Source: Methylohalomonas lacus
GTDB lineage: Bacteria; Pseudomonadota; Gammaproteobacteria; Methylohalomonadales; Methylohalomonadaceae
Length of the DNA: 64,000 bases
Assembly: GCF_024808875.1 (NCBI RefSeq)
Contig: NZ_JANUCT010000001.1
Location: 124,001-188,000, forward strand
Reading direction: 5' to 3'
The notes below the pieces were generated by a model, which was not told the origin of the DNA, did no database searches, and saw nothing but the letters and a program-made list of their open reading frames with translations. This document shows positions 1 to 64,000 of this stretch, piece after piece. The position numbers and the translations under genes were made by a program. Every line of letters starts with the position of its first letter. Within the stretch, counting starts at the first letter, position 1.

Positions 1-5
1 ATCGG

Positions 6-1025
6 CTAGTCGCCAACGCGGAACTGGGCGACGCCGGCTTGCGATTGTTCGAGGGTGTCGATGGGGTTGCCGTTGTAGCTGACGTTGACGCCGGGCGCAT
101 AGCCGAGCAGCACTTCCAGCGGCGGCTTGCCGTTGACGCGGATGGTTTCGCCGGTCTCGGCCAGACCCAGATACAGGCGCTTGCCATCGGCGTCATAGAC
201 TTCGATCCAGGACTCTTCCTCGATGCTCAGGCGTAAACCGCGGTCACCGCTGTTGCCGCGCCCGGATTCGCCGACCTCGGGCAGTGTCTCCAGCAGTTCG
301 GCATCCGCGCCGGCGTCGTTGCCGGTTGCGCGACTGTCATCTTCGGTCTCGTCTGCCGTGGCGGTCAGGGGCGCCGGTGCCAGCTGTTCCGGCGTTGCAT
401 CGTCGCCGGTTGCCGCCGCTGGCGATTCGGCCTGCGTTGCGCTGGCATCCATATCCGGCCCGCCCGGGTGACGGACGATCGGGATCGGGTAGCCGAGTGC
501 GCTGTCGACGGTTTCCGCCTCACTGTCGTCCGCCGGTTCGTCCACATCCGCGATCGGCTCAACGGACTGTTCTTCCAGCTGCCAGCTGTCGAGATCGATG
601 AGGCCTTCCTCGCCCAGGTGGCGGCTCTGCCACCAGGCCAGCAACAGTACCACCAGGCCCAGCGTCAGCAGATAGGTGACCGCGCGAACCGGCTTGTCGG
701 AGCTGCTGACCTGGCTTTTGGCCGCGACCGGCGGTTTCAGTTCCGGATGCTGGTTGTCACGCGCGTCGTAGGCGGCCAGTACGGTTTCGCTGTCCAGGTC
801 GAGCAGACGGGCGTAATTGCGCAGGTAGCCGCGCACGTAGATTGGCGTCGGCAGTTGTGTCTCGTCGTCGCGCTCCAGCGCTGCGACGATCCGCTGGTGC
901 AGGTGTAGCTTGGTGGCGGCCTCCTGCTGGGTTAGGCCACTGGCTTCACGGCCCTGGCGCAGCAGTTCGCCGGGCGTCGGGCCGGTACGGACATCATCGG
1001 CGGCGTTGTCGTCGGTCTCACTCAT
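6..1025 (-). CDS. rodZ: RodZ-like cytoskeletal membrane protein
   Basis: Encodes 339 residues. Residues ~17-85 form a Cro/CI-type helix-turn-helix (LLRQGREASGLTQQEAATKL) as in RodZ. A single membrane segment follows at ~115-133 (TYLLTLGLVVLLLAWW), then a long acidic, proline/alanine-rich linker and a C-terminal beta domain of the DUF4115 type (~263-335). In the family the HTH domain faces the cytoplasm and binds MreB, linking it to the rod-shape wall synthesis complex, and the C-terminal part is periplasmic. It is the last gene of a minus-strand run rlmN-pilF-rodZ, the order common in gammaproteobacteria (where ispG often follows). Both stop and start are inside the window. Confident from architecture plus context. 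Confidence 0.9.
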   Translation of the reverse strand: MSETDDNAADDVRTGPTPGELLRQGREASGLTQQEAATKLHLHQRIVAALERDDETQLPTPIYVRGYLRNYARLLDLDSETVLAAYDARDNQHPELKPPVAAKSQVSSSDKPVRAVTYLLTLGLVVLLLAWWQSRHLGEEGLIDLDSWQLEEQSVEPIADVDEPADDSEAETVDSALGYPIPIVRHPGGPDMDASATQAESPAAATGDDATPEQLAPAPLTATADETEDDSRATGNDAGADAELLETLPEVGESGRGNSGDRGLRLSIEEESWIEVYDADGKRLYLGLAETGETIRVNGKPPLEVLLGYAPGVNVSYNGNPIDTLEQSQAGVAQFRVGD

Positions 1026-1049
1026 AAAAATAGTCGGGGACGGTGCCGC

Positions 1050-1817
1050 CTAGCGTATGCCGGACTCGCGCAACAAACGCACCTGGTCGGAATCGGGGAA
1101 ATTGGATTTTAGCGACAGAGCATAACTCGACACGGCATCCTTGTTGCCAAGCTTGTCCTCGATGCGGATGCCGAGCCAGAGGCTGCTGGCACTGTGTCGG
1201 GCGACGCTGGCGTAGCGCTGCAGATAACCGCGTGCCGACAGATATTCCTCGGCCTGGTATTGCAACTCGGCCATCTGTAGCAACGCCAGCGGCTGCTCCG
1301 GGTTGCGTTCCAGTGCCTTGCGGTAATATTGCTCGGCCTTGTCGGGCCGGTCGCTGACCGAGGCACAGGTGCCGGCATTGGTCAGTGCCCGCGCCGGGTT
1401 GTTGTTGAGCGGGTTTTCACTGGCTTTGACGAAGGCCGCCTCGGCTTCCGCGAAACGATCCTGGCCGCAGAGAAACTGGCCGTAGTTGTTGAGGATGTTC
1501 GGCTGTTTCGGTGCCAGCTTCAATGCTTTTTCAAAGTTGGCCTCGGCCTTGTCGTAGACCCCCATGCGCTGATGTAGCAAACCGAGCATGTTATAGGCCA
1601 TCGGGTATTCCGGGTCGGCCTTACGTGCACGTTCGAGCTTTTCCAGTGCCTTTTCGAAATTGCCGTCCTGCATGTAGGCGACACCAAGCCGCATATTGGC
1701 CTCGGCAATATCGTTGGCGTCGTGTTCGCTGCGCAGGTCACTGCCGGTGGTCGCGCAGCCGCCGGCCAGCAACAGCGCCAGCAGTGGCAGGATTCGGATC
1801 AGGCCGCGTTGTGTCAT
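1050..1817 (-). CDS. pilF: Type IV pilus biogenesis/stability lipoprotein PilF/PilW
   Basis: Encodes 255 residues. The N-terminus is a lipoprotein signal with lipobox LLAGGC, followed by TPR repeats over ~35-230 (for example [20 protein letters not shown]). In the family this outer-membrane pilotin helps assemble or stabilise the PilQ secretin. Its ATG overlaps the rlmN stop by four bases (ATGA), so the two are probably co-translated. The rlmN-pilF-rodZ order supports the assignment over other TPR lipoproteins. No other type IV pilus gene lies in the window, so a pilus cannot be confirmed from here. Confidence 0.88.
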
Positions 1818-2929
1818 GGACGTCGTTCCATTCTGTGAACCGAAACGGGTTGCCGTACTGCCTGATGGCGGCGCGCCTTGGCCCGCACCTCGCCGACCAG
1901 CTGGCCGCAGGCAGCATCGATATCATCCCCACGGGTCTTGCGGGTGATGGTAAACAGCCCCGACTCTAGCAGAATCTCGCGGAACTGATTAATTTTTTCC
2001 GGCGCCGAGCAGTGGTACTGCGTGTCGGGAAAACGGTTGAACGGAATCAGGTTAATCTTGGCCGGGATGCCGTTGAGCAGCTTGACCAGCTGGCGGGCAT
2101 GCGCCGGCGAGTCGTTGACGCCGTCGAGCATCACGTACTCGAAGGTGATGTACTCGTCGCCACGGACCTCGACGAAACGCCGGCAGGCGGCCGTCAACTC
2201 GGCCAGCGGATAGGTCTTGTTGATCGGCACCAGTTCGTCGCGCAGGCCGTCATTCGGTGCATGCAGCGATACCGCCAGCGCCGCGCGCGTGTCGTGCGCC
2301 AGAGCGTCCATCTGCGGCACCAGGCCGGAGGTGCTGACGGTGACCCGGCGCCGCGCCAGGCCGTAGGCGTTGTCGTCGAGCATCAGCTCGATGGCGCGGA
2401 CGACGTTGTTGTAGTTGAGCAGCGGTTCACCCATGCCCATGAAGACGACGTTACTGACCGCGTAGCGGTCATGGTCGGTGCGCGGCAGCCGCTGATTGGC
2501 CAGCCACAGCTGGCCGATGATCTCGGCCACCCCCAGGTTGCGGTTGAAGCCCTGGCGGGCGGTGGAACAGAAGCTGCAGTTCAGCGCGCAGCCGACCTGC
2601 GACGATACGCACAGCGTGCCGCGGTCCTTTTCCGGGATGAATACCGTTTCCACCGAGTTGCGCTCGTCGACCCGCAACAGCCACTTGTACGTGCCATCGG
2701 CCGAGGCCTGCTCGGTAACGATCTCGGGCACGGTCACGCGGGCGCTGTGCTTGAGGTTTTCGCGCAGCGCCTTGCTGAGGTTGGTCATGGCATCGAAGTC
2801 GCTGATGCCCTCGTGGTGTAGCCAGCGGATCACCTGCGTGGCGCGAAACGGTTTTTCGCCCTGCGCGCTGAAATACGCCGCCAGTGCCTGGCGGTCATAG
2901 TCGAGCAGGTTGATCGGCGTTTCGCTCAT
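1814..2929 (-). CDS. rlmN: 23S rRNA/tRNA adenine-C2 methyltransferase, radical SAM
   Basis: Encodes 371 residues, the usual RlmN length. The radical-SAM motif CxxxCxxC is C114, C118, C121 (GCALNCSFC) and binds the 4Fe-4S cluster. [12 protein letters not shown] follows, and later [11 protein letters not shown], both typical of RlmN. The enzyme methylates C2 of A2503 in 23S rRNA and A37 in some tRNAs through a methyl-cysteine intermediate. It heads the rlmN-pilF-rodZ run, with ndk just upstream. Cfr, the close paralogue that methylates C8, is unlikely given the housekeeping context. Confidence 0.95.
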
Positions 2930-2947
2930 CGGCTTGCGGTCCCGGCC

Positions 2948-3388
2948 CTAGCGCGGGCAGATCTCGTCGGCGGCGAAGAACTGTGCGATCTCGGCCTTGG
3001 CGCTGTCGACGCCGTCGGAGCCGTGCACGGCGTTGTCGGCGGAGTCGGGGTTGTCCGGGTCGTAGGCCAGATCGCGGCGGATGGTGCCGGGCTCGGCGTT
3101 CTTCGGCATCGTCGCCCCCATCAGCTCGCGGTTTTTCGCGACCGCGTTTTCGCCTTCCAGCACCTGGACCATGACCGGTCCGGAGGTCATGAACTCGACC
3201 AGCTCGCCGAAAAACGGCCGCTCCTTGTGCTCGGCGTAGAATTGTTCCGCCTGCTTGCGGCTGAGCTGCATCATTTTTGCGGCGACAATGCGCAAGCCAT
3301 TATTTTCAAACCGGGAGTAGATATCACCAATCTGATTACGGCCAACAGCGTCGGGTTTGATAATGGATAGCGTCTGTTCAATTGCCAT
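2948..3388 (-). CDS. ndk: Nucleoside diphosphate kinase
   Basis: Encodes 146 residues. The start [15 protein letters not shown] and the active-site segment NAVHGSDG, with phospho-accepting H122, identify it. It transfers the gamma phosphate of NTPs to NDPs and balances nucleotide pools. Just before the catalytic His, the segment [15 protein letters not shown] is a few residues longer than in the common bacterial enzyme, a small loop insertion. It sits 18 bases upstream of rlmN, a frequent gammaproteobacterial pairing. Confidence 0.96.
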
Positions 3389-3536
3389 GCACGGAACTCC
3401 GTTTGGAATGGGTCAAAATTAATAGCTGCACCGCAGCCCCGGCGGCGGTAGCGGTAGTAAACCGCTAATTATACGTGCTAATCGTGACCCTTGAAATACA
3501 AACCGGGGCCGGTTTCGCCGTGCCGGTCCGGCTTTT

Positions 3537-3875
3537 TCAGTCCCAGCGGTCGTCGCGCACCTGGATGCGGCCGGCGCTCACGCGCACCGGGAAGGTGGTG
3601 ACCGGCTCGTAGGCAGGGGGCGTCAGGGCGTCACCGGTGCGCAGGCAGAAGCGGGCACCGTGGCGCGGACAGATGATCTGGTCGCCGTCGAGCACGTCCT
3701 CGGCTTCCAGGCCGCAACCGAGCATCGGCGCTTCGTCGTGGCTGCAGGTATCCTCGATGGCGCGATACTCGCCGTCGATGTTGAACACCGCCACCATGAT
3801 GTCGTCGACGTCGACCAGTCGGGCCTGGCCGGGGGCGAGTTCGTCGCTGTCGGCAACATCCACCCAGTCGCTCAT
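3537..3875 (-). CDS. Rieske [2Fe-2S] ferredoxin at the end of the suf operon
   Basis: Encodes 112 residues from the start MSDWVDVADSDELAPGQ. That ATG overlaps the sufT stop by one base (TAATG), which is why it is chosen over an in-frame start 54 bases upstream inside sufT. Rieske cluster ligands are visible as C-x-H in DTCSHDEA and C-x2-H in CPRHGARF. There is no membrane segment, so it is a soluble NirD/CarAc-type ferredoxin. Its place as last gene of the suf operon suggests a role as electron donor or oxidant sensor in cluster assembly, but this is inference from position only. Confidence 0.85.
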   Translation of the reverse strand: MSDWVDVADSDELAPGQARLVDVDDIMVAVFNIDGEYRAIEDTCSHDEAPMLGCGLEAEDVLDGDQIICPRHGARFCLRTGDALTPPAYEPVTTFPVRVSAGRIQVRDDRWD

Positions 3876-4459
3876 TACAGCATGCCCGTTTCGAGTCGCG
3901 CCGCCTCGGACATCATCTCGAAGCTCCACGGCGGGTCGAAGGTCAGCTCGACGTCGACTTCGGTGACGTTGTCCACCGCAGCGACCTTGCGCTGCACGTC
4001 GTCGGCGATGAACTGGCCCATGCCGCAGCCGGGTGCGGTCAGGGTCATCAGGATGTGCACCTTGTTGCCGGTCAGTTCGCCTTCGCCGTAGTCACTGTCG
4101 GCACGCTGCGGGATGATTCGGCAGTCGTAGATGAGACCGAGGTCGACCATGTTGATCGGGATCTCGGGATCGTAGCAATCACGCAGCGCATCCCAGACCG
4201 CTTCTTCGTTTACCGTACCGTCGCCGGTCAGTTCCTTCTTCTGCGCTTCTTCCTCGGCCTCGAAACCGAGCGCATCGGCATGCTTGCCCTCGATGCGGGC
4301 GAGGTTGCCGTTGAAGTTGACCGTGTAGCTGCCGCCCAGTGACTGGGTCATGAAGACGACGCTGCCTTGCGGCAGCACGATCGGCGTGCCGTCGGGAATC
4401 AGCGCCGCCGGGCAGTCGCGTTCCAGGGTGATCGGTTCCGGTGTATTCATCTGGTTCAT
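3875..4459 (-). CDS. sufT: SUF-associated DUF59/MIP18-family protein SufT
   Basis: Encodes 194 residues from MNQMNTPEPITLERD; a second ATG three codons in is also possible. An N-terminal SufT-specific part (~1-80) precedes a DUF59 domain (~85-185) with LRDCYDPEIPINMVDLGLIY and the family motif TAPGCGMGQ. In the family it aids maturation or delivery of Fe-S clusters. A longer reading frame upstream would run into sufU and has no family similarity, so it is rejected. Overlaps sufU/Rieske neighbours closely, consistent with one transcript. Confidence 0.9.
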   Translation of the reverse strand: MNQMNTPEPITLERDCPAALIPDGTPIVLPQGSVVFMTQSLGGSYTVNFNGNLARIEGKHADALGFEAEEEAQKKELTGDGTVNEEAVWDALRDCYDPEIPINMVDLGLIYDCRIIPQRADSDYGEGELTGNKVHILMTLTAPGCGMGQFIADDVQRKVAAVDNVTEVDVELTFDPPWSFEMMSEAARLETGML

Positions 4460-4466
4460 GGTGCGT

Positions 4467-4922
4467 CTACTCGGTGGTGACCGGTTCGTCCTTGCCTTCC
4501 AGGGCTGAATGCAGGGTATGCCAGCATAACGTTGCGCACTTGATGCGCGTCGGATAGTCGCGCACGCCGGCCAGTGCAGCCAGCTTGTCGAGCTTTTCAA
4601 CTTCGGCTGCTATGGGCATGTCCCGGGCGGTCAGCAGCTCATGGAAGTCATTGAAGATCCGTTCGGCATCGGCTTTGGTCTTGCCCTTCAGCGCCTCGGT
4701 CATCAACGAGGCCGAGGCAACCGATATGGCGCAGCCGCTGCCGTCAAATTTGACGTCGCTGATGCGCTCGTCATCGAATTTTACATACAGGTTCAGCTTG
4801 TCGCCGCACAACGGATTGTAGCCCTCGATGACGCGGTCGGCGTCTTCGAGCGCGCCGAAATTACGCGGGCTGCGGTTGTGATCGACGATCACTTCCTGGT
4901 AGAGGTCTTTCAGGTCGAACAT
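4467..4922 (-). CDS. sufU: SufU-type Fe-S scaffold / sulfur acceptor
   Basis: Encodes 151 residues from MFDLKDLYQEVIVDHNRSPR. The ATG overlaps the sufS stop (ATGA), fixing the start. The three conserved cysteines of the IscU/SufU family lie in NPLCGDKL, GSGCAIS and CATLCWHTL, and the stretch between the second and third has the SufU-type insertion. In the family it takes persulfide sulfur from SufS with the help of a zinc ion. It is placed between sufS and sufT, a typical arrangement in SufBCDSU operons. Confidence 0.93.
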   Translation of the reverse strand: MFDLKDLYQEVIVDHNRSPRNFGALEDADRVIEGYNPLCGDKLNLYVKFDDERISDVKFDGSGCAISVASASLMTEALKGKTKADAERIFNDFHELLTARDMPIAAEVEKLDKLAALAGVRDYPTRIKCATLCWHTLHSALEGKDEPVTTE

Positions 4923-6193
4923 CAGGCGAGCACCTCGTGGGCGTGTTTCAGCGCCGCGATCAGACGGTCGATTTCCGCATGCGTGTTGTAGAATGCGAAC
5001 GACGCGCGCGCTGTTGCCGGCACGCCGAAGTGATCCATGACCGGCATGGCGCAATGATGGCCGGTACGAATGGCAATACCCTCGCTGTCGACAATCGTGC
5101 CGAGATCGTGCGGGTGTACGCCGTCCATGATGAACGACAGGATGCTGGCCTTGTTCTGCGCTGTGCCGATCAGCTTCAGCCCCTCGACTGTCAGTGCCTG
5201 TTCGGTGGCGTACTCGAGCAGGTCGTGCTCGTAGGCGGCGATCGCCTCGAGGCCAATGTCCTCGACGTATTCAACGGCTGCGCCCAGACCGATGCCGCCG
5301 GCGATGTGCGGCGTGCCGGCCTCGAACTTGTACGGCAGGTCGTTGTAAATGGTGCGGTCCAGCTTGACCATTTTGATCATGTCGCCACCGCCCTGGTAGG
5401 GCGGCATAGCCTCGAGCAGATCCTCGCGGCCGTAAAGCACGCCGATACCGGTTGGACCGAACAGCTTGTGGCCGGAATAAACATAGAAGTCACAGCCCAG
5501 CGCCTGGACGTCGACCGGTGTGTGCGGTACCGCCTGGGCACCGTCGACCAGCACCAGCGCACCGGCTTCATGCGCCTGGTCGATGATCGATTTCACCGGG
5601 TTGACGGTGCCGAGCGCGTTCGACAGGTGATTGATAGCGACCAGCTTGGTACGCTCATTCAGCAATTCTTCATAGATATCGAGTTGCAGTTCGCCGGCGT
5701 CGTTGATCGGGATAACTTTCAGTTCGATGCCGATCTGATCGCGCAGCATCTGCCACGGTACGATGTTGGAATGGTGTTCCATTTCCGAGATGATGACTTC
5801 ATCGCCGGCCTTGAGCTGGCTGCGACCCCAGGACTGTACGATCAGGTTGATCGCCTCAGTGGCGCCGCGCACGAACACGATTTCGCGGGTTGACTCGGCG
5901 TTGATGAAACGCCGCTGCGCTTCGCGCGCATTTTCATAGGCACTGGTCGCCTGTTCGCTCAGGTAGTGTACGCCGCGGTGAATGTTCGAGTTCAGAGCGC
6001 GGTAGTAATGATCCACCGTTTCGATCACTTTAGCCGGTTTCTGCGAGGTTGCGGCATTGTCGAAATAGGCCAGCGGTTTGCCACGGACTTCCTGATGCAG
6101 AATGGGAAAGTCGGCGCGCACGCGCTCGACATCCAGGGCCGGCCGGTTGCCGCCTAACAGTTCTGCTGCGGTGCTATCGACGGGCTGGTTCAT
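4922..6193 (-). CDS. sufS: Cysteine desulfurase SufS
   Basis: Encodes 423 residues of a class V aminotransferase-fold enzyme. The PLP-binding lysine is K243 (YSGHKLFGPTG) and the persulfide-carrying cysteine is C381 (RTGHHCAMPVMDHF), as in SufS group II desulfurases. It releases sulfur from L-cysteine for Fe-S cluster assembly and passes it to SufU. Its start overlaps the sufD stop and its stop overlaps the sufU start by four bases each, so translation is probably coupled along the operon. Confidence 0.97.
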   Translation of the reverse strand: MNQPVDSTAAELLGGNRPALDVERVRADFPILHQEVRGKPLAYFDNAATSQKPAKVIETVDHYYRALNSNIHRGVHYLSEQATSAYENAREAQRRFINAESTREIVFVRGATEAINLIVQSWGRSQLKAGDEVIISEMEHHSNIVPWQMLRDQIGIELKVIPINDAGELQLDIYEELLNERTKLVAINHLSNALGTVNPVKSIIDQAHEAGALVLVDGAQAVPHTPVDVQALGCDFYVYSGHKLFGPTGIGVLYGREDLLEAMPPYQGGGDMIKMVKLDRTIYNDLPYKFEAGTPHIAGGIGLGAAVEYVEDIGLEAIAAYEHDLLEYATEQALTVEGLKLIGTAQNKASILSFIMDGVHPHDLGTIVDSEGIAIRTGHHCAMPVMDHFGVPATARASFAFYNTHAEIDRLIAALKHAHEVLA

Positions 6194-7523
6194 ACGAACT
6201 CACCGATCTGTTCAGTCTGCGGCAGTTTGTCGAGCACGATGTGCTCCAGCCGCTCGCGTATGGGCGCCAGCTTGATCTGGGCAACGACTTCGCTGGCGAA
6301 GGCGTACGTCAGCAGACTGCCGGCGGTAGATTCGTCGATCGCGCGGCTGCGCAGGTAGAACAGCGCATCCTCGTCGAGCTGGCCGACGGTAGCGCCATGG
6401 CTGCACTTGACATCATCGGCGTAGATCTCGAGTTCCGGCTTGGTATCGACCTCGGCGGTCTTCGACAGCAGCAGGTTGGCGTTCGACTGCTGGGCGTCGG
6501 TCTTCTGGGCGTCACGGTGAACGTAGACCTTGCCGTTGAAGACGGCGCGACTGTTGCCGTTGAGCACGCCGCGATAGGTTTCGACACTGTTGGTGTGCGG
6601 TACCAGGTGATCGACCCGGGTGTGATGATCGACGTGTTGCTTGCCGTCGACCATGTACAAGCCGTTGAGGATCACGGTGGCACCCTCGGCTTCCAGACGC
6701 GTGTTGATATCGGTACGCGTCAGGTTGCCGCCGAGGGCCAGCGAGTGCGACTCGAGGCGCGAATCGCGTGCCTGCCTGGCATTGATGCTGCCGATATGGA
6801 AATTCTTGCCGCCGCCCTGGACAATCTTGTAGTGGTCCAGGCGCGCGTTGTCGGCCAGATCGATCTCGGTCACCTGGTTGGTCAGGTTTTCGGAACTGTC
6901 ATCCAGACCGGCGAAACTTTCCACCAGGGTCGCCGCGGCGTTCTCGCCGAGACTGACGAAGGTGCGCGGATGGCAGGCCGTCGGCGTATCGGTGGCCGTG
7001 TCGAGATACAGCAGCACGATCGGTTTGTCGACCTGCACGCCGCGGGCGACCTCGATCACGGCACCGTCCTGCAGGAAGGCGGTATTGAGTTCGGTGAACG
7101 CGTGAGTGTTTTCGCCCAGGCAGTGGCCGAGCCGTGCCCCGATGCCGCTGTCGCTATCGGCCAGCGCCGCAGCGAGACTGCGTATGCTGATGCCCGAGGC
7201 GGTGTCGCCCAGCCGTGACAACTGTGCATTGAAACGGCCGTTAACGAATACCAGCTCATGGCAGTCGAGATCGCCGAAGCGTACCGCGTCGACCTGACCG
7301 ACATCGATCGGCGGGGCCGCCTGGGTCGTATTGAAATGGCGCTTGGCAATAGGCTGCACGTCGGTGTACTTCCAGGCCTCGACCTTTTTCGTCGGCAGGC
7401 CGGTGGCGGCGAAGCGTTCCAGCGCCGCCTTGCGTTCATCGCGCAACGGGTCGTTGTCGAGTTCGCCGATGAGACGCGCGTACTCGGACTGGAAATGCTC
7501 GACGGGGTTGTTGACTACCGCAT

Positions 7524-7527
<4 letters not shown>
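6190..7527 (-). CDS. sufD: Fe-S cluster assembly protein SufD
   Basis: Encodes 445 residues from [19 protein letters not shown], whose ATG overlaps the sufC stop by four bases; an upstream in-frame start inside sufC is less likely. The C-terminal beta-helix core carries the SufB/SufD signature ([20 protein letters not shown]). SufD forms the SufBC2D scaffold with SufB and the ATPase SufC. The start of the protein is less conserved, as usual for SufD. Confidence 0.96.
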
Positions 7528-8279
<752 letters not shown>

Positions 8280-8313
8280 TTGATAACTCTTTCAGTTCAT
8301 GAATCCAGTGTTT

Positions 8314-8391
8314 GTGAAGAGTGAATAGTGATGAGTGAAAAGCAGAGAACCGATAGCTGCCTATTCACATTTCACCATTCACGTTTCACCT
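8314..8391. repeat. Inverted-repeat element built of phased 7-mers
   Basis: The left arm is four consecutive heptamers GTGAAGA, GTGAATA, GTGATGA, GTGAAAA (8314-8341). The right arm is four consecutive heptamers TTCACAT, TTCACCA, TTCACGT, TTCACCT (8364-8391). The right arm is the approximate reverse complement of the left (about 22 of 30 positions agree), so the whole can fold into a long imperfect hairpin with a 22-base loop. It lies between sufB and sufC, ending five bases from the sufB stop codon. Confidence 0.8.
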
Positions 8392-8395
8392 AAAA

Positions 8396-9844
<1,449 letters not shown>

Positions 9845-9868
9845 GAAAACTCTCCTGGTTGCTCCCGA

Positions 9869-10228
9869 TTAGACCTGCGCTGACGGCTGCTTGACACTGA
9901 AGCTTTCGCCGCAGCCGCAGGTCTCGCTGACGTTCGGATTATTGAAATGGAAACCTTCGTTGAGGCCCTCGCGGCGATAGTCCAGTTCGGTACCGGCGAG
10001 GTAGTTCAGGCTCAGACTGTCGACCACGATCTTGACGCCGCGACTTTCGAATACCGTATCGGTGTCGTTGACCTGTTCGGCCGGTTCGATGACGTACTGG
10101 TAGCCGGAACAGCCCGTGGTCTTGACGCCCACGCGCAGGCCGATGCCGTTATCGCGTCCGGCGAGGAAATTCTGTACGTGTTCGGCGGCGCGTTCGCTCA
10201 GGGTGATCTGTCTGCTGTCAGTGCTCAT
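9869..10228 (-). CDS. sufA: A-type Fe-S carrier (SufA/IscA family)
   Basis: Encodes 119 residues. The three ligand cysteines of A-type carriers are C40 (TTGCSGYQY), C104 and C106 (ETCGCGESF). The family accepts clusters from the scaffold and delivers them to target proteins. Placed between iscR and sufB; SufA is preferred as a name because the operon is of the SUF type, but IscA and ErpA are close paralogues and sequence alone does not separate them. Confidence 0.92.
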
Positions 10229-10267
10229 ATATAATGTGTCCGCATATCGTTTGTCTTAAGTAAACAC

Positions 10268-10726
10268 TCACTGCGCCCGTGCATGAATTGTCACAGTATC
10301 CTGACGGGCGGAAACCTGCTGTACGGCCTGCTTGCGGACGAGGTCCTCAAGGCTGATGCTGTCGAGGTACTGCGAAATCTGTTCGCTCAGGTCCTCCCAG
10401 AGATCGTGAGTCAGGCAGCGCAGCTCGCCCTGGCAGTTTTTCTGGCCGCCGCACTTGGTCGCGTCGACCGACTCATCCACCGCCCTGATCACGTCGGCGA
10501 TGGAGATATCGGTTGTCGCGCGCCCCAGCGAGTAACCGCCGCCGGGCCCGCGGGCGCTGTACACCAGGCCGCTCTTGCGCAGGCGCGAGAACAGCTGCTC
10601 CAGGTAGGCCAGCGAGATACCCTGGCGCTTGGAGATGTCCGCCAGCGTATTGGGACCGCGGTCCCTGTGCAGCGCGAGATCCAGCATGGCGGTCACGGCG
10701 TAGCGGCCTTTGGTGGTTAAGCGCAT
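10268..10726 (-). CDS. iscR: Rrf2-family Fe-S sensing repressor IscR/SufR
   Basis: Encodes 152 residues with an N-terminal winged helix-turn-helix ([19 protein letters not shown]). The cluster ligands are C92, C98 and C104, with H107 following ([17 protein letters not shown]), at the same numbers as in Escherichia coli IscR. In the family the [2Fe-2S] form represses its own operon through type 1 sites and cluster loss relieves repression. Two abutting type 1-like sites lie about 80-130 bases upstream. It is the first gene of the suf operon here, replacing the isc operon context. Confidence 0.95.
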
Positions 10727-10806
10727 AATCGATTTCCGGCTCCCGCGAGATACTGAAGTCTGTTGGCTCTTGCCTGTCGGCGTCCGACAGGGTCGGCAAG
10801 ATTTAC

Positions 10807-10831
10807 ATAGCTGAGTAATTCAGTCAAGAAT
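10807..10831. promoter_or_regulatory. IscR type 1 operator (site 1)
   Basis: Read against the type 1 consensus ATASYYGACTRWWWYAGTCRRSTAT, 23 of 25 positions agree; the mismatches are the C of GACT (GAGT here) and the T near the right end. It lies 81 bases upstream of the iscR start, in the region expected for the suf promoter. Comparison was done by eye. Confidence 0.8.
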
Positions 10832-10856
10832 TTCCCTGACTGTTTAGGTCGGGAAT
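10832..10856. promoter_or_regulatory. IscR type 1-like operator (site 2)
   Basis: A second site directly abuts site 1. It has GACT and GGTCGGG half-sites in the right phase and agrees with the type 1 consensus at about 20 of 25 positions. Tandem sites are usual for IscR control of its own promoter, which supports both calls. Confidence 0.6.
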
Positions 10857-11007
10857 TGACTGTTCGGTTCCGTCGCTTCGGCAGCCGCCGCGCCGAGTCC
10901 CGGCATCGGCGTCATGACAAGGGCGTGTGGCGCCTGGGGAACTATCGCGCCGGCTCCGGCTCAGACCTGTAAGCCGCTCAATTTTAAGCAAATTCCAGAG
11001 GAACCCG

Positions 11008-11766
11008 ATGAATCGATTAAAAATTAACCGGCTCGCCGGCGTATTGGCCGCGCTGGCCACTGCTGCCGTGCTGGCTGCCTGTTCAACCTACGGTGAGCGG
11101 GTTGCGCCGCTGCCGGTACCGGGGGCCCAGGCCAATGCCGTTTCCGTCCACGGCGCCGATATCGTCGCCAGCGGCTATCTCGACCGGCAGGCCGCCGAAG
11201 ACGCCTTTGGCTTCAATATACGCCGGGCCGGTCTGCTGCCGGTGCAGTTCGTGGTCGACAACCAGAGCGGCAAGGAGATATCCATCGACAGCCGTGACGC
11301 GCTGTTGCTGGACGACGCCGGCAATGCCTGGCCGTTGCTGTCGGGCGACAAGGCCACCGCAAGGGTGCGCGACTCAGTCCGTGCCGGCGAGAGCATTGCT
11401 TCCGGTGCCCGCGCCTCGTTGCTCACCGGCCTGGCCGGCGCGATTGCCGGTGCCGCCATCGGCGTGGTAACCGGTGGCGATGTCGGCGAGGCTACCGGCC
11501 GTGGCGCGGTGGCCGGTGCTGCGGTCGGCGCGCTGGGTGGCGGTGCCAAGCGTTATACGGAGCTGGATCGCGAGATTGGCCAGGACATGCTGGAAAAATC
11601 GCTGACCCAGCGTCCGATCAAGCCCGGCGCCCTGGTACACGGCTTCCTGTTCTTCCCGGGGCTGGAATCGGAGGCCGATTCCCTGCGCTCGTTGCGCCTG
11701 CGTATCCAGGTGGGTGACGACGAGCAGGTCGTGTCGGTCCCGGTCAGCCCGGCAACGCGGCGCTGA
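11008..11766 (+). CDS. Glycine-zipper outer-membrane lipoprotein, function unknown
   Basis: Encodes 252 residues from ATG 11008, chosen because an AGAGGA ribosome site precedes it and because the signal sequence then begins correctly; a longer frame upstream lacks sense. The lipobox is LAAC at ~25. A glycine-zipper segment follows (~140-185, LAGAIAGAAIGVVTGG and AVAGAAVGALGG), which in other proteins inserts in or clings to membranes. The rest shows no recognised domain. It is transcribed away from iscR/suf and stands alone. Confidence 0.75.
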   Translation: MNRLKINRLAGVLAALATAAVLAACSTYGERVAPLPVPGAQANAVSVHGADIVASGYLDRQAAEDAFGFNIRRAGLLPVQFVVDNQSGKEISIDSRDALLLDDAGNAWPLLSGDKATARVRDSVRAGESIASGARASLLTGLAGAIAGAAIGVVTGGDVGEATGRGAVAGAAVGALGGGAKRYTELDREIGQDMLEKSLTQRPIKPGALVHGFLFFPGLESEADSLRSLRLRIQVGDDEQVVSVPVSPATRR

Positions 11767-11822
11767 AGCACCGGTCGACTGCTCGTCATCAGTCGACCGG
11801 TCCGGTCAGTCCGGGTAGCGAA

Positions 11823-12257
11823 TCAGGTGCGCCACGGATGTTCGGGGAGATCGCAGACGCCAATGGTTTCGGCGCCGGCGCGGGCAACCTTGTCGTCATT
11901 GTCCACGGTACTGCCGCTGACGCCGATCGCGCCTGACATGATGCCGTCGTCATCGACGATCGGTACGCCTCCCGGAAAGGTGATCAGGCCGTCATTCGAA
12001 TGCTCGATGCCGTACAGTGGTTTGCCGGGTTGTGACAGTTCGCCGATCTCGCCGCTGGGCATACCGAAATAAACCGCGGTACGCGCCTTCTTGATGGCAA
12101 TATCGATACTGCCCACCCAGGCATCGTCCATGCGGTGAAAGGCTTTTAATGTGCCGCCGGAGTCGACCACGGCGATACACATGCGGGTGCGGGTTTCCGC
12201 GGCTTTTTTGAGTGCGCCTTCTAGCGCTTTTTGCGCCTGTTCCGAGGTAACATGCAT
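11823..12257 (-). CDS. GlcG/HbpS-like (DUF336) heme-binding family protein
   Basis: Encodes 144 residues matching the GlcG/HbpS fold: [18 protein letters not shown] near the start, the middle segment [23 protein letters not shown], and a C-terminal helix. Members bind heme or cobalamin-like ligands or act as accessory subunits, but many are uncharacterised. No signal peptide is visible. A single gene convergent with the lipoprotein gene on its right-to-left side; the role is not deducible from neighbours. Confidence 0.82.
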
Positions 12258-12444
12258 GTTGACTTCTCCTTGAGGGGAATTGTCCGGCCAGCCAGTAGAA
12301 GCCGGGCCGGGGAAACCAATGATAGACCTGCCTGTTGGTTGTCACCAAGGTAGGCTGTTATTGCTCGCTGTGTCACGTGGATTCGTTGATCTGGTTTGAC
12401 CGGCTATAATTGCTTCTGTTCGCTTGCCACGGGAGTGATGGAAA

Positions 12445-13092
12445 ATGAATCGTGTCGATTGGCTGATCGAGGGTGTCGAGTTCAGTAACTGCAATTGTAA
12501 TTATGCCTGTCCCTGCCAGTTCGAGTCATTGCCGACCGAAGGCGATTGCAAGGGCTTCGGCGTCATGCGTATCGATCATGGTCACTTCGGTGAAGTCTCG
12601 CTGGACGGCCTGTATGCGGCCATGATCTTTGCCTGGCCGGGTGCCATTTTCGAGGGTGGCGGCGAGATGCAGATCATCATCGACGAGCGTGCCAGCGAAC
12701 CGCAACGTGCGGCGCTGGACCGCATCATGCACGGCGAGGAAGTTGTCGAAGCCGGCAACCACTGGTGGGTGTTCAATGCCATGTGCGATACCCGTCATGA
12801 AACCCTGTTCAGCTCGTTCACTTGTGATATCGCTGTCGATAAGCGCACTGCGGACGTACTGATACCCGGAGTGGTTCGGGCCAGCGGCAGACCGATCAGG
12901 AGCCCGGTAAGCGGTGCCGATCACCGCGTGCGCATCGATATGCCCGAGGGAATCGAATTTGAACGGGCCGAGATCGGCAGCGGCAGTTCGACCACTGAGG
13001 GCGCGATAGCGATGACCCTGACAGATACCTACGGCCAGTTCAGCCTGCTGCGCCACAGCCATAACGGTATCGTACGCGACCACGAGCGCTAG
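12445..13092 (+). CDS. DUF1326 domain protein
   Basis: Encodes 215 residues. The N-terminus has the cysteine-rich DUF1326 pattern (C16, C18, C22, C24, C35: NCNCNYACPCQF). The family is uncharacterised; the cysteine cluster suggests metal binding. It is followed three bases later by a DUF2182 membrane protein, a pairing seen repeatedly in bacteria, so the two probably work together. No signal peptide. Confidence 0.85.
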   Translation: MNRVDWLIEGVEFSNCNCNYACPCQFESLPTEGDCKGFGVMRIDHGHFGEVSLDGLYAAMIFAWPGAIFEGGGEMQIIIDERASEPQRAALDRIMHGEEVVEAGNHWWVFNAMCDTRHETLFSSFTCDIAVDKRTADVLIPGVVRASGRPIRSPVSGADHRVRIDMPEGIEFERAEIGSGSSTTEGAIAMTLTDTYGQFSLLRHSHNGIVRDHER

Positions 13093-13095
13093 TCC

Positions 13096-13878
13096 ATGCA
13101 GTCGATCGAGTCACTGCTCAGGCGTGATTTCTGGATCAGCCTGGGTACGCTGATTCTGATTATCGTTATGACCTGGGCCTGGCTCGTCACTGGCGCCGGT
13201 ATGGACATGACTGCGCTGGAGATGACACGCATGGATCCGGCGATGGCCATGCCTGCGGCAGTCTGGAATCGTGACTACGCTGTGCTCATATTTTTCATGT
13301 GGTGGATCATGATGATCGCCATGATGCTGCCGAGTGCTGCACCGGTCATCCTGTTGGGAGCTGCGTTGAACAGGCGCACCAGCCCCGAACACTCGCCCTA
13401 TGGTTCAAGCAGCTGTTTCCTGACAGGGTATCTGCTCGCCTGGGCCGTATTTAGTGCAGTCGCAGTTATGGGGCAGTGGCTGTTGCAGACAAACGGTTTG
13501 TTGACCGGTTTTTTACACCTAAACAGTCAGAGCATGGCCGGCGTGTTATTGATAGGCGCAGCGCTATGGCAGTTGACGCCCGTCAAGCAGGCCTGTCTGC
13601 GCCATTGCCGCAGTCCCGTGGATTTTCTCATACAGCGCCGCCGGCCCGGCACGACGGGGGCACTCCGCATGGGTGCTGAGCATGGGATCTATTGCCTGGG
13701 ATGTTGCTGGTTCTTGATGCTGCTTTTGTTCGTCGGTGGCGTAATGAACCTGTACTGGATTGCTGCGTTGGCACTCTATGTGCTGGCGGAAAAGCTGTTG
13801 TCGACCGGCCGATCCATAAGCTACGTCGCGGCCGGCCTGCTTGCCTGCACGGGCATATACCTGCTACTGAACGCCTGA
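13096..13878 (+). CDS. DUF2182 integral membrane protein
   Basis: Encodes 260 residues with about six to seven membrane segments. Conserved family features visible are the Met-rich segments (FFMWWIMMIAMMLPSAAP) and GAEHGIYCLGCCWFLMLLLF, consistent with the predicted metal-binding membrane family DUF2182. It starts three bases after the DUF1326 gene and is surely co-transcribed. Metal (perhaps copper or nickel) handling is an inference from Met, His and Cys residues in the membrane segments. Confidence 0.85.
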   Translation: MQSIESLLRRDFWISLGTLILIIVMTWAWLVTGAGMDMTALEMTRMDPAMAMPAAVWNRDYAVLIFFMWWIMMIAMMLPSAAPVILLGAALNRRTSPEHSPYGSSSCFLTGYLLAWAVFSAVAVMGQWLLQTNGLLTGFLHLNSQSMAGVLLIGAALWQLTPVKQACLRHCRSPVDFLIQRRRPGTTGALRMGAEHGIYCLGCCWFLMLLLFVGGVMNLYWIAALALYVLAEKLLSTGRSISYVAAGLLACTGIYLLLNA

Positions 13879-14062
13879 CGGCCGCCAGCCATTCCGAAGC
13901 CGGTACTGTCAGCATGGCGGCTCGAACATACTGTTCCATCTCACATATGCGCCGACTATACCGGACAGATTATCGATAATCCAGTCGGTCAGAAAAGCCG
14001 CCAATAAAACCGCTATGTTTCGTATATCTGGAATAACCGGCTATATCCTGCAGTAGCGGTCG

Positions 14063-14446
14063 CTAATTCAGATAGACGGCCTTGACCAGCTTCCAGTGCT
14101 GTTCCGCCCGATCAACAAGCACACGGCTGCATCCCAAAGGTTGGGGCGCATCTCCGGCGTTTAGCCTGACTACCGAACGCCCGCCTTGGCGTACATTCAT
14201 GAAATAGCGCTCGAGTTGTGCCTCTATGTCCTGGCTCGGATGATTGTTGTGCACGACGACAAGTTTACCGCCCCGGGCTTCGCAGTCGGCATCATATACG
14301 GCATTCAGTATCACATGGCTACTGGCCGTATCTTTCGCCATAGTAGGTGTGCCGAGGCAACAAAACAGAATCAGTGCTAACAATGATCTGTCCAGAATGC
14401 AGGTGTTGCCTGAAAGATCCGCTATTGTTTTGTCTCTCTGTTTCAT
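14063..14446 (-). CDS. Small exported protein of unknown function
   Basis: Encodes 127 residues. A hydrophobic segment (~18-36, RSLLALILFCCLGTPTMA) ending in an AxA-like site looks like a signal peptide, though the stretch before it is long. The mature part has two cysteines (DADCEARGG and LGCSRVL) that could form a disulfide. No family recognised. The frame is not overlapped by any better gene and codon use is normal, so it is kept with moderate confidence. It stands alone between the DUF2182 gene and the pre-mxa genes. Confidence 0.5.
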   Translation of the reverse strand: MKQRDKTIADLSGNTCILDRSLLALILFCCLGTPTMAKDTASSHVILNAVYDADCEARGGKLVVVHNNHPSQDIEAQLERYFMNVRQGGRSVVRLNAGDAPQPLGCSRVLVDRAEQHWKLVKAVYLN

Positions 14447-14658
14447 GTCTGCAGTTTCGTGGTGATTTTAAAAGCCATGCATTGAACCACATCGGTTGTT
14501 GCCACGAAATGGGTCGTGTGGATCAGGAATGAATAACACTGCTGTTGTGATCATGATGGACATTATAGGAATAAGTTGCCACATGATTGGGAATTTAGTC
14601 TCTGGTCAGTGGCGCGGGCATGACGTATAAAAAATGAGATGTTGGCAGATGATTCAGT

Positions 14659-15201
14659 ATGACCATGTCGCACAAGGCACAGCGTGCCATGAAGCCAATA
14701 TCATGTCCGGTCGCCGTTTTGGCCTTGCTGGTACTGTTCGCCTGCGATCAGCCGGAAAGCACGCATCAATCCGCGATCAATCCGGCAAATGATGCTCGGC
14801 AGGAAGATGCGTCAAAAACCATGTCAGTGCCTGACTGGCTTGAATGGCATCACGATATGGATGCAGCGGTCTGGCTGGTCAAGCATGAAGCGCAAATACA
14901 TATGGAACCGGCTGATCGTTCAGAGTACGCACGAATTCTGGACAGCCTCAGCAAGCGTTTCCGGGAAAACAGACGCATGATCGCCAACCGAACGGTCGAT
15001 ATGCAGGCGCAGCTCATTTCTGCCGGCATAAATGATCCGGTCTACAAAATCATGCAGGGCATCAATTCGATCCCCCTCAATGTTGAGTCAGCCAGTTATG
15101 GCGAGCAATGCATGCGCTATCGTCAGCAACGATTGCAGGGGCGCTCGCATGAGGCCGCAATTGCCAGGCTGGCTTCCTATATGCAATCCGATCAAGGGTG
15201 A
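14659..15201 (+). CDS. Lipoprotein of unknown function
   Basis: Encodes 180 residues. A lipoprotein signal runs to LFAC; the start could also be the ATG at 14689 (MKPISCPVAVLALLVLFAC), which gives a more ordinary signal length. The mature part is charged and probably helical, with no family recognised. It precedes a small BamE-like protein and the mxa cluster on the same strand, but nothing ties it to methanol oxidation directly. Confidence 0.6.
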   Translation: MTMSHKAQRAMKPISCPVAVLALLVLFACDQPESTHQSAINPANDARQEDASKTMSVPDWLEWHHDMDAAVWLVKHEAQIHMEPADRSEYARILDSLSKRFRENRRMIANRTVDMQAQLISAGINDPVYKIMQGINSIPLNVESASYGEQCMRYRQQRLQGRSHEAAIARLASYMQSDQG

Positions 15202-15284
15202 TGTGTTCACCACTGCTTTCAATTCACTACTCTGTTCATGGAATCCCGTAGGGCTTCTGCAGAGACAATCAGGGGATACTTTAA

Positions 15285-15602
15285 ATGCAATCTTTTAGCA
15301 GACATATCCTGCCGGGCGTTGGTTTGATCCTGGCGTTGCTCATGGCAAGCGCGGATGTTTTGGCAGAACCACTGGCGGAAAAAGATTTTGTGCGTCAGGT
15401 GATGGGACAGCCGCAGGAGGAAGTACGCGGCGTAATGGGTGAGCCTGACAGCATCAGAACGGAAGGTAAGTACGAGTACTGGATCTATCATGATGCAGTG
15501 CGCGACATGATATCGGACAGAATATTCCGGCAAACCCAGGTGCTGTTTGTCGACGGTCGTGTGGCTGATTCGATCCACAGTAATTCAGAACCGGAAGACT
15601 GA
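15285..15602 (+). CDS. Small exported SmpA/OmlA (BamE-like) domain protein
   Basis: Encodes 105 residues with a signal peptide (LILALLMASADVLA). The mature part fits the SmpA/OmlA repeat-like fold: QEEVRGVMGEPDSIRTEGKYEYWIYHD shows the G-x-P...W-x-Y spacing of that family (shown here as two joined stretches, residues ~48-72). It has no lipobox, so it is probably periplasmic rather than the BamE lipoprotein itself. Located just before mxaF with a 319-base gap. Confidence 0.6.
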   Translation: MQSFSRHILPGVGLILALLMASADVLAEPLAEKDFVRQVMGQPQEEVRGVMGEPDSIRTEGKYEYWIYHDAVRDMISDRIFRQTQVLFVDGRVADSIHSNSEPED

Positions 15603-15921
15603 CGGTGCCGATTCTGGCAACCGATGTTCTGGCTGGAGTATTTGGCAAATTTTTCCTGGCAGGGATGGGAAATATTGCTCTCTTTTCAGGACTGATTGCC
15701 AGAATCATGGTCATGCAAAGCCAGCTTATGTATGAAACATTGCTCTCGCATCAAACCGATTTATAAAACATTATCACCATGGCTTTGTATCCAGTGTTGT
15801 TTTGCTTGTTCGAGTCATTGTCTTCTTGTGGGGGCTCATGGTTGAGCAATGATTTGTTCGAAGACCGACGACGGGATAGCCCGCAAATAATATAAAGAGA
15901 ACTTTAGAGGAGGTTCTTCTG
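15603..15921 (+). promoter_or_regulatory. mxaF leader region
   Basis: This 319-base gap holds no convincing gene. A strong ribosome site AGAGGAGG (15906-15913) lies 8 bases before the mxaF ATG, and the small hairpin GCTCA-TGGT-TGAGC spans 15835-15848. The mxaF promoter must lie here, but no sigma-70 pair could be chosen with confidence. Confidence 0.5.
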
Positions 15922-17790
15922 ATGAAGATTAATAGCATGCGGTTTCTGAGCGCCATTGCGTTGGCGCTTATGGTGGCGTCGCCATATACCATGGCCAATC
16001 AGAAACTTGACAAAATGTCGAAAGAGGACAGCAACTGGGTCATGCCCGGCGGCACCTATGACTTCAACGTGTTTGGTGAGCAGACTGAAATCAACGTCAA
16101 CAATGTTGACCAGTTGCGGCCGGCATGGTCGTTTTCAACAGGTGTGCTGAGTGGTCATGAAGGTACGCCATTGGTAATCGATGGCATGATGTATATACAT
16201 GGCCCGTATCCCAATAATACGTTTGCTCTGGATCTGGATAATCCGTCGGAGATCGTCTGGCAGCACAAACCGAAGCAGGATCCGGCTGCACGGGCAGTTG
16301 CCTGTTGTGACGTCGTCAATCGCGGTCTGGCTTACTGGCCCGGTGACGGTGACACGCCGCCACTGGTCATCAAGACCCAGCTGGACGGTCACCTGGTTGC
16401 CCTGAATGCCAAGACCGGTAAGGAGTACTGGAAGGTCGAGGTGATGGATATTTCCGTCGGCCAGACGCTGACCCAGGCCCCTTATGTCGCGAAGGACCTG
16501 GCTATCGTCGGCTCCTCCGGCGCCGAACTGGGTGTGCGCGGCCTGGTCAGCGCATTCAACGTTAAAACCGGTGCGATGGAATGGCGCTGGTATGCAACCG
16601 GGCCGGACGAGGATATTGGTCTGGCTGACAACTTCAACAGCGAAAATCCGCACTACGGCCAGGAAGGTCTGGGTCAGAAGACCTGGGAGAAGGATGCCTG
16701 GAAGATCGGTGGTGGTACCAACTGGGGCTGGTATGCCTACGACCCGGACCTGGAGATGTTCTACTACGGTTCCGGTAACCCGGCGCCCTGGAACGAAACC
16801 ATGCGTCCCGGTGACAACAAGTGGACCATGACCATCTGGGGACGTGACGTGAATACCGGTCTGGCCAAGTTCGGCTACCAGAAAACACCCCATGACGAAT
16901 GGGACTATGCCGGTGTTAATGTCATGGTGCTGACCGAGCAGGAAATCGACGGCGAGATGCGTAAAGTGCTGACACATCCGGATCGCAACGGCATTGTCTA
17001 TACGCTGGACCGCGAAACCGGTGATCTGCTCCGTGCTGACAAGCTCGACGAGACCGCCAACTGGGTCAAGTATGTCGATATGGAAACGGGCCTGCCGGTA
17101 CGTGACCCGGAATATTCCACCCGTATGGGGCACCGCTCACGTGATGTCTGCCCATCAGCCATGGGCTTTCATAACCAGGGCGTGATGTCTTACGACCCCG
17201 AGCAGCAGAACTTCTTTATCGGTATCAATCATCTGTGCATGGACTGGGAGCCCTTCATGCTGCCTTACCGGGCCGGTCAGTTCTTCGTCGGTGCCAACGT
17301 CTGGTCCTATCCGGGTCCGAAAGGCAATCGTGAGGAAGGCATTGGTTCCGGCCAAGTGAAATCCTATAACGCCAAAACAGGTGAGTTCGAGTGGTCCGTT
17401 ATGGAGAAATTCTCCGTCTGGGGCGGCACGATGGCCACCGCCGGAAACCTGGTCTTCTACGGTACGCTTGATGGTTTCATCAAGGCCCGCGATTCACGCA
17501 ATGGCGAGCTGCTCTGGAAGTACAAGCTGCCATCCGGTTCCGTGGGTTATCCGCTCACCTATACCCATAACGGTACGCAGTACGTCGGTATCAACTACGG
17601 TGTTGGCGGCTGGCCGGCTGTGGGGCTGGTGTTTGACCTGGAAGATCCGTCCGCCGGTCTCGGTGCCGTGGGCGCATTCAAGGAACTGCAGAACCATACG
17701 CAGATGGGCGGCGGCTTCATTGCCTTCTCGCTGCGTGGCCAGGGTCCGTTTGATGATTTGAGTGTTGGCGAATACAAGCCAAACAATTAA
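15922..17790 (+). CDS. mxaF: Calcium-dependent methanol dehydrogenase large subunit
   Basis: Encodes 622 residues: signal peptide (~1-25), then an eight-bladed quinoprotein propeller with repeated W-motifs. Key residues are visible: the vicinal disulfide C128-C129 that covers PQQ, metal ligands E202 ([10 protein letters not shown]) and N286 (GSGNPAPW), and catalytic D328 in DEWDYAGVN. Position 330 is Ala; lanthanide XoxF enzymes have Asp there (DYD), so this is the calcium type. It oxidises methanol to formaldehyde in the periplasm, passing electrons to cytochrome cL (MxaG). First gene of the mxa cluster and followed by a terminator-like hairpin, consistent with much higher expression than the genes downstream. 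Confidence 0.97.
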
Positions 17791-17838
17791 TGATCAGACA
17801 GACGTAAATCTCTCTTCCTAACTTTTGATGAGTGAGTT

Positions 17839-17886
17839 TCGGGAACAGGCGCCATCTTTAATGGTGGCGTCTGTCTCCCGATTTTT
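17839..17886 (+). terminator. Terminator-like hairpin after mxaF
   Basis: Outer stem TCGGGA/TCCCGA and inner stem CAGgCGCCA/TGGCGtCTG close a small loop, followed by ATTTTT at 17881-17886. It ends 16 bases before the mxaJ start. Partial read-through would explain how mxaF can be expressed above mxaJ. Confidence 0.8.
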
Positions 17887-17901
17887 GCTAGCGGAGGATG
17901 T

Positions 17902-18759
17902 ATGAACAAGTTGTTGAGCCTGCTTATCGCAGTGCCGCTGAGTATGGCAACACCCGTAATAGCCCAGGCTGAAAGTGAAACGTTGCGTGTCTGTGCAGCT
18001 GAAGACGAGATGCCCTATTCGAATAGTTCCGGTGACGGTTTTGAAAACGAAGTCGCCAAGGTTATTGCCGATGAACTTGACTGGAAAGTCGACTTTGTCT
18101 GGCTGGACCGTGCCGCAATATTTCTGGTCAAGGATCTTCTGGAGCCTGGAAATTGTGATGTGGTCATGGGGCTGGATGCGGATGATCCGCGTGTGCTGAC
18201 CTCAGACCCCTATTACAAGTCCAGTTACGTGTTTGTGTACCGGAAGGATAGTGGTTTGACCATCAAGGATTGGGAAAGCCCCGACCTGAAAAAGGTGCAG
18301 AATTTTGCCATTACCGCCCATAGTCCCGCTGAAGCGGCATTGCGGGAGATAGGCAAGTATGAATCCAATCTCAACTACATGTACTCACTGATTGGTTACA
18401 AGTCCAGACGTAATGAATATGTTCGTTATGAGCCCGCAAAAATGATCTCCGAGGTTATCAACGGCAATGCCGGGGTAGCTATTATCTGGGGGCCCTCGGC
18501 TGGCCGCTACGTAAAGAACTCGAGCGTGCCGCTGGAAGTACAGCCGGTACCCGACTATCAGACAGGCGAGGGAGAAAACATCAGGTTTACTTATGAGCAG
18601 TCTCTGGCCGTTCGTAAAAATGATATCGACTTGATGAAGAAGCTAAACAGGGCCCTTGAGCAGGCCAGGCCACAAATACACAAAGTGCTGAAAGCCGAAG
18701 GTGTACCGCTGGTCAAGGATGGCGAGTTGCAGACAGCAAACAAACTTGAATCCAAATAG
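17902..18759 (+). CDS. mxaJ: Methanol oxidation periplasmic protein MxaJ
   Basis: Encodes 285 residues: signal peptide ending around AQA (residue ~22) and then a type 2 periplasmic solute-binding fold (LRVCAAEDEMPYSN near the start of the mature protein, ICD-like hinge motifs later). MxaJ is required for active methanol dehydrogenase and is thought to assist MxaF/MxaI assembly; it does not bind an imported solute as far as known. Preceded by GGAGG (17892-) and located between mxaF and mxaG as in all mxa clusters. Confidence 0.94.
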   Translation: MNKLLSLLIAVPLSMATPVIAQAESETLRVCAAEDEMPYSNSSGDGFENEVAKVIADELDWKVDFVWLDRAAIFLVKDLLEPGNCDVVMGLDADDPRVLTSDPYYKSSYVFVYRKDSGLTIKDWESPDLKKVQNFAITAHSPAEAALREIGKYESNLNYMYSLIGYKSRRNEYVRYEPAKMISEVINGNAGVAIIWGPSAGRYVKNSSVPLEVQPVPDYQTGEGENIRFTYEQSLAVRKNDIDLMKKLNRALEQARPQIHKVLKAEGVPLVKDGELQTANKLESK

Positions 18760-18781
18760 AGCTGAAGAGACGTTAGAAGTT

Positions 18782-19324
18782 ATGAACAAAAAAATTATCC
18801 TGATTCCGTTATTGCTTGCCTTGCCCTTCTTGCTGATTTCAGCGCCTACACTTGGTGATGTTCTGTTCCGGAATGTTATTTCCGGCCAGGAATTTGACCT
18901 ATCCAAGGCCAAAGAAGGTGAGGAAACCGAGGCCGTCAAGCATTTCAAGGAGACCGGTGAAAATCTCTATAACGATGATGAGGAAGCTTGGCGTTCCGGT
19001 TACGACCTGTTTGCAACGGCATGTGCTGGCTGTCACGGTCATCACGCCGAAGGCAAGCTCGGTCCCGCGCTGGTTGATGATTACTGGACCTACCCTACCG
19101 GCAGAACGGATAAGGGCCTGTTTGAAATCATATATGGCGGTGCACGTGCCATGATGGGCCCCCAGCGGGGCAATCTTTCCATCGACGAGATGCTTAAGAT
19201 TATGGGCTGGTTGCGTGCCGCCTATCAGGGTGACCCCAGTGAGGCCAAATGGATGACACCGGAAGAGCAGAAGAATTTTGAGCCGATCCCGGTGGATCAT
19301 TTCGATGACAAGGAATCTGGTTGA
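18782..19324 (+). CDS. mxaG: Cytochrome cL, electron acceptor of methanol dehydrogenase
   Basis: Encodes 180 residues from MNKKIILIPLLLALPFLLIS; this ATG follows a GAAGAGACG ribosome site and begins a proper signal peptide, while an upstream in-frame start inside mxaJ does not. Single class I heme site CAGCHGH (C81, C84, H85); a methionine in GARAMMGPQ is the likely sixth ligand. It takes electrons from PQQH2 in MxaF and passes them to a cytochrome cH. Order mxaF-J-G is the canonical one. Confidence 0.95.
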   Translation: MNKKIILIPLLLALPFLLISAPTLGDVLFRNVISGQEFDLSKAKEGEETEAVKHFKETGENLYNDDEEAWRSGYDLFATACAGCHGHHAEGKLGPALVDDYWTYPTGRTDKGLFEIIYGGARAMMGPQRGNLSIDEMLKIMGWLRAAYQGDPSEAKWMTPEEQKNFEPIPVDHFDDKESG

Positions 19325-19484
19325 AGATTGTCGGACCGGCAGGTGACAGTACACAGGTGATTGATGAAGTAACTGTCTTTTGATGAAAGCCCCCACACAT
19401 CATGCGCTGTGTCGGTCTACAAGAAGTCGGCGAGTCCGGCTGGTATTTTTATAACAACGGGAGTTAACAGGAGGACTTAAGCGT

Positions 19485-19784
19485 ATGGTCAACAAGATGA
19501 AAATTATTGCTGCATGTGGCGTCATGGGACTGTCGATTGCGTCATTCAGCGCGGCTGTGACGGCCTATGATGGTACTAATTGTGATGCGCCGGGTGATTG
19601 CTGGCAGCCCAAGCCGGGTTTCCCGGAAAAGATTGAGGGCACAAAGTACGATCCCAAGCACAGCAAGGAAGAACTCGGCAAGCAGCAGAAAGCTATCCAG
19701 GCAATGGAGCGCCGTAATGCCAAGCGTGCCGAGCACTTCAAGAAAACCGGCGAATGGGTTTATGACATTTCAAAACTTGAATGA
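19485..19784 (+). CDS. mxaI: Methanol dehydrogenase small subunit
   Basis: Encodes 99 residues. After a signal peptide (~1-27) the mature protein starts YDGTNCDAPGDCWQPKPGFP and ends in a long charged helix (KAIQAMERRNAKRAEHFKKT), the MxaI pattern; the two cysteines form a disulfide in known structures. MxaI wraps around MxaF in an alpha2beta2 enzyme and its presence separates MxaF-type from XoxF-type enzymes, which lack it. Strong ribosome site AGGAGG (19470-). Confidence 0.97.
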   Translation: MVNKMKIIAACGVMGLSIASFSAAVTAYDGTNCDAPGDCWQPKPGFPEKIEGTKYDPKHSKEELGKQQKAIQAMERRNAKRAEHFKKTGEWVYDISKLE

Positions 19785-19801
19785 GGTTTTCACCGTATGA
19801 C

Positions 19802-19832
19802 ATCAAGCCCCGGTCATCGGCCGGGGCTTGAT
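19802..19832 (+). terminator. Hairpin between mxaI and mxaR
   Basis: A perfect 12-base-pair stem (ATCAAGCCCCGG / CCGGGGCTTGAT) with a 7-base loop. No T-run follows, so it may act as an attenuator or as an RNA 3' end stabiliser rather than a full terminator. It ends 5 bases before the first mxaR ATG. Confidence 0.65.
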
Positions 19833-19837
19833 TAATA

Positions 19838-20920
19838 ATGATTTACAGAACGGATTATGTAATCCGTTGGAGAAGTGAAGTGAACGAATCCGTGGCTTCT
19901 GACGCCCTGCAATCCCGCCTTGGCGACTGGCGCGAACAGGCACTATCGTTGGAGAGTGCCGTCAATGCAGCGGTGATTGGTCAGGAGCATGCCGTACGCA
20001 TGGCAACCGTGGCCATTTTTGCGCGCGGCCATGTTCTTCTGGAGGGCGATGTCGGTGTTGGCAAGACAACCCTGCTGCGGTGTGTCGCCCGTGCTGTCGG
20101 TGGCGCCTATGAGCGTATAGAAGGCACGGTCGATCTGATGCCAACCGATCTTGTCTACCATACATACATTAGTTCAGACGGCAAGCCCTGTGTTGATCCG
20201 GGCCCATTGCTGCGCCATAGCGAGGAGCTGGTCACGTTTTTCTTCAATGAAGTCAACCGCGCACGACCACAGGTACATTCGCTGTTGCTTCGGGCAATGG
20301 CAGAGCGCAGCGTTAATGGTTTCAATAGGGAATACCATTTCCCCCATTTGCAGGTGTTCGCCGATCGCAACCGTGTCGAGAAGGAGGAAACATTCGAATT
20401 GCCGGCCGCTGCCCGGGATCGTTTCCTGATGGAAATCAACATCGAATCCCCCGCCGACGAGGACCTTCAAAAGGCACTCATGTTTGACGTTCGTTTCCAT
20501 GATGCTGATGCACTCGTTAACTCCGTACCCGAAGCCGTTGTCCCGTATCAGCAACTGAACTCTATTGCCGAGCATATCCAGCAGAGCATCCATGTCGCTC
20601 CGGCCCTGCAGGATTATGCGCTTGGCCTGGTTCGTGCCCTACGTCGGCCGCAGGATTATGGTATTGAGCTGGAGGATGTCGATACATCTAATCTGGTCAT
20701 CGGCGGCGGTAGTCCACGCGGCATGAGTGCACTCATGCGGGCAGCACGGGTACATGCCTGGCTAAGCGGCCGGGATATGGTTGTGCCCGAGGATCTGCAG
20801 GTTCTTTTTCAGGAGCTTATGGCACATCGCGTATTCTTTAATCCGATATACGAGTATCGACGTGAAACCCTGGCTGTTCAGCTGATTGATGCTGTAGTCA
20901 AGACTGTCGCCGCACCCTGA
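19838..20920 (+). CDS. mxaR: MoxR-family AAA+ ATPase MxaR
   Basis: Encodes 360 residues from ATG 19838; a GTG at 19880 with GGAGAAG just upstream (19869-19875) is an alternative start giving 346 residues. Walker A is GDVGVGKT (residues 70-77) and Walker B is FFFNEVNRARPQ, as in MoxR ATPases. In the family these act as chaperones with VWA proteins; in mxa clusters MxaRSACKLD are needed for metal insertion and maturation of MxaF. Followed closely by mxaS (DUF58), the usual MoxR partner. Confidence 0.93.
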   Translation: MIYRTDYVIRWRSEVNESVASDALQSRLGDWREQALSLESAVNAAVIGQEHAVRMATVAIFARGHVLLEGDVGVGKTTLLRCVARAVGGAYERIEGTVDLMPTDLVYHTYISSDGKPCVDPGPLLRHSEELVTFFFNEVNRARPQVHSLLLRAMAERSVNGFNREYHFPHLQVFADRNRVEKEETFELPAAARDRFLMEINIESPADEDLQKALMFDVRFHDADALVNSVPEAVVPYQQLNSIAEHIQQSIHVAPALQDYALGLVRALRRPQDYGIELEDVDTSNLVIGGGSPRGMSALMRAARVHAWLSGRDMVVPEDLQVLFQELMAHRVFFNPIYEYRRETLAVQLIDAVVKTVAAP

Positions 20921-20941
20921 TAAACGGGACGGGAGTTTAGA

Positions 20942-21859
20942 GTGGCGTCGAATAATCCGGCATGGCCCCGGTATTCCAGTAACCGGCATTTCGACAATAA
21001 TTATGCCAGCGTCGAACCGGAAGAATTTCATTATCGCATCAGACAGCCGGCGTCTGGTTTGCGCCCCGGGTTCCATCGCAGTATACAGATTGGGTCCGGC
21101 GATCAGTTTCGTGAATATGGTAGTTTGCTGCGCCAACCGGACCCCAGACGTCTGGATTTGCGCGCCAGTCTGCGCGATCCGCTACAGCAGTTGCAGGTCA
21201 GGATTTATAATCAGCGCAGCACGCTCACAGTCTGTCTCCTTGCCGATCTGACTGCTTCCATGAGTTTTGGCGGCACTGGCGGTAAATTACGATTGCTGAC
21301 TGAAATTGCTGCCTCTATAGCCCTGTCTGCCTTTCGAACCGGCGATGCATTCGCCTTTTACGCCGCCGATACGATACTGCGTCAGGAGCTTCTGATACCT
21401 CCCACCCGGCGCTCGGGCTTGCCCTGGCAGATTGCCGGACAGCTGTATCATGCAGCGCCAGCTGGCAACCATGCGCGCGGCATGCTGGCAGCCGTGCAAC
21501 GCGTGCCGGCGCGGACCTCATTGATTTTCCTCGTCAGTGATTTTCACTGGCCGAATGATTTGCTTCATGAAGTCCTGGGACGCCTGTCCGGACACATTGT
21601 AGTGCCGTTGGTTTCATGGAGCGCGCACGAGTATGTCCCGGCTGCCACATTTGGCCTGGTTGCAATACGGGACCTTGAAAGTGGCCAGCGTCGTCTGCTG
21701 CTGGCCCGTCCCGGCCTCAGAGCTCGTCTGACAAAAGCACAGCATGGTCGTCGCAGCCAGCTGCACAGAACTTTTGTAAGCCATGGTCATGAGCCGGTTT
21801 TTTTCGAGGGGCATTATGATCCCCGGCAACTAACCGAATACTTTCTGGCCCGGGGATAG
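20942..21859 (+). CDS. mxaS: DUF58 protein MxaS
   Basis: Encodes 305 residues starting at GTG 20942, 21 bases after mxaR. It has the DUF58 pattern: SGDQFREYGSLLRQPDPRRLD followed by a VWA-like half (TVCLLADLTASMSFGG) in which D-x-T-x-S replaces the classical D-x-S-x-S. DUF58 proteins pair with MoxR ATPases; MxaS belongs to the maturation module for methanol dehydrogenase. No membrane segment is evident. Confidence 0.88.
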   Translation: MASNNPAWPRYSSNRHFDNNYASVEPEEFHYRIRQPASGLRPGFHRSIQIGSGDQFREYGSLLRQPDPRRLDLRASLRDPLQQLQVRIYNQRSTLTVCLLADLTASMSFGGTGGKLRLLTEIAASIALSAFRTGDAFAFYAADTILRQELLIPPTRRSGLPWQIAGQLYHAAPAGNHARGMLAAVQRVPARTSLIFLVSDFHWPNDLLHEVLGRLSGHIVVPLVSWSAHEYVPAATFGLVAIRDLESGQRRLLLARPGLRARLTKAQHGRRSQLHRTFVSHGHEPVFFEGHYDPRQLTEYFLARG

Positions 21860-21861
21860 CC

Positions 21862-22773
21862 ATGCAGCTGATTCATACAAGGTGGTATTACAGTCTGTTA
21901 TGGCTGCTGCTCTTCCTGCCAGGTGCGGTTGTTATGGCCGCCGAGCCATCCATACAGCGTTTCGCCCCCAAACCATTCGGCTATCAGATGGGCGATGTCA
22001 TCAGGCACCGAATTGTGGTGCGCACCGATGAGAATTTCGCTCTGGTCAGGGAGGCGCTGCCGAGGACCGGGGCACTGGATTACTGGCTGGAATTGCAGTC
22101 CGTCAGTGTCGAGGAGTCTGCCGGAGGTCAGAAGTATGTCATTTTACTGGACTACCAGGTTTTCTATGCGCCGCTTGATGTAAGGGCATTGGAACTGCCA
22201 GAGCTGGAGATCAAGCTGGCCAGTGAGACGCAAACCAGGAGCCTGAAACTGCCGGCCTGGGAATTCACGATATCACCGATACTGGAAACCATGGGTGCAC
22301 GTTTCAGCGAGTCCGGCGTCTACATGCGCGAGGATGCCGCACCGCTATTACGCACTGCGAGCAGCCACAGACAGCGTCTGTTCATATGGTTGGCGACCGG
22401 TCTCGTACTGGCTGCCACGGCAACAGGCCGTTCAATCTGGTTGCGTGGTTCACGCCAGCCGTTTCGACGCGCCCTTGTACAGTTGCGTCGTCTGGCTCGG
22501 CATGGCGATACCGATTCCATGTATGAGGGCGTTCGCTGCGTGCACCGCGCATTCAATGAAGTCGCCGGCGAGTCCGTGTTTGCAGACACGCTGGACCGTC
22601 TGTTTCAGAAACAGCCTGGCCTGGAGGGGCTGCGGCAACGTATTGAAAATTTCTATCAGCAGTCGCGCAAGCTATTTTTTGCCGATCCTGCACTAGCAGA
22701 TAATGCGTCGGACAGGATGGGTTTCGCTGAGCTTAAGCATCTGTGCCGTGACTGTGCCCGGGCCCTGAAATGA
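21862..22773 (+). CDS. mxaA: Methanol dehydrogenase maturation protein MxaA
   Basis: Encodes 303 residues: an N-terminal signal/anchor (YSLLWLLLFLPGAVVMA), a periplasmic domain (~30-165), one membrane segment (~172-190, LFIWLATGLVLAATATG) and a cytoplasmic tail. This architecture and its position between mxaS and mxaC support MxaA; overall sequence is less conserved than other Mxa proteins. MxaA is needed for calcium insertion into MxaF in methylotrophs. Starts two bases after the mxaS stop and its end overlaps mxaC. Confidence 0.85.
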   Translation: MQLIHTRWYYSLLWLLLFLPGAVVMAAEPSIQRFAPKPFGYQMGDVIRHRIVVRTDENFALVREALPRTGALDYWLELQSVSVEESAGGQKYVILLDYQVFYAPLDVRALELPELEIKLASETQTRSLKLPAWEFTISPILETMGARFSESGVYMREDAAPLLRTASSHRQRLFIWLATGLVLAATATGRSIWLRGSRQPFRRALVQLRRLARHGDTDSMYEGVRCVHRAFNEVAGESVFADTLDRLFQKQPGLEGLRQRIENFYQQSRKLFFADPALADNASDRMGFAELKHLCRDCARALK

Positions 22774-23765
22774 CACTGAATCTGGGCGTTAGTTATCCAT
22801 GGGTATTGCTGTTGTTGCCCCTTGTCGCGTTGCCATGGCTGCAGATGCCCCTGGACAGCCGTGACCATTCCTGTGTTGCTGCATTGCCGGCCGATAGCCT
22901 GTCGCGAGCTCTGCAGATTGGCCTGGCGGTGGCAGGTTCGGCCGCGATTCTGGCAACGTTGCTCGGCATCGCGGATCTGCATCGCGTGGAACACAGCATA
23001 CCGCGTGTGGGCACCGGGGCCCATCTGGTTCTCTTGCTGGATCGCAGCAAAAGTATGGACAACACGTTTGCCGGGCGGCGCGCGGATGGTGACGAGGAAT
23101 CGAAAGCGGAAGCCGCCCGGCGTTTGTTAAGTGAATTCATGCAGAAACGCGAGCATGACCTGTTTGGCGTGGCCGCATTCAGTACCACCCCTTTATATGT
23201 GTTGCCGCTGACGGATCGGCGCCAGGCCACACAGGCGGCGATAGATACCCTGGCGACACCGGGCCTGGCCTATACCAATGTCGGTGATGGTCTGAGTCTG
23301 GCCCTGTCCTATTATCGCGATCTCCCGATGACAGGTTCCCGTGCCATTGTCCTGGTATCCGACGGTGCCGCCACGATTGACTTTCGTACCCAGGAGAAAC
23401 TGCGACAGTATTTCCCTGAACTGGGTGTACGCCTTTATTGGGTGTTCCTGCGCACCAGCGGTGATCGCGGACCATTCGATGAGCCCGAGAATGAGCAGGA
23501 AGACACTCCGGAGGCTATGCCCGAACGCCACCTGCACAAGTTTTTTCAGACCCTGGGCGTTCCCTACAGTGCCTACGAAGCGGAAAATCCGCAGGCACTG
23601 GAACAAGCCATCCTGCAGATTGCGAGACTGGAAAACGAGCCACTTGTGATCCAGGAAAAGGTGCCGCGGGTAAACCTTGCCCATCTGTGTTATGCGCTGG
23701 CCCTGGGGGCGCTGTTGCTGTTGTTGTCGGCAAAACTCATGGAGGTGCGTGCATGGCAGGCGTAA
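22770..23765 (+). CDS. mxaC: VWA-domain membrane protein MxaC
   Basis: Encodes 331 residues. Two N-terminal membrane segments (~8-25, ~48-68), a von Willebrand A domain with MIDAS residues D91-x-S93-x-S95 (LLDRSKSMD), and a C-terminal membrane segment (~305-323) just before the end. It matches BatA/MxaC-type proteins that work with MoxR and DUF58 partners. Its ATG overlaps the mxaA stop by four bases. Confidence 0.9.
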   Translation: MTLNLGVSYPWVLLLLPLVALPWLQMPLDSRDHSCVAALPADSLSRALQIGLAVAGSAAILATLLGIADLHRVEHSIPRVGTGAHLVLLLDRSKSMDNTFAGRRADGDEESKAEAARRLLSEFMQKREHDLFGVAAFSTTPLYVLPLTDRRQATQAAIDTLATPGLAYTNVGDGLSLALSYYRDLPMTGSRAIVLVSDGAATIDFRTQEKLRQYFPELGVRLYWVFLRTSGDRGPFDEPENEQEDTPEAMPERHLHKFFQTLGVPYSAYEAENPQALEQAILQIARLENEPLVIQEKVPRVNLAHLCYALALGALLLLLSAKLMEVRAWQA

Positions 23766-24325
23766 CCCTGAAATCAGCCAGTCTCTGGCTCGGAGCCTGC
23801 AGTATGCTGCTGCTCGTTGCCGTTATTGTGGATGCAGTACCGGTCCTTAACGCCTACCGCATTAACAGCAACGTCGAACGCATCATGCAGTCATCGATAC
23901 GTGAGCCGGCACCGGAGGATCTGTCGCATGAAGAACGCCTGGCCTATGCCTGGCGTTTGAATGAACTGGGCGAGGAAGAACTGGCCGTGGCGGAATATCG
24001 ATTACTCGCCGGTTCGACGGGTGTTGCAGAGAAGATACGCATTGCTGCCCACTACAATCTGGGCAACATCTACCTGCGCGATGCATTGGCAGAAGCGGAA
24101 GATATCAACGTTGATCAGGCCCGCACCCGGGGGCAGCTTGCCAAGGCGCAACTGCGGGATGCGTTGCGGCTGGATCCGGAATACTGGGATGCGCGCTACA
24201 ACCTGGAACTGGCCCATCATATTGTGCCGGACCTGCCATTGGGTGAAGGTGGTGAAGATCCCGAGGCTGTCGAGCGCGAGGATGTCTATTCGGACATGTC
24301 CGGGTCACCTTACGGGATGCCGTAA
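23753..24325 (+). CDS. mxaK: Methanol oxidation protein MxaK
   Basis: Encodes 190 residues from MAGVTLKSASLWLG (ATG 23753), overlapping the end of mxaC by 13 bases; a longer frame upstream would duplicate mxaC DNA and lacks sense. One N-terminal membrane segment (~10-30), then a helical TPR-like domain in the periplasm (AHYNLGNIYLRDALAEAE; WDARYNLELAHHI). Position between mxaC and mxaL assigns MxaK. Confidence 0.87.
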   Translation: MAGVTLKSASLWLGACSMLLLVAVIVDAVPVLNAYRINSNVERIMQSSIREPAPEDLSHEERLAYAWRLNELGEEELAVAEYRLLAGSTGVAEKIRIAAHYNLGNIYLRDALAEAEDINVDQARTRGQLAKAQLRDALRLDPEYWDARYNLELAHHIVPDLPLGEGGEDPEAVEREDVYSDMSGSPYGMP

Positions 24326-25341
24326 TGAACAGGTTGCGTGGCTGGCGTCTGGTTTGTCTGTTGCTGGCAGTCGTGCTGCTGGCTGTTGCCATAACCGATC
24401 CGCATTATGAACTGGAGCAGCCGGTTTACAGCTTCATGGCGGTTGTCGATATCACGCGCAGCATGAACACGCGCGATTACCGGCTTGGTGATCTTGATAT
24501 AAGCCGACTGGAAACAGTGCGCCGTACGTTGAAGGAAATGTCACGAACATTGCCCTGCGGCTCACGTCTTGGCGTTTCCCTGTTCACTGAGCGACGTGCA
24601 GCCGTACTGTTAATGCCGGTAGAAGTCTGTGACAACTATGCACCGTTAGCGGAAACGATTGACCATATAGACTGGCGCATGGCGTGGGCCGCCGACAGCA
24701 ACATCATGCAGGGGCTGTATAACACACTGGAACTGATGCGCGATCTGTCCGTCCGCGAGATGTTGAATGCAGACCTGTTGTTCATTACGGACGGTCATGA
24801 GGCGCCACCGCCAAACCCGAATTACATGCCCGATCTGAAAGACTTTCAGAACCAGGGCGAATGGCAGCCTGGCGGCCTCGTTATCGGCGTGGGCGGCGAT
24901 GAGTTGAGCCGAATTCCCAAGCATAACCAGGAAGGCGAAATGATTGGTTATTACGGTGCGGATGATGTTACCCAGGTGACCAGTTTCGGATTGCCCGAGG
25001 ATCCCGAATCAATTGAAGGCTATCATCCGCGTAATGCGCCCTGGGGAAATCGTGACACCAGTGGTAACGAGCATCTATCCAGTCTGAAGGAAAGTTATCT
25101 GCTTGAACTGGCTGGGCAAAGTGGTCTGGATTATATACGTCTGGAAACACCTGCCCAGCTCGCAACCGACATACAGGAGCAAGTCACGGCCAGGCGTGTC
25201 GAACGGCCGGTTCGTATCCATTTTATTCCGGCAATGCTGGCACTTGCCGCCGTACTTGCACTCTACGTGGCTGTCTGGTTCCGCCATATTGCGGCGTTGT
25301 TGATTTCATACACCATAATCAAGAGGTATTTGCATGAATAA
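24325..25341 (+). CDS. mxaL: VWA-domain membrane protein MxaL
   Basis: Encodes 338 residues. N-terminal membrane segment (~7-24), VWA domain with MIDAS D42-x-T44-x-S46 (VVDITRSMNTRDY), and a C-terminal membrane segment (~295-315, AMLALAAVLALYVAVWF). Start overlaps the mxaK stop by one base (TAATG). With MxaC it is the second VWA protein of the maturation module; MxaL is linked to calcium insertion in genetic work on methylotrophs. Confidence 0.9.
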   Translation: MNRLRGWRLVCLLLAVVLLAVAITDPHYELEQPVYSFMAVVDITRSMNTRDYRLGDLDISRLETVRRTLKEMSRTLPCGSRLGVSLFTERRAAVLLMPVEVCDNYAPLAETIDHIDWRMAWAADSNIMQGLYNTLELMRDLSVREMLNADLLFITDGHEAPPPNPNYMPDLKDFQNQGEWQPGGLVIGVGGDELSRIPKHNQEGEMIGYYGADDVTQVTSFGLPEDPESIEGYHPRNAPWGNRDTSGNEHLSSLKESYLLELAGQSGLDYIRLETPAQLATDIQEQVTARRVERPVRIHFIPAMLALAAVLALYVAVWFRHIAALLISYTIIKRYLHE

Positions 25342-25867
25342 AAAACTGTTGGCCACTCTGGTATTGTTCCTGCCGCTGGTTGCTCATGGCCACGGCCCGA
25401 CACCGCAGAAAATCGAGGAAACCATTGTGATAGATGCATCGCCGGATGCTGTCTGGGCAGTCGTAGGCAAGTTTGGCGAGATTGAAGGTTGGCATCCTAC
25501 GGTCAAAAAATCGGTTCCCAGTGGCGAACATGAGCAGGCGGGCGCCAGCGAACGCGACTTGACACTGGAAAATGATGAGGTGGTTGGCGAAAGCCTCGAT
25601 CAGTATGAGCCTGAACAGCATCATCTGGCCTACCGGCTGCTGAGAGAAAATCTGGAAGCGCTGCCGGTCAGTTTCTATTCAGCCGATATGCAGCTGACCG
25701 CTACGGACGGCGGCACTAAAGTCAGCTGGTCGGCCCGTTTTTATCGTGGGGATACCGGTAACTTTCCGCCCGAGGATCTGAACGACCAGGCGGCAATCGA
25801 TGCATTAACCGAGTTTTTTCAAAGTGGACTCCAGGGATTGAAAAAACGGGTTGAGTCCGATACATGA
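25334..25867 (+). CDS. mxaD: SRPBCC-family periplasmic protein MxaD
   Basis: Encodes 177 residues: signal peptide (~1-19, ending VAHG), then a START/SRPBCC fold (IEETIVIDASPDAVWAVVGK; VSWSARFYRGD). MxaD is known to promote contact between methanol dehydrogenase and cytochrome cL. Its ATG overlaps the end of mxaL by 8 bases, and its stop overlaps the next gene (ATGA). Confidence 0.92.
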   Translation: MNKKLLATLVLFLPLVAHGHGPTPQKIEETIVIDASPDAVWAVVGKFGEIEGWHPTVKKSVPSGEHEQAGASERDLTLENDEVVGESLDQYEPEQHHLAYRLLRENLEALPVSFYSADMQLTATDGGTKVSWSARFYRGDTGNFPPEDLNDQAAIDALTEFFQSGLQGLKKRVESDT

Positions 25868-26841
25868 GGCACAGTTATCGGCAAGCAATCATGTTCATCA
25901 GCCTGTTGTTGGCCAGTATGCTGGTGAATGCAGACGAGTTGTATGTGATCAATCAGGCGGCCGCTACAGTCATAGTTATTGATGAACGTACCGGCGAAAG
26001 ACAGGAGACCATCGCGGTCCCGCCAGGTCCCGTAGGTCTGGCGTTTTCAGGCGATGGCAGCAGGGCTTATGTCACCCATCCGGAGCAGGGTCAGGTCAGC
26101 GTCATCGATACCGCCCAGCGGCAAGTGCTGCGCAGCATTGATGTTGGTGGCATGCCGTTCGGCATCGCCGTGGATGAAGGTACGCACCGGCGGTTGCTGC
26201 TAGTGACCGACTGGCAACGCAATGCCCTGGTGTTTGTCGATCCGCAGCGTGGTGCGGTTATCGATCTGCTGGCGACCGGTGATGCACCGACTGGCATCGC
26301 CGTGGACGAGCGGAACCGCCGTCTGTATGTGGCCAACCGTGACAGCGGCACGATTACGGTATTGTCTGCGGATACACCGGAACTGTTTGCCACAATCGAG
26401 GCCGGCAGGGCGCCCTACGCCCTGCAACTGTCGGCCAGTGGGGGCAGGCTGTACGTGGCTGACCCGGGCGGCAATGAAGTGCTGACGATTGATACGTCCA
26501 GTCACGCGGTCAGCGGCCATGGCGAAGTGGGCCACGCTCCTTACGCACTGGCGTTGACGCCGGATGAGCAACGCCTGCTGGTGACCAGCCAGGGCGATGA
26601 CATGCTGTCGATACTGGCGCCGGATCGCGACCTGGAAAAGCTCGCCGGGATTGAAGTGGGTCGTGACCCGGAAGGTGTTGCCGTAGCCAGTAATGGGCAG
26701 CGAGCCTGGGTGGCCAACTGGTTCGACGAGACGCTGTCCTTGATCGATCTTGAGACCTACGAGGAACTGCGCCGTATTGCCTGTGATCCCGGTTGCCGGA
26801 CAATTGTACCCGTGCCGCACCAGGATGAAGCAGGGTCATGA
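25864..26841 (+). CDS. YVTN-family beta-propeller protein, PQQ-system associated
   Basis: Encodes 325 residues with an N-terminal signal (~8-23) and at least six repeated blades of the YVTN/lactonase type (for example RLYVANRDSGTITVLS and RAWVANWFDETLSLID). Proteins of this kind are common near PQQ dehydrogenases, where they are annotated as PQQ-catabolism-associated propellers of unknown role. It overlaps the mxaD stop by four bases, so it is part of the mxa transcript here. Not a quinoprotein itself: no tryptophan docking motifs. Confidence 0.8.
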   Translation: MRHSYRQAIMFISLLLASMLVNADELYVINQAAATVIVIDERTGERQETIAVPPGPVGLAFSGDGSRAYVTHPEQGQVSVIDTAQRQVLRSIDVGGMPFGIAVDEGTHRRLLLVTDWQRNALVFVDPQRGAVIDLLATGDAPTGIAVDERNRRLYVANRDSGTITVLSADTPELFATIEAGRAPYALQLSASGGRLYVADPGGNEVLTIDTSSHAVSGHGEVGHAPYALALTPDEQRLLVTSQGDDMLSILAPDRDLEKLAGIEVGRDPEGVAVASNGQRAWVANWFDETLSLIDLETYEELRRIACDPGCRTIVPVPHQDEAGS

Positions 26842-26878
26842 GCATTGCGGTTACAGAACCAGTTCTTCCGAATTGGTG

Positions 26879-27700
26879 ATGGACGTCCGCCATTTTCTGT
26901 TACTTGTAGGTCTATTGGCCTGTATGTCCGTATTGGCCGAGACTGATGATGGCCGGCGCGCGGCCTCGGAAAGAGTCTGGAGCGACAGCCTGAAACCGGA
27001 TAATTTTTCAGGCCGTGCCGTCATTCTAGATAGGGCGCACGATATCATACGGATTCAGGCACCGGAGTGGGTGGAGGATCCGACGGCAGTGCCGGTGTCT
27101 GTACATGCAGTTCGGGCACAGAGCGATGAATTTTCAATTCGTAGGATGTGGCTGTTTATCGATCGCAACCCATTGCCGCTGGTAGGCCGATTCGAACTGA
27201 CGCCGCAAAGCGGGCGGGCGGATCTGGCGCTGAAAGTCCGGGTTGATGATGCCAGCTTCGTTCGGGTTGTGGTCGAGACGAATGATGGTGAACTGTACAT
27301 GGATAAAACCTTCATGCGCAGTGCCGGTGGCGGCTGCTCGGCGGCGCCCGGTCCCGGTGCGCAGGAATCCATGGACAGGCGCGGGGAGATGAAGCTGAAA
27401 TTCCTGGCGGATCCGACACTGGGCGCACCTGTGCCCGTCCAGTTGATGGTCCGGCATCCGAATATTACCGGCCTGAGTATTGATGTAGAGACACGCAACC
27501 GGCCCCCGGCCTATTTTCTGAATGAGCTGCTCATCAGCTACGCCGGCAGAACGGTACTGAAAGCCCAACTGACCTTTGCGCTGAGCCGGGACCCGGTGCT
27601 GCGTTTCCATTTCCGGCCACAGGGGGTAGGCGCCCTGACGGTTCAGGCCAGTGATACCAGGCAGGGACAGTACGCGAATCATTTTCCGGTTCCTCTTTAA
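26879..27700 (+). CDS. Quinoprotein dehydrogenase-associated SoxYZ-like carrier
   Basis: Encodes 273 residues from MDVRHFLLLVGLLACMSVLA (a TTGGTGAT context at 26874 and the signal peptide fix the start). A SoxY-like half (~30-155) ends with the swinging-arm sequence SAGGGCSAAP (C153), and a SoxZ-like half (~165-270) follows. In Sox systems the SoxY cysteine carries sulfur intermediates; the fused form is known beside PQQ dehydrogenases and cytochrome clusters, where its role is unknown. The conserved GGC inside the chain rather than at its end is characteristic of this fusion. Confidence 0.88.
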   Translation: MDVRHFLLLVGLLACMSVLAETDDGRRAASERVWSDSLKPDNFSGRAVILDRAHDIIRIQAPEWVEDPTAVPVSVHAVRAQSDEFSIRRMWLFIDRNPLPLVGRFELTPQSGRADLALKVRVDDASFVRVVVETNDGELYMDKTFMRSAGGGCSAAPGPGAQESMDRRGEMKLKFLADPTLGAPVPVQLMVRHPNITGLSIDVETRNRPPAYFLNELLISYAGRTVLKAQLTFALSRDPVLRFHFRPQGVGALTVQASDTRQGQYANHFPVPL

Positions 27701-27936
27701 CAGGTATGGACCGGCATTCAAATAGGTATGAAATAGGATATGCCTGCCAGACAGACGGGCATGATTGGAAGTGAGAAGAGGGAAAAATGCCCTGTATAGG
27801 AGATGTATTGTACTGATACTTTAGACCATTCAGCCTGCCTGAACAGTCATGGCCTTCGGCTGGGGTGCATTCCAGATTCTGTGACTGTTCCAGGCGATGA
27901 AACTGCCCTTTGTAATGTGAGCCTGCAACGTGCCGT

Positions 27937-29310
27937 ATGACGGTAAATTATCCTTATCGCCAGCGATTGTCGCTACGCCTGCGTTCATTATTGCTGATAG
28001 TTGCAGTCATGCTGCTGATGCTAGTGGCAGGTAGCGTTGTCCTGCTTTACGTGGCGCGCGGGGCCGTGGAAGAAGAAATGGAGGCCGGCGTCGGGCTCGC
28101 CAGCCTGCTGGTGGATGGCACACTGCATGCCGCCGATCCCCGCGGGTTCCTGCCGGTGCGGGACGTTCTGCAGGGTCTGCAGTCCCTGCGGCACGTGGAT
28201 GTCATGCTCGACAGCCAGCCGGTCAAGCTGACGCATATCGAGCCACCCCAGGACGCACCGCAATGGTTTTATAACCTGTTGCGTCCTGAGGACTCGGTGC
28301 CGACCTATCGCCTGCCCATAGAAGTCGGCAGAAATACGGACTACGTCACTATACGTCCCAATCCCGGCGATGAAATCGATGAGATATGGAAGGACTTCAA
28401 GCTGCTCGTCGGTATTGCTGCCGTTGCCACGTTTCTGACGTGCTTTCTGATTTATCTGGCCATCTGGCGTGGACTGAAACCACTGCAAGCTTTACAGGAT
28501 GCTTTTGTGCGTCTGGAGCGTGGATATTTTGAGACCCGTATTGCGAGTTCCGCGCCGCGCGAATTGGCGAAGTTGCAGGATGGATTTAATCACATGGCCG
28601 AGGTGTTGCAGTCCAATATTGCCGAACGCCGGCGTCTGGCCGGACGAGTGGTTGAAATGCAGGAGAATGACTGGCGCGGGCTTGCCCGGGAAATACATGA
28701 TGAACTGTCACCGCAGATTTTCCGTCTGCGGGCAGATGCAGCCGCCTTGTCCGATATGCTCGCTACAGCAAGTCAGCCGGCGGCGCAGAACATGGTGCGT
28801 TCTATTGCAGAAAGCGTGGAAGTATTGCAGACACAAATGCAGAGCCTGTACAAGCGGCTGCGTCCCCAGGCCCTGGACGAACTCGGACTGAAAGGTGCCC
28901 TGGAGGACATGGTCAATCGCTGGCGCCGGTTGTATCCGAACGTCGAGTGGCTGCTGTATATGGATAAGTTGCCGGAACCCCTGCCGGACATGGTGAACGT
29001 TACCGTCTACCGTTTCGTGCAGGAAGGCTTGACCAATGCAGGCAGGCACTCAGGTGCCAGCAGGATTGAAACAAGTCTGCAGCACGTGGCCGAGCGGGAA
29101 ATGCTCCTGGTCACAATAAGCGATAATGGCAAGGGACTGGCCGAGGCAACGGGCGGTTACGGGTTTGGACTATCCGGTATGCGTGAGCGACTGTCAGCAC
29201 TGGGTGGCGTTCTGGAATACGATCATATTACGGGCGGTGGTCTCCTGCTGCGGGCGGAAATCCCGTTGCTTACGGACCAGGCGCCAGTGCAAACGGAAGG
29301 TGTGTTATGA
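27937..29310 (+). CDS. NarX/UhpB-type sensor histidine kinase at the mxa end
   Basis: Encodes 457 residues: membrane segment ~17-40, periplasmic sensor ~41-155, membrane segment ~157-178, HAMP (~178-232), HisKA_3 dimerisation domain with H254 (REIHDELSPQ) and a HATPase domain (VQEGLTNAGRHSGA; GYGFGLSGMRERL). The periplasmic part is not recognised. It overlaps the next response-regulator gene by four bases. A two-component pair beside mxa genes is found in several methylotrophs and may control methanol dehydrogenase expression, but the ligand is unknown. Begins 236 bases after the SoxYZ gene, so it may have its own promoter. Confidence 0.9.
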   Translation: MTVNYPYRQRLSLRLRSLLLIVAVMLLMLVAGSVVLLYVARGAVEEEMEAGVGLASLLVDGTLHAADPRGFLPVRDVLQGLQSLRHVDVMLDSQPVKLTHIEPPQDAPQWFYNLLRPEDSVPTYRLPIEVGRNTDYVTIRPNPGDEIDEIWKDFKLLVGIAAVATFLTCFLIYLAIWRGLKPLQALQDAFVRLERGYFETRIASSAPRELAKLQDGFNHMAEVLQSNIAERRRLAGRVVEMQENDWRGLAREIHDELSPQIFRLRADAAALSDMLATASQPAAQNMVRSIAESVEVLQTQMQSLYKRLRPQALDELGLKGALEDMVNRWRRLYPNVEWLLYMDKLPEPLPDMVNVTVYRFVQEGLTNAGRHSGASRIETSLQHVAEREMLLVTISDNGKGLAEATGGYGFGLSGMRERLSALGGVLEYDHITGGGLLLRAEIPLLTDQAPVQTEGVL

Positions 29311-29972
29311 GCCAGTCAGAAGAACTGAATGTGTTGATTGTCGACGATCACCCCGTTGTAAGAGAAGGTTGCCGAAGCCTGTTCAAGTCGGCCGGCGACC
29401 TGCGGCTTATTGAAGCCGAATCGCCGTCCGCCACGTTGACCTTGTATGAACAGGAACAGCCGGATGTGGTGCTGCTTGATATCAACCTGCCTGAAACGGG
29501 CGGACTGGAACTGCTGGCGATGCTGCTCAAGGAATATCCGGGTGCTAAAATATTAATGTTCTCGATGTACGATAATGCGGCGCTCGCAGCCCGTGCCATT
29601 GAGCTCGGTGCGTCCGGCTATATAACCAAAAATAGCGCTGTACCGCATCTGATCAGTGCGATCAGGCAGGTGGCCAGAGGCAAACCGTTTCTCGATCCGA
29701 ACCTTGTTCAGGACGTGCTTTTCATCAATCTGGATATTCCCGGTTCGCAGGGCGACAAGCGGGATACCATGATCATGGATCTGCTTGGGCAGGGCAAAAC
29801 ATTGCGCGAGATCGTATCGATTACCGGCATCAGCTACAGGACGGTTTGCCGTATATGTACACGCCTGAAGTCGCGTCTGAACGTTACCTCGATTAATGCA
29901 CTCAGCCGACTGGCAGTATTGCGCAATATCGTCAGTAGCCACCCCGACGGTAGACAGAAAGCGCAATCATAG
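29307..29972 (+). CDS. NarL/LuxR-family response regulator (MxaB-like position)
   Basis: Encodes 221 residues: receiver domain with acidic pocket D13-D14 and phospho-acceptor D58 (VVLLDINLPETGG), then a C-terminal LuxR-type helix-turn-helix (LGQGKTLREIVSITGISYRTV). Pairs with the overlapping sensor kinase. MxaB is a response regulator for the mxa promoter in Methylorubrum; this one sits in a comparable place, but orthology is not established. Confidence 0.9.
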   Translation: MSQSEELNVLIVDDHPVVREGCRSLFKSAGDLRLIEAESPSATLTLYEQEQPDVVLLDINLPETGGLELLAMLLKEYPGAKILMFSMYDNAALAARAIELGASGYITKNSAVPHLISAIRQVARGKPFLDPNLVQDVLFINLDIPGSQGDKRDTMIMDLLGQGKTLREIVSITGISYRTVCRICTRLKSRLNVTSINALSRLAVLRNIVSSHPDGRQKAQS

Positions 29973-29978
29973 TCCCGA

Positions 29979-30710
29979 TTAGGGCTTGTCCGTATCCTGG
30001 TCCTGGCCCGAATCCTCCTGCGCAGGCCGGTTTTCCTCGTCGGGATGTTCCAGTTGCTCGAGCCGCTGTTCGACCTTGTGCATATGATCAAGCAGCCGGT
30101 CCAGTGCATTGGCAACCGGGTCGGGCATATCCTGACTGGCACCGTAGGCGTCGAAGCCGATTTTCTTGGCCATTTCCGCGCGATGCGCCTGCATTTCCTT
30201 TTTCACCACCACGCGACCGGGAATACCGACGACGGTGGCGCCGGGCGGCACGTCCTTGACGACGACGGCGTTGGAGCCAACGCGCGCGCCCTCACCGAGG
30301 GTAACCGGGCCGAGTATCTTGGCACCGGCACCAACGACGACGTTATTCCGCAGGGTCGGGTGGCGCTTGCCCTTCTGCCAGGTCGTGCCACCGAGCGTGA
30401 CGCCATGGTAAATCGAGCACTCGTCGCCGATCTCTGATGTCTCGCCGATGACGATACCCATGCCGTGATCGATGAAGAAGCGTTTACCGATTACTGCGCC
30501 GGGATGAATCTCCACGCCGGTCAAGAACCGCGCCAGGTGCGCAAATATGCGTGCCAGCAGACGCAGCTTCTTTTTCCACAACCAGTGATTGAAGCGATGC
30601 ATGACTATGGCCTGGAAACCGGGGCAGGTAAAAATCGTTTCCAGAACCGAACGCGCGGCCGGGTCGCGCTCGAAAACGACCTGAATTTCCTCTTTAAACC
30701 ATTTGAACAT
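29979..30710 (-). CDS. cysE: Serine O-acetyltransferase
   Basis: Encodes 243 residues. Left-handed beta-helix hexapeptide repeats ([40 protein letters not shown]) give the CysE acetyltransferase fold, with catalytic His in the DHGMG segment. It makes O-acetylserine for cysteine synthesis. The C-terminal ~50 residues are acidic and low complexity ([12 protein letters not shown]), longer than in short EpsC forms. Convergent with the response regulator; stops 6 bases apart. Confidence 0.92.
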
Positions 30711-30730
30711 GGCGTCTTACCTTGAATGAA

Positions 30731-30863
30731 TCCGCGAATGAACGCGAATGTACGCAAATAATATGGATACCTGATAAATAGATGCCGAGCAAAATCCTGA
30801 TATCAATGCCAACATCGTAGTATTGGCATATCGTATTCGCGTTGATTGGCGTTTATTTGCGGA
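30731..30863. repeat. Inverted-repeat element with 10-mer units, copy A
   Basis: Starts TCCGC and continues GAATGAACGC, GAATGTACGC, AAAT (left arm to ~30762). The right arm, read on the minus strand, is TCCGC, AAATAAACGC, CAATCAACGC, GAATA. The unit is approximately RAATNAACGC. An interior hairpin ATGCCAA/TTGGCAT also occurs. The element fills the cysE-valS gap. Copy B at 34704-34889 has the same arms. Confidence 0.8.
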
Positions 30864-30867
30864 CTAT

Positions 30868-33669
30868 TCAATTTAGGCTTTCAATACGTTCGTACTGCTG
30901 TTCGAGTTTGACGATCGCGGCTTCGATTTCATTGCAGCGTTGCCGTTCCTTGTCGACCACCGCAGCCGGCGCCTTGTCGACGAAGCTGCTGTTTTCGAGC
31001 TTGGCACTGATACGCTGGCGATCATTGCGGTACTTGTCCAGTTCTTTCTGCAGCCGCGCCAGTTCGGCCTGCGGATCGATCAGCCCGGCCAGCGGAATGG
31101 CGATGGTCATGTCACCGGCCAGCGCCGTTGCGGCTTCGTCCGACTCGTTCCAGGGTTCCAGCGATTCAATCTTCGCCAGACTGGTCAGGTAGGGACGGTA
31201 TTCATCGAGCCAGGACTGCTCCTGCGCGTTGCCGCCGGTGAATCGCACCGGTAATGGTTTTCCGGGGGCGATATTGAATTCCGCCCGAATGCGCCGGACA
31301 CCGAGAATGAAGGCCTTGACCCATTCGACCGCCGCCAGCACCGTCGCGTCGATACGGCTTTCATCGGCCTGCGGATACGGTTGCAGCATGATGGTTTCGC
31401 CGTCCTTTATGCCGGCGTAGGGGGCGACGCGTTGCCACAGTTCCTCGGTGATGTACGGAATGATCGGATGTGCCAGGCGCAACAGGGCTTCGAGCACCCG
31501 CACCAGAGTCCGCCGGGTGCCGCGCTGTGCCGCCGCACTGCTGTCGCCGGTCAGGGTCACCTTCGACAGTTCCAGGTACCAGTCGCAGTACTCGTCCCAG
31601 GTAAATTCGTAGATTGCCTGGGCGGCAAGATCGAAGCGGTAGTGTTCGAGCTGCTGGGCAACCTCACGCTCGGTCTGCTGCAGCCGGGCAATAATCCAGT
31701 GTTCGGCCAGACCGAGTTCGACCGGACTGGATTCATCGAGACCGGTATCCTGATCCTCGATACTCATCATGACATAGCGCGACGCGTTCCAGAGCTTGTT
31801 GCAGTAGTTGCGATAGCCCTCGATGCGGCCAATGTCGAACTTGATGTCACGACCCGGACCGGCCAGTGAGGCAAAAGTGAAACGCAGCGAGTCAGTGCCG
31901 TAGGCGTTGATGCCGTCGGGGAAGTGCTTGCGGGTCTGCTTCTCGATCTTGTCGGCCTGTTGCAGCTGCATGAGACCGCTGGTGCGTTTTTTGACCAGTG
32001 TGTCGATGTCGATGCCGTCGATTAGATCAATCGGATCGAGCACGTTACCCTTGGACTTCGACATCTTCTGGCCCTCGGAGTCGCGCACCAGGCCGTGGAT
32101 GTAGACCTCGCGGAACGGTACCTCGCCGGTGAATTTCAGTCCCATCATGATCATGCGCGCGACCCAGAAGAAGATGATGTCGAAGCCGGTTACCAGCACG
32201 CTGGTCGGGTAGAAGGTTCTGAACTCGGGCGTGTCCTGCGGCCAGCCCAGCGTCGACATCGGCCACAGCGCCGACGAGAACCAGGTGTCGAGCACATCCT
32301 CGTCGCGGCGCAGACTTATGTCATCACCGAGCTTGTACTGGGCGCGCACCGCCTGCTCGGACTCGCCGACATAGATGTTTTCCTCGGCGTCGTACCAGGC
32401 CGGAATGCGATGGCCCCACCACAGCTGGCGGCTGATGCACCAGTCCTGAATATTGCGCATCCACTCGAAGTAGGTCTTGCTCCAGTTCTCCGGCACAAAG
32501 CGGATACGGCCGTCCTCGACGGCCTGGATCGCCGGCTCGGCCAGTGGCGCGACTTTCACGTACCACTGATTGGTCAGGTAAGGCTCGACGACGGCATTGG
32601 AACGGTCACCGCGCGGCACCATCAGCTTGTGCGCCTCGGTTTTTTCCAGCAGGCCGGCCGTTTCCAGATCGGCAACAATGCGCTTGCGCGCCTCGAACCG
32701 ATCGAGGCCCCGGTATTGCTCCGGTACGCTGTCGTTCATTGCCGCATCGATGGTGAAGATGTTGATCAGGCCGCCGTTGTCCAGCGCCTGGATTGCCGCT
32801 TCATGACTGTGCCGGTTCCAGACCTCGTAGTCGTTGAAGTCATGCGCCGGCGTAATCTTGACGCAGCCGCTGCCGAACTCGGGATCGACATAGTTGTCGG
32901 CAATGACCGGGATCGTGCGATCGGTCAACGGCAGTCTGATCGACTGGCCGATGATCGATTGATAGCGTTCGTCATCCGGGTGTACGGCCACCGCGGCGTC
33001 ACCGAGCAGTGTCTCCGGCCGGGTGGTGGCGACGATGACGTGGCCACTGCCGTCGGCCAGCGGGTATTTCATGTGCCACAGCTGACCCTGTTCCTCTTCA
33101 CTGAGCACTTCCAGATCGGAAATGGCGGTATGCAGCACCGGGTCCCAGTTGACCAGACGCTTGCCGCGATAGATGAGTCCCTCGTTGTACAGATCAATGA
33201 ATACCTTCTGTACGGCGGCGGACAGATCCTCGTTGAGCGTAAAGCGTTCGCGCGACCAGTCCAGCGATGAGCCCAGGCGTCGCAGCTGGGTGGTGATCGT
33301 ATTGCCGGATTCCTGCTTCCATTCCCAGACCCGCTCGATGAACTTCTCGCGACCGAGATCGTGACGCGATTTGTTTTCGCCCTGCAGCTGGCGTTCGACC
33401 ACCATCTGCGTGGCGATGCCGGCGTGATCGGTGCCCGGTTGCCACAGTGTGTTATAGCCACGCATGCGGTGGTAACGGGTCAGGCTATCCATGATGGTGT
33501 TGTTGAAGGCGTGACCCATATGCAGCGTGCCAGTGACGTTCGGTGGCGGCAGCATGATGCAGAACGGTTCGGCGCTGTCATCCATGTGCTGGGGCCGGAA
33601 ATAACCGGCACTTTCCCAGTAGTCATACCAGCGCGTTTCGATCGCTTTCGGGTCGTAAGTCTTGTCCAT
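30868..33669 (-). CDS. valS: Valyl-tRNA synthetase
   Basis: Encodes 933 residues from [20 protein letters not shown]; an in-frame start 30 bases upstream is possible but lacks the family N-terminus. Class I synthetase: HIGH motif [11 protein letters not shown] and KMSKS motif [13 protein letters not shown], the ValRS editing domain between, and a C-terminal coiled coil ([17 protein letters not shown]). Full length for bacterial ValS. Upstream neighbours holC and pepA give the usual gammaproteobacterial order. Confidence 0.97.
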
Positions 33670-33781
33670 GGTCTTTCTATCGGTCAGATCGCCGGCCAAT
33701 GTCCGGCAGTGGCATACAGGTGGTTTCAGTACTTACCCGCTGATGGGACAACAGCGGGTAACGAATGGCGTCAGCGCCTGG

Positions 33782-34201
33782 TCAGCGGACGGCAGAATCA
33801 TCGTTGCTGTCCTGATCGGCGCTGTCGAGTTGTTGCGGGTCGAGCTTCAGTGCGGCGGCCAGCTCGTTGCGGAATTCGGTCAGTACGCTGTATTTGAGCA
33901 TGCCGACCACGGTCTCCAGTTCGGTCTCCAGTTGCTCTGCGAGCTGGTCCAGCAACTGCCGAATCTGCTGCGGGTCCGGCCCAGCTGCCGCTGGCACTGC
34001 GGACGGCGCGGCAGCATGATCGTCCGCGGCTGGTTCGCTGTCGTCGTCTGCAACGATGTCATCAAGCAATGGCAGTTTTTCGCTCGCCGGGCTGCCGTCA
34101 TCGGCCTGCGAGTCGAGCAGCGTTTCCAGCTGGCGGATGGCATCGCCCAGGTCGGCATCGCTGCTGTCCGGACGCTGGGGCTGGCGATCAGATTGACTCA
34201 T
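33782..34201 (-). CDS. Acidic hypothetical protein between holC and valS
   Basis: Encodes 139 residues, rich in Asp, Glu, Ala and Gln. A low-complexity middle (ADDHAAAPSAVPAAAGPD) separates two probable helices (LGDAIRQLETLLDSQADD; QQIRQLLDQLAEQLETELET). No family recognised. Located between holC and valS in a position often occupied by a short conserved hypothetical protein; it may work with the clamp-loader chi subunit, which is inference from position only. Confidence 0.6.
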   Translation of the reverse strand: MSQSDRQPQRPDSSDADLGDAIRQLETLLDSQADDGSPASEKLPLLDDIVADDDSEPAADDHAAAPSAVPAAAGPDPQQIRQLLDQLAEQLETELETVVGMLKYSVLTEFRNELAAALKLDPQQLDSADQDSNDDSAVR

Positions 34202-34246
34202 TTATAGGCTCGCGCTTGTGGCTGGACCATCACGGTCGCATCGGTA

Positions 34247-34693
34247 TCAGGCGTCGATGCTGTGATTGTGCAGTTCGTGGCCCTGGTCGCGATAGGTTCG
34301 ATAGCGCTGGCGGGCCGCTTGCCGCTCGTCGGCATTACCACCGACGATTTCCGCGATTCTATCAAATTTGCCGACCGCAGGTGGCATGTCATCACCGAGG
34401 TTCACCAGCACATCGACGTCGGTAATGCCGTTCTGGATGGCGGCGGGGTCGCCCCAGCCAATCAGGACCGGGACTTCGCCGACGGCATCGCTGTCGACCA
34501 GCGCGTGGGGCACGAAGCTTATATCACGGAAGGTCCACAGCAGCTCGTCGAATTCGGTGGCGCGGTCGCGATCAGCGGCCAGCAGGCAGACCCGGTGGCC
34601 GGCCTTCCAGGCTTTCGCGGTCAATGCGCAGGCGAACTGCTTGCGCGACTGGCCGCCGCTCTCCGGCAAAATATAGAAGTCGACTCTTGCCAT
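34247..34693 (-). CDS. holC: DNA polymerase III subunit chi
   Basis: Encodes 148 residues with the HolC pattern: MARVDFYILPESGGQSRKQF, then ACALTAKAWKAGHRVCLLAAD and LLWTFRDISFVPHAL. Chi joins psi in the clamp-loader complex and contacts SSB. Sits between pepA and valS as usual in gammaproteobacteria. The gene is preceded by inverted-repeat element copy B. Confidence 0.92.
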   Translation of the reverse strand: MARVDFYILPESGGQSRKQFACALTAKAWKAGHRVCLLAADRDRATEFDELLWTFRDISFVPHALVDSDAVGEVPVLIGWGDPAAIQNGITDVDVLVNLGDDMPPAVGKFDRIAEIVGGNADERQAARQRYRTYRDQGHELHNHSIDA

Positions 34694-34703
34694 AAAACGT
34701 CAG

Positions 34704-34889
34704 TCCGCAAATGAACGCAAATGAACGCAAATCCTGGAACTGCTGATGCTAGAGCCAGCTGGTCTGAATGTGTCATAGCCGGGTCGATGCACGGTGACTC
34801 CTTATATTTTCAGTGTTCACGGGCGGCCGGATATTCGCATAATGCCATCACGGTTGGCCCATTGGCGTTAATTCGCGTGCATTCGCGGT
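34704..34889. repeat. Inverted-repeat element with 10-mer units, copy B
   Basis: Left arm is TCCGC followed by AAATGAACGC twice and AAAT (34704-34732). The right arm read on the minus strand is ACCGC, GAATGCACGC, GAATTAACGC, CAAT, ending at 34889. The core differs from copy A in length (186 versus 133 bases in all) and sequence. It occupies the holC-pepA gap and abuts the pepA stop codon at 34890. Confidence 0.8.
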
Positions 34890-36389
34890 TCATCTCTCAT
34901 TGATACGATCCAGCAGGTACTGCACCAGCAGTGGTACCGGCCGGCCAGTGGCGCCCTTTTCCTTGCCGGTCAGCCAGGCGGTGCCGGCGATGTCCAGGTG
35001 GGCCCAGTGGAATTTCTTGGCAAAGCGCGACAGGAAGCAGGCGGCGGTTATGGCACCACCGTCGCGGCCGCCGCCGACGTTGGCCATATCGGCGAACGGG
35101 CTGTCCAGGGCCTGCTGGTACTCGTCCCACATCGGCAGCTGCCAGGCCGGATCGCCAATGGTGCGGCCGGCGACCAGCAGGTCATTGGCCAGTGCCTGGT
35201 GGTTGGCGAACAGGCCGCTGGCATGCTTGCCCAGTGCAACCACGCAGGCGCCGGTCAGGGTGGCGATGTCGACCACCGATTCCGGCTCGTACTGCTCGCA
35301 GTAGGTGAGGGCGTCGCACAGGATCAGCCGGCCCTCGGCATCGGTATTCAGGACCTCGATGGTCTGGCCGGACATGCTCGTGTAAATATCGCCGGGGCGG
35401 GTGGCCTTGCTGCCGGGCATGTTCTCCACCGTCGGCACCAGGCCGATAAAATTGATCGGCAGGTTGAGTTCGGCGACAGCGGTCATGGCGCCGAAGACGC
35501 TGGCGGCACCGCACATGTCGTATTTCATTTCGTCCATGCCGCTGGCCGGCTTGATCGAGATGCCGCCGGTGTCGAAGGTCACGCCCTTGCCGACGAAGGC
35601 CACCGGTTTTTCGTCCTTGCGGCCACCCCGGTATTCCATGACGATCAGCCGGGCCGGTTGCTCGCTGCCCTGGGCCACCGACAGCAATGATCCCATGCCA
35701 AGCTCTTCCATGGCCGCCTCGTCGAGCACCTTGACGTCAACGGACTTGTATTTTTTCGCCAGCTCAAGCGCCTGGTCAGCAAGATAGGTCGGGTTGCAGA
35801 TGTTGGGCGGCAGGTTGGCAAGTTCCTTGGCGGTCTGCACGCCGTCGGCAATCGCCTGGCCGACTTCGACGGCTTCCTCGCCGGCGGTCAGGTCGCGACG
35901 CGTGGGCACGCCCAGCACGACCTTGCGCAACGGCCGGCGGGCACTTTCCTTTTTGCTCTTGAGCTGTTCGAAGCGATACAGTGAATCGCGTACAGTCAGT
36001 ACGGCCTGCTGTACCTTCCAGCGGACATCGCGGCCCTTGACGTTGATCTCCGGCAGGTAGCAGACCGCCTCCATGGAGCCGGTGTCGTTGAGGCTGTGCG
36101 CCATGGTGGCGATGATGCGGCGATACTGGGTCTCGCCAAGCTCGCGCTCTTTGCCACAGCCGATGAGCAGGACCCGGTCGGCGAGTGTGCCGGGAACATT
36201 GTGCAATAACAGGGTCTGACCAAGTTTGCCCTCGATATCGCCGCGACGTACCAGGTTGGAAAGAAACCGTTCACTGGCCTGGTCGATGGTACGTGCCGCT
36301 GATGACAGGCGCCGGGGCTCGAAAACACCGACCACGATGCAGGCGCTGCGCTGCTTCTCCGGATTACCGCTTTTGATCGTAAATTCCAT
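34890..36389 (-). CDS. pepA: Leucyl aminopeptidase (cytosol aminopeptidase)
   Basis: Encodes 499 residues from [20 protein letters not shown]; a frame start 33 bases upstream exists but lacks family sequence. The M17 signature [14 protein letters not shown] holds metal ligands of the dinuclear zinc site, and [17 protein letters not shown] is also typical. It trims N-terminal residues from peptides and in E. coli also binds DNA at cer sites. Divergent from lptF with about 180 bases between. Confidence 0.96.
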
Positions 36390-36568
36390 AATAATTCTCT
36401 GGTTAGACGGCTCCGCCGGCACCGGGAAAAACTGTCATTTAAGGGTGCTTAGTCGTTCAAGGCCGGATATGCGTTGGTTTTTGCAAGTTTATTCCTTTAC
36501 TCTAGCCGACGCAAAAAACCGCTTTGCTGCCACAGCCGCTCGTACACAGGAATAATTGCCGCACCGTC

Positions 36569-37657
36569 GTGATCATCGAACGCTACATTCAGCAGGAAAT
36601 ATTTCGCTATTTGGTCTGGCTGGCGGGCTTATTGTTCCTGATCCTGATGAGTCACCGCTTCGTCGACTACCTGGCCGACGCCGCCGCCGGCAAGCTGGCC
36701 GGCGAGCTGATTTTCCAGATGCTGGGGCTGAAGTTGCTGGCCAACATGCCGACGCTGCTGCCGGTATCGCTGTATCTGGCCATCCTGCTCGCCTACGGCC
36801 GACTGTTGCGCGACTCGGAGCTGACCATCATGGGCGCGGCCGGGCTGGGCCTGCGTTTCCAGCTGCGCGTGGCGACCCGCTTCACGGCGCTGTTCGCCAT
36901 GCCGCTGGCGCTGGTGGTGTTTTACCTGGCGCCCTGGGCCGAGGCGACGATCCAGTCGCTGGAGGTGCGCGCCCAGCAGGAAGCCGATATTTCCGGCCTG
37001 AGCGCCGGTCAGTTCCGCGAATTCGGCGACGGTGAGCGCATTGTCTACATCGAGGGCCTGACGCCGGACGGCAATGCCATGACCGACGTGTTCCTGCAGG
37101 TGCGCCAGGAGGGCCAGCTCGGTGTATTGAGTTCGGACCAGGCGCGTTTTGATTACGAACCGACCGTCGGTACGCGCTACATCGTCTTCGCGGACGGTCA
37201 TCGTTACGTCGGCCGCCCCGGCCAGCTTGATTACGAGATCACCGACTATGCCACCTACTCGGTCCTGCTGAGCCGGTCACAGGCCGTGCCGACGTCGCTG
37301 GATCTGGAAGCGCGCTCCACACTCGAGCTGTTGCGCAATCGGGATGCCGGCAAGTACGCCGAGCTGCAGTGGCGGCTGGCGGTGATGATCGGTGCTTTTC
37401 TGCTGGCGCTGCTGGCGGTCATGCTCAACCGCGTGTTCGTGAAACAGAAACAGTACCTGAGCATTTTCATCGCCATGCTGTTCTATTTCCTCTATAGCAA
37501 TCTTCTGAGCATCTCCAAGACCATGGTCGTGCGCGAGGTGTTGCCGCCCTGGCTGGGCCTGTGGTGGGTGCACGGCCTGATGGCGGGCGTCATCTTGTTA
37601 CTGGTCGGTCTGCCGTATTTGCGCGGCTGGCGGCCACGCTTCAGGGTCAGGCACTGA
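36569..37657 (+). CDS. lptF: LPS export permease LptF
   Basis: Encodes 362 residues starting at GTG 36569 (VIIERYIQQEIFRYLVWL), which places the family N-terminus correctly; a longer frame upstream has no family match. It has membrane segments near the N-terminus (three) and C-terminus (three) of the YjgP/YjgQ family and a periplasmic jellyroll domain between (~130-265). With LptG and LptB it extracts LPS from the inner membrane. Stop and lptG start overlap as TGATG. Confidence 0.95.
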   Translation: MIIERYIQQEIFRYLVWLAGLLFLILMSHRFVDYLADAAAGKLAGELIFQMLGLKLLANMPTLLPVSLYLAILLAYGRLLRDSELTIMGAAGLGLRFQLRVATRFTALFAMPLALVVFYLAPWAEATIQSLEVRAQQEADISGLSAGQFREFGDGERIVYIEGLTPDGNAMTDVFLQVRQEGQLGVLSSDQARFDYEPTVGTRYIVFADGHRYVGRPGQLDYEITDYATYSVLLSRSQAVPTSLDLEARSTLELLRNRDAGKYAELQWRLAVMIGAFLLALLAVMLNRVFVKQKQYLSIFIAMLFYFLYSNLLSISKTMVVREVLPPWLGLWWVHGLMAGVILLLVGLPYLRGWRPRFRVRH

Positions 37658-38721
37658 TGGTTATTATCGATCGTTACCTGGGCACCATGCTGATCCGCAC
37701 CACCGCGCTGGTGCTGTTTGTACTGATGTTGTTGTTCGCGTTTTTCTCGCTTATCGATCAGCTCGAGGATACCGGTCGCGGCGCCTTTGGCGTCTATAAC
37801 GCGTTCGAGTACGTCGCCCTGACCATGCCGCGCACAGTGGCCGAACTGTTTCCCATCGCCGCGGTCATCGGCGCGATGACCACGCTCGGACTGTTCGCGC
37901 GCAACAGCGAACTGACGGTCATCCGCGCCGCCGGCGTGTCGCGGAACCGGGTCCTGTACGGCCTGCTGAAAGGCGGTCTGGTGCTGGCCGTTGTTGCCGT
38001 CATGCTCGCCGAGATCGTCGCACCGCCGGCCGAACAGGCTGCGCAGAAACGTCGCTCGGTGGCGCTGTCGGAGCAGATCTCGACCGAGTCGCGTTATGGT
38101 TTCTGGGTCCGCGACGGCAACAGCTATATCAACATCCGTACGCTGCTACCGGATGACGAGTTCCGCGATATCTATATTTACGAGTTCGATGGCAGCAATC
38201 GCCTGCGTTTTAGCACACATGCCGAACGTGCGCATTATCGCGATGGCGAATGGCGGCTGTTCGACCTGCAACAGACGGTCATCGATCGCGAGAAGGTGCG
38301 CCAGAAGGCGATTGAATCAGCCGACTGGGACACGCAGCTCAATCCGGACGTCATCAACCTGGTGGTAGTCAAACCGGAGCACCTGGGACTGTTCGACCTG
38401 CGTGAATATATCGACTACCTGGCCGCCAACAACCAGAACACGTTACGTTACCGCCAGGCATTATGGAGCAAGATCGTCTATCCGTTCTCGATTCTCGTGC
38501 TGATCGCACTGGCCGTGCCGCTGGTCAAGGCCGAGGCGCGCTCCGGCGCGATCGGCCAGCGCATATTCATTGGTACGCTGATCGGCATCCTGTTTCATAT
38601 CGTCAATCAGGCGATGTCACACTTGGGCGTGGTCTTCAAGCTGTCCCCTGTCTTCAGTGCGGCGTTGCCCAGCGTCGTCATCTTCGTGGTGACGCTGTGG
38701 TTGATACGCCGTAGTCATTGA
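37657..38721 (+). CDS. lptG: LPS export permease LptG
   Basis: Encodes 354 residues from MVIIDRYLGTMLIRTTALVL; the start overlaps the lptF stop. Same YjgP/YjgQ fold: three N-terminal and three C-terminal membrane segments around a periplasmic domain, including the conserved cytoplasmic loop FARNSELTVIRAAGVS that contacts LptB. Works as heterodimer with LptF. Confidence 0.95.
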   Translation: MVIIDRYLGTMLIRTTALVLFVLMLLFAFFSLIDQLEDTGRGAFGVYNAFEYVALTMPRTVAELFPIAAVIGAMTTLGLFARNSELTVIRAAGVSRNRVLYGLLKGGLVLAVVAVMLAEIVAPPAEQAAQKRRSVALSEQISTESRYGFWVRDGNSYINIRTLLPDDEFRDIYIYEFDGSNRLRFSTHAERAHYRDGEWRLFDLQQTVIDREKVRQKAIESADWDTQLNPDVINLVVVKPEHLGLFDLREYIDYLAANNQNTLRYRQALWSKIVYPFSILVLIALAVPLVKAEARSGAIGQRIFIGTLIGILFHIVNQAMSHLGVVFKLSPVFSAALPSVVIFVVTLWLIRRSH

Positions 38722-38790
38722 TACCCGCCATGAATGGGGCCGGAGAGTGGTGCGGCGCCTGCCGTGGCAAGCGGTCTTGAGCCGACCCGG

Positions 38791-39216
38791 TTACGGATCG
38801 GGCGTGCGCTCCAGGCGCGTTGCCGATAGCCGGTCGTGCCAGGTCAGGCGCTCACGGTCGACGAGCAGCCAGGCGTAACCCAGTCCGCAAGCGGCCAGCG
38901 ACAGCAGGGCCGCCAGAAATCGCAACAACGCGCGCGCCCAGTTCAGACCGTTAGCGTCATTACTGACCAGCCGCAGGCGCCAGGCCTTCATGCCCAGGGT
39001 CTGGCCGCCGCGGGTCCATTGCCAGGCCAGGTAGAGAAAGATGATGCCGAGCAGGTAAAGCTGGAAAGCCGGGGCACCGGCAGGAATTGCGCCGCCGCTG
39101 AGCAGGGTAACGGGCAGGCTGGCGACAAACAGGACACCGACCAGCAACAGGCCGTCGTAGACCATGGCCGCGAGTTGCCGTGCCAGCATTTTCAGGCTTG
39201 CTCTGTCGGGCAGCAT
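38791..39216 (-). CDS. RDD-family membrane protein
   Basis: Encodes 141 residues from MLPDRASLKMLARQLAAMVY; frames upstream overlap the divergent promoter region and do not look coded. It has the RDD pattern near its start (ARQLAAMVYDGLLLVGVLF) and later TLGMKAWRLRLV, with three to four membrane segments. Family members are small membrane proteins of mostly unknown or ion-transport role. Position next to lptFG and divergent from the hydrolase. Confidence 0.82.
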   Translation of the reverse strand: MLPDRASLKMLARQLAAMVYDGLLLVGVLFVASLPVTLLSGGAIPAGAPAFQLYLLGIIFLYLAWQWTRGGQTLGMKAWRLRLVSNDANGLNWARALLRFLAALLSLAACGLGYAWLLVDRERLTWHDRLSATRLERTPDP

Positions 39217-39331
39217 AGTGAGCGTTTCGTGGTGGTTGGATTTATCTTGTGACGGCTTGAAATCATCCGTCCCGTGACAGGTCACACAGATAACTGCAGC
39301 CACTACAACTATACCGCAAGTTGGCGAGACG

Positions 39332-40288
39332 ATGATGCTGGACATGTTCAGAAAGCTTGTCCTGTCAGGCCTGTGCCTGCTGCTGCCCGCCATGGCCCTG
39401 GCCGGGCAGCCGCGCTATGCCGTCGACGCGCCGCCGGGCCAGCGGCTGGATGTCGGCGGTTACAAGCTGCATATCCACTGCCAGGGCCGGGGGACGCCGA
39501 CGATCATCCTCGACGCCGGCGTGGGTGGCTTTTCCCTGGAGTGGTTGCCGGTCCAGCGGGCATTGTCGGCGCATACGCGTGTCTGTGCCTACGATCGCGC
39601 CGGTTACGGCTGGAGCGACATGGGACCTTTGCCGCGGACGACGGCCCGCATCAGCAACGAGCTGCAGCGGTTGCTGGCGGCGGCGACCGTACGGCCGCCC
39701 TATATTCTGGTCGGCCACTCGTTCGGCGGTTATTCCGTGCAGCACTATGCCCGCAGTAATCCCGACAAGGTGGCCGGCATGGTACTGATTGAGGCCTCGC
39801 ACCCGGAGCAGGTGCAACGCCTGCCGCAGTACAGGCAGCCGCGCCGGCCGGCACCAGGCGGACGTCGTGTGGCGTTGTTGCGGCAGTTGCGGCTGCACCC
39901 GAATTACCCGGAACCGTACGTGGCACTGGCTTACCAGCTGATTACCACCTGGAAGACGGCCATGACCGTGCACGAGGAAATGGAGCACTTCCCGCGCAGC
40001 GCCGAACAGGTGCGCCAGGCCGGCGAATTGCCGGATGTCCCGTTACTGGTATTGACCCGCGGCCTGCGGGTTTGGCCGCACACGGCTTACGGCGATGCGA
40101 TGGAATTTACCTGGATGGCGTTGCAGGACGAGCTGGCCGGGCTGGACGCCGATGCCGTGCACCTGATCGCCGAGCATTCGGGGCATTCGATTCACATGGA
40201 CGAACCCGGGCTGGTCGTCAATGCCATCAACACGCTGCTCAACCGCATCGATAATAAGGACACTTATGCCCGGCACGACGGACCCTGA
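39332..40288 (+). CDS. Exported alpha/beta hydrolase
   Basis: Encodes 318 residues with an N-terminal signal peptide (LVLSGLCLLLPAMALA). The catalytic nucleophile is in GHSFGGYSVQHY (Ser), the oxyanion segment is LDAGVGGFSLEW, and a His near the end (AEHSGHSIHMDEP) completes the usual triad; the acid is probably an Asp in the segment after strand 6-7. No substrate can be deduced. Close relatives are annotated only as alpha/beta fold hydrolases. Confidence 0.85.
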   Translation: MMLDMFRKLVLSGLCLLLPAMALAGQPRYAVDAPPGQRLDVGGYKLHIHCQGRGTPTIILDAGVGGFSLEWLPVQRALSAHTRVCAYDRAGYGWSDMGPLPRTTARISNELQRLLAAATVRPPYILVGHSFGGYSVQHYARSNPDKVAGMVLIEASHPEQVQRLPQYRQPRRPAPGGRRVALLRQLRLHPNYPEPYVALAYQLITTWKTAMTVHEEMEHFPRSAEQVRQAGELPDVPLLVLTRGLRVWPHTAYGDAMEFTWMALQDELAGLDADAVHLIAEHSGHSIHMDEPGLVVNAINTLLNRIDNKDTYARHDGP

Positions 40289-40316
40289 AAAAAAGCGGGC
40301 GCCGAGGTGGCGCCCG
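40288..40316 (-). terminator. Rho-independent terminator, minus strand
   Basis: A 7-base-pair GC stem (GGGCGCC / GGCGCCC, 40297-40303 and 40309-40315) with a 5-base loop. On the minus strand it is followed by a run of T (A-run at 40288-40294 on plus), so it would end transcripts coming from the diguanylate cyclase gene; on the plus strand there is no T-run. Confidence 0.7.
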
Positions 40317-40697
40317 AATGGCAGGAAGTGCTGCATGCCTGGTTACTAAGAGGAGAGGATATCTGCACTGTAGTTACTGCACGTGGCGTGCCAATGTTGT
40401 GTTTCAATAAAATCAACAACATGACGACCGGAATTCAGGCATGAGGTTGCACTCACGCACCCTGAGGGGGCAGTCGGCACCATTCGTGTGCGTCCCGGCC
40501 CATATTGCCTGTTTCCAGCACACCCGTGGCGAGGGCCGGCACGCGTGTCATGCTTTTAGTAGTCACTTTGTAGACGCGGCGTTTGGCATGCATGGCTGCG
40601 GATTACTGAGGCAGGCCGGGGGAGATGATTGCCTGGCCGCGGGGAAACTGACTCCACGGCTTGATTCACTTGCCTGAGAGTCAGTCCATGCCAGCAG
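40317..40697. other. Intergenic, no convincing gene
   Basis: This stretch contains one short plus-strand open frame (40441-40677) with no ribosome site and no recognisable sequence, so it is not called. The region is the 3' flank of the minus-strand diguanylate cyclase gene and carries the terminator just to its left. No RNA motif recognised. Confidence 0.5.
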
Positions 40698-42368
40698 TTA
40701 CGCCGGGTTCGCTGCCGATGTCTTGTCGCCGTAATCAGTGACCACCACCCGGTCACGGCCGGCGCGCTTGGCCTGGTAGAGTGCGGTATCCGCCAGGTGC
40801 AATACCGTTTCCCAGTCCTGATCCTGATTGGTAAAGGCGGCCACGCCGAATGAGGCGGTCACTGTCGGCAAGGACTGGCCGTGAAAATCGAGCTGGAGAC
40901 TGCTGAGCCCCTGGCGCAGCGACTCGGCGCGGTCGCGGGCCTGCTCCAGCGTACTGCCCGGCAACAGCAGCACGAATTCTTCGCCGCCGTAACGGCAGGC
41001 AATGTCTTCGCCACGGATATGTCGGCGCAGGTAGTGGGCGAACTCCTTGAGCTGCAGATCACCGGCCTGGTGACCGTGATTGTCGTTGAACTGCTTGAAG
41101 TGATCGATATCGACCATGATGACGCCAAGACCACTGTTGTCGCGCTGGGCGCGCAAATGCTCGCGTTCCACGGTTTCTTCCAGGTAGCGGCGGTTGTAAA
41201 GGCCGGTCAGCGGGTCGCGAATATTCTGTTGTTGCAGGGCCTCGCGCAGCGAGATGCTCGCCAGCGCACTGCCGATGTGTGCGGCCAGTATTCCGGCGCG
41301 TTTTTCCATCACATCGATCGCGTTGTCGGCGGCCGGCCGCAGATGCAACAGTCCCACCGTCTCGCCCTGCGCCATCATCGGTACGCAGATGTAATGGCCA
41401 CTGTGCTGGGCGGCATGGTGACAGCGCAAATCCGTCAGCGTCGAACGCAGGCTGTGCAGGCGGCCCAGTCGCAGTGCCCAGCAATCGTTCGGCTCGATGG
41501 GATCGACCAGAGGGTTGGTGTCGTCGTCATCGCCCCAGCGCGCTGCCAGCTGCAGCAGGTTGCGCGACGCGCGCATCATGTAAAAGCCGCCCCGGGTTGC
41601 GGGAAACAACAGTTGCATGAAGTGCTGGATGACCTCGGCGGCGGCGGCCTGCGATTCGCAGGATTGCAGGCTGTTGCTGAGCTGGTTGATGTAGGTGATT
41701 TCGTCGCTGTAGGCGCGCAGCTGGTCCACCGATGTCTCGGCGCGGCGCTGTTCATGCCGGATCAGAATAAACGCCCAGCCGAGCAGCAGGATGTTGAGCA
41801 GGCCGCCACCGCCTAATAGATAAAAGAGTTGTTGTTCATGTCGCTGGACAGTGGCACGGCGGTTGGCGAGTACGCTCGCTTCCGTATCGAGGATGTTGTT
41901 GCTGATGGTGCGGATTCTGTCGGTCAGTCGCTCGCCTTTATGTGTTTCGATGTAGGCTGCGGCAGCGGCGGTACCCTCTTCATCACGAATCTGCACGAGT
42001 TCATCCATGCTCTGCGCGCGCAGCTCTATTAGGTCAGCAAGCTGAGCAATCTGATCAGTGCTTATTGCCTCAGGGAAGGTCTGTTGCCGCAGTTGCGTCA
42101 GGATGGTCTCGAGTTCGCGGCGGACAATGACATGTTCTTCCTTGAACAGCGGGTCGCCGCTGGCGGCGTAGGCGCGCTGACTGGATTCGGCCTCGAACAG
42201 GGTTGCCACCATATCCTTCAACAGCAGCAGCCGTTCGCGGCTGTCGCTGGCTTGCTGGCGGGTTTCCTGACCCTCGTAGGCATTTGCCATGATCAGGCCG
42301 ATGAACACCACGCCAAGCAGAACGGCGCTGGCGAACAGCAGGAGGACTTTGCGCTGAAATGTCTGCAT
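40698..42368 (-). CDS. Diguanylate cyclase with CHASE3-like sensor and GAF
   Basis: Encodes 556 residues from ATG 42368 (MQTFQRKVLLLFASAVLLG); a TTG start 27 bases upstream is also possible. It has a membrane segment (~8-30), a periplasmic CHASE3-like domain (~35-175, LVQIRDEEGTAAAAAYIET), a second membrane segment, a GAF-like region (~225-385) and a GGDEF domain with active-site RYGGEEFVLLLPG. The GGEEF motif is intact, so it should make c-di-GMP. No EAL domain. Stands alone. Confidence 0.92.
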   Translation of the reverse strand: MQTFQRKVLLLFASAVLLGVVFIGLIMANAYEGQETRQQASDSRERLLLLKDMVATLFEAESSQRAYAASGDPLFKEEHVIVRRELETILTQLRQQTFPEAISTDQIAQLADLIELRAQSMDELVQIRDEEGTAAAAAYIETHKGERLTDRIRTISNNILDTEASVLANRRATVQRHEQQLFYLLGGGGLLNILLLGWAFILIRHEQRRAETSVDQLRAYSDEITYINQLSNSLQSCESQAAAAEVIQHFMQLLFPATRGGFYMMRASRNLLQLAARWGDDDDTNPLVDPIEPNDCWALRLGRLHSLRSTLTDLRCHHAAQHSGHYICVPMMAQGETVGLLHLRPAADNAIDVMEKRAGILAAHIGSALASISLREALQQQNIRDPLTGLYNRRYLEETVEREHLRAQRDNSGLGVIMVDIDHFKQFNDNHGHQAGDLQLKEFAHYLRRHIRGEDIACRYGGEEFVLLLPGSTLEQARDRAESLRQGLSSLQLDFHGQSLPTVTASFGVAAFTNQDQDWETVLHLADTALYQAKRAGRDRVVVTDYGDKTSAANPA

Positions 42369-42658
42369 CGATCGGGAATGTTGCGCTCGGAGCAAATCAC
42401 CTAAATTATTGCATCTGTGCCGCTGGCCCGCAGCCGGTTTTCAGGGCTCGCCCCAGCCTGCAGCGGCTCATTTGATGAAGTCCGTCACGTTATGCATGGC
42501 ATGCTGCGGTTGAACAGGGCGAAAGCGCGGTAATCCTTGCTATGCTGAAAAGCGGGGGTGGAGTATGCACGGGGAGACGGTATTCATAGACCGGCCCCGT
42601 TGATACAGGCTGCCGCGGCGTCACCCGCCGGGCGGCCCGGCTAACCCGGGAGCACTCA

Positions 42659-42874
42659 ATGGCCGACGAGACCCTGCCCAAGACCCTGTGGTCGGAAACC
42701 CAGCTCGATATTCTCTTCGATGCCCTGAAACACCGGCGGCCGGATTATCAGTTGCTGGAAATACTCGTGGATTTGCGCAGTCGTGGTTTCCGGCGCCGCT
42801 ATTTACTGCGCAAGGCCGAACAACAGGTCGGCAGCGAGGCGGTCACCCGACTGAAGAGACTGCTGGGCGGATGA
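42659..42874 (+). CDS. Small conserved-looking protein, function unknown
   Basis: Encodes 71 residues, basic and probably helical (LFDALKHRRPDYQLLEILVD; FRRRYLLRKAEQQVGSEAV). A GGGAG ribosome site precedes it by 9 bases (42648-). No family recognised. It lies just before the oppositely oriented tRNA-Glu gene. Kept because codon use and ribosome site are good. Confidence 0.55.
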   Translation: MADETLPKTLWSETQLDILFDALKHRRPDYQLLEILVDLRSRGFRRRYLLRKAEQQVGSEAVTRLKRLLGG

Positions 42875-42884
42875 TGAGTGAAAA

Positions 42885-42960
42885 TGGCGCTCCCTAGGGG
42901 ACTCGAACCCCTGTTTTCGCCGTGAGAGGGCGACGTCCTGGGCCGCTAGACGAAGGGAGC
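42885..42960 (-). tRNA. tRNA-Glu (anticodon CTC)
   Basis: On the minus strand the acceptor stem is GCTCCCT / AGGGAGC (42954-42960 and 42889-42895), with GTCTAGCGGCC D-arm, anticodon loop CCTCTCA (anticodon CTC), TTCGAGTC T-arm, discriminator G and an encoded CCA end (42885-42887). Length 76. Glutamate identity fits the anticodon CTC. Confidence 0.93.
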
Positions 42961-43116
42961 AGTCGGACAGTTCAGGATCAGCTGTAATTGTGATGTTATT
43001 ATACGTACCTGCCGGCAGCGCTCCAAGCGTTGCCTGAACAAATCCAGCGATTGAATGCGCCAGGCGGCGCTTTCAGCATAAATGTTAATTGATCAACCGG
43101 GCGGCACGCTCCAGGT

Positions 43117-44466
43117 ATGCAGGACTCAACAGGCGCCAGCGCCGACTCAAATATCAGCAAGCTTGATGTGAAGCCACGGATTATTCCGCGCGCCGAGCAC
43201 AATGTCTCGCGTGACAACATCAGCCCCAATGCGCTGAAGGTATTGTACCGGTTGAAGAACGCCGGCTTTCAGGCGTACATGGTCGGCGGTGGTGTGCGTG
43301 ATCTGTTGCTCGGGCGCGAACCGAAGGATTTCGACGTCGTGACCGATGCCCTGCCGGAACAGGTGCGCGAGCTGTTCCGCAACTGCCGCCTGATCGGTCG
43401 CCGCTTTCGTCTGGCGCATGTACGCTTCGGCCAGGAGATCATCGAAGTCTCCACGTTTCGTGCCACCGTCGATGCGGAGGAAGTCGAGGACGAAAGCCGC
43501 GAGGGCCGCATCCTGCGCGACAACGTCTATGGTTCGGTGGACGAGGATGTCTGGCGGCGCGATTTCACCGTCAACGCGCTGCTCTACAATATCGAGGACT
43601 TTTCCATCGTCGACTACGTCGGCGGTCTGCACGACATCAAGACCGGCAACCTGCGCCTGATCGGCGAACCGGAAAGACGCTATCGCGAGGACCCGGTGCG
43701 CATGCTGCGCGCCGTGCGTTTCGCGGTGAAGCTGGGTTTCCGCATTCATGAGGACACGCAGAAACCGTTGCCGGAACTGGCACACCTGCTCGACGATATT
43801 CCTGCGGCGCGGCTGTTCGAGGAATTCCTCAAGCTGTTTTTGAGCGGCTACGCGGTGCAGACTTTCGAGGCGCTGCGCCATCATGGCCTGTTCGCCTACC
43901 TGTTTCCGCAGACCGAGGCGAGCCTGTCAGCACAGGAAGGCGGTTTCCCGCATACTTTCGCCATTCGCGCGCTGGCCAATACCGATCAGCGGCTGGCCGA
44001 GAACAAGCCGGTGACGCCGGCGTTCCTGATCGCCGCACTGCTCTGGGACCCGCTGCGCCAGCAGTCCGAGGCCTACGTCGCCGAAGGCATGAACACGCAT
44101 CAGGCGCAGCAGCTGGCCAGCGACGACGTGGTCTCGAAACAGATCGCCAGCATCGCCCTGCCACGACGTTTCACACTGGTGGCCAAGGACATCTGGGCGT
44201 TGCAGGCGCGGCTCGAGGCGCAGGCCGGCCGCCAGGGCAAGCGCGCCACCAAGCTGCTGACGCATCCACGCTTTCGCGCCGCCTACGACTTCCTGCTGTT
44301 ACGTGCCGCGGCTGGTGAGCCGGTGCAGGACATCGCCGAGTTCTGGACCGAACTGCAGGTCGACATGCCGGCGGTTCCGGATCGCGAAGAAGACCCGCGC
44401 AGCCCGCGCCGGCGCCGGCGCCGCGGCGGCCGCCGGCGGCAGAGCAAGCCCGATAACGATTCCTGA
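43117..44466 (+). CDS. pcnB: Poly(A) polymerase I
   Basis: Encodes 449 residues. The class II nucleotidyltransferase head is GGGVRDLLLGREPKDFDVVTDA, with the catalytic Asp pair in KDFDVV (shown in two parts, residues ~54-75), followed by RNA-binding segments RRFRLAHVRFG and EDPVRMLRAVRFAVKLG. The basic C-terminal tail (RRRRRRGGRRRQ) is typical of PcnB rather than the CCA-adding enzyme. It adds poly(A) to RNA 3' ends to promote decay. First of a run with folK, kinase and panBCD. Confidence 0.94.
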   Translation: MQDSTGASADSNISKLDVKPRIIPRAEHNVSRDNISPNALKVLYRLKNAGFQAYMVGGGVRDLLLGREPKDFDVVTDALPEQVRELFRNCRLIGRRFRLAHVRFGQEIIEVSTFRATVDAEEVEDESREGRILRDNVYGSVDEDVWRRDFTVNALLYNIEDFSIVDYVGGLHDIKTGNLRLIGEPERRYREDPVRMLRAVRFAVKLGFRIHEDTQKPLPELAHLLDDIPAARLFEEFLKLFLSGYAVQTFEALRHHGLFAYLFPQTEASLSAQEGGFPHTFAIRALANTDQRLAENKPVTPAFLIAALLWDPLRQQSEAYVAEGMNTHQAQQLASDDVVSKQIASIALPRRFTLVAKDIWALQARLEAQAGRQGKRATKLLTHPRFRAAYDFLLLRAAAGEPVQDIAEFWTELQVDMPAVPDREEDPRSPRRRRRRGGRRRQSKPDNDS

Positions 44467-44957
44467 TGACGACCGTTTATATCGGTCTCGGCAGCAACCT
44501 CGATGCGCCGCGGCAACAGCTCGCCTCGGCCTTGGCCGAGCTCGGCCGTCTGCCTGAGACGGATCGCTGCACGGCTTCGCCGCTGTATCGCAGCCGGCCG
44601 GTCGGGCCACAGGATCAACCCGATTACCTCAACGCGGTTGCCTGTCTGGAGACGCGGCTGGCGCCGCTGGATCTGCTCGATCGCTTACAGGCCATCGAGC
44701 AGCAGCAGGGCCGGCGGCGCGACGGCGTGCGCTGGGGCGCGCGCACCCTGGACCTTGACGTGCTGCTATACGGTGATGCAATCATCGACAGCCCGCGGCT
44801 GACCGTGCCGCATCCGGAAATGGCCAACCGCGGTTTCGTGCTCAAGCCCCTGCATGACCTGGCGCCGAATCTGGCGATCCCCGGCCTGGGCCCGGTCAGC
44901 GATCTGCTGGCGCGAATGAACACGGACGATCTGGAAGTCATTGCCGATGCCGAGTAA
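44466..44957 (+). CDS. folK: HPPK (folate pathway pyrophosphokinase)
   Basis: Encodes 163 residues. It starts IGLGSNLDAPRQQL and carries the Mg/ATP motif RWGARTLDLDVLLYGD. It pyrophosphorylates 6-hydroxymethyl-7,8-dihydropterin. The ATG overlaps the pcnB stop, and its end overlaps the next kinase by 11 bases. pcnB-folK-panBCD is a widespread gammaproteobacterial order. Confidence 0.95.
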   Translation: MTTVYIGLGSNLDAPRQQLASALAELGRLPETDRCTASPLYRSRPVGPQDQPDYLNAVACLETRLAPLDLLDRLQAIEQQQGRRRDGVRWGARTLDLDVLLYGDAIIDSPRLTVPHPEMANRGFVLKPLHDLAPNLAIPGLGPVSDLLARMNTDDLEVIADAE

Positions 44958-45594
44958 CAACCGCTCCGGTTATATCGTCGTCGAGGGGCCGATCGGCGTT
45001 GGCAAGACGACGCTGGCGAAACGCCTGGCGCAGGCCTATCAGACCGATCTATTGCTGGAACGCGCCGAGGATAACCCGTTCCTGCCGCGCTTTTACCAGG
45101 ATCCCGAAAACGCCGCGCTGCCGACGCAGCTGTTCTTTCTGTTCCAGCGCGCCCAGCAGATCCAGTCGTTGCGCCAGGGCGACCTGTTCCAGCCGGCACG
45201 GGTGGTCGATTTCATGATCGAAAAGGATCGCCTGTTTGCCGCGTTGACTTTGAACCGTGACGAGCTCGCCCTGTATCAGCAGGTCTACGACAGGATGACG
45301 CTGGCCGCGCCGCAGCCGGACCTGGTGATCTATCTGCAGGCGCCGATCGAGGTGTTGCTGAAACGCATCGAGACGCGCGCGATTGATTACGAGCAGCTGA
45401 TCGACGAGAGCTACCTGCGGCGCGTGGCCGAGGCATACGTCGAATTCTTCCATCATTACGAGCGTTCACCGCTGTTGATCGTCAACACCGCCGATTTCAA
45501 CCTGGCCGCCGGCCACGACGACTTCAACCTGCTGCTGGAGCGCATCCGCGATCTGCCGCCGGGCCGGCATTACTTCAATCCCGGTGCGATATAG
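44947..45594 (+). CDS. Deoxynucleoside kinase-like protein
   Basis: Encodes 215 residues from ATG 44947 (MPSNNRSGYIVVEGPIGVGK). P-loop GPIGVGKTTLAKRLA, then segments typical of the dNK/dGK family (FQRAQQIQSLRQG; DFMIEKDRLFAALTL). Such enzymes phosphorylate deoxyadenosine, deoxyguanosine or related nucleosides. In many gammaproteobacteria this gene sits between folK and panB, as here. Substrate is not certain from sequence. Confidence 0.85.
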   Translation: MPSNNRSGYIVVEGPIGVGKTTLAKRLAQAYQTDLLLERAEDNPFLPRFYQDPENAALPTQLFFLFQRAQQIQSLRQGDLFQPARVVDFMIEKDRLFAALTLNRDELALYQQVYDRMTLAAPQPDLVIYLQAPIEVLLKRIETRAIDYEQLIDESYLRRVAEAYVEFFHHYERSPLLIVNTADFNLAAGHDDFNLLLERIRDLPPGRHYFNPGAI

Positions 45595-45606
45595 AATGGT
45601 TGCATC

Positions 45607-46395
45607 ATGAGTACGCCCGTCACGCTGGATAACCTGGCGGCGCTGAAAGCGCAGCGCGAACCGATTGTCAGCCTGACCGCCTATGACGCCGGCTTTGCCC
45701 GGCTGGCCGAAGCCGCCGGCATCGAGGTGGTGCTGGTCGGTGACTCGCTCGGCATGGTGCTGCACGGCGAGGCCGACACGCTCGGTGTCACCATGGCGGA
45801 CATGGCCTACCATACGCGACTGGTGCGACGCGGTCTGACAGATACGCTGCTGGTTGCCGATCTGCCGTATCAAAGCTACACCAGCGCCGGCCAGGCGCTG
45901 GCCAATGCACGGCAACTGGTTGCCGCCGGCGCCGACGTGGTCAAGCTGGAAGGTGGCGCGGTCATGGTCGATACGGTGGTGCAGCTGAGCCGTGCCGGGA
46001 TCGCCGTCTGCGGCCACCTCGGCCTGCAGCCCCAGTCGATCCGCGAACTCGGCGGCTTCCGCATCCAGGGCCGTGACAGCGAATCCGCCGCGCGCATCCA
46101 TGCCGACGCCGTAGCGCTGGAAGAAGCCGGTGCGCAGCTGCTGGTGCTCGAGTGTGTGCCGCCACAGCTGGCGGCCGACATCCGCGCCGCCGTGCGCATG
46201 CCGGTCATCGGTATCGGCGCTGGCGGCGACTGCGACGGCCAGGTGCTGGTACTGCAAGACGTGCTCGGCATCAGCGAATACCAGCCGCGCTTCGCGCGGA
46301 ACTTTCTCACCGGTCGCGACAGCATCCAGGCGGCGCTGGCGGCCTATGTAGCGGCGGTCAAGGCGCGCGAATTCCCGCCGCCGGCAGCCGACTAG
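45607..46395 (+). CDS. panB: Ketopantoate hydroxymethyltransferase
   Basis: Encodes 262 residues. TIM-barrel enzyme with LVGDSLGMVLHGEADTLGV and ADLPYQSY...VKLEGG-type segments of PanB. It adds a hydroxymethyl group from methylene-THF to 2-oxoisovalerate, the first step toward pantothenate. Followed by panC and panD. Confidence 0.96.
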   Translation: MSTPVTLDNLAALKAQREPIVSLTAYDAGFARLAEAAGIEVVLVGDSLGMVLHGEADTLGVTMADMAYHTRLVRRGLTDTLLVADLPYQSYTSAGQALANARQLVAAGADVVKLEGGAVMVDTVVQLSRAGIAVCGHLGLQPQSIRELGGFRIQGRDSESAARIHADAVALEEAGAQLLVLECVPPQLAADIRAAVRMPVIGIGAGGDCDGQVLVLQDVLGISEYQPRFARNFLTGRDSIQAALAAYVAAVKAREFPPPAAD

Positions 46396-46452
46396 CCCGG
46401 CGCCGGCTGTTACAATTCCGGCGTTTTTCGCCCGATTCAGGTTCCGAGACTT

Positions 46453-47313
46453 ATGCAAACCGTTCGCGAACGCCCGGCGGCACGGGCGCAGCTGGCTGAC
46501 TGGCAGCGCCAGGGCCGACGCGTCGCCCTGGTGCCGACCATGGGCAACCTGCACGCCGGCCATCTGGGCCTGGTGGAGACGGCCCGAAAGAGCGCCGACC
46601 GGGTGGTCGCGACGATCTTCGTCAACCCGACCCAGTTTGTCGCCGGTGAGGATTACGACCACTACCCGCGCAGCGAGGCGGCCGATCGTGAGCAGCTCGA
46701 GGCCGCCGGCACCGACCTGGTGTTCATGCCGGACGTGGCCAGCATGTACCCGGCCGGCCTCGAGGGCCATACCGAGGTGCGTGTGCCGGCTCTGGATGAC
46801 GTGCTGTGCGGGGAATACCGCCCGGGCCATTTCACCGGCGTCGCCACCGTGGTGACCAAGCTTCTGAACATGCTACGCCCCGATGTCGCGCTGTTCGGTG
46901 AAAAGGACTACCAGCAGTTGCTGGTCATCCGGCGGCTGGTGGCCGACCTCGCCCTCGACGTCGATATCGAAGCGGTGGCGACGCAACGTGAGCGTGACGG
47001 TCTGGCCATGAGTTCGCGTAATGCCTACCTGGACGCGGACGAACGCGTCCGTGCGCCGCAACTGTACCAGCTGCTCAGCGGCATCGCCCAGGCGATCGCC
47101 GCCGGCGAGCGCGACTTCGCCCGGCTCGAGCGCGAGGCCCTGGTCGCGCTTCACGACGGCGGCTGGCGGCCACAGTATGTCGCGGTTCGCGACGCCGCCG
47201 ATCTGAGCGTACCGACTGCCGCCAGCACGGCGCTGCGCGTCCTCGGTGCTGCCTGGCTGGGGCGTGCGCGGCTCATCGACAATGTCGCCGTCGGCGCGCC
47301 ATCCGATGATTGA
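46453..47313 (+). CDS. panC: Pantothenate synthetase
   Basis: Encodes 286 residues. HIGH-like motif PTMGNLHAGHLGLV, and LFGEKDYQQLLVIRRLVADL and AMSSRNAYLD segments of PanC. It joins pantoate and beta-alanine using ATP. Lies between panB and panD. Confidence 0.97.
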   Translation: MQTVRERPAARAQLADWQRQGRRVALVPTMGNLHAGHLGLVETARKSADRVVATIFVNPTQFVAGEDYDHYPRSEAADREQLEAAGTDLVFMPDVASMYPAGLEGHTEVRVPALDDVLCGEYRPGHFTGVATVVTKLLNMLRPDVALFGEKDYQQLLVIRRLVADLALDVDIEAVATQRERDGLAMSSRNAYLDADERVRAPQLYQLLSGIAQAIAAGERDFARLEREALVALHDGGWRPQYVAVRDAADLSVPTAASTALRVLGAAWLGRARLIDNVAVGAPSDD

Positions 47314-47373
47314 TGCAACGCGTCTGATCGGCCATACTTATTGCCCTGCACAATCCAGCCAGCGTAAATTCGA

Positions 47374-47754
47374 ATGCAACTGACTGTTTTAAAAGCCAAA
47401 CTGCATCAGGCCTGCGTTACTCATGCGGAGCTGGAGTACGACGGTTCCTGCGCGATCGATGGCCGCCTACTGGAAACGGCGGGCATCCACGAGTACGAGC
47501 AGATCCAGATCTACAACATCGACAACGGCGAGCGTTTCACCACCTACGCGATCCGCGCCGAGGACCACTCGCGCGTGATCTCGGTCAACGGCGCCGCCGC
47601 CCACAAGGCCAAGCCCGGTGATCGCGTCATCATCTGCGCCTATGCCGCGATCGCGGCCGACAAGATGAGCAGCTTCAAGCCGACGCTGGTCTACCTCGAC
47701 GCCGATAACCACGTCCGCCGCATCAGCCAGGCCATCCCTGTCCAGGCCGCCTAA
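47374..47754 (+). CDS. panD: Aspartate alpha-decarboxylase precursor
   Basis: Encodes 126 residues, the family length. The self-cleavage site is Gly-Ser in YDGSCAIDG; Ser becomes the pyruvoyl group. It makes beta-alanine for PanC. Last gene of the pcnB-folK-panBCD run. Confidence 0.97.
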
Positions 47755-47792
47755 GCGCAACGGCAGGTTCCCGCCGGCATCCTGTTGTCCCA

Positions 47793-48518
47793 CTAGTAGC
47801 CGCTGAATTTTTCGCTGCGCACGTCGGCGGCGGGCACATCGAGTTCATCCTGTAGCAGGTTTTCCATGGCGCTGACCATGCCTGGCGGTCCGCATAGGTA
47901 ATAGACCGGGCTGTCGAGATCATCGCTCTGGCTGGCGATGAGTTCGGCGTCGATGCGGCCGCTGCGGCCAGTCCAGTGCCCGGCGCTGTCCGGCTGCGTG
48001 ATCGTGTGCACCACGTCCAGCCAGTCCGCCTGTTCGGCAATACCGTTCAGTTCATCCTGAAAGGCGATGTCTTCTGGCGTGTCGTTGGAATACAGCAACC
48101 TGATGCTGGGCGCGTCCGGTTGATCCCGTAGCCAGCGGAGCATGCTGATGAACGGCGTGATGCCGATGCCGCCGGCGACCATGACCGCCGGCCGCGCCGG
48201 CTCCAGCGTGAAATCGCCCAGCGGGCCGCGCAGCTGCACGCGGTCTGCCGCCCCATCCGTGGCGATCGCCTGTAGGGCCTGCTTAAACGGGCTGCCGGTC
48301 ATTTTGACCGTAATGGCCAAATGATCCGTTGCCGTCGGACTGGAGGACAGGGTGAACGGTCGTTGCGGCCCGCGCGGATCGTCGACGCCGGCCAGTTTCA
48401 CCGTCACGTATTGCCCGGCGCGGTAGGCGGGCGGGTCGTCAAAGTGGAAAACGAAGGTACGGGTGGTTTCGGTCTGCGGCTGTGTTTCAACCGCCGTCGG
48501 CGTCAGGGTAGTGGCCAT
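47793..48518 (-). CDS. FNR-like flavin oxidoreductase
   Basis: Encodes 241 residues. FAD-binding RPFTLSSSPT and NAD-binding GGIGITPFISMLRWL motifs of the ferredoxin-NADP reductase family; C-terminal YLCGPPGMV. There is no [2Fe-2S] domain in the chain. The adjacent upstream Rieske gene (5 bases away) probably provides it, so the two may act as a split reductase for an oxygenase or another electron route. No oxygenase is near. Confidence 0.85.
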   Translation of the reverse strand: MATTLTPTAVETQPQTETTRTFVFHFDDPPAYRAGQYVTVKLAGVDDPRGPQRPFTLSSSPTATDHLAITVKMTGSPFKQALQAIATDGAADRVQLRGPLGDFTLEPARPAVMVAGGIGITPFISMLRWLRDQPDAPSIRLLYSNDTPEDIAFQDELNGIAEQADWLDVVHTITQPDSAGHWTGRSGRIDAELIASQSDDLDSPVYYLCGPPGMVSAMENLLQDELDVPAADVRSEKFSGY

Positions 48519-48523
48519 GATCT

Positions 48524-48847
48524 CTATAGATCCACGTAGACATCGTTATCCTGAACCTCGACGTCGTAGGTTGTCGTGTCGCTCGCCCAGGGTGTGTCCT
48601 GTTCGACCGTGCCGTTACGGATATCGAAATGCGCCGCGTGCCAGGGGCAGGTCAGCATGTAGGGGTTGTCGTCGTAGACGCCCAGTTCGCCTTCATGCAG
48701 CGGCGCGTCCTGGTGTGTACAGATGTCATCGAGCGCGTAGATCCTGCCGTCTACCTTGGCGAGTGTGACAAAAAGGCTTTCATGATTGCGCATGATCATG
48801 CCGCCTTCGGGGATCTCATCCGTGGTGGCAAGCTTGACCTTGGTCAT
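48524..48847 (-). CDS. Rieske [2Fe-2S] ferredoxin
   Basis: Encodes 107 residues from MTKVKLATTDEIPEGGMIMR; an ATG in the ATGATGCCGATG run is chosen by its spacing to GGGGAG. Cluster ligands are C-x-H in CTHQDAPL and C-x2-H in CPWHAAHF. Soluble NirD-like ferredoxin. Paired with the flavin reductase gene downstream; they are probably an electron-transfer pair. Confidence 0.85.
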   Translation of the reverse strand: MTKVKLATTDEIPEGGMIMRNHESLFVTLAKVDGRIYALDDICTHQDAPLHEGELGVYDDNPYMLTCPWHAAHFDIRNGTVEQDTPWASDTTTYDVEVQDNDVYVDL

Positions 48848-48973
48848 CGGCATCATCTCCCCGTGTCCTGCGGACACGTCGCAAAAAACGGTTCCCCCCG
48901 CCTGCTGCCCTCACTTCAATAGACTGCTGGCGGCCCTGCCGCGTTCCGATCGGTCATGGTCTGACTGCTGTCG

Positions 48974-49507
48974 TCAGCGGCTGGGCCGCTTCTGCAGCTT
49001 GCGCTGCAGGGTGCGCCGGTGCATGCCGAGCCGGCGCGCCGTCGCCGAGATATTGCCGTCGCATTCCTTCAGAACGCGTTGGATGTGTTCCCACTCGACC
49101 CGATTGAGCGGGACCGGCTGCTCGGTGACGTCGATGCCGGCGTTGCCGGTGTCGAGCTGGAAAGCTTGGCAGACGGCATCGGCATCGGCCGGCTTGGTCA
49201 GGTAGTGCATGGCGCCGAGCTTGATCGCCTCGACTGCGGTGGCGATGCTGGCGTAGCCGGTCAGTACCACGATGCGCATGTCGGCGTTGATGGCGATCAG
49301 CGGCTGTATCAGTTGCAGCCCGGATTCGCCCGGCATGCTGAGATCGATGACGGCGAAGTCCGGTGGCTGCTGCCGGGCCTGTGTCAGTGCCGCGCTACCG
49401 TCGCCGGCCTGACTGACCGTAAAGCCACGCCGGGTCAGCGCCCGCGCCAGCACCCGGCAGAAGGTGGCGTCGTCGTCGACCAGCAGCAGTTCGCCGTTTT
49501 CGTTCAT
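48974..49507 (-). CDS. regA: RegA/PrrA-family redox response regulator
   Basis: Encodes 177 residues. Receiver with D55 (VIDLSMPGESG) and a compact C-terminal Fis-type helix-turn-helix ARRLGMHRRTLQRKLQKR, the RegA/PrrA/ActR signature. With the adjacent RegB-like kinase it forms the redox-sensing pair that in relatives controls respiration, carbon or nitrogen fixation genes. Six bases after regB. Confidence 0.93.
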   Translation of the reverse strand: MNENGELLLVDDDATFCRVLARALTRRGFTVSQAGDGSAALTQARQQPPDFAVIDLSMPGESGLQLIQPLIAINADMRIVVLTGYASIATAVEAIKLGAMHYLTKPADADAVCQAFQLDTGNAGIDVTEQPVPLNRVEWEHIQRVLKECDGNISATARRLGMHRRTLQRKLQKRPSR

Positions 49508-49512
49508 GGACG

Positions 49513-50796
49513 TTACTCTGCCAGCAGTGCCCGCAGGGGCAGGTCGATGTCAACGCGGGCGCCGCCGCTGGTGCTGTCGTCAATTTCGAGACGGCCGCCA
49601 AAGCGTTGCAGCGTGGTACGCGCCAGGAACAGTCCGAGCCCGAGGCCGTCACCAGCGGCTTTGCTGCTGTAGGGCTCGGCGCCAAGGCGCGCGCGCGCGG
49701 CCGCCGGCAGACCGCTGCCGTCGTCGCTGATGCGCACCAGCAAACGTTCGCCGGACCAGCAGGCGACCAGCCGAATGTGTCCGGCATCGGCATCGGCAGC
49801 GTTGTTCAGCACGTTCAGCAAGGCCTGGGTGAGGGTGCGATCGGCGAGCAGCCGTGGCGCCGGCCGCCGCCCCAGCCAGCGGCTGTGCAACTCGATGCCG
49901 GGCCGCAAGGCACGCCATTCGTCGACGACACCGGCCAGGTAGTCGTCCACTGGCTGTGCCTGGCCGGTGTCGGCCTGCAGCTGGCCGGCGTCGCTGGCCA
50001 GCCGCGCGAGGACCTGTTTGCAGCGGTCGATCTGCTCGCGCAGGCAGTGCAGATTGTCGCGCGTCTCCGGATCGTGATTGCGCACCGGATCGGTTTCCAT
50101 GTCGGCGACCACCACCGCCATCGTTGACAATGGCGTGCCGAGTTCGTGCGCAGTGCCGGTCGCCAGGGTGCCCAGGGCGATCAACTGGTCGGCGCGCAGC
50201 GCGTTTTCCCGGGCGATGGCCAGCTGGCGGTCGCGCTCGCGCAGGGCGTGGCCGATGCGGCCAACGAAGTACACCAGCAGGGCGGCGCTGATGATGAAGC
50301 CGTACCACATGCCCCACAGGTGCAGGGCAAAATTCTCGCCGTGGCCGTGATGGGGCGCCAGCACCGGCCGGTGAAAAAACATCAATAGCGTGTAGGCCAG
50401 CACCGCCAGCCCGGCCAGCGGCCAGGCATGGCGGGGGCGCAGGCTGGCGGCGGCGAAGGTGATCGGCAGCAGGAACAGGGCGATGAACGGGTTGGCTGGA
50501 CCGCCGCTGTAATAAACCAGTGCCGACAGGGCGACAATGTCGACCAGCAGCTGGCGGAAAATGGCGGCATCACTGCTGGCATTGGTCTCGCGCGCGTGCT
50601 GCCAGGCCAGTCCGGTATAGCCGAGCAGGCCGGCCAGGATCAGGACCAACGGCAGCCACGGCAGGTTGATGCCGAACAGCCCGGCCATGAGCAGCAGGGC
50701 AACGAGCTGCGCGGCCACGGCGAGCAGCCGCAGTAGCAGCAGGTACTGCAGCCGGCGTTGCAGAAATGCGGGGCTTTGCACTTGCGAGGCTGTCAT
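49513..50796 (-). CDS. regB: RegB/PrrB-family redox sensor kinase
   Basis: Encodes 427 residues: six N-terminal membrane segments, the quinone-related heptad GGPANPF (98-104) between segments three and four, H-box with H217 (TAHELGTPLSTM), and a redox-active cysteine candidate C259 (REQIDRCKQVLARL), matching the RegB cysteine region; then an ATPase domain. In the family it senses the ubiquinone pool and oxygen state and phosphorylates RegA. Divergent from the cinA-like gene. Confidence 0.93.
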   Translation of the reverse strand: MTASQVQSPAFLQRRLQYLLLLRLLAVAAQLVALLLMAGLFGINLPWLPLVLILAGLLGYTGLAWQHARETNASSDAAIFRQLLVDIVALSALVYYSGGPANPFIALFLLPITFAAASLRPRHAWPLAGLAVLAYTLLMFFHRPVLAPHHGHGENFALHLWGMWYGFIISAALLVYFVGRIGHALRERDRQLAIARENALRADQLIALGTLATGTAHELGTPLSTMAVVVADMETDPVRNHDPETRDNLHCLREQIDRCKQVLARLASDAGQLQADTGQAQPVDDYLAGVVDEWRALRPGIELHSRWLGRRPAPRLLADRTLTQALLNVLNNAADADAGHIRLVACWSGERLLVRISDDGSGLPAAARARLGAEPYSSKAAGDGLGLGLFLARTTLQRFGGRLEIDDSTSGGARVDIDLPLRALLAE

Positions 50797-50891
50797 TCAG
50801 GGCATTGGCGGGTGTCGGGTTACGGCTGCGGACGCCATTATAGCGGGCCGGTTCGGCGCCGCGAGAGATACTGGCGACATATTTAGTAAAT

Positions 50892-50910
50892 GATAATAAA
50901 AATCGTTTGC
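50892..50910. promoter_or_regulatory. Fur-box-like sequence
   Basis: GATAATAAAAATCGTTTGC agrees with the 19-base Fur consensus (GATAATGATAATCATTATC) at 14 positions, with the left half nearly perfect. It lies in the divergent regB/cinA-like promoter region. In the 315-base gap (50797-51111) no gene is convincing, so the regulated gene is either regB or the cinA-like gene. Confidence 0.45.
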
Positions 50911-51111
50911 ATTATGTTTTTTGCTGTCCTAGACTGTTTCACGCAGCTCAGCGATAACTTGGATGCACAGGGACGTGCGCTTTTTTAATTCGCTGGGTGT
51001 TGCACCTCAGCCGCGCAGTCATGGGATCATCGCGTTGCGTGTATTCCGTCGCCCGACAGTGGGCGAATGCATTATCATGCAGCAATCCCTGAAGAATCCT
51101 TGCGCCAGCCG

Positions 51112-51855
51112 ATGTCCGAACCCACCACGCCCGTCGCCTGCCTGCTACTAATAGGCAACGAACTACTGTCCGGTCGCACCCAGGATCAGAATCTGGCCTT
51201 TGCCGGCCAGCGGCTGGCCGCGCTCGGCATTCCGCTGGCCGAGGCGCGGGTGATCGCCGACGATACCGCGACCATTGTGCGCCACGTTAACGACTGTCGT
51301 CAGCAATTCGATTACGTCTTTACCACTGGCGGCATCGGTCCCACCCACGACGACATCACGGCTGCCGCTGTTGCGCGGGCCTTCGACCGTGAACTGGAAC
51401 GTAATCCTGCCGCCGAGCAGGTGCTGCTCGAGTTCTACGGCGACAAGGTGAACGCGGCGCGGCTGAAAATGGCGGAAATGCCCGTCGGCGCGGTACCGAT
51501 CGACAATCCGCTGAGTGGTGCGCCCGGTTTCCAGATCGAGAACGTGTTCGTGCTTGCCGGTATTCCCTCGGTTATGCAGGCGATGTTCGATGCGCTCGCC
51601 GAGCGGCTCGATCGCGGTGCGCCGATCCTGAGCCTGACGCTGACAACCAACTGCCGCGAGGGTGAACTGGCCGCCGGTCTGGGCGAGATCCAGCAGCAGT
51701 TTCCCGCGGTTAGCATCGGCAGTTACCCCTTTTTCGAGACCGACCGTTACGGCGTGAATCTGGTCTTGCGGGGTACCCGGCAAGACGATCTGGAGACTGT
51801 CGCCGCCGCGACCGAAGCGCTGATAGCCTCGCTGGCGGGTGACTGTCAGCGTTAA
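51112..51855 (+). CDS. Short CinA-like MoCF-domain protein
   Basis: Encodes 247 residues from MSEPTTPVACLLLIGNELLS. It has the CinA/MoCF-domain motif TTGGIGPTHDDIT and LSGAPGFQ of the molybdopterin-binding fold. Full CinA proteins are about 410 residues with a C-terminal amidohydrolase domain; this one ends after the first domain, a known single-domain form. It is the last core-genome gene before the island. Function (NMN or pyridine nucleotide repair) is an inference for this short form. Confidence 0.82.
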   Translation: MSEPTTPVACLLLIGNELLSGRTQDQNLAFAGQRLAALGIPLAEARVIADDTATIVRHVNDCRQQFDYVFTTGGIGPTHDDITAAAVARAFDRELERNPAAEQVLLEFYGDKVNAARLKMAEMPVGAVPIDNPLSGAPGFQIENVFVLAGIPSVMQAMFDALAERLDRGAPILSLTLTTNCREGELAAGLGEIQQQFPAVSIGSYPFFETDRYGVNLVLRGTRQDDLETVAAATEALIASLAGDCQR

Positions 51856-52301
51856 CGCGATTGAACGAGCGGGCGCGATGGCGCGCGCCAGTCTTTACAA
51901 CCCGATCGCCACGGACGTCGTGTTTAAGCGGGCGGCAGGTGCAGGTCTCGAATTGTTCGGGAAAGCAAGTGGTGCGGGAGCGACATCCAAACTAATACTC
52001 TAACTATATGTTATTTTGGAAGAAATATGGACTAACTTGATACTTCTACCCCCATATATACCCCTATAACGCCTATTTTTCTGGGGTGAGTAGCTCTCAG
52101 GCTACTACCCAAGTATACCTACGTATTACACGACGGTCTAAATGTGGAGAGCTGCCTTCCCCCTCCATCCGTCCTCACCTCAATGTGCCACGCTACCTCT
52201 AGCAGTCTCTAAAAGCGCTCTAAGGCTTTTTTCCGGCTATTACGCCTGGATATGGTGCCCTGTGTGGCAGAAGATATTCCTTAAATATTTCTATTATGAA
52301 C
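51856..52301. other. Island left edge: composition changes, no gene
   Basis: The DNA turns from GC-rich to AT-rich near 51985, and no open frame here is convincing. A 10-base-pair imperfect hairpin (GGGTGAGTAGC / GCTACTACCC) spans 52085-52110 and a short AAAAGC/GCTTTT hairpin followed by T-run lies at 52215-52231. No direct repeats, integrase or tRNA gene mark the boundary. Confidence 0.5.
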
Positions 52302-52330
52302 TTGCATATCATATTTGACCCGTCTATTAT
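52302..52330 (+). promoter_or_regulatory. Sigma-70 promoter of the left island gene
   Basis: -35 TTGCAT (52302-52307), 17-base spacer, -10 TATTAT (52325-52330). It is 49 bases upstream of the 52379 start, which has AAGGA at 52367-52371 as ribosome site. By-eye assignment; no other match as good in this AT-rich region. Confidence 0.6.
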
Positions 52331-52378
52331 TATGTCCAGTATTAACGTTTTATTCACATCAGACACAAGGAACCAATC

Positions 52379-53278
52379 ATGGTCGAATATAGCAAATCAG
52401 AAGTACCCGAGTTCTTTACTAAGGAAACCCTGCGCCAGGACATACAAGAAGCCCTTGCCTTGCTAGAGTCACACCTGATTCACATGACTTTTGGCAGGAA
52501 ATGGACTGACGAACCGATAGCGCGCAATAGGCAATGGTATGTCGACAGTCTCCCCGTCACATACTTAGCCTCGGCCTTCATGGCGCTGTACGACTATGCT
52601 TTTGCAGCCGAGTGGGATTGGAGTAAGAACGGTCATATTTTCGATGCGCAGCAGGATGCCGAGACATTTATGTATCATGCGAAGTTCCTGGAAGATTTAG
52701 ATTCTGAGTCTTACAAACGAATTAGGCATGTCAGTCAAGTCGCGCGAGCGCGGGCCCGGTTCGACAGCATTAGCAATCCTGCTATCTCGATTGAAGAACC
52801 TATCACCCCCGAAGATGTAGCGCTGCTAGCTCATATGTCCATAGCCAGTGTCCGAAATGCCATCAGCCGGAGTGAGCTGAAAACATACCTTGAGGATGAC
52901 GGCCGGCAATGCGTAGCCGATGCAAGCCTGCTCGAGTGGTTACCGAGCCGTAAAGGCTTCAGGTCTACTATGTTCATGGGGGACTACGCAGATTACAGGG
53001 GCTTCAAGCCCGTCTCTCAACAGAACCGTAATACCGTCACAGTGCCCATAGACCGAGAGGGTAGGCCGTTTAGACCTTCTTTGAAACGGAAAAAGGGTTA
53101 TCAGATTGGACCGAAAGGACGTGAGTGCTACATATCCGATTTCGAGGAAGCCCTGGATACACTTAAACGGGCGGAGTCGCCCTACTGGCGCCGGCCGAAC
53201 AGCAACGGTATTTACGGTATCGTTAAAGGTGTTGGCTGGAAGGAATACAGCATCGACGAACTCTACAGTTTAGATTAA
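52379..53278 (+). CDS. Island protein with possible DNA-binding domain, unknown
   Basis: Encodes 299 residues; not recognised. The middle segment (~138-200, EEPITPEDVALLAHMSIASV...ADASLLEWLPSRKGF as separate parts) resembles an excisionase/MerR-like helix-turn-helix with LLAHMSIASVRNAISRSELK as recognition part. The N-terminal half is helical and aromatic-rich (WTDEPIARNRQWYVDS). No membrane segment or signal. Possibly a regulator of the island; it has its own promoter and ribosome site, and is followed by a small frameshifted gene. Confidence 0.65.
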   Translation: MVEYSKSEVPEFFTKETLRQDIQEALALLESHLIHMTFGRKWTDEPIARNRQWYVDSLPVTYLASAFMALYDYAFAAEWDWSKNGHIFDAQQDAETFMYHAKFLEDLDSESYKRIRHVSQVARARARFDSISNPAISIEEPITPEDVALLAHMSIASVRNAISRSELKTYLEDDGRQCVADASLLEWLPSRKGFRSTMFMGDYADYRGFKPVSQQNRNTVTVPIDREGRPFRPSLKRKKGYQIGPKGRECYISDFEEALDTLKRAESPYWRRPNSNGIYGIVKGVGWKEYSIDELYSLD

Positions 53279-53293
53279 GAGAGGCGCTCAAAC

Positions 53294-53577
53294 ATGGACT
53301 CACTGCACAAAACAACGCACGCACAGACGCGCGTAAGCAGCGATGCATTCCCGATGCGGTCCTGGATTATCTGGACAAGTTTGGGGCATCTATTAATGCA
53401 GGTGATGGTACTGAAAAGCGATTCTTCGATAAGAAGACAAAGCGCAGGGTGCGTCAACATCTGGGCAGCCATCTTTTTCAAGCCTTCAGTCAATATTTCA
53501 ACGCCTATATGGTGATAGGACGTGAGGGAATAGTAGTAACAGAAGGATACCTCAGTCAGCGAATTCGGCGGAATTGA
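53294..53577 (+). pseudogene. Small island gene broken by one frameshift
   Basis: The ATG at 53294 has AGAGAGG at 53279-53285, but its own frame (73 residues) reads as non-coding. Shifting by one base at the AAAA tract 53309-53312 gives a natural chain that starts NNARTDARKQRCIPDAVLDY and continues LDKFGASINAGDG, KRFFDKKTKRRVRQHLGSHL, NAYMVIGREGIVVTEGYLSQ, RIRRN, ending at 53577. No ATG, GTG or TTG lies in the coding frame upstream. The pattern resembles a small uncharacterised family of about 95 residues recalled from mobile regions. Either a real mutation or a base-calling error at the homopolymer. Confidence 0.6.
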
Positions 53578-53601
53578 GTCTTAGTCTGTAGCCGCAATTT
53601 A

Positions 53602-53720
53602 TTAAGCATATATGATAGCCCGGTCGACCATCAGGGTGCGCCGTTGTGGATGCCGGCATCGATCATCGAATCGCCCTTCACGCGTAAGAAGAAGGTGGCT
53701 TCCTTGTATCGGATGAGCTA
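53602..53720 (-). pseudogene. Relic of a umuD/LexA-type S24 peptidase
   Basis: On the minus strand one frame reads LIRYKEATFFLRVKGDSMID and then AGIHNGAP before a stop; shifting by one base continues LMVDRAIIYA and a stop at 53602. This is the UmuD-type segment that holds the catalytic serine (GDSMIDAGI...LMVDRAI). Both ends of the gene are missing and there is a frameshift, so only a fragment remains. It lies next to other decayed DNA. Confidence 0.7.
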
Positions 53721-54668
53721 CTTTTCATGCCAATGGCTTTCTAGACGTAATGCTCAATTGGTGATGCGAAGCCGGTCGGGTCGGTCCTCCGTATTCGATA
53801 CGGCCGTCGCCAAACATAAGTCGCCAGATGAGGGGGCGCCCTGTGAACTCATTGGGACACCTCCATTCTTTGATTGCAGTACAGTAATTAAAAAAAACCG
53901 AGATCGATAATCTTGGCTACGAGTAGGCTTAGGGCTGGTCGGCGATAGGCAGAAGCGGATCCGGGCTCTAGTTATGGGATTGTGTTCACGCGTGGGTATA
54001 GGATGAGTCACGAAGTCGGCCTAGGACGAGGCCACGATGTCTGCCAGATCGGAATAGGGTGTGTCCGGCTCAAGCTAGGTCCATCAGGCGTGCCTTTGTA
54101 GCAACAGGGGTGTGAGGGGGCAAATTTCTTTGACAGAATCGGAGGCCGGTCCGATGATGATGGTGAAGAACTCGGCGCGACGTTCTAGGGGGGCGGTACG
54201 AAATGGGTAAAGGATATTACGTAAGTCCCTACGGCCAAGAGATTACTGTACCTGTGTATTGTGCGGGACCTCTGGCATCATCAGGTCGTTGGCTGATTCA
54301 TAAGTCTCCGTCAGTATCAATAGCTGGTATTACAGGCCGTGCTGGTGGCATTATGGCAACATGGTACCCACCACGCCGATGGTATTGCACTCGGCTGGGG
54401 ATTGCCAGTATTAACAATAACGAGTACTAACGCTTTCTAGAAGGTCATAACCTTCTTCTCAGCAAGAGTGAGTTCGGTAATAGCATTGTCAATGCGGTTT
54501 GGGAAGAGTTCTTGGCATGTGTAAACGTGAGCAGATGAGCTAGCGTCGATGCCAGAGTCCACCCGAAGTCGTCGCAGCTGTTTTTAGTTGCATCGCGTGC
54601 ATCTATGATCCCAGGAAACACCGGCAGTGGGGAATGTATCAAGACAACGAATCGCATTTGATTCAACT
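53721..54668. other. Island stretch without convincing genes
   Basis: Roughly 950 bases. Only short open frames occur. On the minus strand, 53754-53852 could encode 32 residues after GGAGGT, and on plus 54203-54430 could encode 75 residues, but neither looks like coding sequence. Adjacent to the umuD relic and a frameshifted gene, this looks like decayed island DNA or the 5' control region of the downstream operon. Confidence 0.5.
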
Positions 54669-54709
54669 GTCTATAGAAGAAGGGTAAAACCCATGTTTTT
54701 TATATAGAC
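54669..54709. promoter_or_regulatory. Nested palindrome before the methyltransferase gene
   Basis: Outer arms GTCTATA (54669-54675) and TATAGAC (54703-54709) enclose a small inner hairpin GGGT-AAA-ACCC (54682-54692) followed by a T-run. The element ends 48 bases before the methyltransferase ATG. It may be an operator or a terminator-like attenuator. No matching copy was seen elsewhere in the window. Confidence 0.55.
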
Positions 54710-54757
54710 AAGCAGTCAATGTTCCAATTATTTATTTAACAATAAAGAAATAGTGAT

Positions 54758-56008
54758 ATGAGTATTAATTTTGTAGATCTTTTTGCCGGTTGTGGTGGTT
54801 TTTCACTAGGTTTTATGTTGGCAGGATACAGAGGTATCTTAGCGATTGAGTCAGATCAGATGGCATTTTCTACACTCAAGAATAATCTAATAGATAGTGA
54901 TAGGTTCGGAAAATTTTGCTGGCCAAATGATTTAGTTAAATGCAAAAATCACACATTAAATGATTATTTTATTAAAAAATATATCAAATCGATTGATAAA
55001 TTAAGGCCGACCATAGATGTGGTTGTAGGTGGTCCACCATGTCAGGGTTTTAGTACATATGGCAAAAGGGATGAAAGAGATCCGCGCAATCAACTGATAT
55101 ATAGATATATTGATTTTATTGACAAGATAAGACCAAAAGTAATTTTGGTAGAAAACACTAAAGGAATTGCAAGTAGTTTTAAAGCTAATGGTAATGGCAG
55201 GGACGATAGTACCTATGCAAAAAAGATGATCAAAAGACTCGAGGCTATAGGTTACGATTGCAGAACAAAAATAATTGATGCTTCTGAATATGGTGTTCCG
55301 CAAAAAAGGATCAGGTTTTTTATTTTAGGGATTAACAAAAAAATAATAAAAAAGGAACAAGTACATCCCTTTGATGACGAAGAAATGTTAGATGATATAA
55401 GAAGGAATTTTCTGGTGGCTAAGGGTATAGGGAATAAACAATATATAACTGCATATGAAGCTATATCCGACTTAAAAGAAAACAGAAGATGCAAACTTAT
55501 ACCTTGCCCAGATAGGGCAAGGTATTATCAGGTTGATTATAAAGGGCCTAGTAAAAACAAACCCTATCAGGTATTGATGCATGGTGATATGGAAGGCAAA
55601 TCGCCGAATAGCATGGCTTTAACTAATCACTCGGATGAAACAGTTAAAAGATTTTCTGAACTCCAAGAAAAATACAATGGCTATGGAACTATGGGTATCC
55701 CCAGTAAAGATTTAATTAAGCTGGGTCTCAAGAAGCATAGGATTAGTGTACAGGCGAAAAATCGACCATCGCCTACTATTACGACATTGCCAGATGATAT
55801 TTTGCATTACGAAAGTCCAAGAGTATTAACTGTTAGGGAGTCGGCTAGATTGCAATCATTTCCTGACAAGTTTGAATTTCATGGAAAATATACAACTGGA
55901 GGGCATCTTAGAATTAAGCAGTGCCCTAGGTACACACAGGTAGGTAATGCAATTCCACCATTACTGGCCGAGTATTTGGCTTTGGTTATAAAGAAGTATA
56001 TTAATTAA
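54758..56008 (+). CDS. C5 cytosine DNA methyltransferase (DrmMII-like)
   Basis: Encodes 416 residues. Motifs in order: I DLFAGCGGFSLGF, IV GGPPCQGFSTYGKR with catalytic C95, VI ENTKG (the usual ENV is ENT), VIII QKRIRFFILG, then target-recognition region, IX RESARLQSFPD and X QVGNAIPP. Complete and apparently active. Much more AT-rich than the genes downstream. In class 2 DISARM this position is held by DrmMII, which modifies host sites as self markers. No cognate restriction endonuclease is adjacent, which fits a DISARM-like use. Confidence 0.93.
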   Translation: MSINFVDLFAGCGGFSLGFMLAGYRGILAIESDQMAFSTLKNNLIDSDRFGKFCWPNDLVKCKNHTLNDYFIKKYIKSIDKLRPTIDVVVGGPPCQGFSTYGKRDERDPRNQLIYRYIDFIDKIRPKVILVENTKGIASSFKANGNGRDDSTYAKKMIKRLEAIGYDCRTKIIDASEYGVPQKRIRFFILGINKKIIKKEQVHPFDDEEMLDDIRRNFLVAKGIGNKQYITAYEAISDLKENRRCKLIPCPDRARYYQVDYKGPSKNKPYQVLMHGDMEGKSPNSMALTNHSDETVKRFSELQEKYNGYGTMGIPSKDLIKLGLKKHRISVQAKNRPSPTITTLPDDILHYESPRVLTVRESARLQSFPDKFEFHGKYTTGGHLRIKQCPRYTQVGNAIPPLLAEYLALVIKKYIN

Positions 56009-56034
56009 TACTAAATACATAGCTAGGATGCTAT

Positions 56035-57720
56035 ATGAAACTTATCCCATCATTTATATACCCTCGGGAATCGATAAATGATCTTGTAAATGTTAATGAG
56101 GGAGAAAGACGTGTTTTTGAATTGCTAAAACACGTAAACCTATTAAAACACGATGTAGCCCTGCACTCGTTGAATCTTTCAAATTATGATAGATCACGCA
56201 AAAGATGGCACGAGATAGACTTTTTAATTATATGCGAATTAGGAATACTCGTTGTGGAAGTAAAAAGCGGAAGCATCGAGTGTTCGGGTGGCATTTGGAA
56301 ATACAGCGGTAAGACTACCAGGAACAGTCCTGCTGTACAGGCAAAGGATAATTATTATGCACTAGTGGACCAGTACTTAAGGCCCGAATTTGGTGGTCTT
56401 GTAGACAATATGGTATCCGGTTGGGCTTGCATATTTTCTGATATAGCGCGTATATCAGGCAATCACGCAGCGGCGCTAGCCGAGCAAGGTGATGAAATTA
56501 CAGGGTACACAGACATAGTTGGATCGGCTAGCACTATGAAGCAGTTCTTAAGCCGGGTATATGATCATTGGCAAAGCAAGCGGCCACATTCAAGAAAGTT
56601 AACTGGCGAAGAAGTGAAGGCTATAGCCGATTATTTAAGGCCCGATTTCGATAAGGTTCCTTCGATCAGTAGCAGTTTGAGAGTGATTAAGGCGCAAATG
56701 CAAGGGTTAACCCAAACTCAGTACTCGCGTTTATCAATGCTTGAGGGGTTGCCTAGACTGATGGTTTTGGGAGGAGCTGGTACTGGCAAATCCTTCTTAG
56801 CAATGTACGTAGCGCGCAAGCACTCTGCCGATGGCAATAGTGTGGCATTTATAACTAGGAGTGAAAATTTCGCAAATTTTGTTAAAAACGAGCTCTTCCG
56901 TACAGGTGTTAATGTTATCTCGTACGCATGCGAGCTACGTAATGATGCCAAGAATATGTACGATGTGCTCGTTATAGACGAAGGTCAAGACCTGTGTGAC
57001 TGGGATGCCATAGAATACCTAGATAGCATATTGATGGGGGGCTTGGAAAACGGCAGGTGGATTTGGTTTGGAGATCCTAACAACCAGGTATCGCCATCAG
57101 TGGCCTTTGATAAAGATGCATATAACTACTATTTTGAGAATGCGGTACATGTGCCACCCGTGATGCAAGAAAATATAAGGAATGCCCACAGTATCGTAGA
57201 AAAACTTAATCACTGGTCGCATGCTGATGTAGGCGTAAGTGCTATAGAAGAACCAGTTCTGAAGCGCAACGTCGAAGTCGGTCGTGCCGCTGATATAAGT
57301 AACGAGATTCGTGAGGCAATCAAAAAGATTGACCAGTTGATAGCGGATGGTCTTGATCACGAAGACTTTGCAGTGCTTGTGGCTAGTGAAGACCAGTTAA
57401 AAGAGGTAAATGCCGAACTGAGTAATAGCAATATAAAGGCAATCGGCTTACCAGAAATTTTAGCTGATGGCACGAGCGCGCCGGGTAAGGTTGTTGTTAG
57501 CACAGTAGAAGAATTCAAGGGGCTTGAACGACCAGTGATCATATTGCTGGGCTTGTCGAAGTATGCTGACAACTCCGATCTCGGAGAGCTTAAATCTCTG
57601 TTATACAAGGGTATTTCAAGGGCTAACCACAGTGCATTTATAGCGGCGAGCAAGAGGCTTAGATCGGCGCTTCAGGTATTACTAGCCCAAGTAATGGCAG
57701 AAAAGGTAGGTGCTGAGTAA
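56035..57720 (+). CDS. NERD nuclease-domain / SF1 helicase fusion
   Basis: Encodes 561 residues. N-terminal NERD-like nuclease domain (~15-130): conserved acidic D62 (HEIDFLIICE) and E75-x-K77 (VVEVKSG) fit the PD-(D/E)xK-type fold. Then an SF1 (UvrD-like, DUF2075-like) ATPase: Walker A GGAGTGKS (246-253), Walker B IDEGQD (D315-D319), and C-terminal VSTVEEFKGLERPVIILLG, a helicase motif V/VI-like region ending in a TRAFAC-like arginine region. It overlaps drmA by one base (TAATG). Probably cuts or unwinds DNA; not found in standard DISARM gene lists as I know them. Confidence 0.85.
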   Translation: MKLIPSFIYPRESINDLVNVNEGERRVFELLKHVNLLKHDVALHSLNLSNYDRSRKRWHEIDFLIICELGILVVEVKSGSIECSGGIWKYSGKTTRNSPAVQAKDNYYALVDQYLRPEFGGLVDNMVSGWACIFSDIARISGNHAAALAEQGDEITGYTDIVGSASTMKQFLSRVYDHWQSKRPHSRKLTGEEVKAIADYLRPDFDKVPSISSSLRVIKAQMQGLTQTQYSRLSMLEGLPRLMVLGGAGTGKSFLAMYVARKHSADGNSVAFITRSENFANFVKNELFRTGVNVISYACELRNDAKNMYDVLVIDEGQDLCDWDAIEYLDSILMGGLENGRWIWFGDPNNQVSPSVAFDKDAYNYYFENAVHVPPVMQENIRNAHSIVEKLNHWSHADVGVSAIEEPVLKRNVEVGRAADISNEIREAIKKIDQLIADGLDHEDFAVLVASEDQLKEVNAELSNSNIKAIGLPEILADGTSAPGKVVVSTVEEFKGLERPVIILLGLSKYADNSDLGELKSLLYKGISRANHSAFIAASKRLRSALQVLLAQVMAEKVGAE

Positions 57721-60700
57721 TGGACACGCGTAACGAAATCAGAGATTACTTGAAAAGGCACCTCGTGGGACCACGATGGTGTGAACATGAAGTTATAACA
57801 GGGCGTGTACATCTCAACTACATGATGGGCATACTATACGCTCAAGAATCTGACGCCATGGACATGGCAATCGATGAGGCCATGGATGATAGTTCAGAGG
57901 CCACCACGACCTCGGAAGATACATCCAACGACTCTTCTTCTGTATTTGGAAACTTTAGTTTTCTCCCTTCTAGTGCGGGATTCAGCATTTGCGTCGACGA
58001 GATTAACGACATAAGAGTAACTGTTAGGGCTGGTATATATGATGAGCAAGACAGGGAATCTGGTAAAAAAATATGGGTACGCTCACAGCTCGAAGAGATA
58101 CTCGAAATACCCGCCAAGCAAAGCAAGAAGTACGATGTATTTAACGGCAGAGCCTCGCTAAGGGTTGTGTCGAGAACCAGCATGGGCCACATCATTACCA
58201 GCATCGTGCTAGTGAACGAGTTGACACGAAGCAATAACTCTGATGCCTCGCTTGATCTATTCCAGATACATATCAGGTGCGAGCCAACCGCCGGGAGATT
58301 CCAGCAGTATCCGCGAGTAGAAAGTCCGGGAGATTCTTACGCACAACATGAAAAGGCGTACAACATACTTAATAAGCGACCATATGCAATAGGTCATTCC
58401 GTATCCGTGGATTGGCTAGAGGATGAAAATGGTGCCAGTTACGTTGAAACCGAGTATATCCCCTGCGAGTACGTCGGTAGGCCGTTATTCGACGAGCTTA
58501 AAATCGGTAACATGAGTTTCGAGGATAACGACTTATTCTCTTTGGCATACCTTGGCGGGTGCGATGACCAAAATGAGCTGGCCGATAGGCTAGACAAAAT
58601 GGTCGATTTTTATCAGCAGTGGAGAGATGGGCTGGGAAACGAGGATGTACCCGGCGAATTTCGAGAAGTCGTTACCAATAGGCTGAGTAGTATTGATAAT
58701 ACAATATCCAGGATGAGAGAAAGCATATCGAGGATAAGGCACGATACAAAAGTATTCAAGTCATTTACATGGGCAAATCTGGCCATGCTCATACAAATGG
58801 TTCACAACAAAAAAAGACAGGGAGGCCCTTACCAAAGGGGCGAGGCAGACACTACTCTACCCGATTACCTTGACGAGCCAAGCTATAATTGGCGACCGTT
58901 CCAGTTGGCGTACGCTTTAGTTGTGTTAACTTCGCTCGCTGACGAGGATAGCCAATGGCGTGAAGATGTCGATCTCGTCTGGTTCTCAACCGGCGGTGGC
59001 AAGACCGAAGCATACCTTCTCATCTCGGCATTTATTCTTATATACCGGCGGATGAAATACGGCGACAGGGGGCGTGGAACCGCCGTGATCAACAGGTACA
59101 CCTACAGGTTCTTAACAGCCGATCAGTTCGACAGGACCGCTAGCCTAGTGTGTGCACTGGAAATCCTGAGAGAAAAGTATGCAACCAACCTAGGTGACCA
59201 GCCATTTACGGTCGGGCTATGGGTGGGAGGCGACCTAACACCCAACCGTTACGAGGATGCCAGGGAGAAGTACGATAAACTAAAAGATTCCCTGCAGCAG
59301 GAAGAGTGTATGAACGCCTTCCAGATAGAGTCATGCCCCTCATGCGGTACACGCATGTTCCCAGATAGACGCATCAAGGACGAACAGGGAAACGACGATG
59401 ACAGCTGGTACGGATTTGTACCAGGTGCTGCGTCGTTTAAATGCAAATGCCCAGACGAATCATGCTTCTTTAAAGAGTCGTTGCCAATAGCGATGGTAGA
59501 CGATGAGCTCTACAGGAAACCACCATCTTTCCTAATTGGCACCATAGATAAGTTTGCAAACTTACCGTGGAAGGAACAATCAGGCGTATTCCTTGGCACG
59601 GGCTCTGACGTAGAGCCCCCTAGCCTAATCATTCAGGACGAGTTGCACCTGATCTCGGGTCCACTAGGGACGATCGCGGGCATTTACGAAGCTGGCATCG
59701 AGAGTGTAATAAGGTCCAATAATAATAATAAACCTCCGAAAATTATCGCTTCAACTGCCACTATCAGTAACGCGGAGGAGCAGAGCAAGAGGTTGTACGG
59801 CCGAAACGTCAAGTTATTCCCGAGCCCCGGCTTGTACTCGGATGATTCATTTTTCCAGCGTATTGATAATAGTCCAGAGTCAAGCAGGATGTACCTCGGC
59901 TTGATGGGCCAAGGTATAACTAACACCGTGGCAGTATACTGGTCAATCGCCGCGCTACTCCAAGGGATTTACGAGACGCCGATGAGCAAAGAGGAGACGG
60001 ACTCGTACTGGACATTACTGGCATACCATAACAGCAAGAGGGAGCTTGGCAGAACACGCAACGCAGTTAGTGACGAAATATCGTCACGCATGCAAGTATA
60101 CACCTATCTGGAAGAGGATGTACGCAAGCTTGGCGACCCACTTGAAATTAGCTCTAACGCAGTGGACAGTGTGGCAACTGCCCGTGCCAAATTAACAAAA
60201 AAGCACTCAGAAAGTGACCCTGCCATAGATGTTGTCCCGTGTACTAACATGATCTCAGTCGGTATTGATATTGATCGCTTAGGCATAATGTTCGTTAACG
60301 GCCAGCCCAAGCTCACCGCGGAATACATACAGGCAACAAGTAGAGTAGGCAGGCGAAGGATACCCGGGCTAGTTGTAACAGCGCTTTCAGCAAGCAAACC
60401 TAGAGATAGGTCGCACTACGAGTCATTTAAGTATTACCACCGCGTGATGTCTACCTTCGTAGAGCCAACCAGCGTTACGCCGGGATCGTATCCCGCTACA
60501 GAGAGAGCACTGCATGCAGCACTTGTGACAGCTATTAGGTTTGGTACGGATCTTAGGGGTAATACAAAAGCAAGTAATTTTTCGAGCGTACGCGAAGACT
60601 GTAATCATGTAATTAAGCTACTTGAAAGCAGGCTGTCCAAGGTATATGACCCCAATAGAATGGAAAACCGCACTATGCATGAGCATCTTTCCAAATGCAT

Positions 60701-60872
60701 ACAGGAATGGGAAAACTGGACCACGTTCACGGGGAACCTTAATTACGTGGCTAACGACATGAATAGTAACGGCTTAATATATGATTACTCGGCAAAAGAA
60801 AGAACCGTTGGTTGGCGAACATTAAGATCGATGCGTTTCGTGGACATAGAGGTCAACCTGGGAGTGCTGTAA
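57720..60872 (+). CDS. drmA: DrmA-like DISARM helicase
   Basis: Encodes 1050 residues, a usual DrmA length. An N-terminal region of unknown fold (~1-400) precedes a helicase core: Walker A STGGGKT (423-429), a zinc-ribbon insertion (C539, C542, C575, C577, C582), motif II D640-E-L-H643 in IIQDELHLI, SAT-like motif IASTATISN, and motif VI QATSRVGRRR (871 on). The zinc-containing helicase together with adjacent DUF1998 protein is the DrmA-DrmB pair of DISARM. Start and stop overlap neighbours (TAATG at both ends), so the operon is translationally coupled. Confidence 0.9.
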   Translation: MDTRNEIRDYLKRHLVGPRWCEHEVITGRVHLNYMMGILYAQESDAMDMAIDEAMDDSSEATTTSEDTSNDSSSVFGNFSFLPSSAGFSICVDEINDIRVTVRAGIYDEQDRESGKKIWVRSQLEEILEIPAKQSKKYDVFNGRASLRVVSRTSMGHIITSIVLVNELTRSNNSDASLDLFQIHIRCEPTAGRFQQYPRVESPGDSYAQHEKAYNILNKRPYAIGHSVSVDWLEDENGASYVETEYIPCEYVGRPLFDELKIGNMSFEDNDLFSLAYLGGCDDQNELADRLDKMVDFYQQWRDGLGNEDVPGEFREVVTNRLSSIDNTISRMRESISRIRHDTKVFKSFTWANLAMLIQMVHNKKRQGGPYQRGEADTTLPDYLDEPSYNWRPFQLAYALVVLTSLADEDSQWREDVDLVWFSTGGGKTEAYLLISAFILIYRRMKYGDRGRGTAVINRYTYRFLTADQFDRTASLVCALEILREKYATNLGDQPFTVGLWVGGDLTPNRYEDAREKYDKLKDSLQQEECMNAFQIESCPSCGTRMFPDRRIKDEQGNDDDSWYGFVPGAASFKCKCPDESCFFKESLPIAMVDDELYRKPPSFLIGTIDKFANLPWKEQSGVFLGTGSDVEPPSLIIQDELHLISGPLGTIAGIYEAGIESVIRSNNNNKPPKIIASTATISNAEEQSKRLYGRNVKLFPSPGLYSDDSFFQRIDNSPESSRMYLGLMGQGITNTVAVYWSIAALLQGIYETPMSKEETDSYWTLLAYHNSKRELGRTRNAVSDEISSRMQVYTYLEEDVRKLGDPLEISSNAVDSVATARAKLTKKHSESDPAIDVVPCTNMISVGIDIDRLGIMFVNGQPKLTAEYIQATSRVGRRRIPGLVVTALSASKPRDRSHYESFKYYHRVMSTFVEPTSVTPGSYPATERALHAALVTAIRFGTDLRGNTKASNFSSVREDCNHVIKLLESRLSKVYDPNRMENRTMHEHLSKCIQEWENWTTFTGNLNYVANDMNSNGLIYDYSAKERTVGWRTLRSMRFVDIEVNLGVL

Positions 60873-62695
60873 TGACTACTCATACCATTAGGAGAGGGCA
60901 AATCATACAACCCTACGGTGTTGGCGCACTAGTAGAGGCCGAGGGGGAGTCCTTTATTATTAAGGACATATCAAGCTGGTCGATGAGCAAACTTGAATCG
61001 GTGTATCTAAATCGGCTCCGACAGGTAGTTCCCGGTATTAGTGAACTAAAACAGCCACGGGACAAGGATAGCAACATACCCGTGACTAGGTTCCCCAAGT
61101 GGTTATTTTGCCCAAGCTGTAGGGTGATGTATTACTGGAAATATGATAGGGAGTTAGCTAACCAAGGTCGTGTACCACGCTGCAACAGACAGACATGCAG
61201 TAGAAAACAGCTCGTACCCATGCGATTTATCAGGGTGTGTGACGCGGGCCACATAGATGACATTGATTGGTACTTCATGGTGCATAAGGGCGTACAGACA
61301 CGTGAAACCGGGCAATGCAATAAGGATACCGCGACAATGAAATTCTTAACTGGTGGTGCCCGGGGCGGCGATTTTGATGCCATGAAGATCGTGTGTGATT
61401 GCAATCCAAGGGAAGCCAATACAAACTTTAGGTTTATCCAGCAAAGAGTATTGCCTGGCAAGTGTTCTGGCAGGCATCCTTGGCAAAGATTTGACGACGC
61501 CGTCGAATGTAACGAAGAAACCAAGGCAGAACCCAGAGGAAGCAGCTCGTTGCACTACCCAAGCAGCATTAGTGCCCTAGACTTCCCCGATAGCAGTACC
61601 GGCTCAGACCGCGATATATATGACAACTTGCTACGGGACGGTGGACTCAATCCGTTCATAGAGACTTTACGCCAGTGCGCAGGCCCCGAAGAACTGGGTT
61701 CAAATCTCGTGGATATAATAAAAAGACTTACCAACACCTATGCGGACGATCATGACTATGAGCGTGATTACGTCTACAACCTATTCATCAAGTATACATT
61801 TTCTCACCAGACAGAGGCTAACAGGAACGAGCAGCGTCAAGTAGATCAGGGCGAGATCCTGAATACTGAATACGAGAAACTTGTATCAGATGCAGATGTA
61901 ACCCTTACAAACTATACTATTCGGAACGACCTCCTAAAAGACGACGGGCCTTGTTCCCTTGGTCACTATTTCAGGAAGATTTCTCGCGTCGAAAGGCTTA
62001 AAGAAGTTAGAATTTTCAAGGGATTTTGCCGCAGGGATCCATCTAACGAAAGTCAGCCGGCAGACTTTTCGGGGAATCGAATGTGGTTGCCGGCAAGCGA
62101 GGTGATCGGAGAGGGTATATTCCTAGAGTTTAATCCCCGCACCATGTGTGCATGGGAATCTAATAACGGTGAACAGCTGGAAGAATGGATAAAGGTGCAG
62201 GTAAAAATAGCCTTGGCCAAGAACTACATGGATAGGCTGCAATTACATCCGTCTCCTCGGTTCGTGATGATGCACACGCTTGCGCACCTGCTGATCAGGG
62301 AGCTGGCATTTGAATGCGGCTATTCATCGAATTCCATAAGAGAGCGGATCTACATCGCTTCTTCAGGCACAAGCCCGGGTGGAATATTGCTTTACACGGC
62401 GGATTCCGATTCCGAGGGCTCGATGGGGGGGCTGGTCGAGCTAGGTTATGTGAATAGATTCTGGCCCATCTTTACCAGCGCAGTCAGAAATGCACTCTGG
62501 TGCTCATCGGATCCCGTGTGCCGGGAAGCCAAGGAGCAGGGATTATTTGGGCTGAACAAGGCCGCTTGCCACGCATGTGCTTTGGTAGGAGAAACGAGCT
62601 GTGTGCACGGCAACAGCTTCCTGGACCGGTTACTTGTATCAGGCAGCAGTGACAATGAGATACCGGGTTACTTCCAAGAACTTATAGATTGCTAA
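60872..62695 (+). CDS. drmB: DrmB-like DUF1998 protein
   Basis: Encodes 607 residues from MTTHTIRRGQIIQPYGVGAL; the ATG overlaps the drmA stop by one base. An N-terminal zinc-binding group is C80-x2-C83 (LFCPSCRVMYY) and C104-x4-C109, followed by DAGHIDDIDW. The C-terminal DUF1998 region has HTLAHLLIRELAFECG and ASSGTSPGGILLYTADSDSE, plus further cysteines (C-rich end KAACHACALVGETSC). In DISARM, DrmB forms a complex with DrmA that binds DNA and is needed for protection. Confidence 0.92.
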   Translation: MTTHTIRRGQIIQPYGVGALVEAEGESFIIKDISSWSMSKLESVYLNRLRQVVPGISELKQPRDKDSNIPVTRFPKWLFCPSCRVMYYWKYDRELANQGRVPRCNRQTCSRKQLVPMRFIRVCDAGHIDDIDWYFMVHKGVQTRETGQCNKDTATMKFLTGGARGGDFDAMKIVCDCNPREANTNFRFIQQRVLPGKCSGRHPWQRFDDAVECNEETKAEPRGSSSLHYPSSISALDFPDSSTGSDRDIYDNLLRDGGLNPFIETLRQCAGPEELGSNLVDIIKRLTNTYADDHDYERDYVYNLFIKYTFSHQTEANRNEQRQVDQGEILNTEYEKLVSDADVTLTNYTIRNDLLKDDGPCSLGHYFRKISRVERLKEVRIFKGFCRRDPSNESQPADFSGNRMWLPASEVIGEGIFLEFNPRTMCAWESNNGEQLEEWIKVQVKIALAKNYMDRLQLHPSPRFVMMHTLAHLLIRELAFECGYSSNSIRERIYIASSGTSPGGILLYTADSDSEGSMGGLVELGYVNRFWPIFTSAVRNALWCSSDPVCREAKEQGLFGLNKAACHACALVGETSCVHGNSFLDRLLVSGSSDNEIPGYFQELIDC

Positions 62696-62706
62696 CGTAG
62701 CGTACC

Positions 62707-63963
62707 ATGCGATTACCGAGCCTGTCTGACCTAGACAAGGAACAAGAACGAATTTACATGAATGCGCCACTCGACGGTGCCATTCTAGTTACTGGCCCGC
62801 CAGGTTCTGGTAAGACCGTCATGGCCTATTACCGCTGCGAGGTGTTGGCACAGCGTAAACAAAGTATCAATCTCTTGATGTATAACCGAGTGCTACGAAA
62901 GTATGTTGGAGAGAGTAACAACAAGCATGTAGATGTAGACACGATGGAAACTTGGCTGGGAAATTGGTGGCGGAAAGCTTTTAATAAGGGGGTTCCCAGA
63001 CAGTCAAATCAAGGAGGATCAAGATATAGCCCAATCGACTGGGATCGAGTGCTCACCCACGCACTCGAGAATAGCTCAAATAAAGGAATAATGGAAAAGT
63101 TAAAATGGGGGCACCTTGTCATAGATGAAGGTCAAGATTTCCCAATGGAACTATACAGGGTAATGTATTCTATCGGAATGGCAGCAAACCCGGGTAATGA
63201 GCCCTGTATTACAGTATTTGCCGATGATAACCAGCAATTGAATGAAGCCCTAAATGCCACTACGTGGCAGATTAGGAAGTCTCTCTGCATTAATAAAGAA
63301 CCCAAGAGAAACTTGTCACTTACTAAGAATTACAGAAACACCCTTCAGATACATAACTTTTCCACGTATTACAAAATATTCGAAGCAGAGGCGGATCCCC
63401 CTCAGAAAGAGGGGGAGCTACCCACGGCGCGAATATACAAGAGTGATAGCGATTGCATGGATAACGTAACAAGATTGTGCCGTCTGTCGACAGGGAAAGA
63501 AATCGGTATCATAGTACAAACAACCAAGAGAAGGGTGAAGCAAATCTATAATAAAATCTCAACTAGGCTAAAATCTAGCAATTTTAAGATACAGGCTTAT
63601 ATGAGCGGTGATAGGGTTCACAGTGATTCGGCACTCACTTTTGATACTAATGACACGATAACCATAGTACATACAAATTCTGCGAAGGGTTTGGAGTTTG
63701 ACGTGGTATTCTTAATGGACATGCAAGATGTAGGTGTTCATGACGATAGGCTCGAGCAAGCAGCAAAAAGCGTGTACATGCTGAGCTCACGTGCTAGAGA
63801 GCAACTGCACTTATGTTACTTAGTTGACGAGGGCGATGAGTTGCCTGAATCGATCGGCTTGCTACCCCCTTTCTCTAACAATCTCTACAAGGTGTATCCT
63901 AACGATTACACCGATAAGGTGAATAAGATAGCAGGCTCGCTCGAGTTACCCAGGCATACATAG
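62707..63963 (+). CDS. SF1 (UvrD/DUF2075-like) ATPase
   Basis: Encodes 418 residues. Walker A GPPGSGKT (30-37), Walker B IDEGQD (139-144), Q-rich motif III-like ADDNQQLNEA, motif V/VI-like NSAKGLEFDVVFLM and YMLSSRAREQLHLCYLV. It resembles the helicase half of the 56035 protein, but without the N-terminal nuclease domain. Starts 11 bases after drmB, so it is in the same transcript. The C-terminus is complete inside the window. Role in the system unknown. Confidence 0.82.
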   Translation: MRLPSLSDLDKEQERIYMNAPLDGAILVTGPPGSGKTVMAYYRCEVLAQRKQSINLLMYNRVLRKYVGESNNKHVDVDTMETWLGNWWRKAFNKGVPRQSNQGGSRYSPIDWDRVLTHALENSSNKGIMEKLKWGHLVIDEGQDFPMELYRVMYSIGMAANPGNEPCITVFADDNQQLNEALNATTWQIRKSLCINKEPKRNLSLTKNYRNTLQIHNFSTYYKIFEAEADPPQKEGELPTARIYKSDSDCMDNVTRLCRLSTGKEIGIIVQTTKRRVKQIYNKISTRLKSSNFKIQAYMSGDRVHSDSALTFDTNDTITIVHTNSAKGLEFDVVFLMDMQDVGVHDDRLEQAAKSVYMLSSRAREQLHLCYLVDEGDELPESIGLLPPFSNNLYKVYPNDYTDKVNKIAGSLELPRHT

Positions 63964-63982
63964 CCTTGTCCAGAAATAGCGC

Positions 63983-64000
63983 ATGAAAAAGAGAGATATA
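63983..64000 (+). CDS. Possible start of the next gene (cut by window end)
   Basis: ATG at 63983 opens a frame that reads to the window edge (starts MKKRDI). It lies 19 bases after the SF1 stop. Too short to judge; a DrmC-type phospholipase D gene would be expected in this direction if the operon is a complete DISARM. Confidence 0.25.

Follow-up and report, generated by a model that had tools for sequence, protein, structure and literature searches.

The window, as we call the whole 64,000-nt stretch of Methylohalomonas lacus DNA that was analysed (NZ_JANUCT010000001.1, positions 124,001-188,000, forward strand), contains a full mxa gene cluster in a source genome of 2.76 Mb that is 98.97% complete (Table 1). 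The operon is mxa-type and calcium-type, as an earlier note on this DNA had proposed: mxaJ, mxaG and mxaI score above their family cut-offs, and the window MxaF reads DEWDYAGVN where both XoxF proteins of the source genome (one encoded next to xoxJ) read DEWDYDGVN, a residue difference that we take to be the mark of a calcium-type operon. Paired cysteines are present in the window MxaF and in both XoxF proteins. At the downstream end of the cluster, the mxaD-like and propeller reading frames overlap, as the earlier note had read, the shared bases being the four letters ATGA; the SoxYZ-like frame does follow the propeller, with a gap of 37 bases rather than the 38 given there, its ATG lying at 26879 and the propeller ending at 26841. 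Between 25200 and 28100 of the window no sigma-70 promoters were found, and terminator-like sites were no commoner than shuffle level. For the 105-aa reading frame upstream of mxaF, genome G119 alone among 16 mxa operons has a match at the corresponding site, and this match is weak (L046 4982-5302).

Table 1. Genes of the mxa cluster and its downstream flank, in window coordinates
Feature	Position	Strand	Basis or remark
MxaH-like protein, 180 aa	14659..15201	+	named by position only; no Pfam match
105-aa ORF	15285..15602		between the MxaH-like gene and mxaF
mxaF, calcium-type methanol dehydrogenase large subunit	15922..17790	+	TIGR03075, 638.9 bits
mxaJ	17902..18759	+	TIGR03870, 321.6 bits (cut-off 258.1)
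mxaG, cytochrome cL	18785..19324	+	TIGR03872, 206.9 bits (cut-off 147.8)
mxaI, small subunit	19485..19784	+	PF02315, 138.8 bits (cut-off 27)
mxaR, S, A, C, K, L	19838..25341	+	gene order common to G119 and other mxa operons
mxaD-like SRPBCC protein	25334..25867	+	PF10604, 96.8 bits
YVTN beta-propeller, most likely MxaE, 325 aa	25864..26841	+	N terminus signal-like
fused SoxYZ-like carrier, 273 aa	26879..27700	+	TIGR04557; SoxY 52-153, C153, SoxZ 180-266
sensor histidine kinase	27937..29310	+	MoxY-like N-terminal match weak, below cut-off
response regulator, MxaB/MoxX-like	29307..29972	+	by position

What is the propeller that follows mxaD? A search for mxaI (PF02315) gave 6 matches among 369 genomes from the class and 11, one of them shared, among 398 from the phylum; we read the DNA surrounding mxaI in the resulting 16 genomes, among which the source genome is the sole representative of its order and the G028 region reaches only to the contig end (10.7 kb), with mxaF outside it. 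In 10 of the 16 (G000, G119, G121, G439, G496, G499, G545, G553, G568 and G671), mxaL/mxaD is followed by a propeller of the window protein's family; a weak match in G796, on the opposite strand and beside another substrate-binding protein, was left uncounted. The propellers of this slot align with common DW and NWF motifs, and identity to the G119 propeller is 40% for the window protein and about 30-34% for members from other genomes. The window propeller itself matches the repeat family TIGR02276 at 150 bits. Our positional reference for MxaE is a pair of Methylobacterium plasmids (L168, L169), as in Methylorubrum and Methylobacterium MxaE likewise comes straight after mxaD; in the M. bullatum stretch L169 the order is mxaD, propeller, MxaH-like protein and response regulator, with the same 4-base overlap, and it matches the mxaD-E-H-B locus-tag order of Methylorubrum extorquens AM1 (PMC6414531; papers are cited throughout from excerpts). 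The name thus rests on position within the genus, as read in these plasmids. A MxaH-like homologue was matched in 10 of the 16 mxaI-bearing genomes; in Methylobacterium-type operons its place is after mxaE and before mxaB, and in Starkeya novella, with the order mxaBxHFJG...LDE, mxaH is upstream of mxaF, as it is in the window (PMC3797975). In M. extorquens AM1, mxaE drops with the remaining mxa genes upon addition of lanthanum (PMC6414531), and in Methylocella silvestris the MxaE protein likewise drops (PMC9291206). The excerpts returned by our literature search hold no description of MxaE function, nor of MxaE as a propeller.

Two other readings of the propeller were considered and rejected. 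The PQQ-dependent catabolism-associated family TIGR03866 (PedA2) is also a YVTN propeller found near PQQ dehydrogenases, but the window protein reaches 125.1 bits against a cut-off of 287.3; a true member, at 447.3 bits, is present in G119 at L048, where a PQQ-dehydrogenase cluster (9402-17872) also holds a TIGR03863 binding protein and a very divergent extra SoxYZ. The window protein ends in CDPGC (26782-26796), whose two cysteines the other aligned propellers of the slot lack; as a thiol partner for SoxYZ this pair was dismissed, being absent in G119. A single-sequence model of the propeller is poor (pLDDT 62). Taken by sequence and position, the window propeller is most likely MxaE, and MxaE is most likely a periplasmic propeller that serves the calcium-type methanol dehydrogenase system as an accessory. 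In other words, where the earlier note saw both genes as attached to the mxa operon, the gene for the propeller is a usual member of such operons, most likely an old one already named in print.

The second gene encodes a fused SoxYZ-like carrier. At 209.7 bits (cut-off 140) it belongs to TIGR04557, as does the G119 copy (210.4 bits), and its model shows two SoxY/SoxZ-like domains (mean pLDDT 92.4, pTM 0.88), each half matching the Paracoccus SoxY and SoxZ chains with TM-scores by target of 0.82-0.89. The linker that holds C153 (residues 151-160) has a mean pLDDT of 56. Its arm, GGGCSAAPG, carries C153, and the only other cysteine, C15, lies in the signal-peptide-like N terminus. The earlier note had suggested that C153 on the SoxY arm could carry a bound group; what stands of this is the conserved carrier cysteine, its column being invariant in 36 of 36 aligned sequences and the G(G/A)C arm being present in 80 of 80 named SoxYZ relatives and in all 41 entries from the class and the region sets (some genes entered twice). 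The observation is not a matter of chance, because the propeller recurs at the same mxa site and the arm cysteine is kept in all 80 relatives.

Canonical SoxYZ has the same two-domain fold and a cysteine arm; the window protein differs in being a single chain with the arm internal. The arm of canonical SoxY is a free C terminus, with GGCGG as the motif given by the family name. An identification as the canonical thiosulfate carrier was rejected, the protein falling below the TIGR04488 and TIGR04490 cut-offs (62.3 versus 125 bits and 47.7 versus 76 bits) and the genome lacking SoxB. Closer kin are the TIGR04557 proteins PP_2677 of Pseudomonas putida and the SoxYZ-S4 fusions of lucinid symbionts, which are likewise fused, carry the arm cysteine and sit beside a PQQ dehydrogenase (PMC12997753, PMC11237559); the window arm reads GGGCSAA in place of GGCSAP or GACSAP, and the window gene lies within a calcium-type mxa operon after mxaE, not beside xoxF, pedH or SoxH. 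The family of the mxa-linked gene is known; its placement is new. Fused SoxYZ proteins also form a second branch, well apart from the first, with the arm GGGCT (L049, L061-L065), and in L049 the gene adjoins SoxH1 (TIGR04558), near a PQQ dehydrogenase.

How common is this placement? Of the 16 mxaI-bearing genomes, two, the source genome and G119, have fused SoxYZ within the mxa cluster, each time directly after mxaE, and G119 is the only mxaI genome among 53 of its order. No mxa genes flank SoxYZ in any of 80 named loci (0/80; flanks of at most 10 kb and often shorter). The neighbour genes of these loci are named by family from one scanned member per cluster. The comparison of MxaF and XoxF neighbourhoods for which the earlier note had called separates the two genes: the propeller is at home in mxa operons, and the carrier is a rare guest there that has an xoxF-cluster PQQ dehydrogenase nearby in 25 of the 80 loci (L100 at 28% identity only). 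Since 14 of the 16 mxaI genomes have no linked SoxYZ, and G028 has no TIGR04557 match whatsoever, SoxYZ is not needed for MxaF generally. Our literature search found no report of SoxYZ within an mxa operon in the excerpts it returned, subscription papers being mostly outside its coverage.

In the tree, the window SoxYZ pairs with a paralogue from contig 26 of its own genome (98/86), and the G119 copy stands elsewhere on a long branch. Independent recruitment into two mxa operons, which this separation might suggest, was considered and not adopted, as a common clade of both copies is not rejected (p-AU 0.0985, in a smaller, quick tree of 83 of the 109 rows). The MxaE proteins of the two operons cluster together (100/99). 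A tree of six mxa proteins places G000 with G121 (86/87), and G000 with G119 is not rejected (p-AU 0.272); G121, with its mxa genes in the same clade, has MxaE, and its fused SoxYZ is on a different contig. Could the carrier then be a mere passenger, a duplicated SoxYZ gene that landed behind mxaE and is simply co-transcribed? The rarity of the linkage and the long branches of both mxa-linked copies (1.59 and 3.43) would suit such an accident, but both copies retain all columns, that of C153 among them, in which 21 family members do not vary, and the same slot is occupied in two taxonomic orders; we consider it hardly probable at all.

Beyond the mxa operon, the fused family follows PQQ alcohol dehydrogenases closely. 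Counting as fused only copies above the TIGR04557 cut-off and without an inner stop, with matches below the cut-off excluded, we found 57 copies in 39 of 369 gammaproteobacterial genomes, from 26 families. A TIGR03075 enzyme (E <=1e-120) is present in 37 of these 39 genomes; the remaining two are G199, which is 64% complete, and G311, which is 78% complete. PQQ alcohol dehydrogenases occur in 5 of 150 genomes with other TIGR04557 matches only, mostly split SoxY-SoxZ, and in 19 of 180 genomes with no TIGR04557 match (Fisher p 2e-31 for fused versus other SoxYZ, a guide only because the genomes are related). At least 28 of the 57 copies lie within 10 kb of a TIGR03075 enzyme, a lower bound because three candidates per genome were scored. 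The fused SoxYZ family is thus nearly confined to bacteria that have a PQQ alcohol dehydrogenase. The earlier remark that both families recur around these enzymes is supported.

One proposal is that SoxYZ, perhaps together with MxaE, matures the dehydrogenase, either by forming or keeping the disulfide of its paired cysteines or by loading PQQ. The carrier sits among accessory genes near mxaD, the cysteine pairs are there in MxaF and both XoxF proteins, and maturation has been put forward in print for PP_2666/2677/2678 in a review of the ped system that lists forming disulfides, stabilising the cofactor and protecting PQQ as roles (PMC12997753). On the other hand, fused SoxYZ is missing from 24 of the 61 genomes that have a PQQ dehydrogenase, most mxaI-bearing genomes have no linked copy, and maturation leaves unexplained the linkage to SoxC described below; we judge it unlikely.

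Some neighbours of SoxYZ at its other sites are sulfur genes. SoxC (TIGR04555) and prmB lie near SoxYZ in 9 of the 80 loci, and the SoxC-linked and xoxF-linked copies share a 44-row clade (100/99) with the window copy and its paralogue. The paralogue itself and SoxC (536 bits) are some 2.5 kb apart, in a locus (L056 5018-10241) that also encodes a SoxD-like c-type cytochrome and a thioredoxin-like protein, these two named by motifs and context, with none over a family cut-off. A DASS-type transporter is encoded there as well. Elsewhere, a conserved protein of 125-130 aa with spaced cysteines is convergent with SoxYZ in 30 of the 80 loci (for example, L066 1106-1483); it has no NCBIfam match, and Pfam likewise gave nothing for its relative L122 10249-10641. 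The xoxF-xoxJ clusters (L066-L104) include a pseudoazurin-like cupredoxin in 17 of the 80 loci and a conserved, periplasmic-looking protein of 266 aa, with no NCBIfam match, in 18 (cited examples L093 4711-5511 and L101 6892-7362). That the clade of the window copy is also tied to SoxC and SoxD-like genes favours sulfur chemistry. The earlier note had offered methanol dehydrogenase maturation, PQQ handling and sulfur-based protection side by side; the sequence decides none of them, and this linkage favours the last.

SoxH2 (TIGR04559) is upstream of SoxYZ in 31 of the 80 loci, immediately so in 29, all labelled Methylococcales; in the source genome it is on contig 2 (383 bits), adjoining neither SoxYZ nor a PQQ dehydrogenase. 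This neighbour lends itself to a different reading, an aldehyde relay in which C153 would trap the aldehyde coming from the dehydrogenase as a hemithioacetal, oxidation would turn this into a thioester, and a SoxH-like hydrolase would free the acid. Fused SoxYZ follows alcohol dehydrogenases, SoxH2 is a hydrolase of metallo-beta-lactamase fold, SoxH1 weakly resembles hydroxyacylglutathione hydrolase (36.7 bits, far below the cut-off), and the NCBI family name speaks of a relay system. However, the same carrier clade adjoins SoxC and the SoxD-like cytochrome, which are sulfur enzymes, and our literature search found no such relay; we hold it to be distinctly unlikely.

If the cargo is sulfur, is it fuel? 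The source genome has SoxC and SoxH2 and no match to SoxB, and SoxYZ, SoxCD and SoxH could form an energy-yielding side path, with the PQQ dehydrogenase acting on sulfur compounds or sharing electrons with them. We know of no sulfur substrate of MxaF, and a fuel path leaves the siting among mxa genes unexplained; this reading appears to us very unlikely, its precedent being thiosulfate oxidation by the Advenella XoxF, a report cited in PMC6548844. The Sox set of Methylophaga thiooxydans, soxCDHYZ plus two soxYZ fusions without SoxAB, is much like that of the source genome (PMC6548844).

The reading that we prefer, and hold tentatively at somewhat less than even confidence, is that the two genes encode MxaE and an added SoxYZ, a periplasmic thiol carrier that would remove reactive sulfur from the compartment of methanol dehydrogenase. 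The window SoxYZ is a TIGR04557 copy placed among the mxa genes, and its sister in the tree is the SoxC-linked copy of its own genome. C153 on its flexible arm may bind reduced sulfur of the periplasm (sulfide, persulfide, sulfite or thiosulfate), a SoxCD-like sulfane dehydrogenase would oxidise the carrier-bound sulfur, and a SoxH-like zinc hydrolase would release it in place of the missing SoxB, so that sulfur nucleophiles would be kept off the PQQ and the cysteine pair in the dehydrogenase. Here, we infer the cargo, the direction of transfer and order of partners, and the benefit to MxaF. The arm being an internal linker and not a free C terminus, its entry into SoxCD is not assured.

Precedent for such a guard comes from Hyphomicrobium, in which thiosulfate inhibits the use of methanol but not of formate (PMC11237559, PMC12997753), and an xoxF-linked SoxYZ fusion has been proposed to shield methanol dehydrogenase from thiosulfate (PMC11237559). 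SoxYZ fusions have also been argued to be improbable as direct players in sulfur metabolism (PMC11237559); we favour the sulfur-carrying guard because the linkage to SoxC within the same clade weakens the case for a fusion outside sulfur chemistry. The Pseudomonas homologues, which in RB-TnSeq gave minimal phenotypes, in lanthanide-poor medium, count against the guard (PMC12997753). A literature search on a sulfite-PQQ adduct found no papers. A broader proposal, which we regard as doubtful, is that a SoxB-less Sox branch of fused SoxYZ, SoxCD and SoxH serves solely to shield PQQ methanol dehydrogenases from sulfur, its carrier having spread over xoxF, SoxC and mxa sites and its mxa copy being specialised for MxaF and working with MxaE.

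The idea of protection by xoxF-linked copies is already in print; what is new here is the link to SoxC and the copy in an mxa operon. The co-occurrence with PQQ dehydrogenases and the siting of one clade at both xoxF and SoxC tie methanol oxidation to sulfur chemistry in a concrete way, and methanol dehydrogenases carry a large share of methylotroph carbon flow. Because the carrier occurs almost only alongside PQQ alcohol dehydrogenases, its job is testable.
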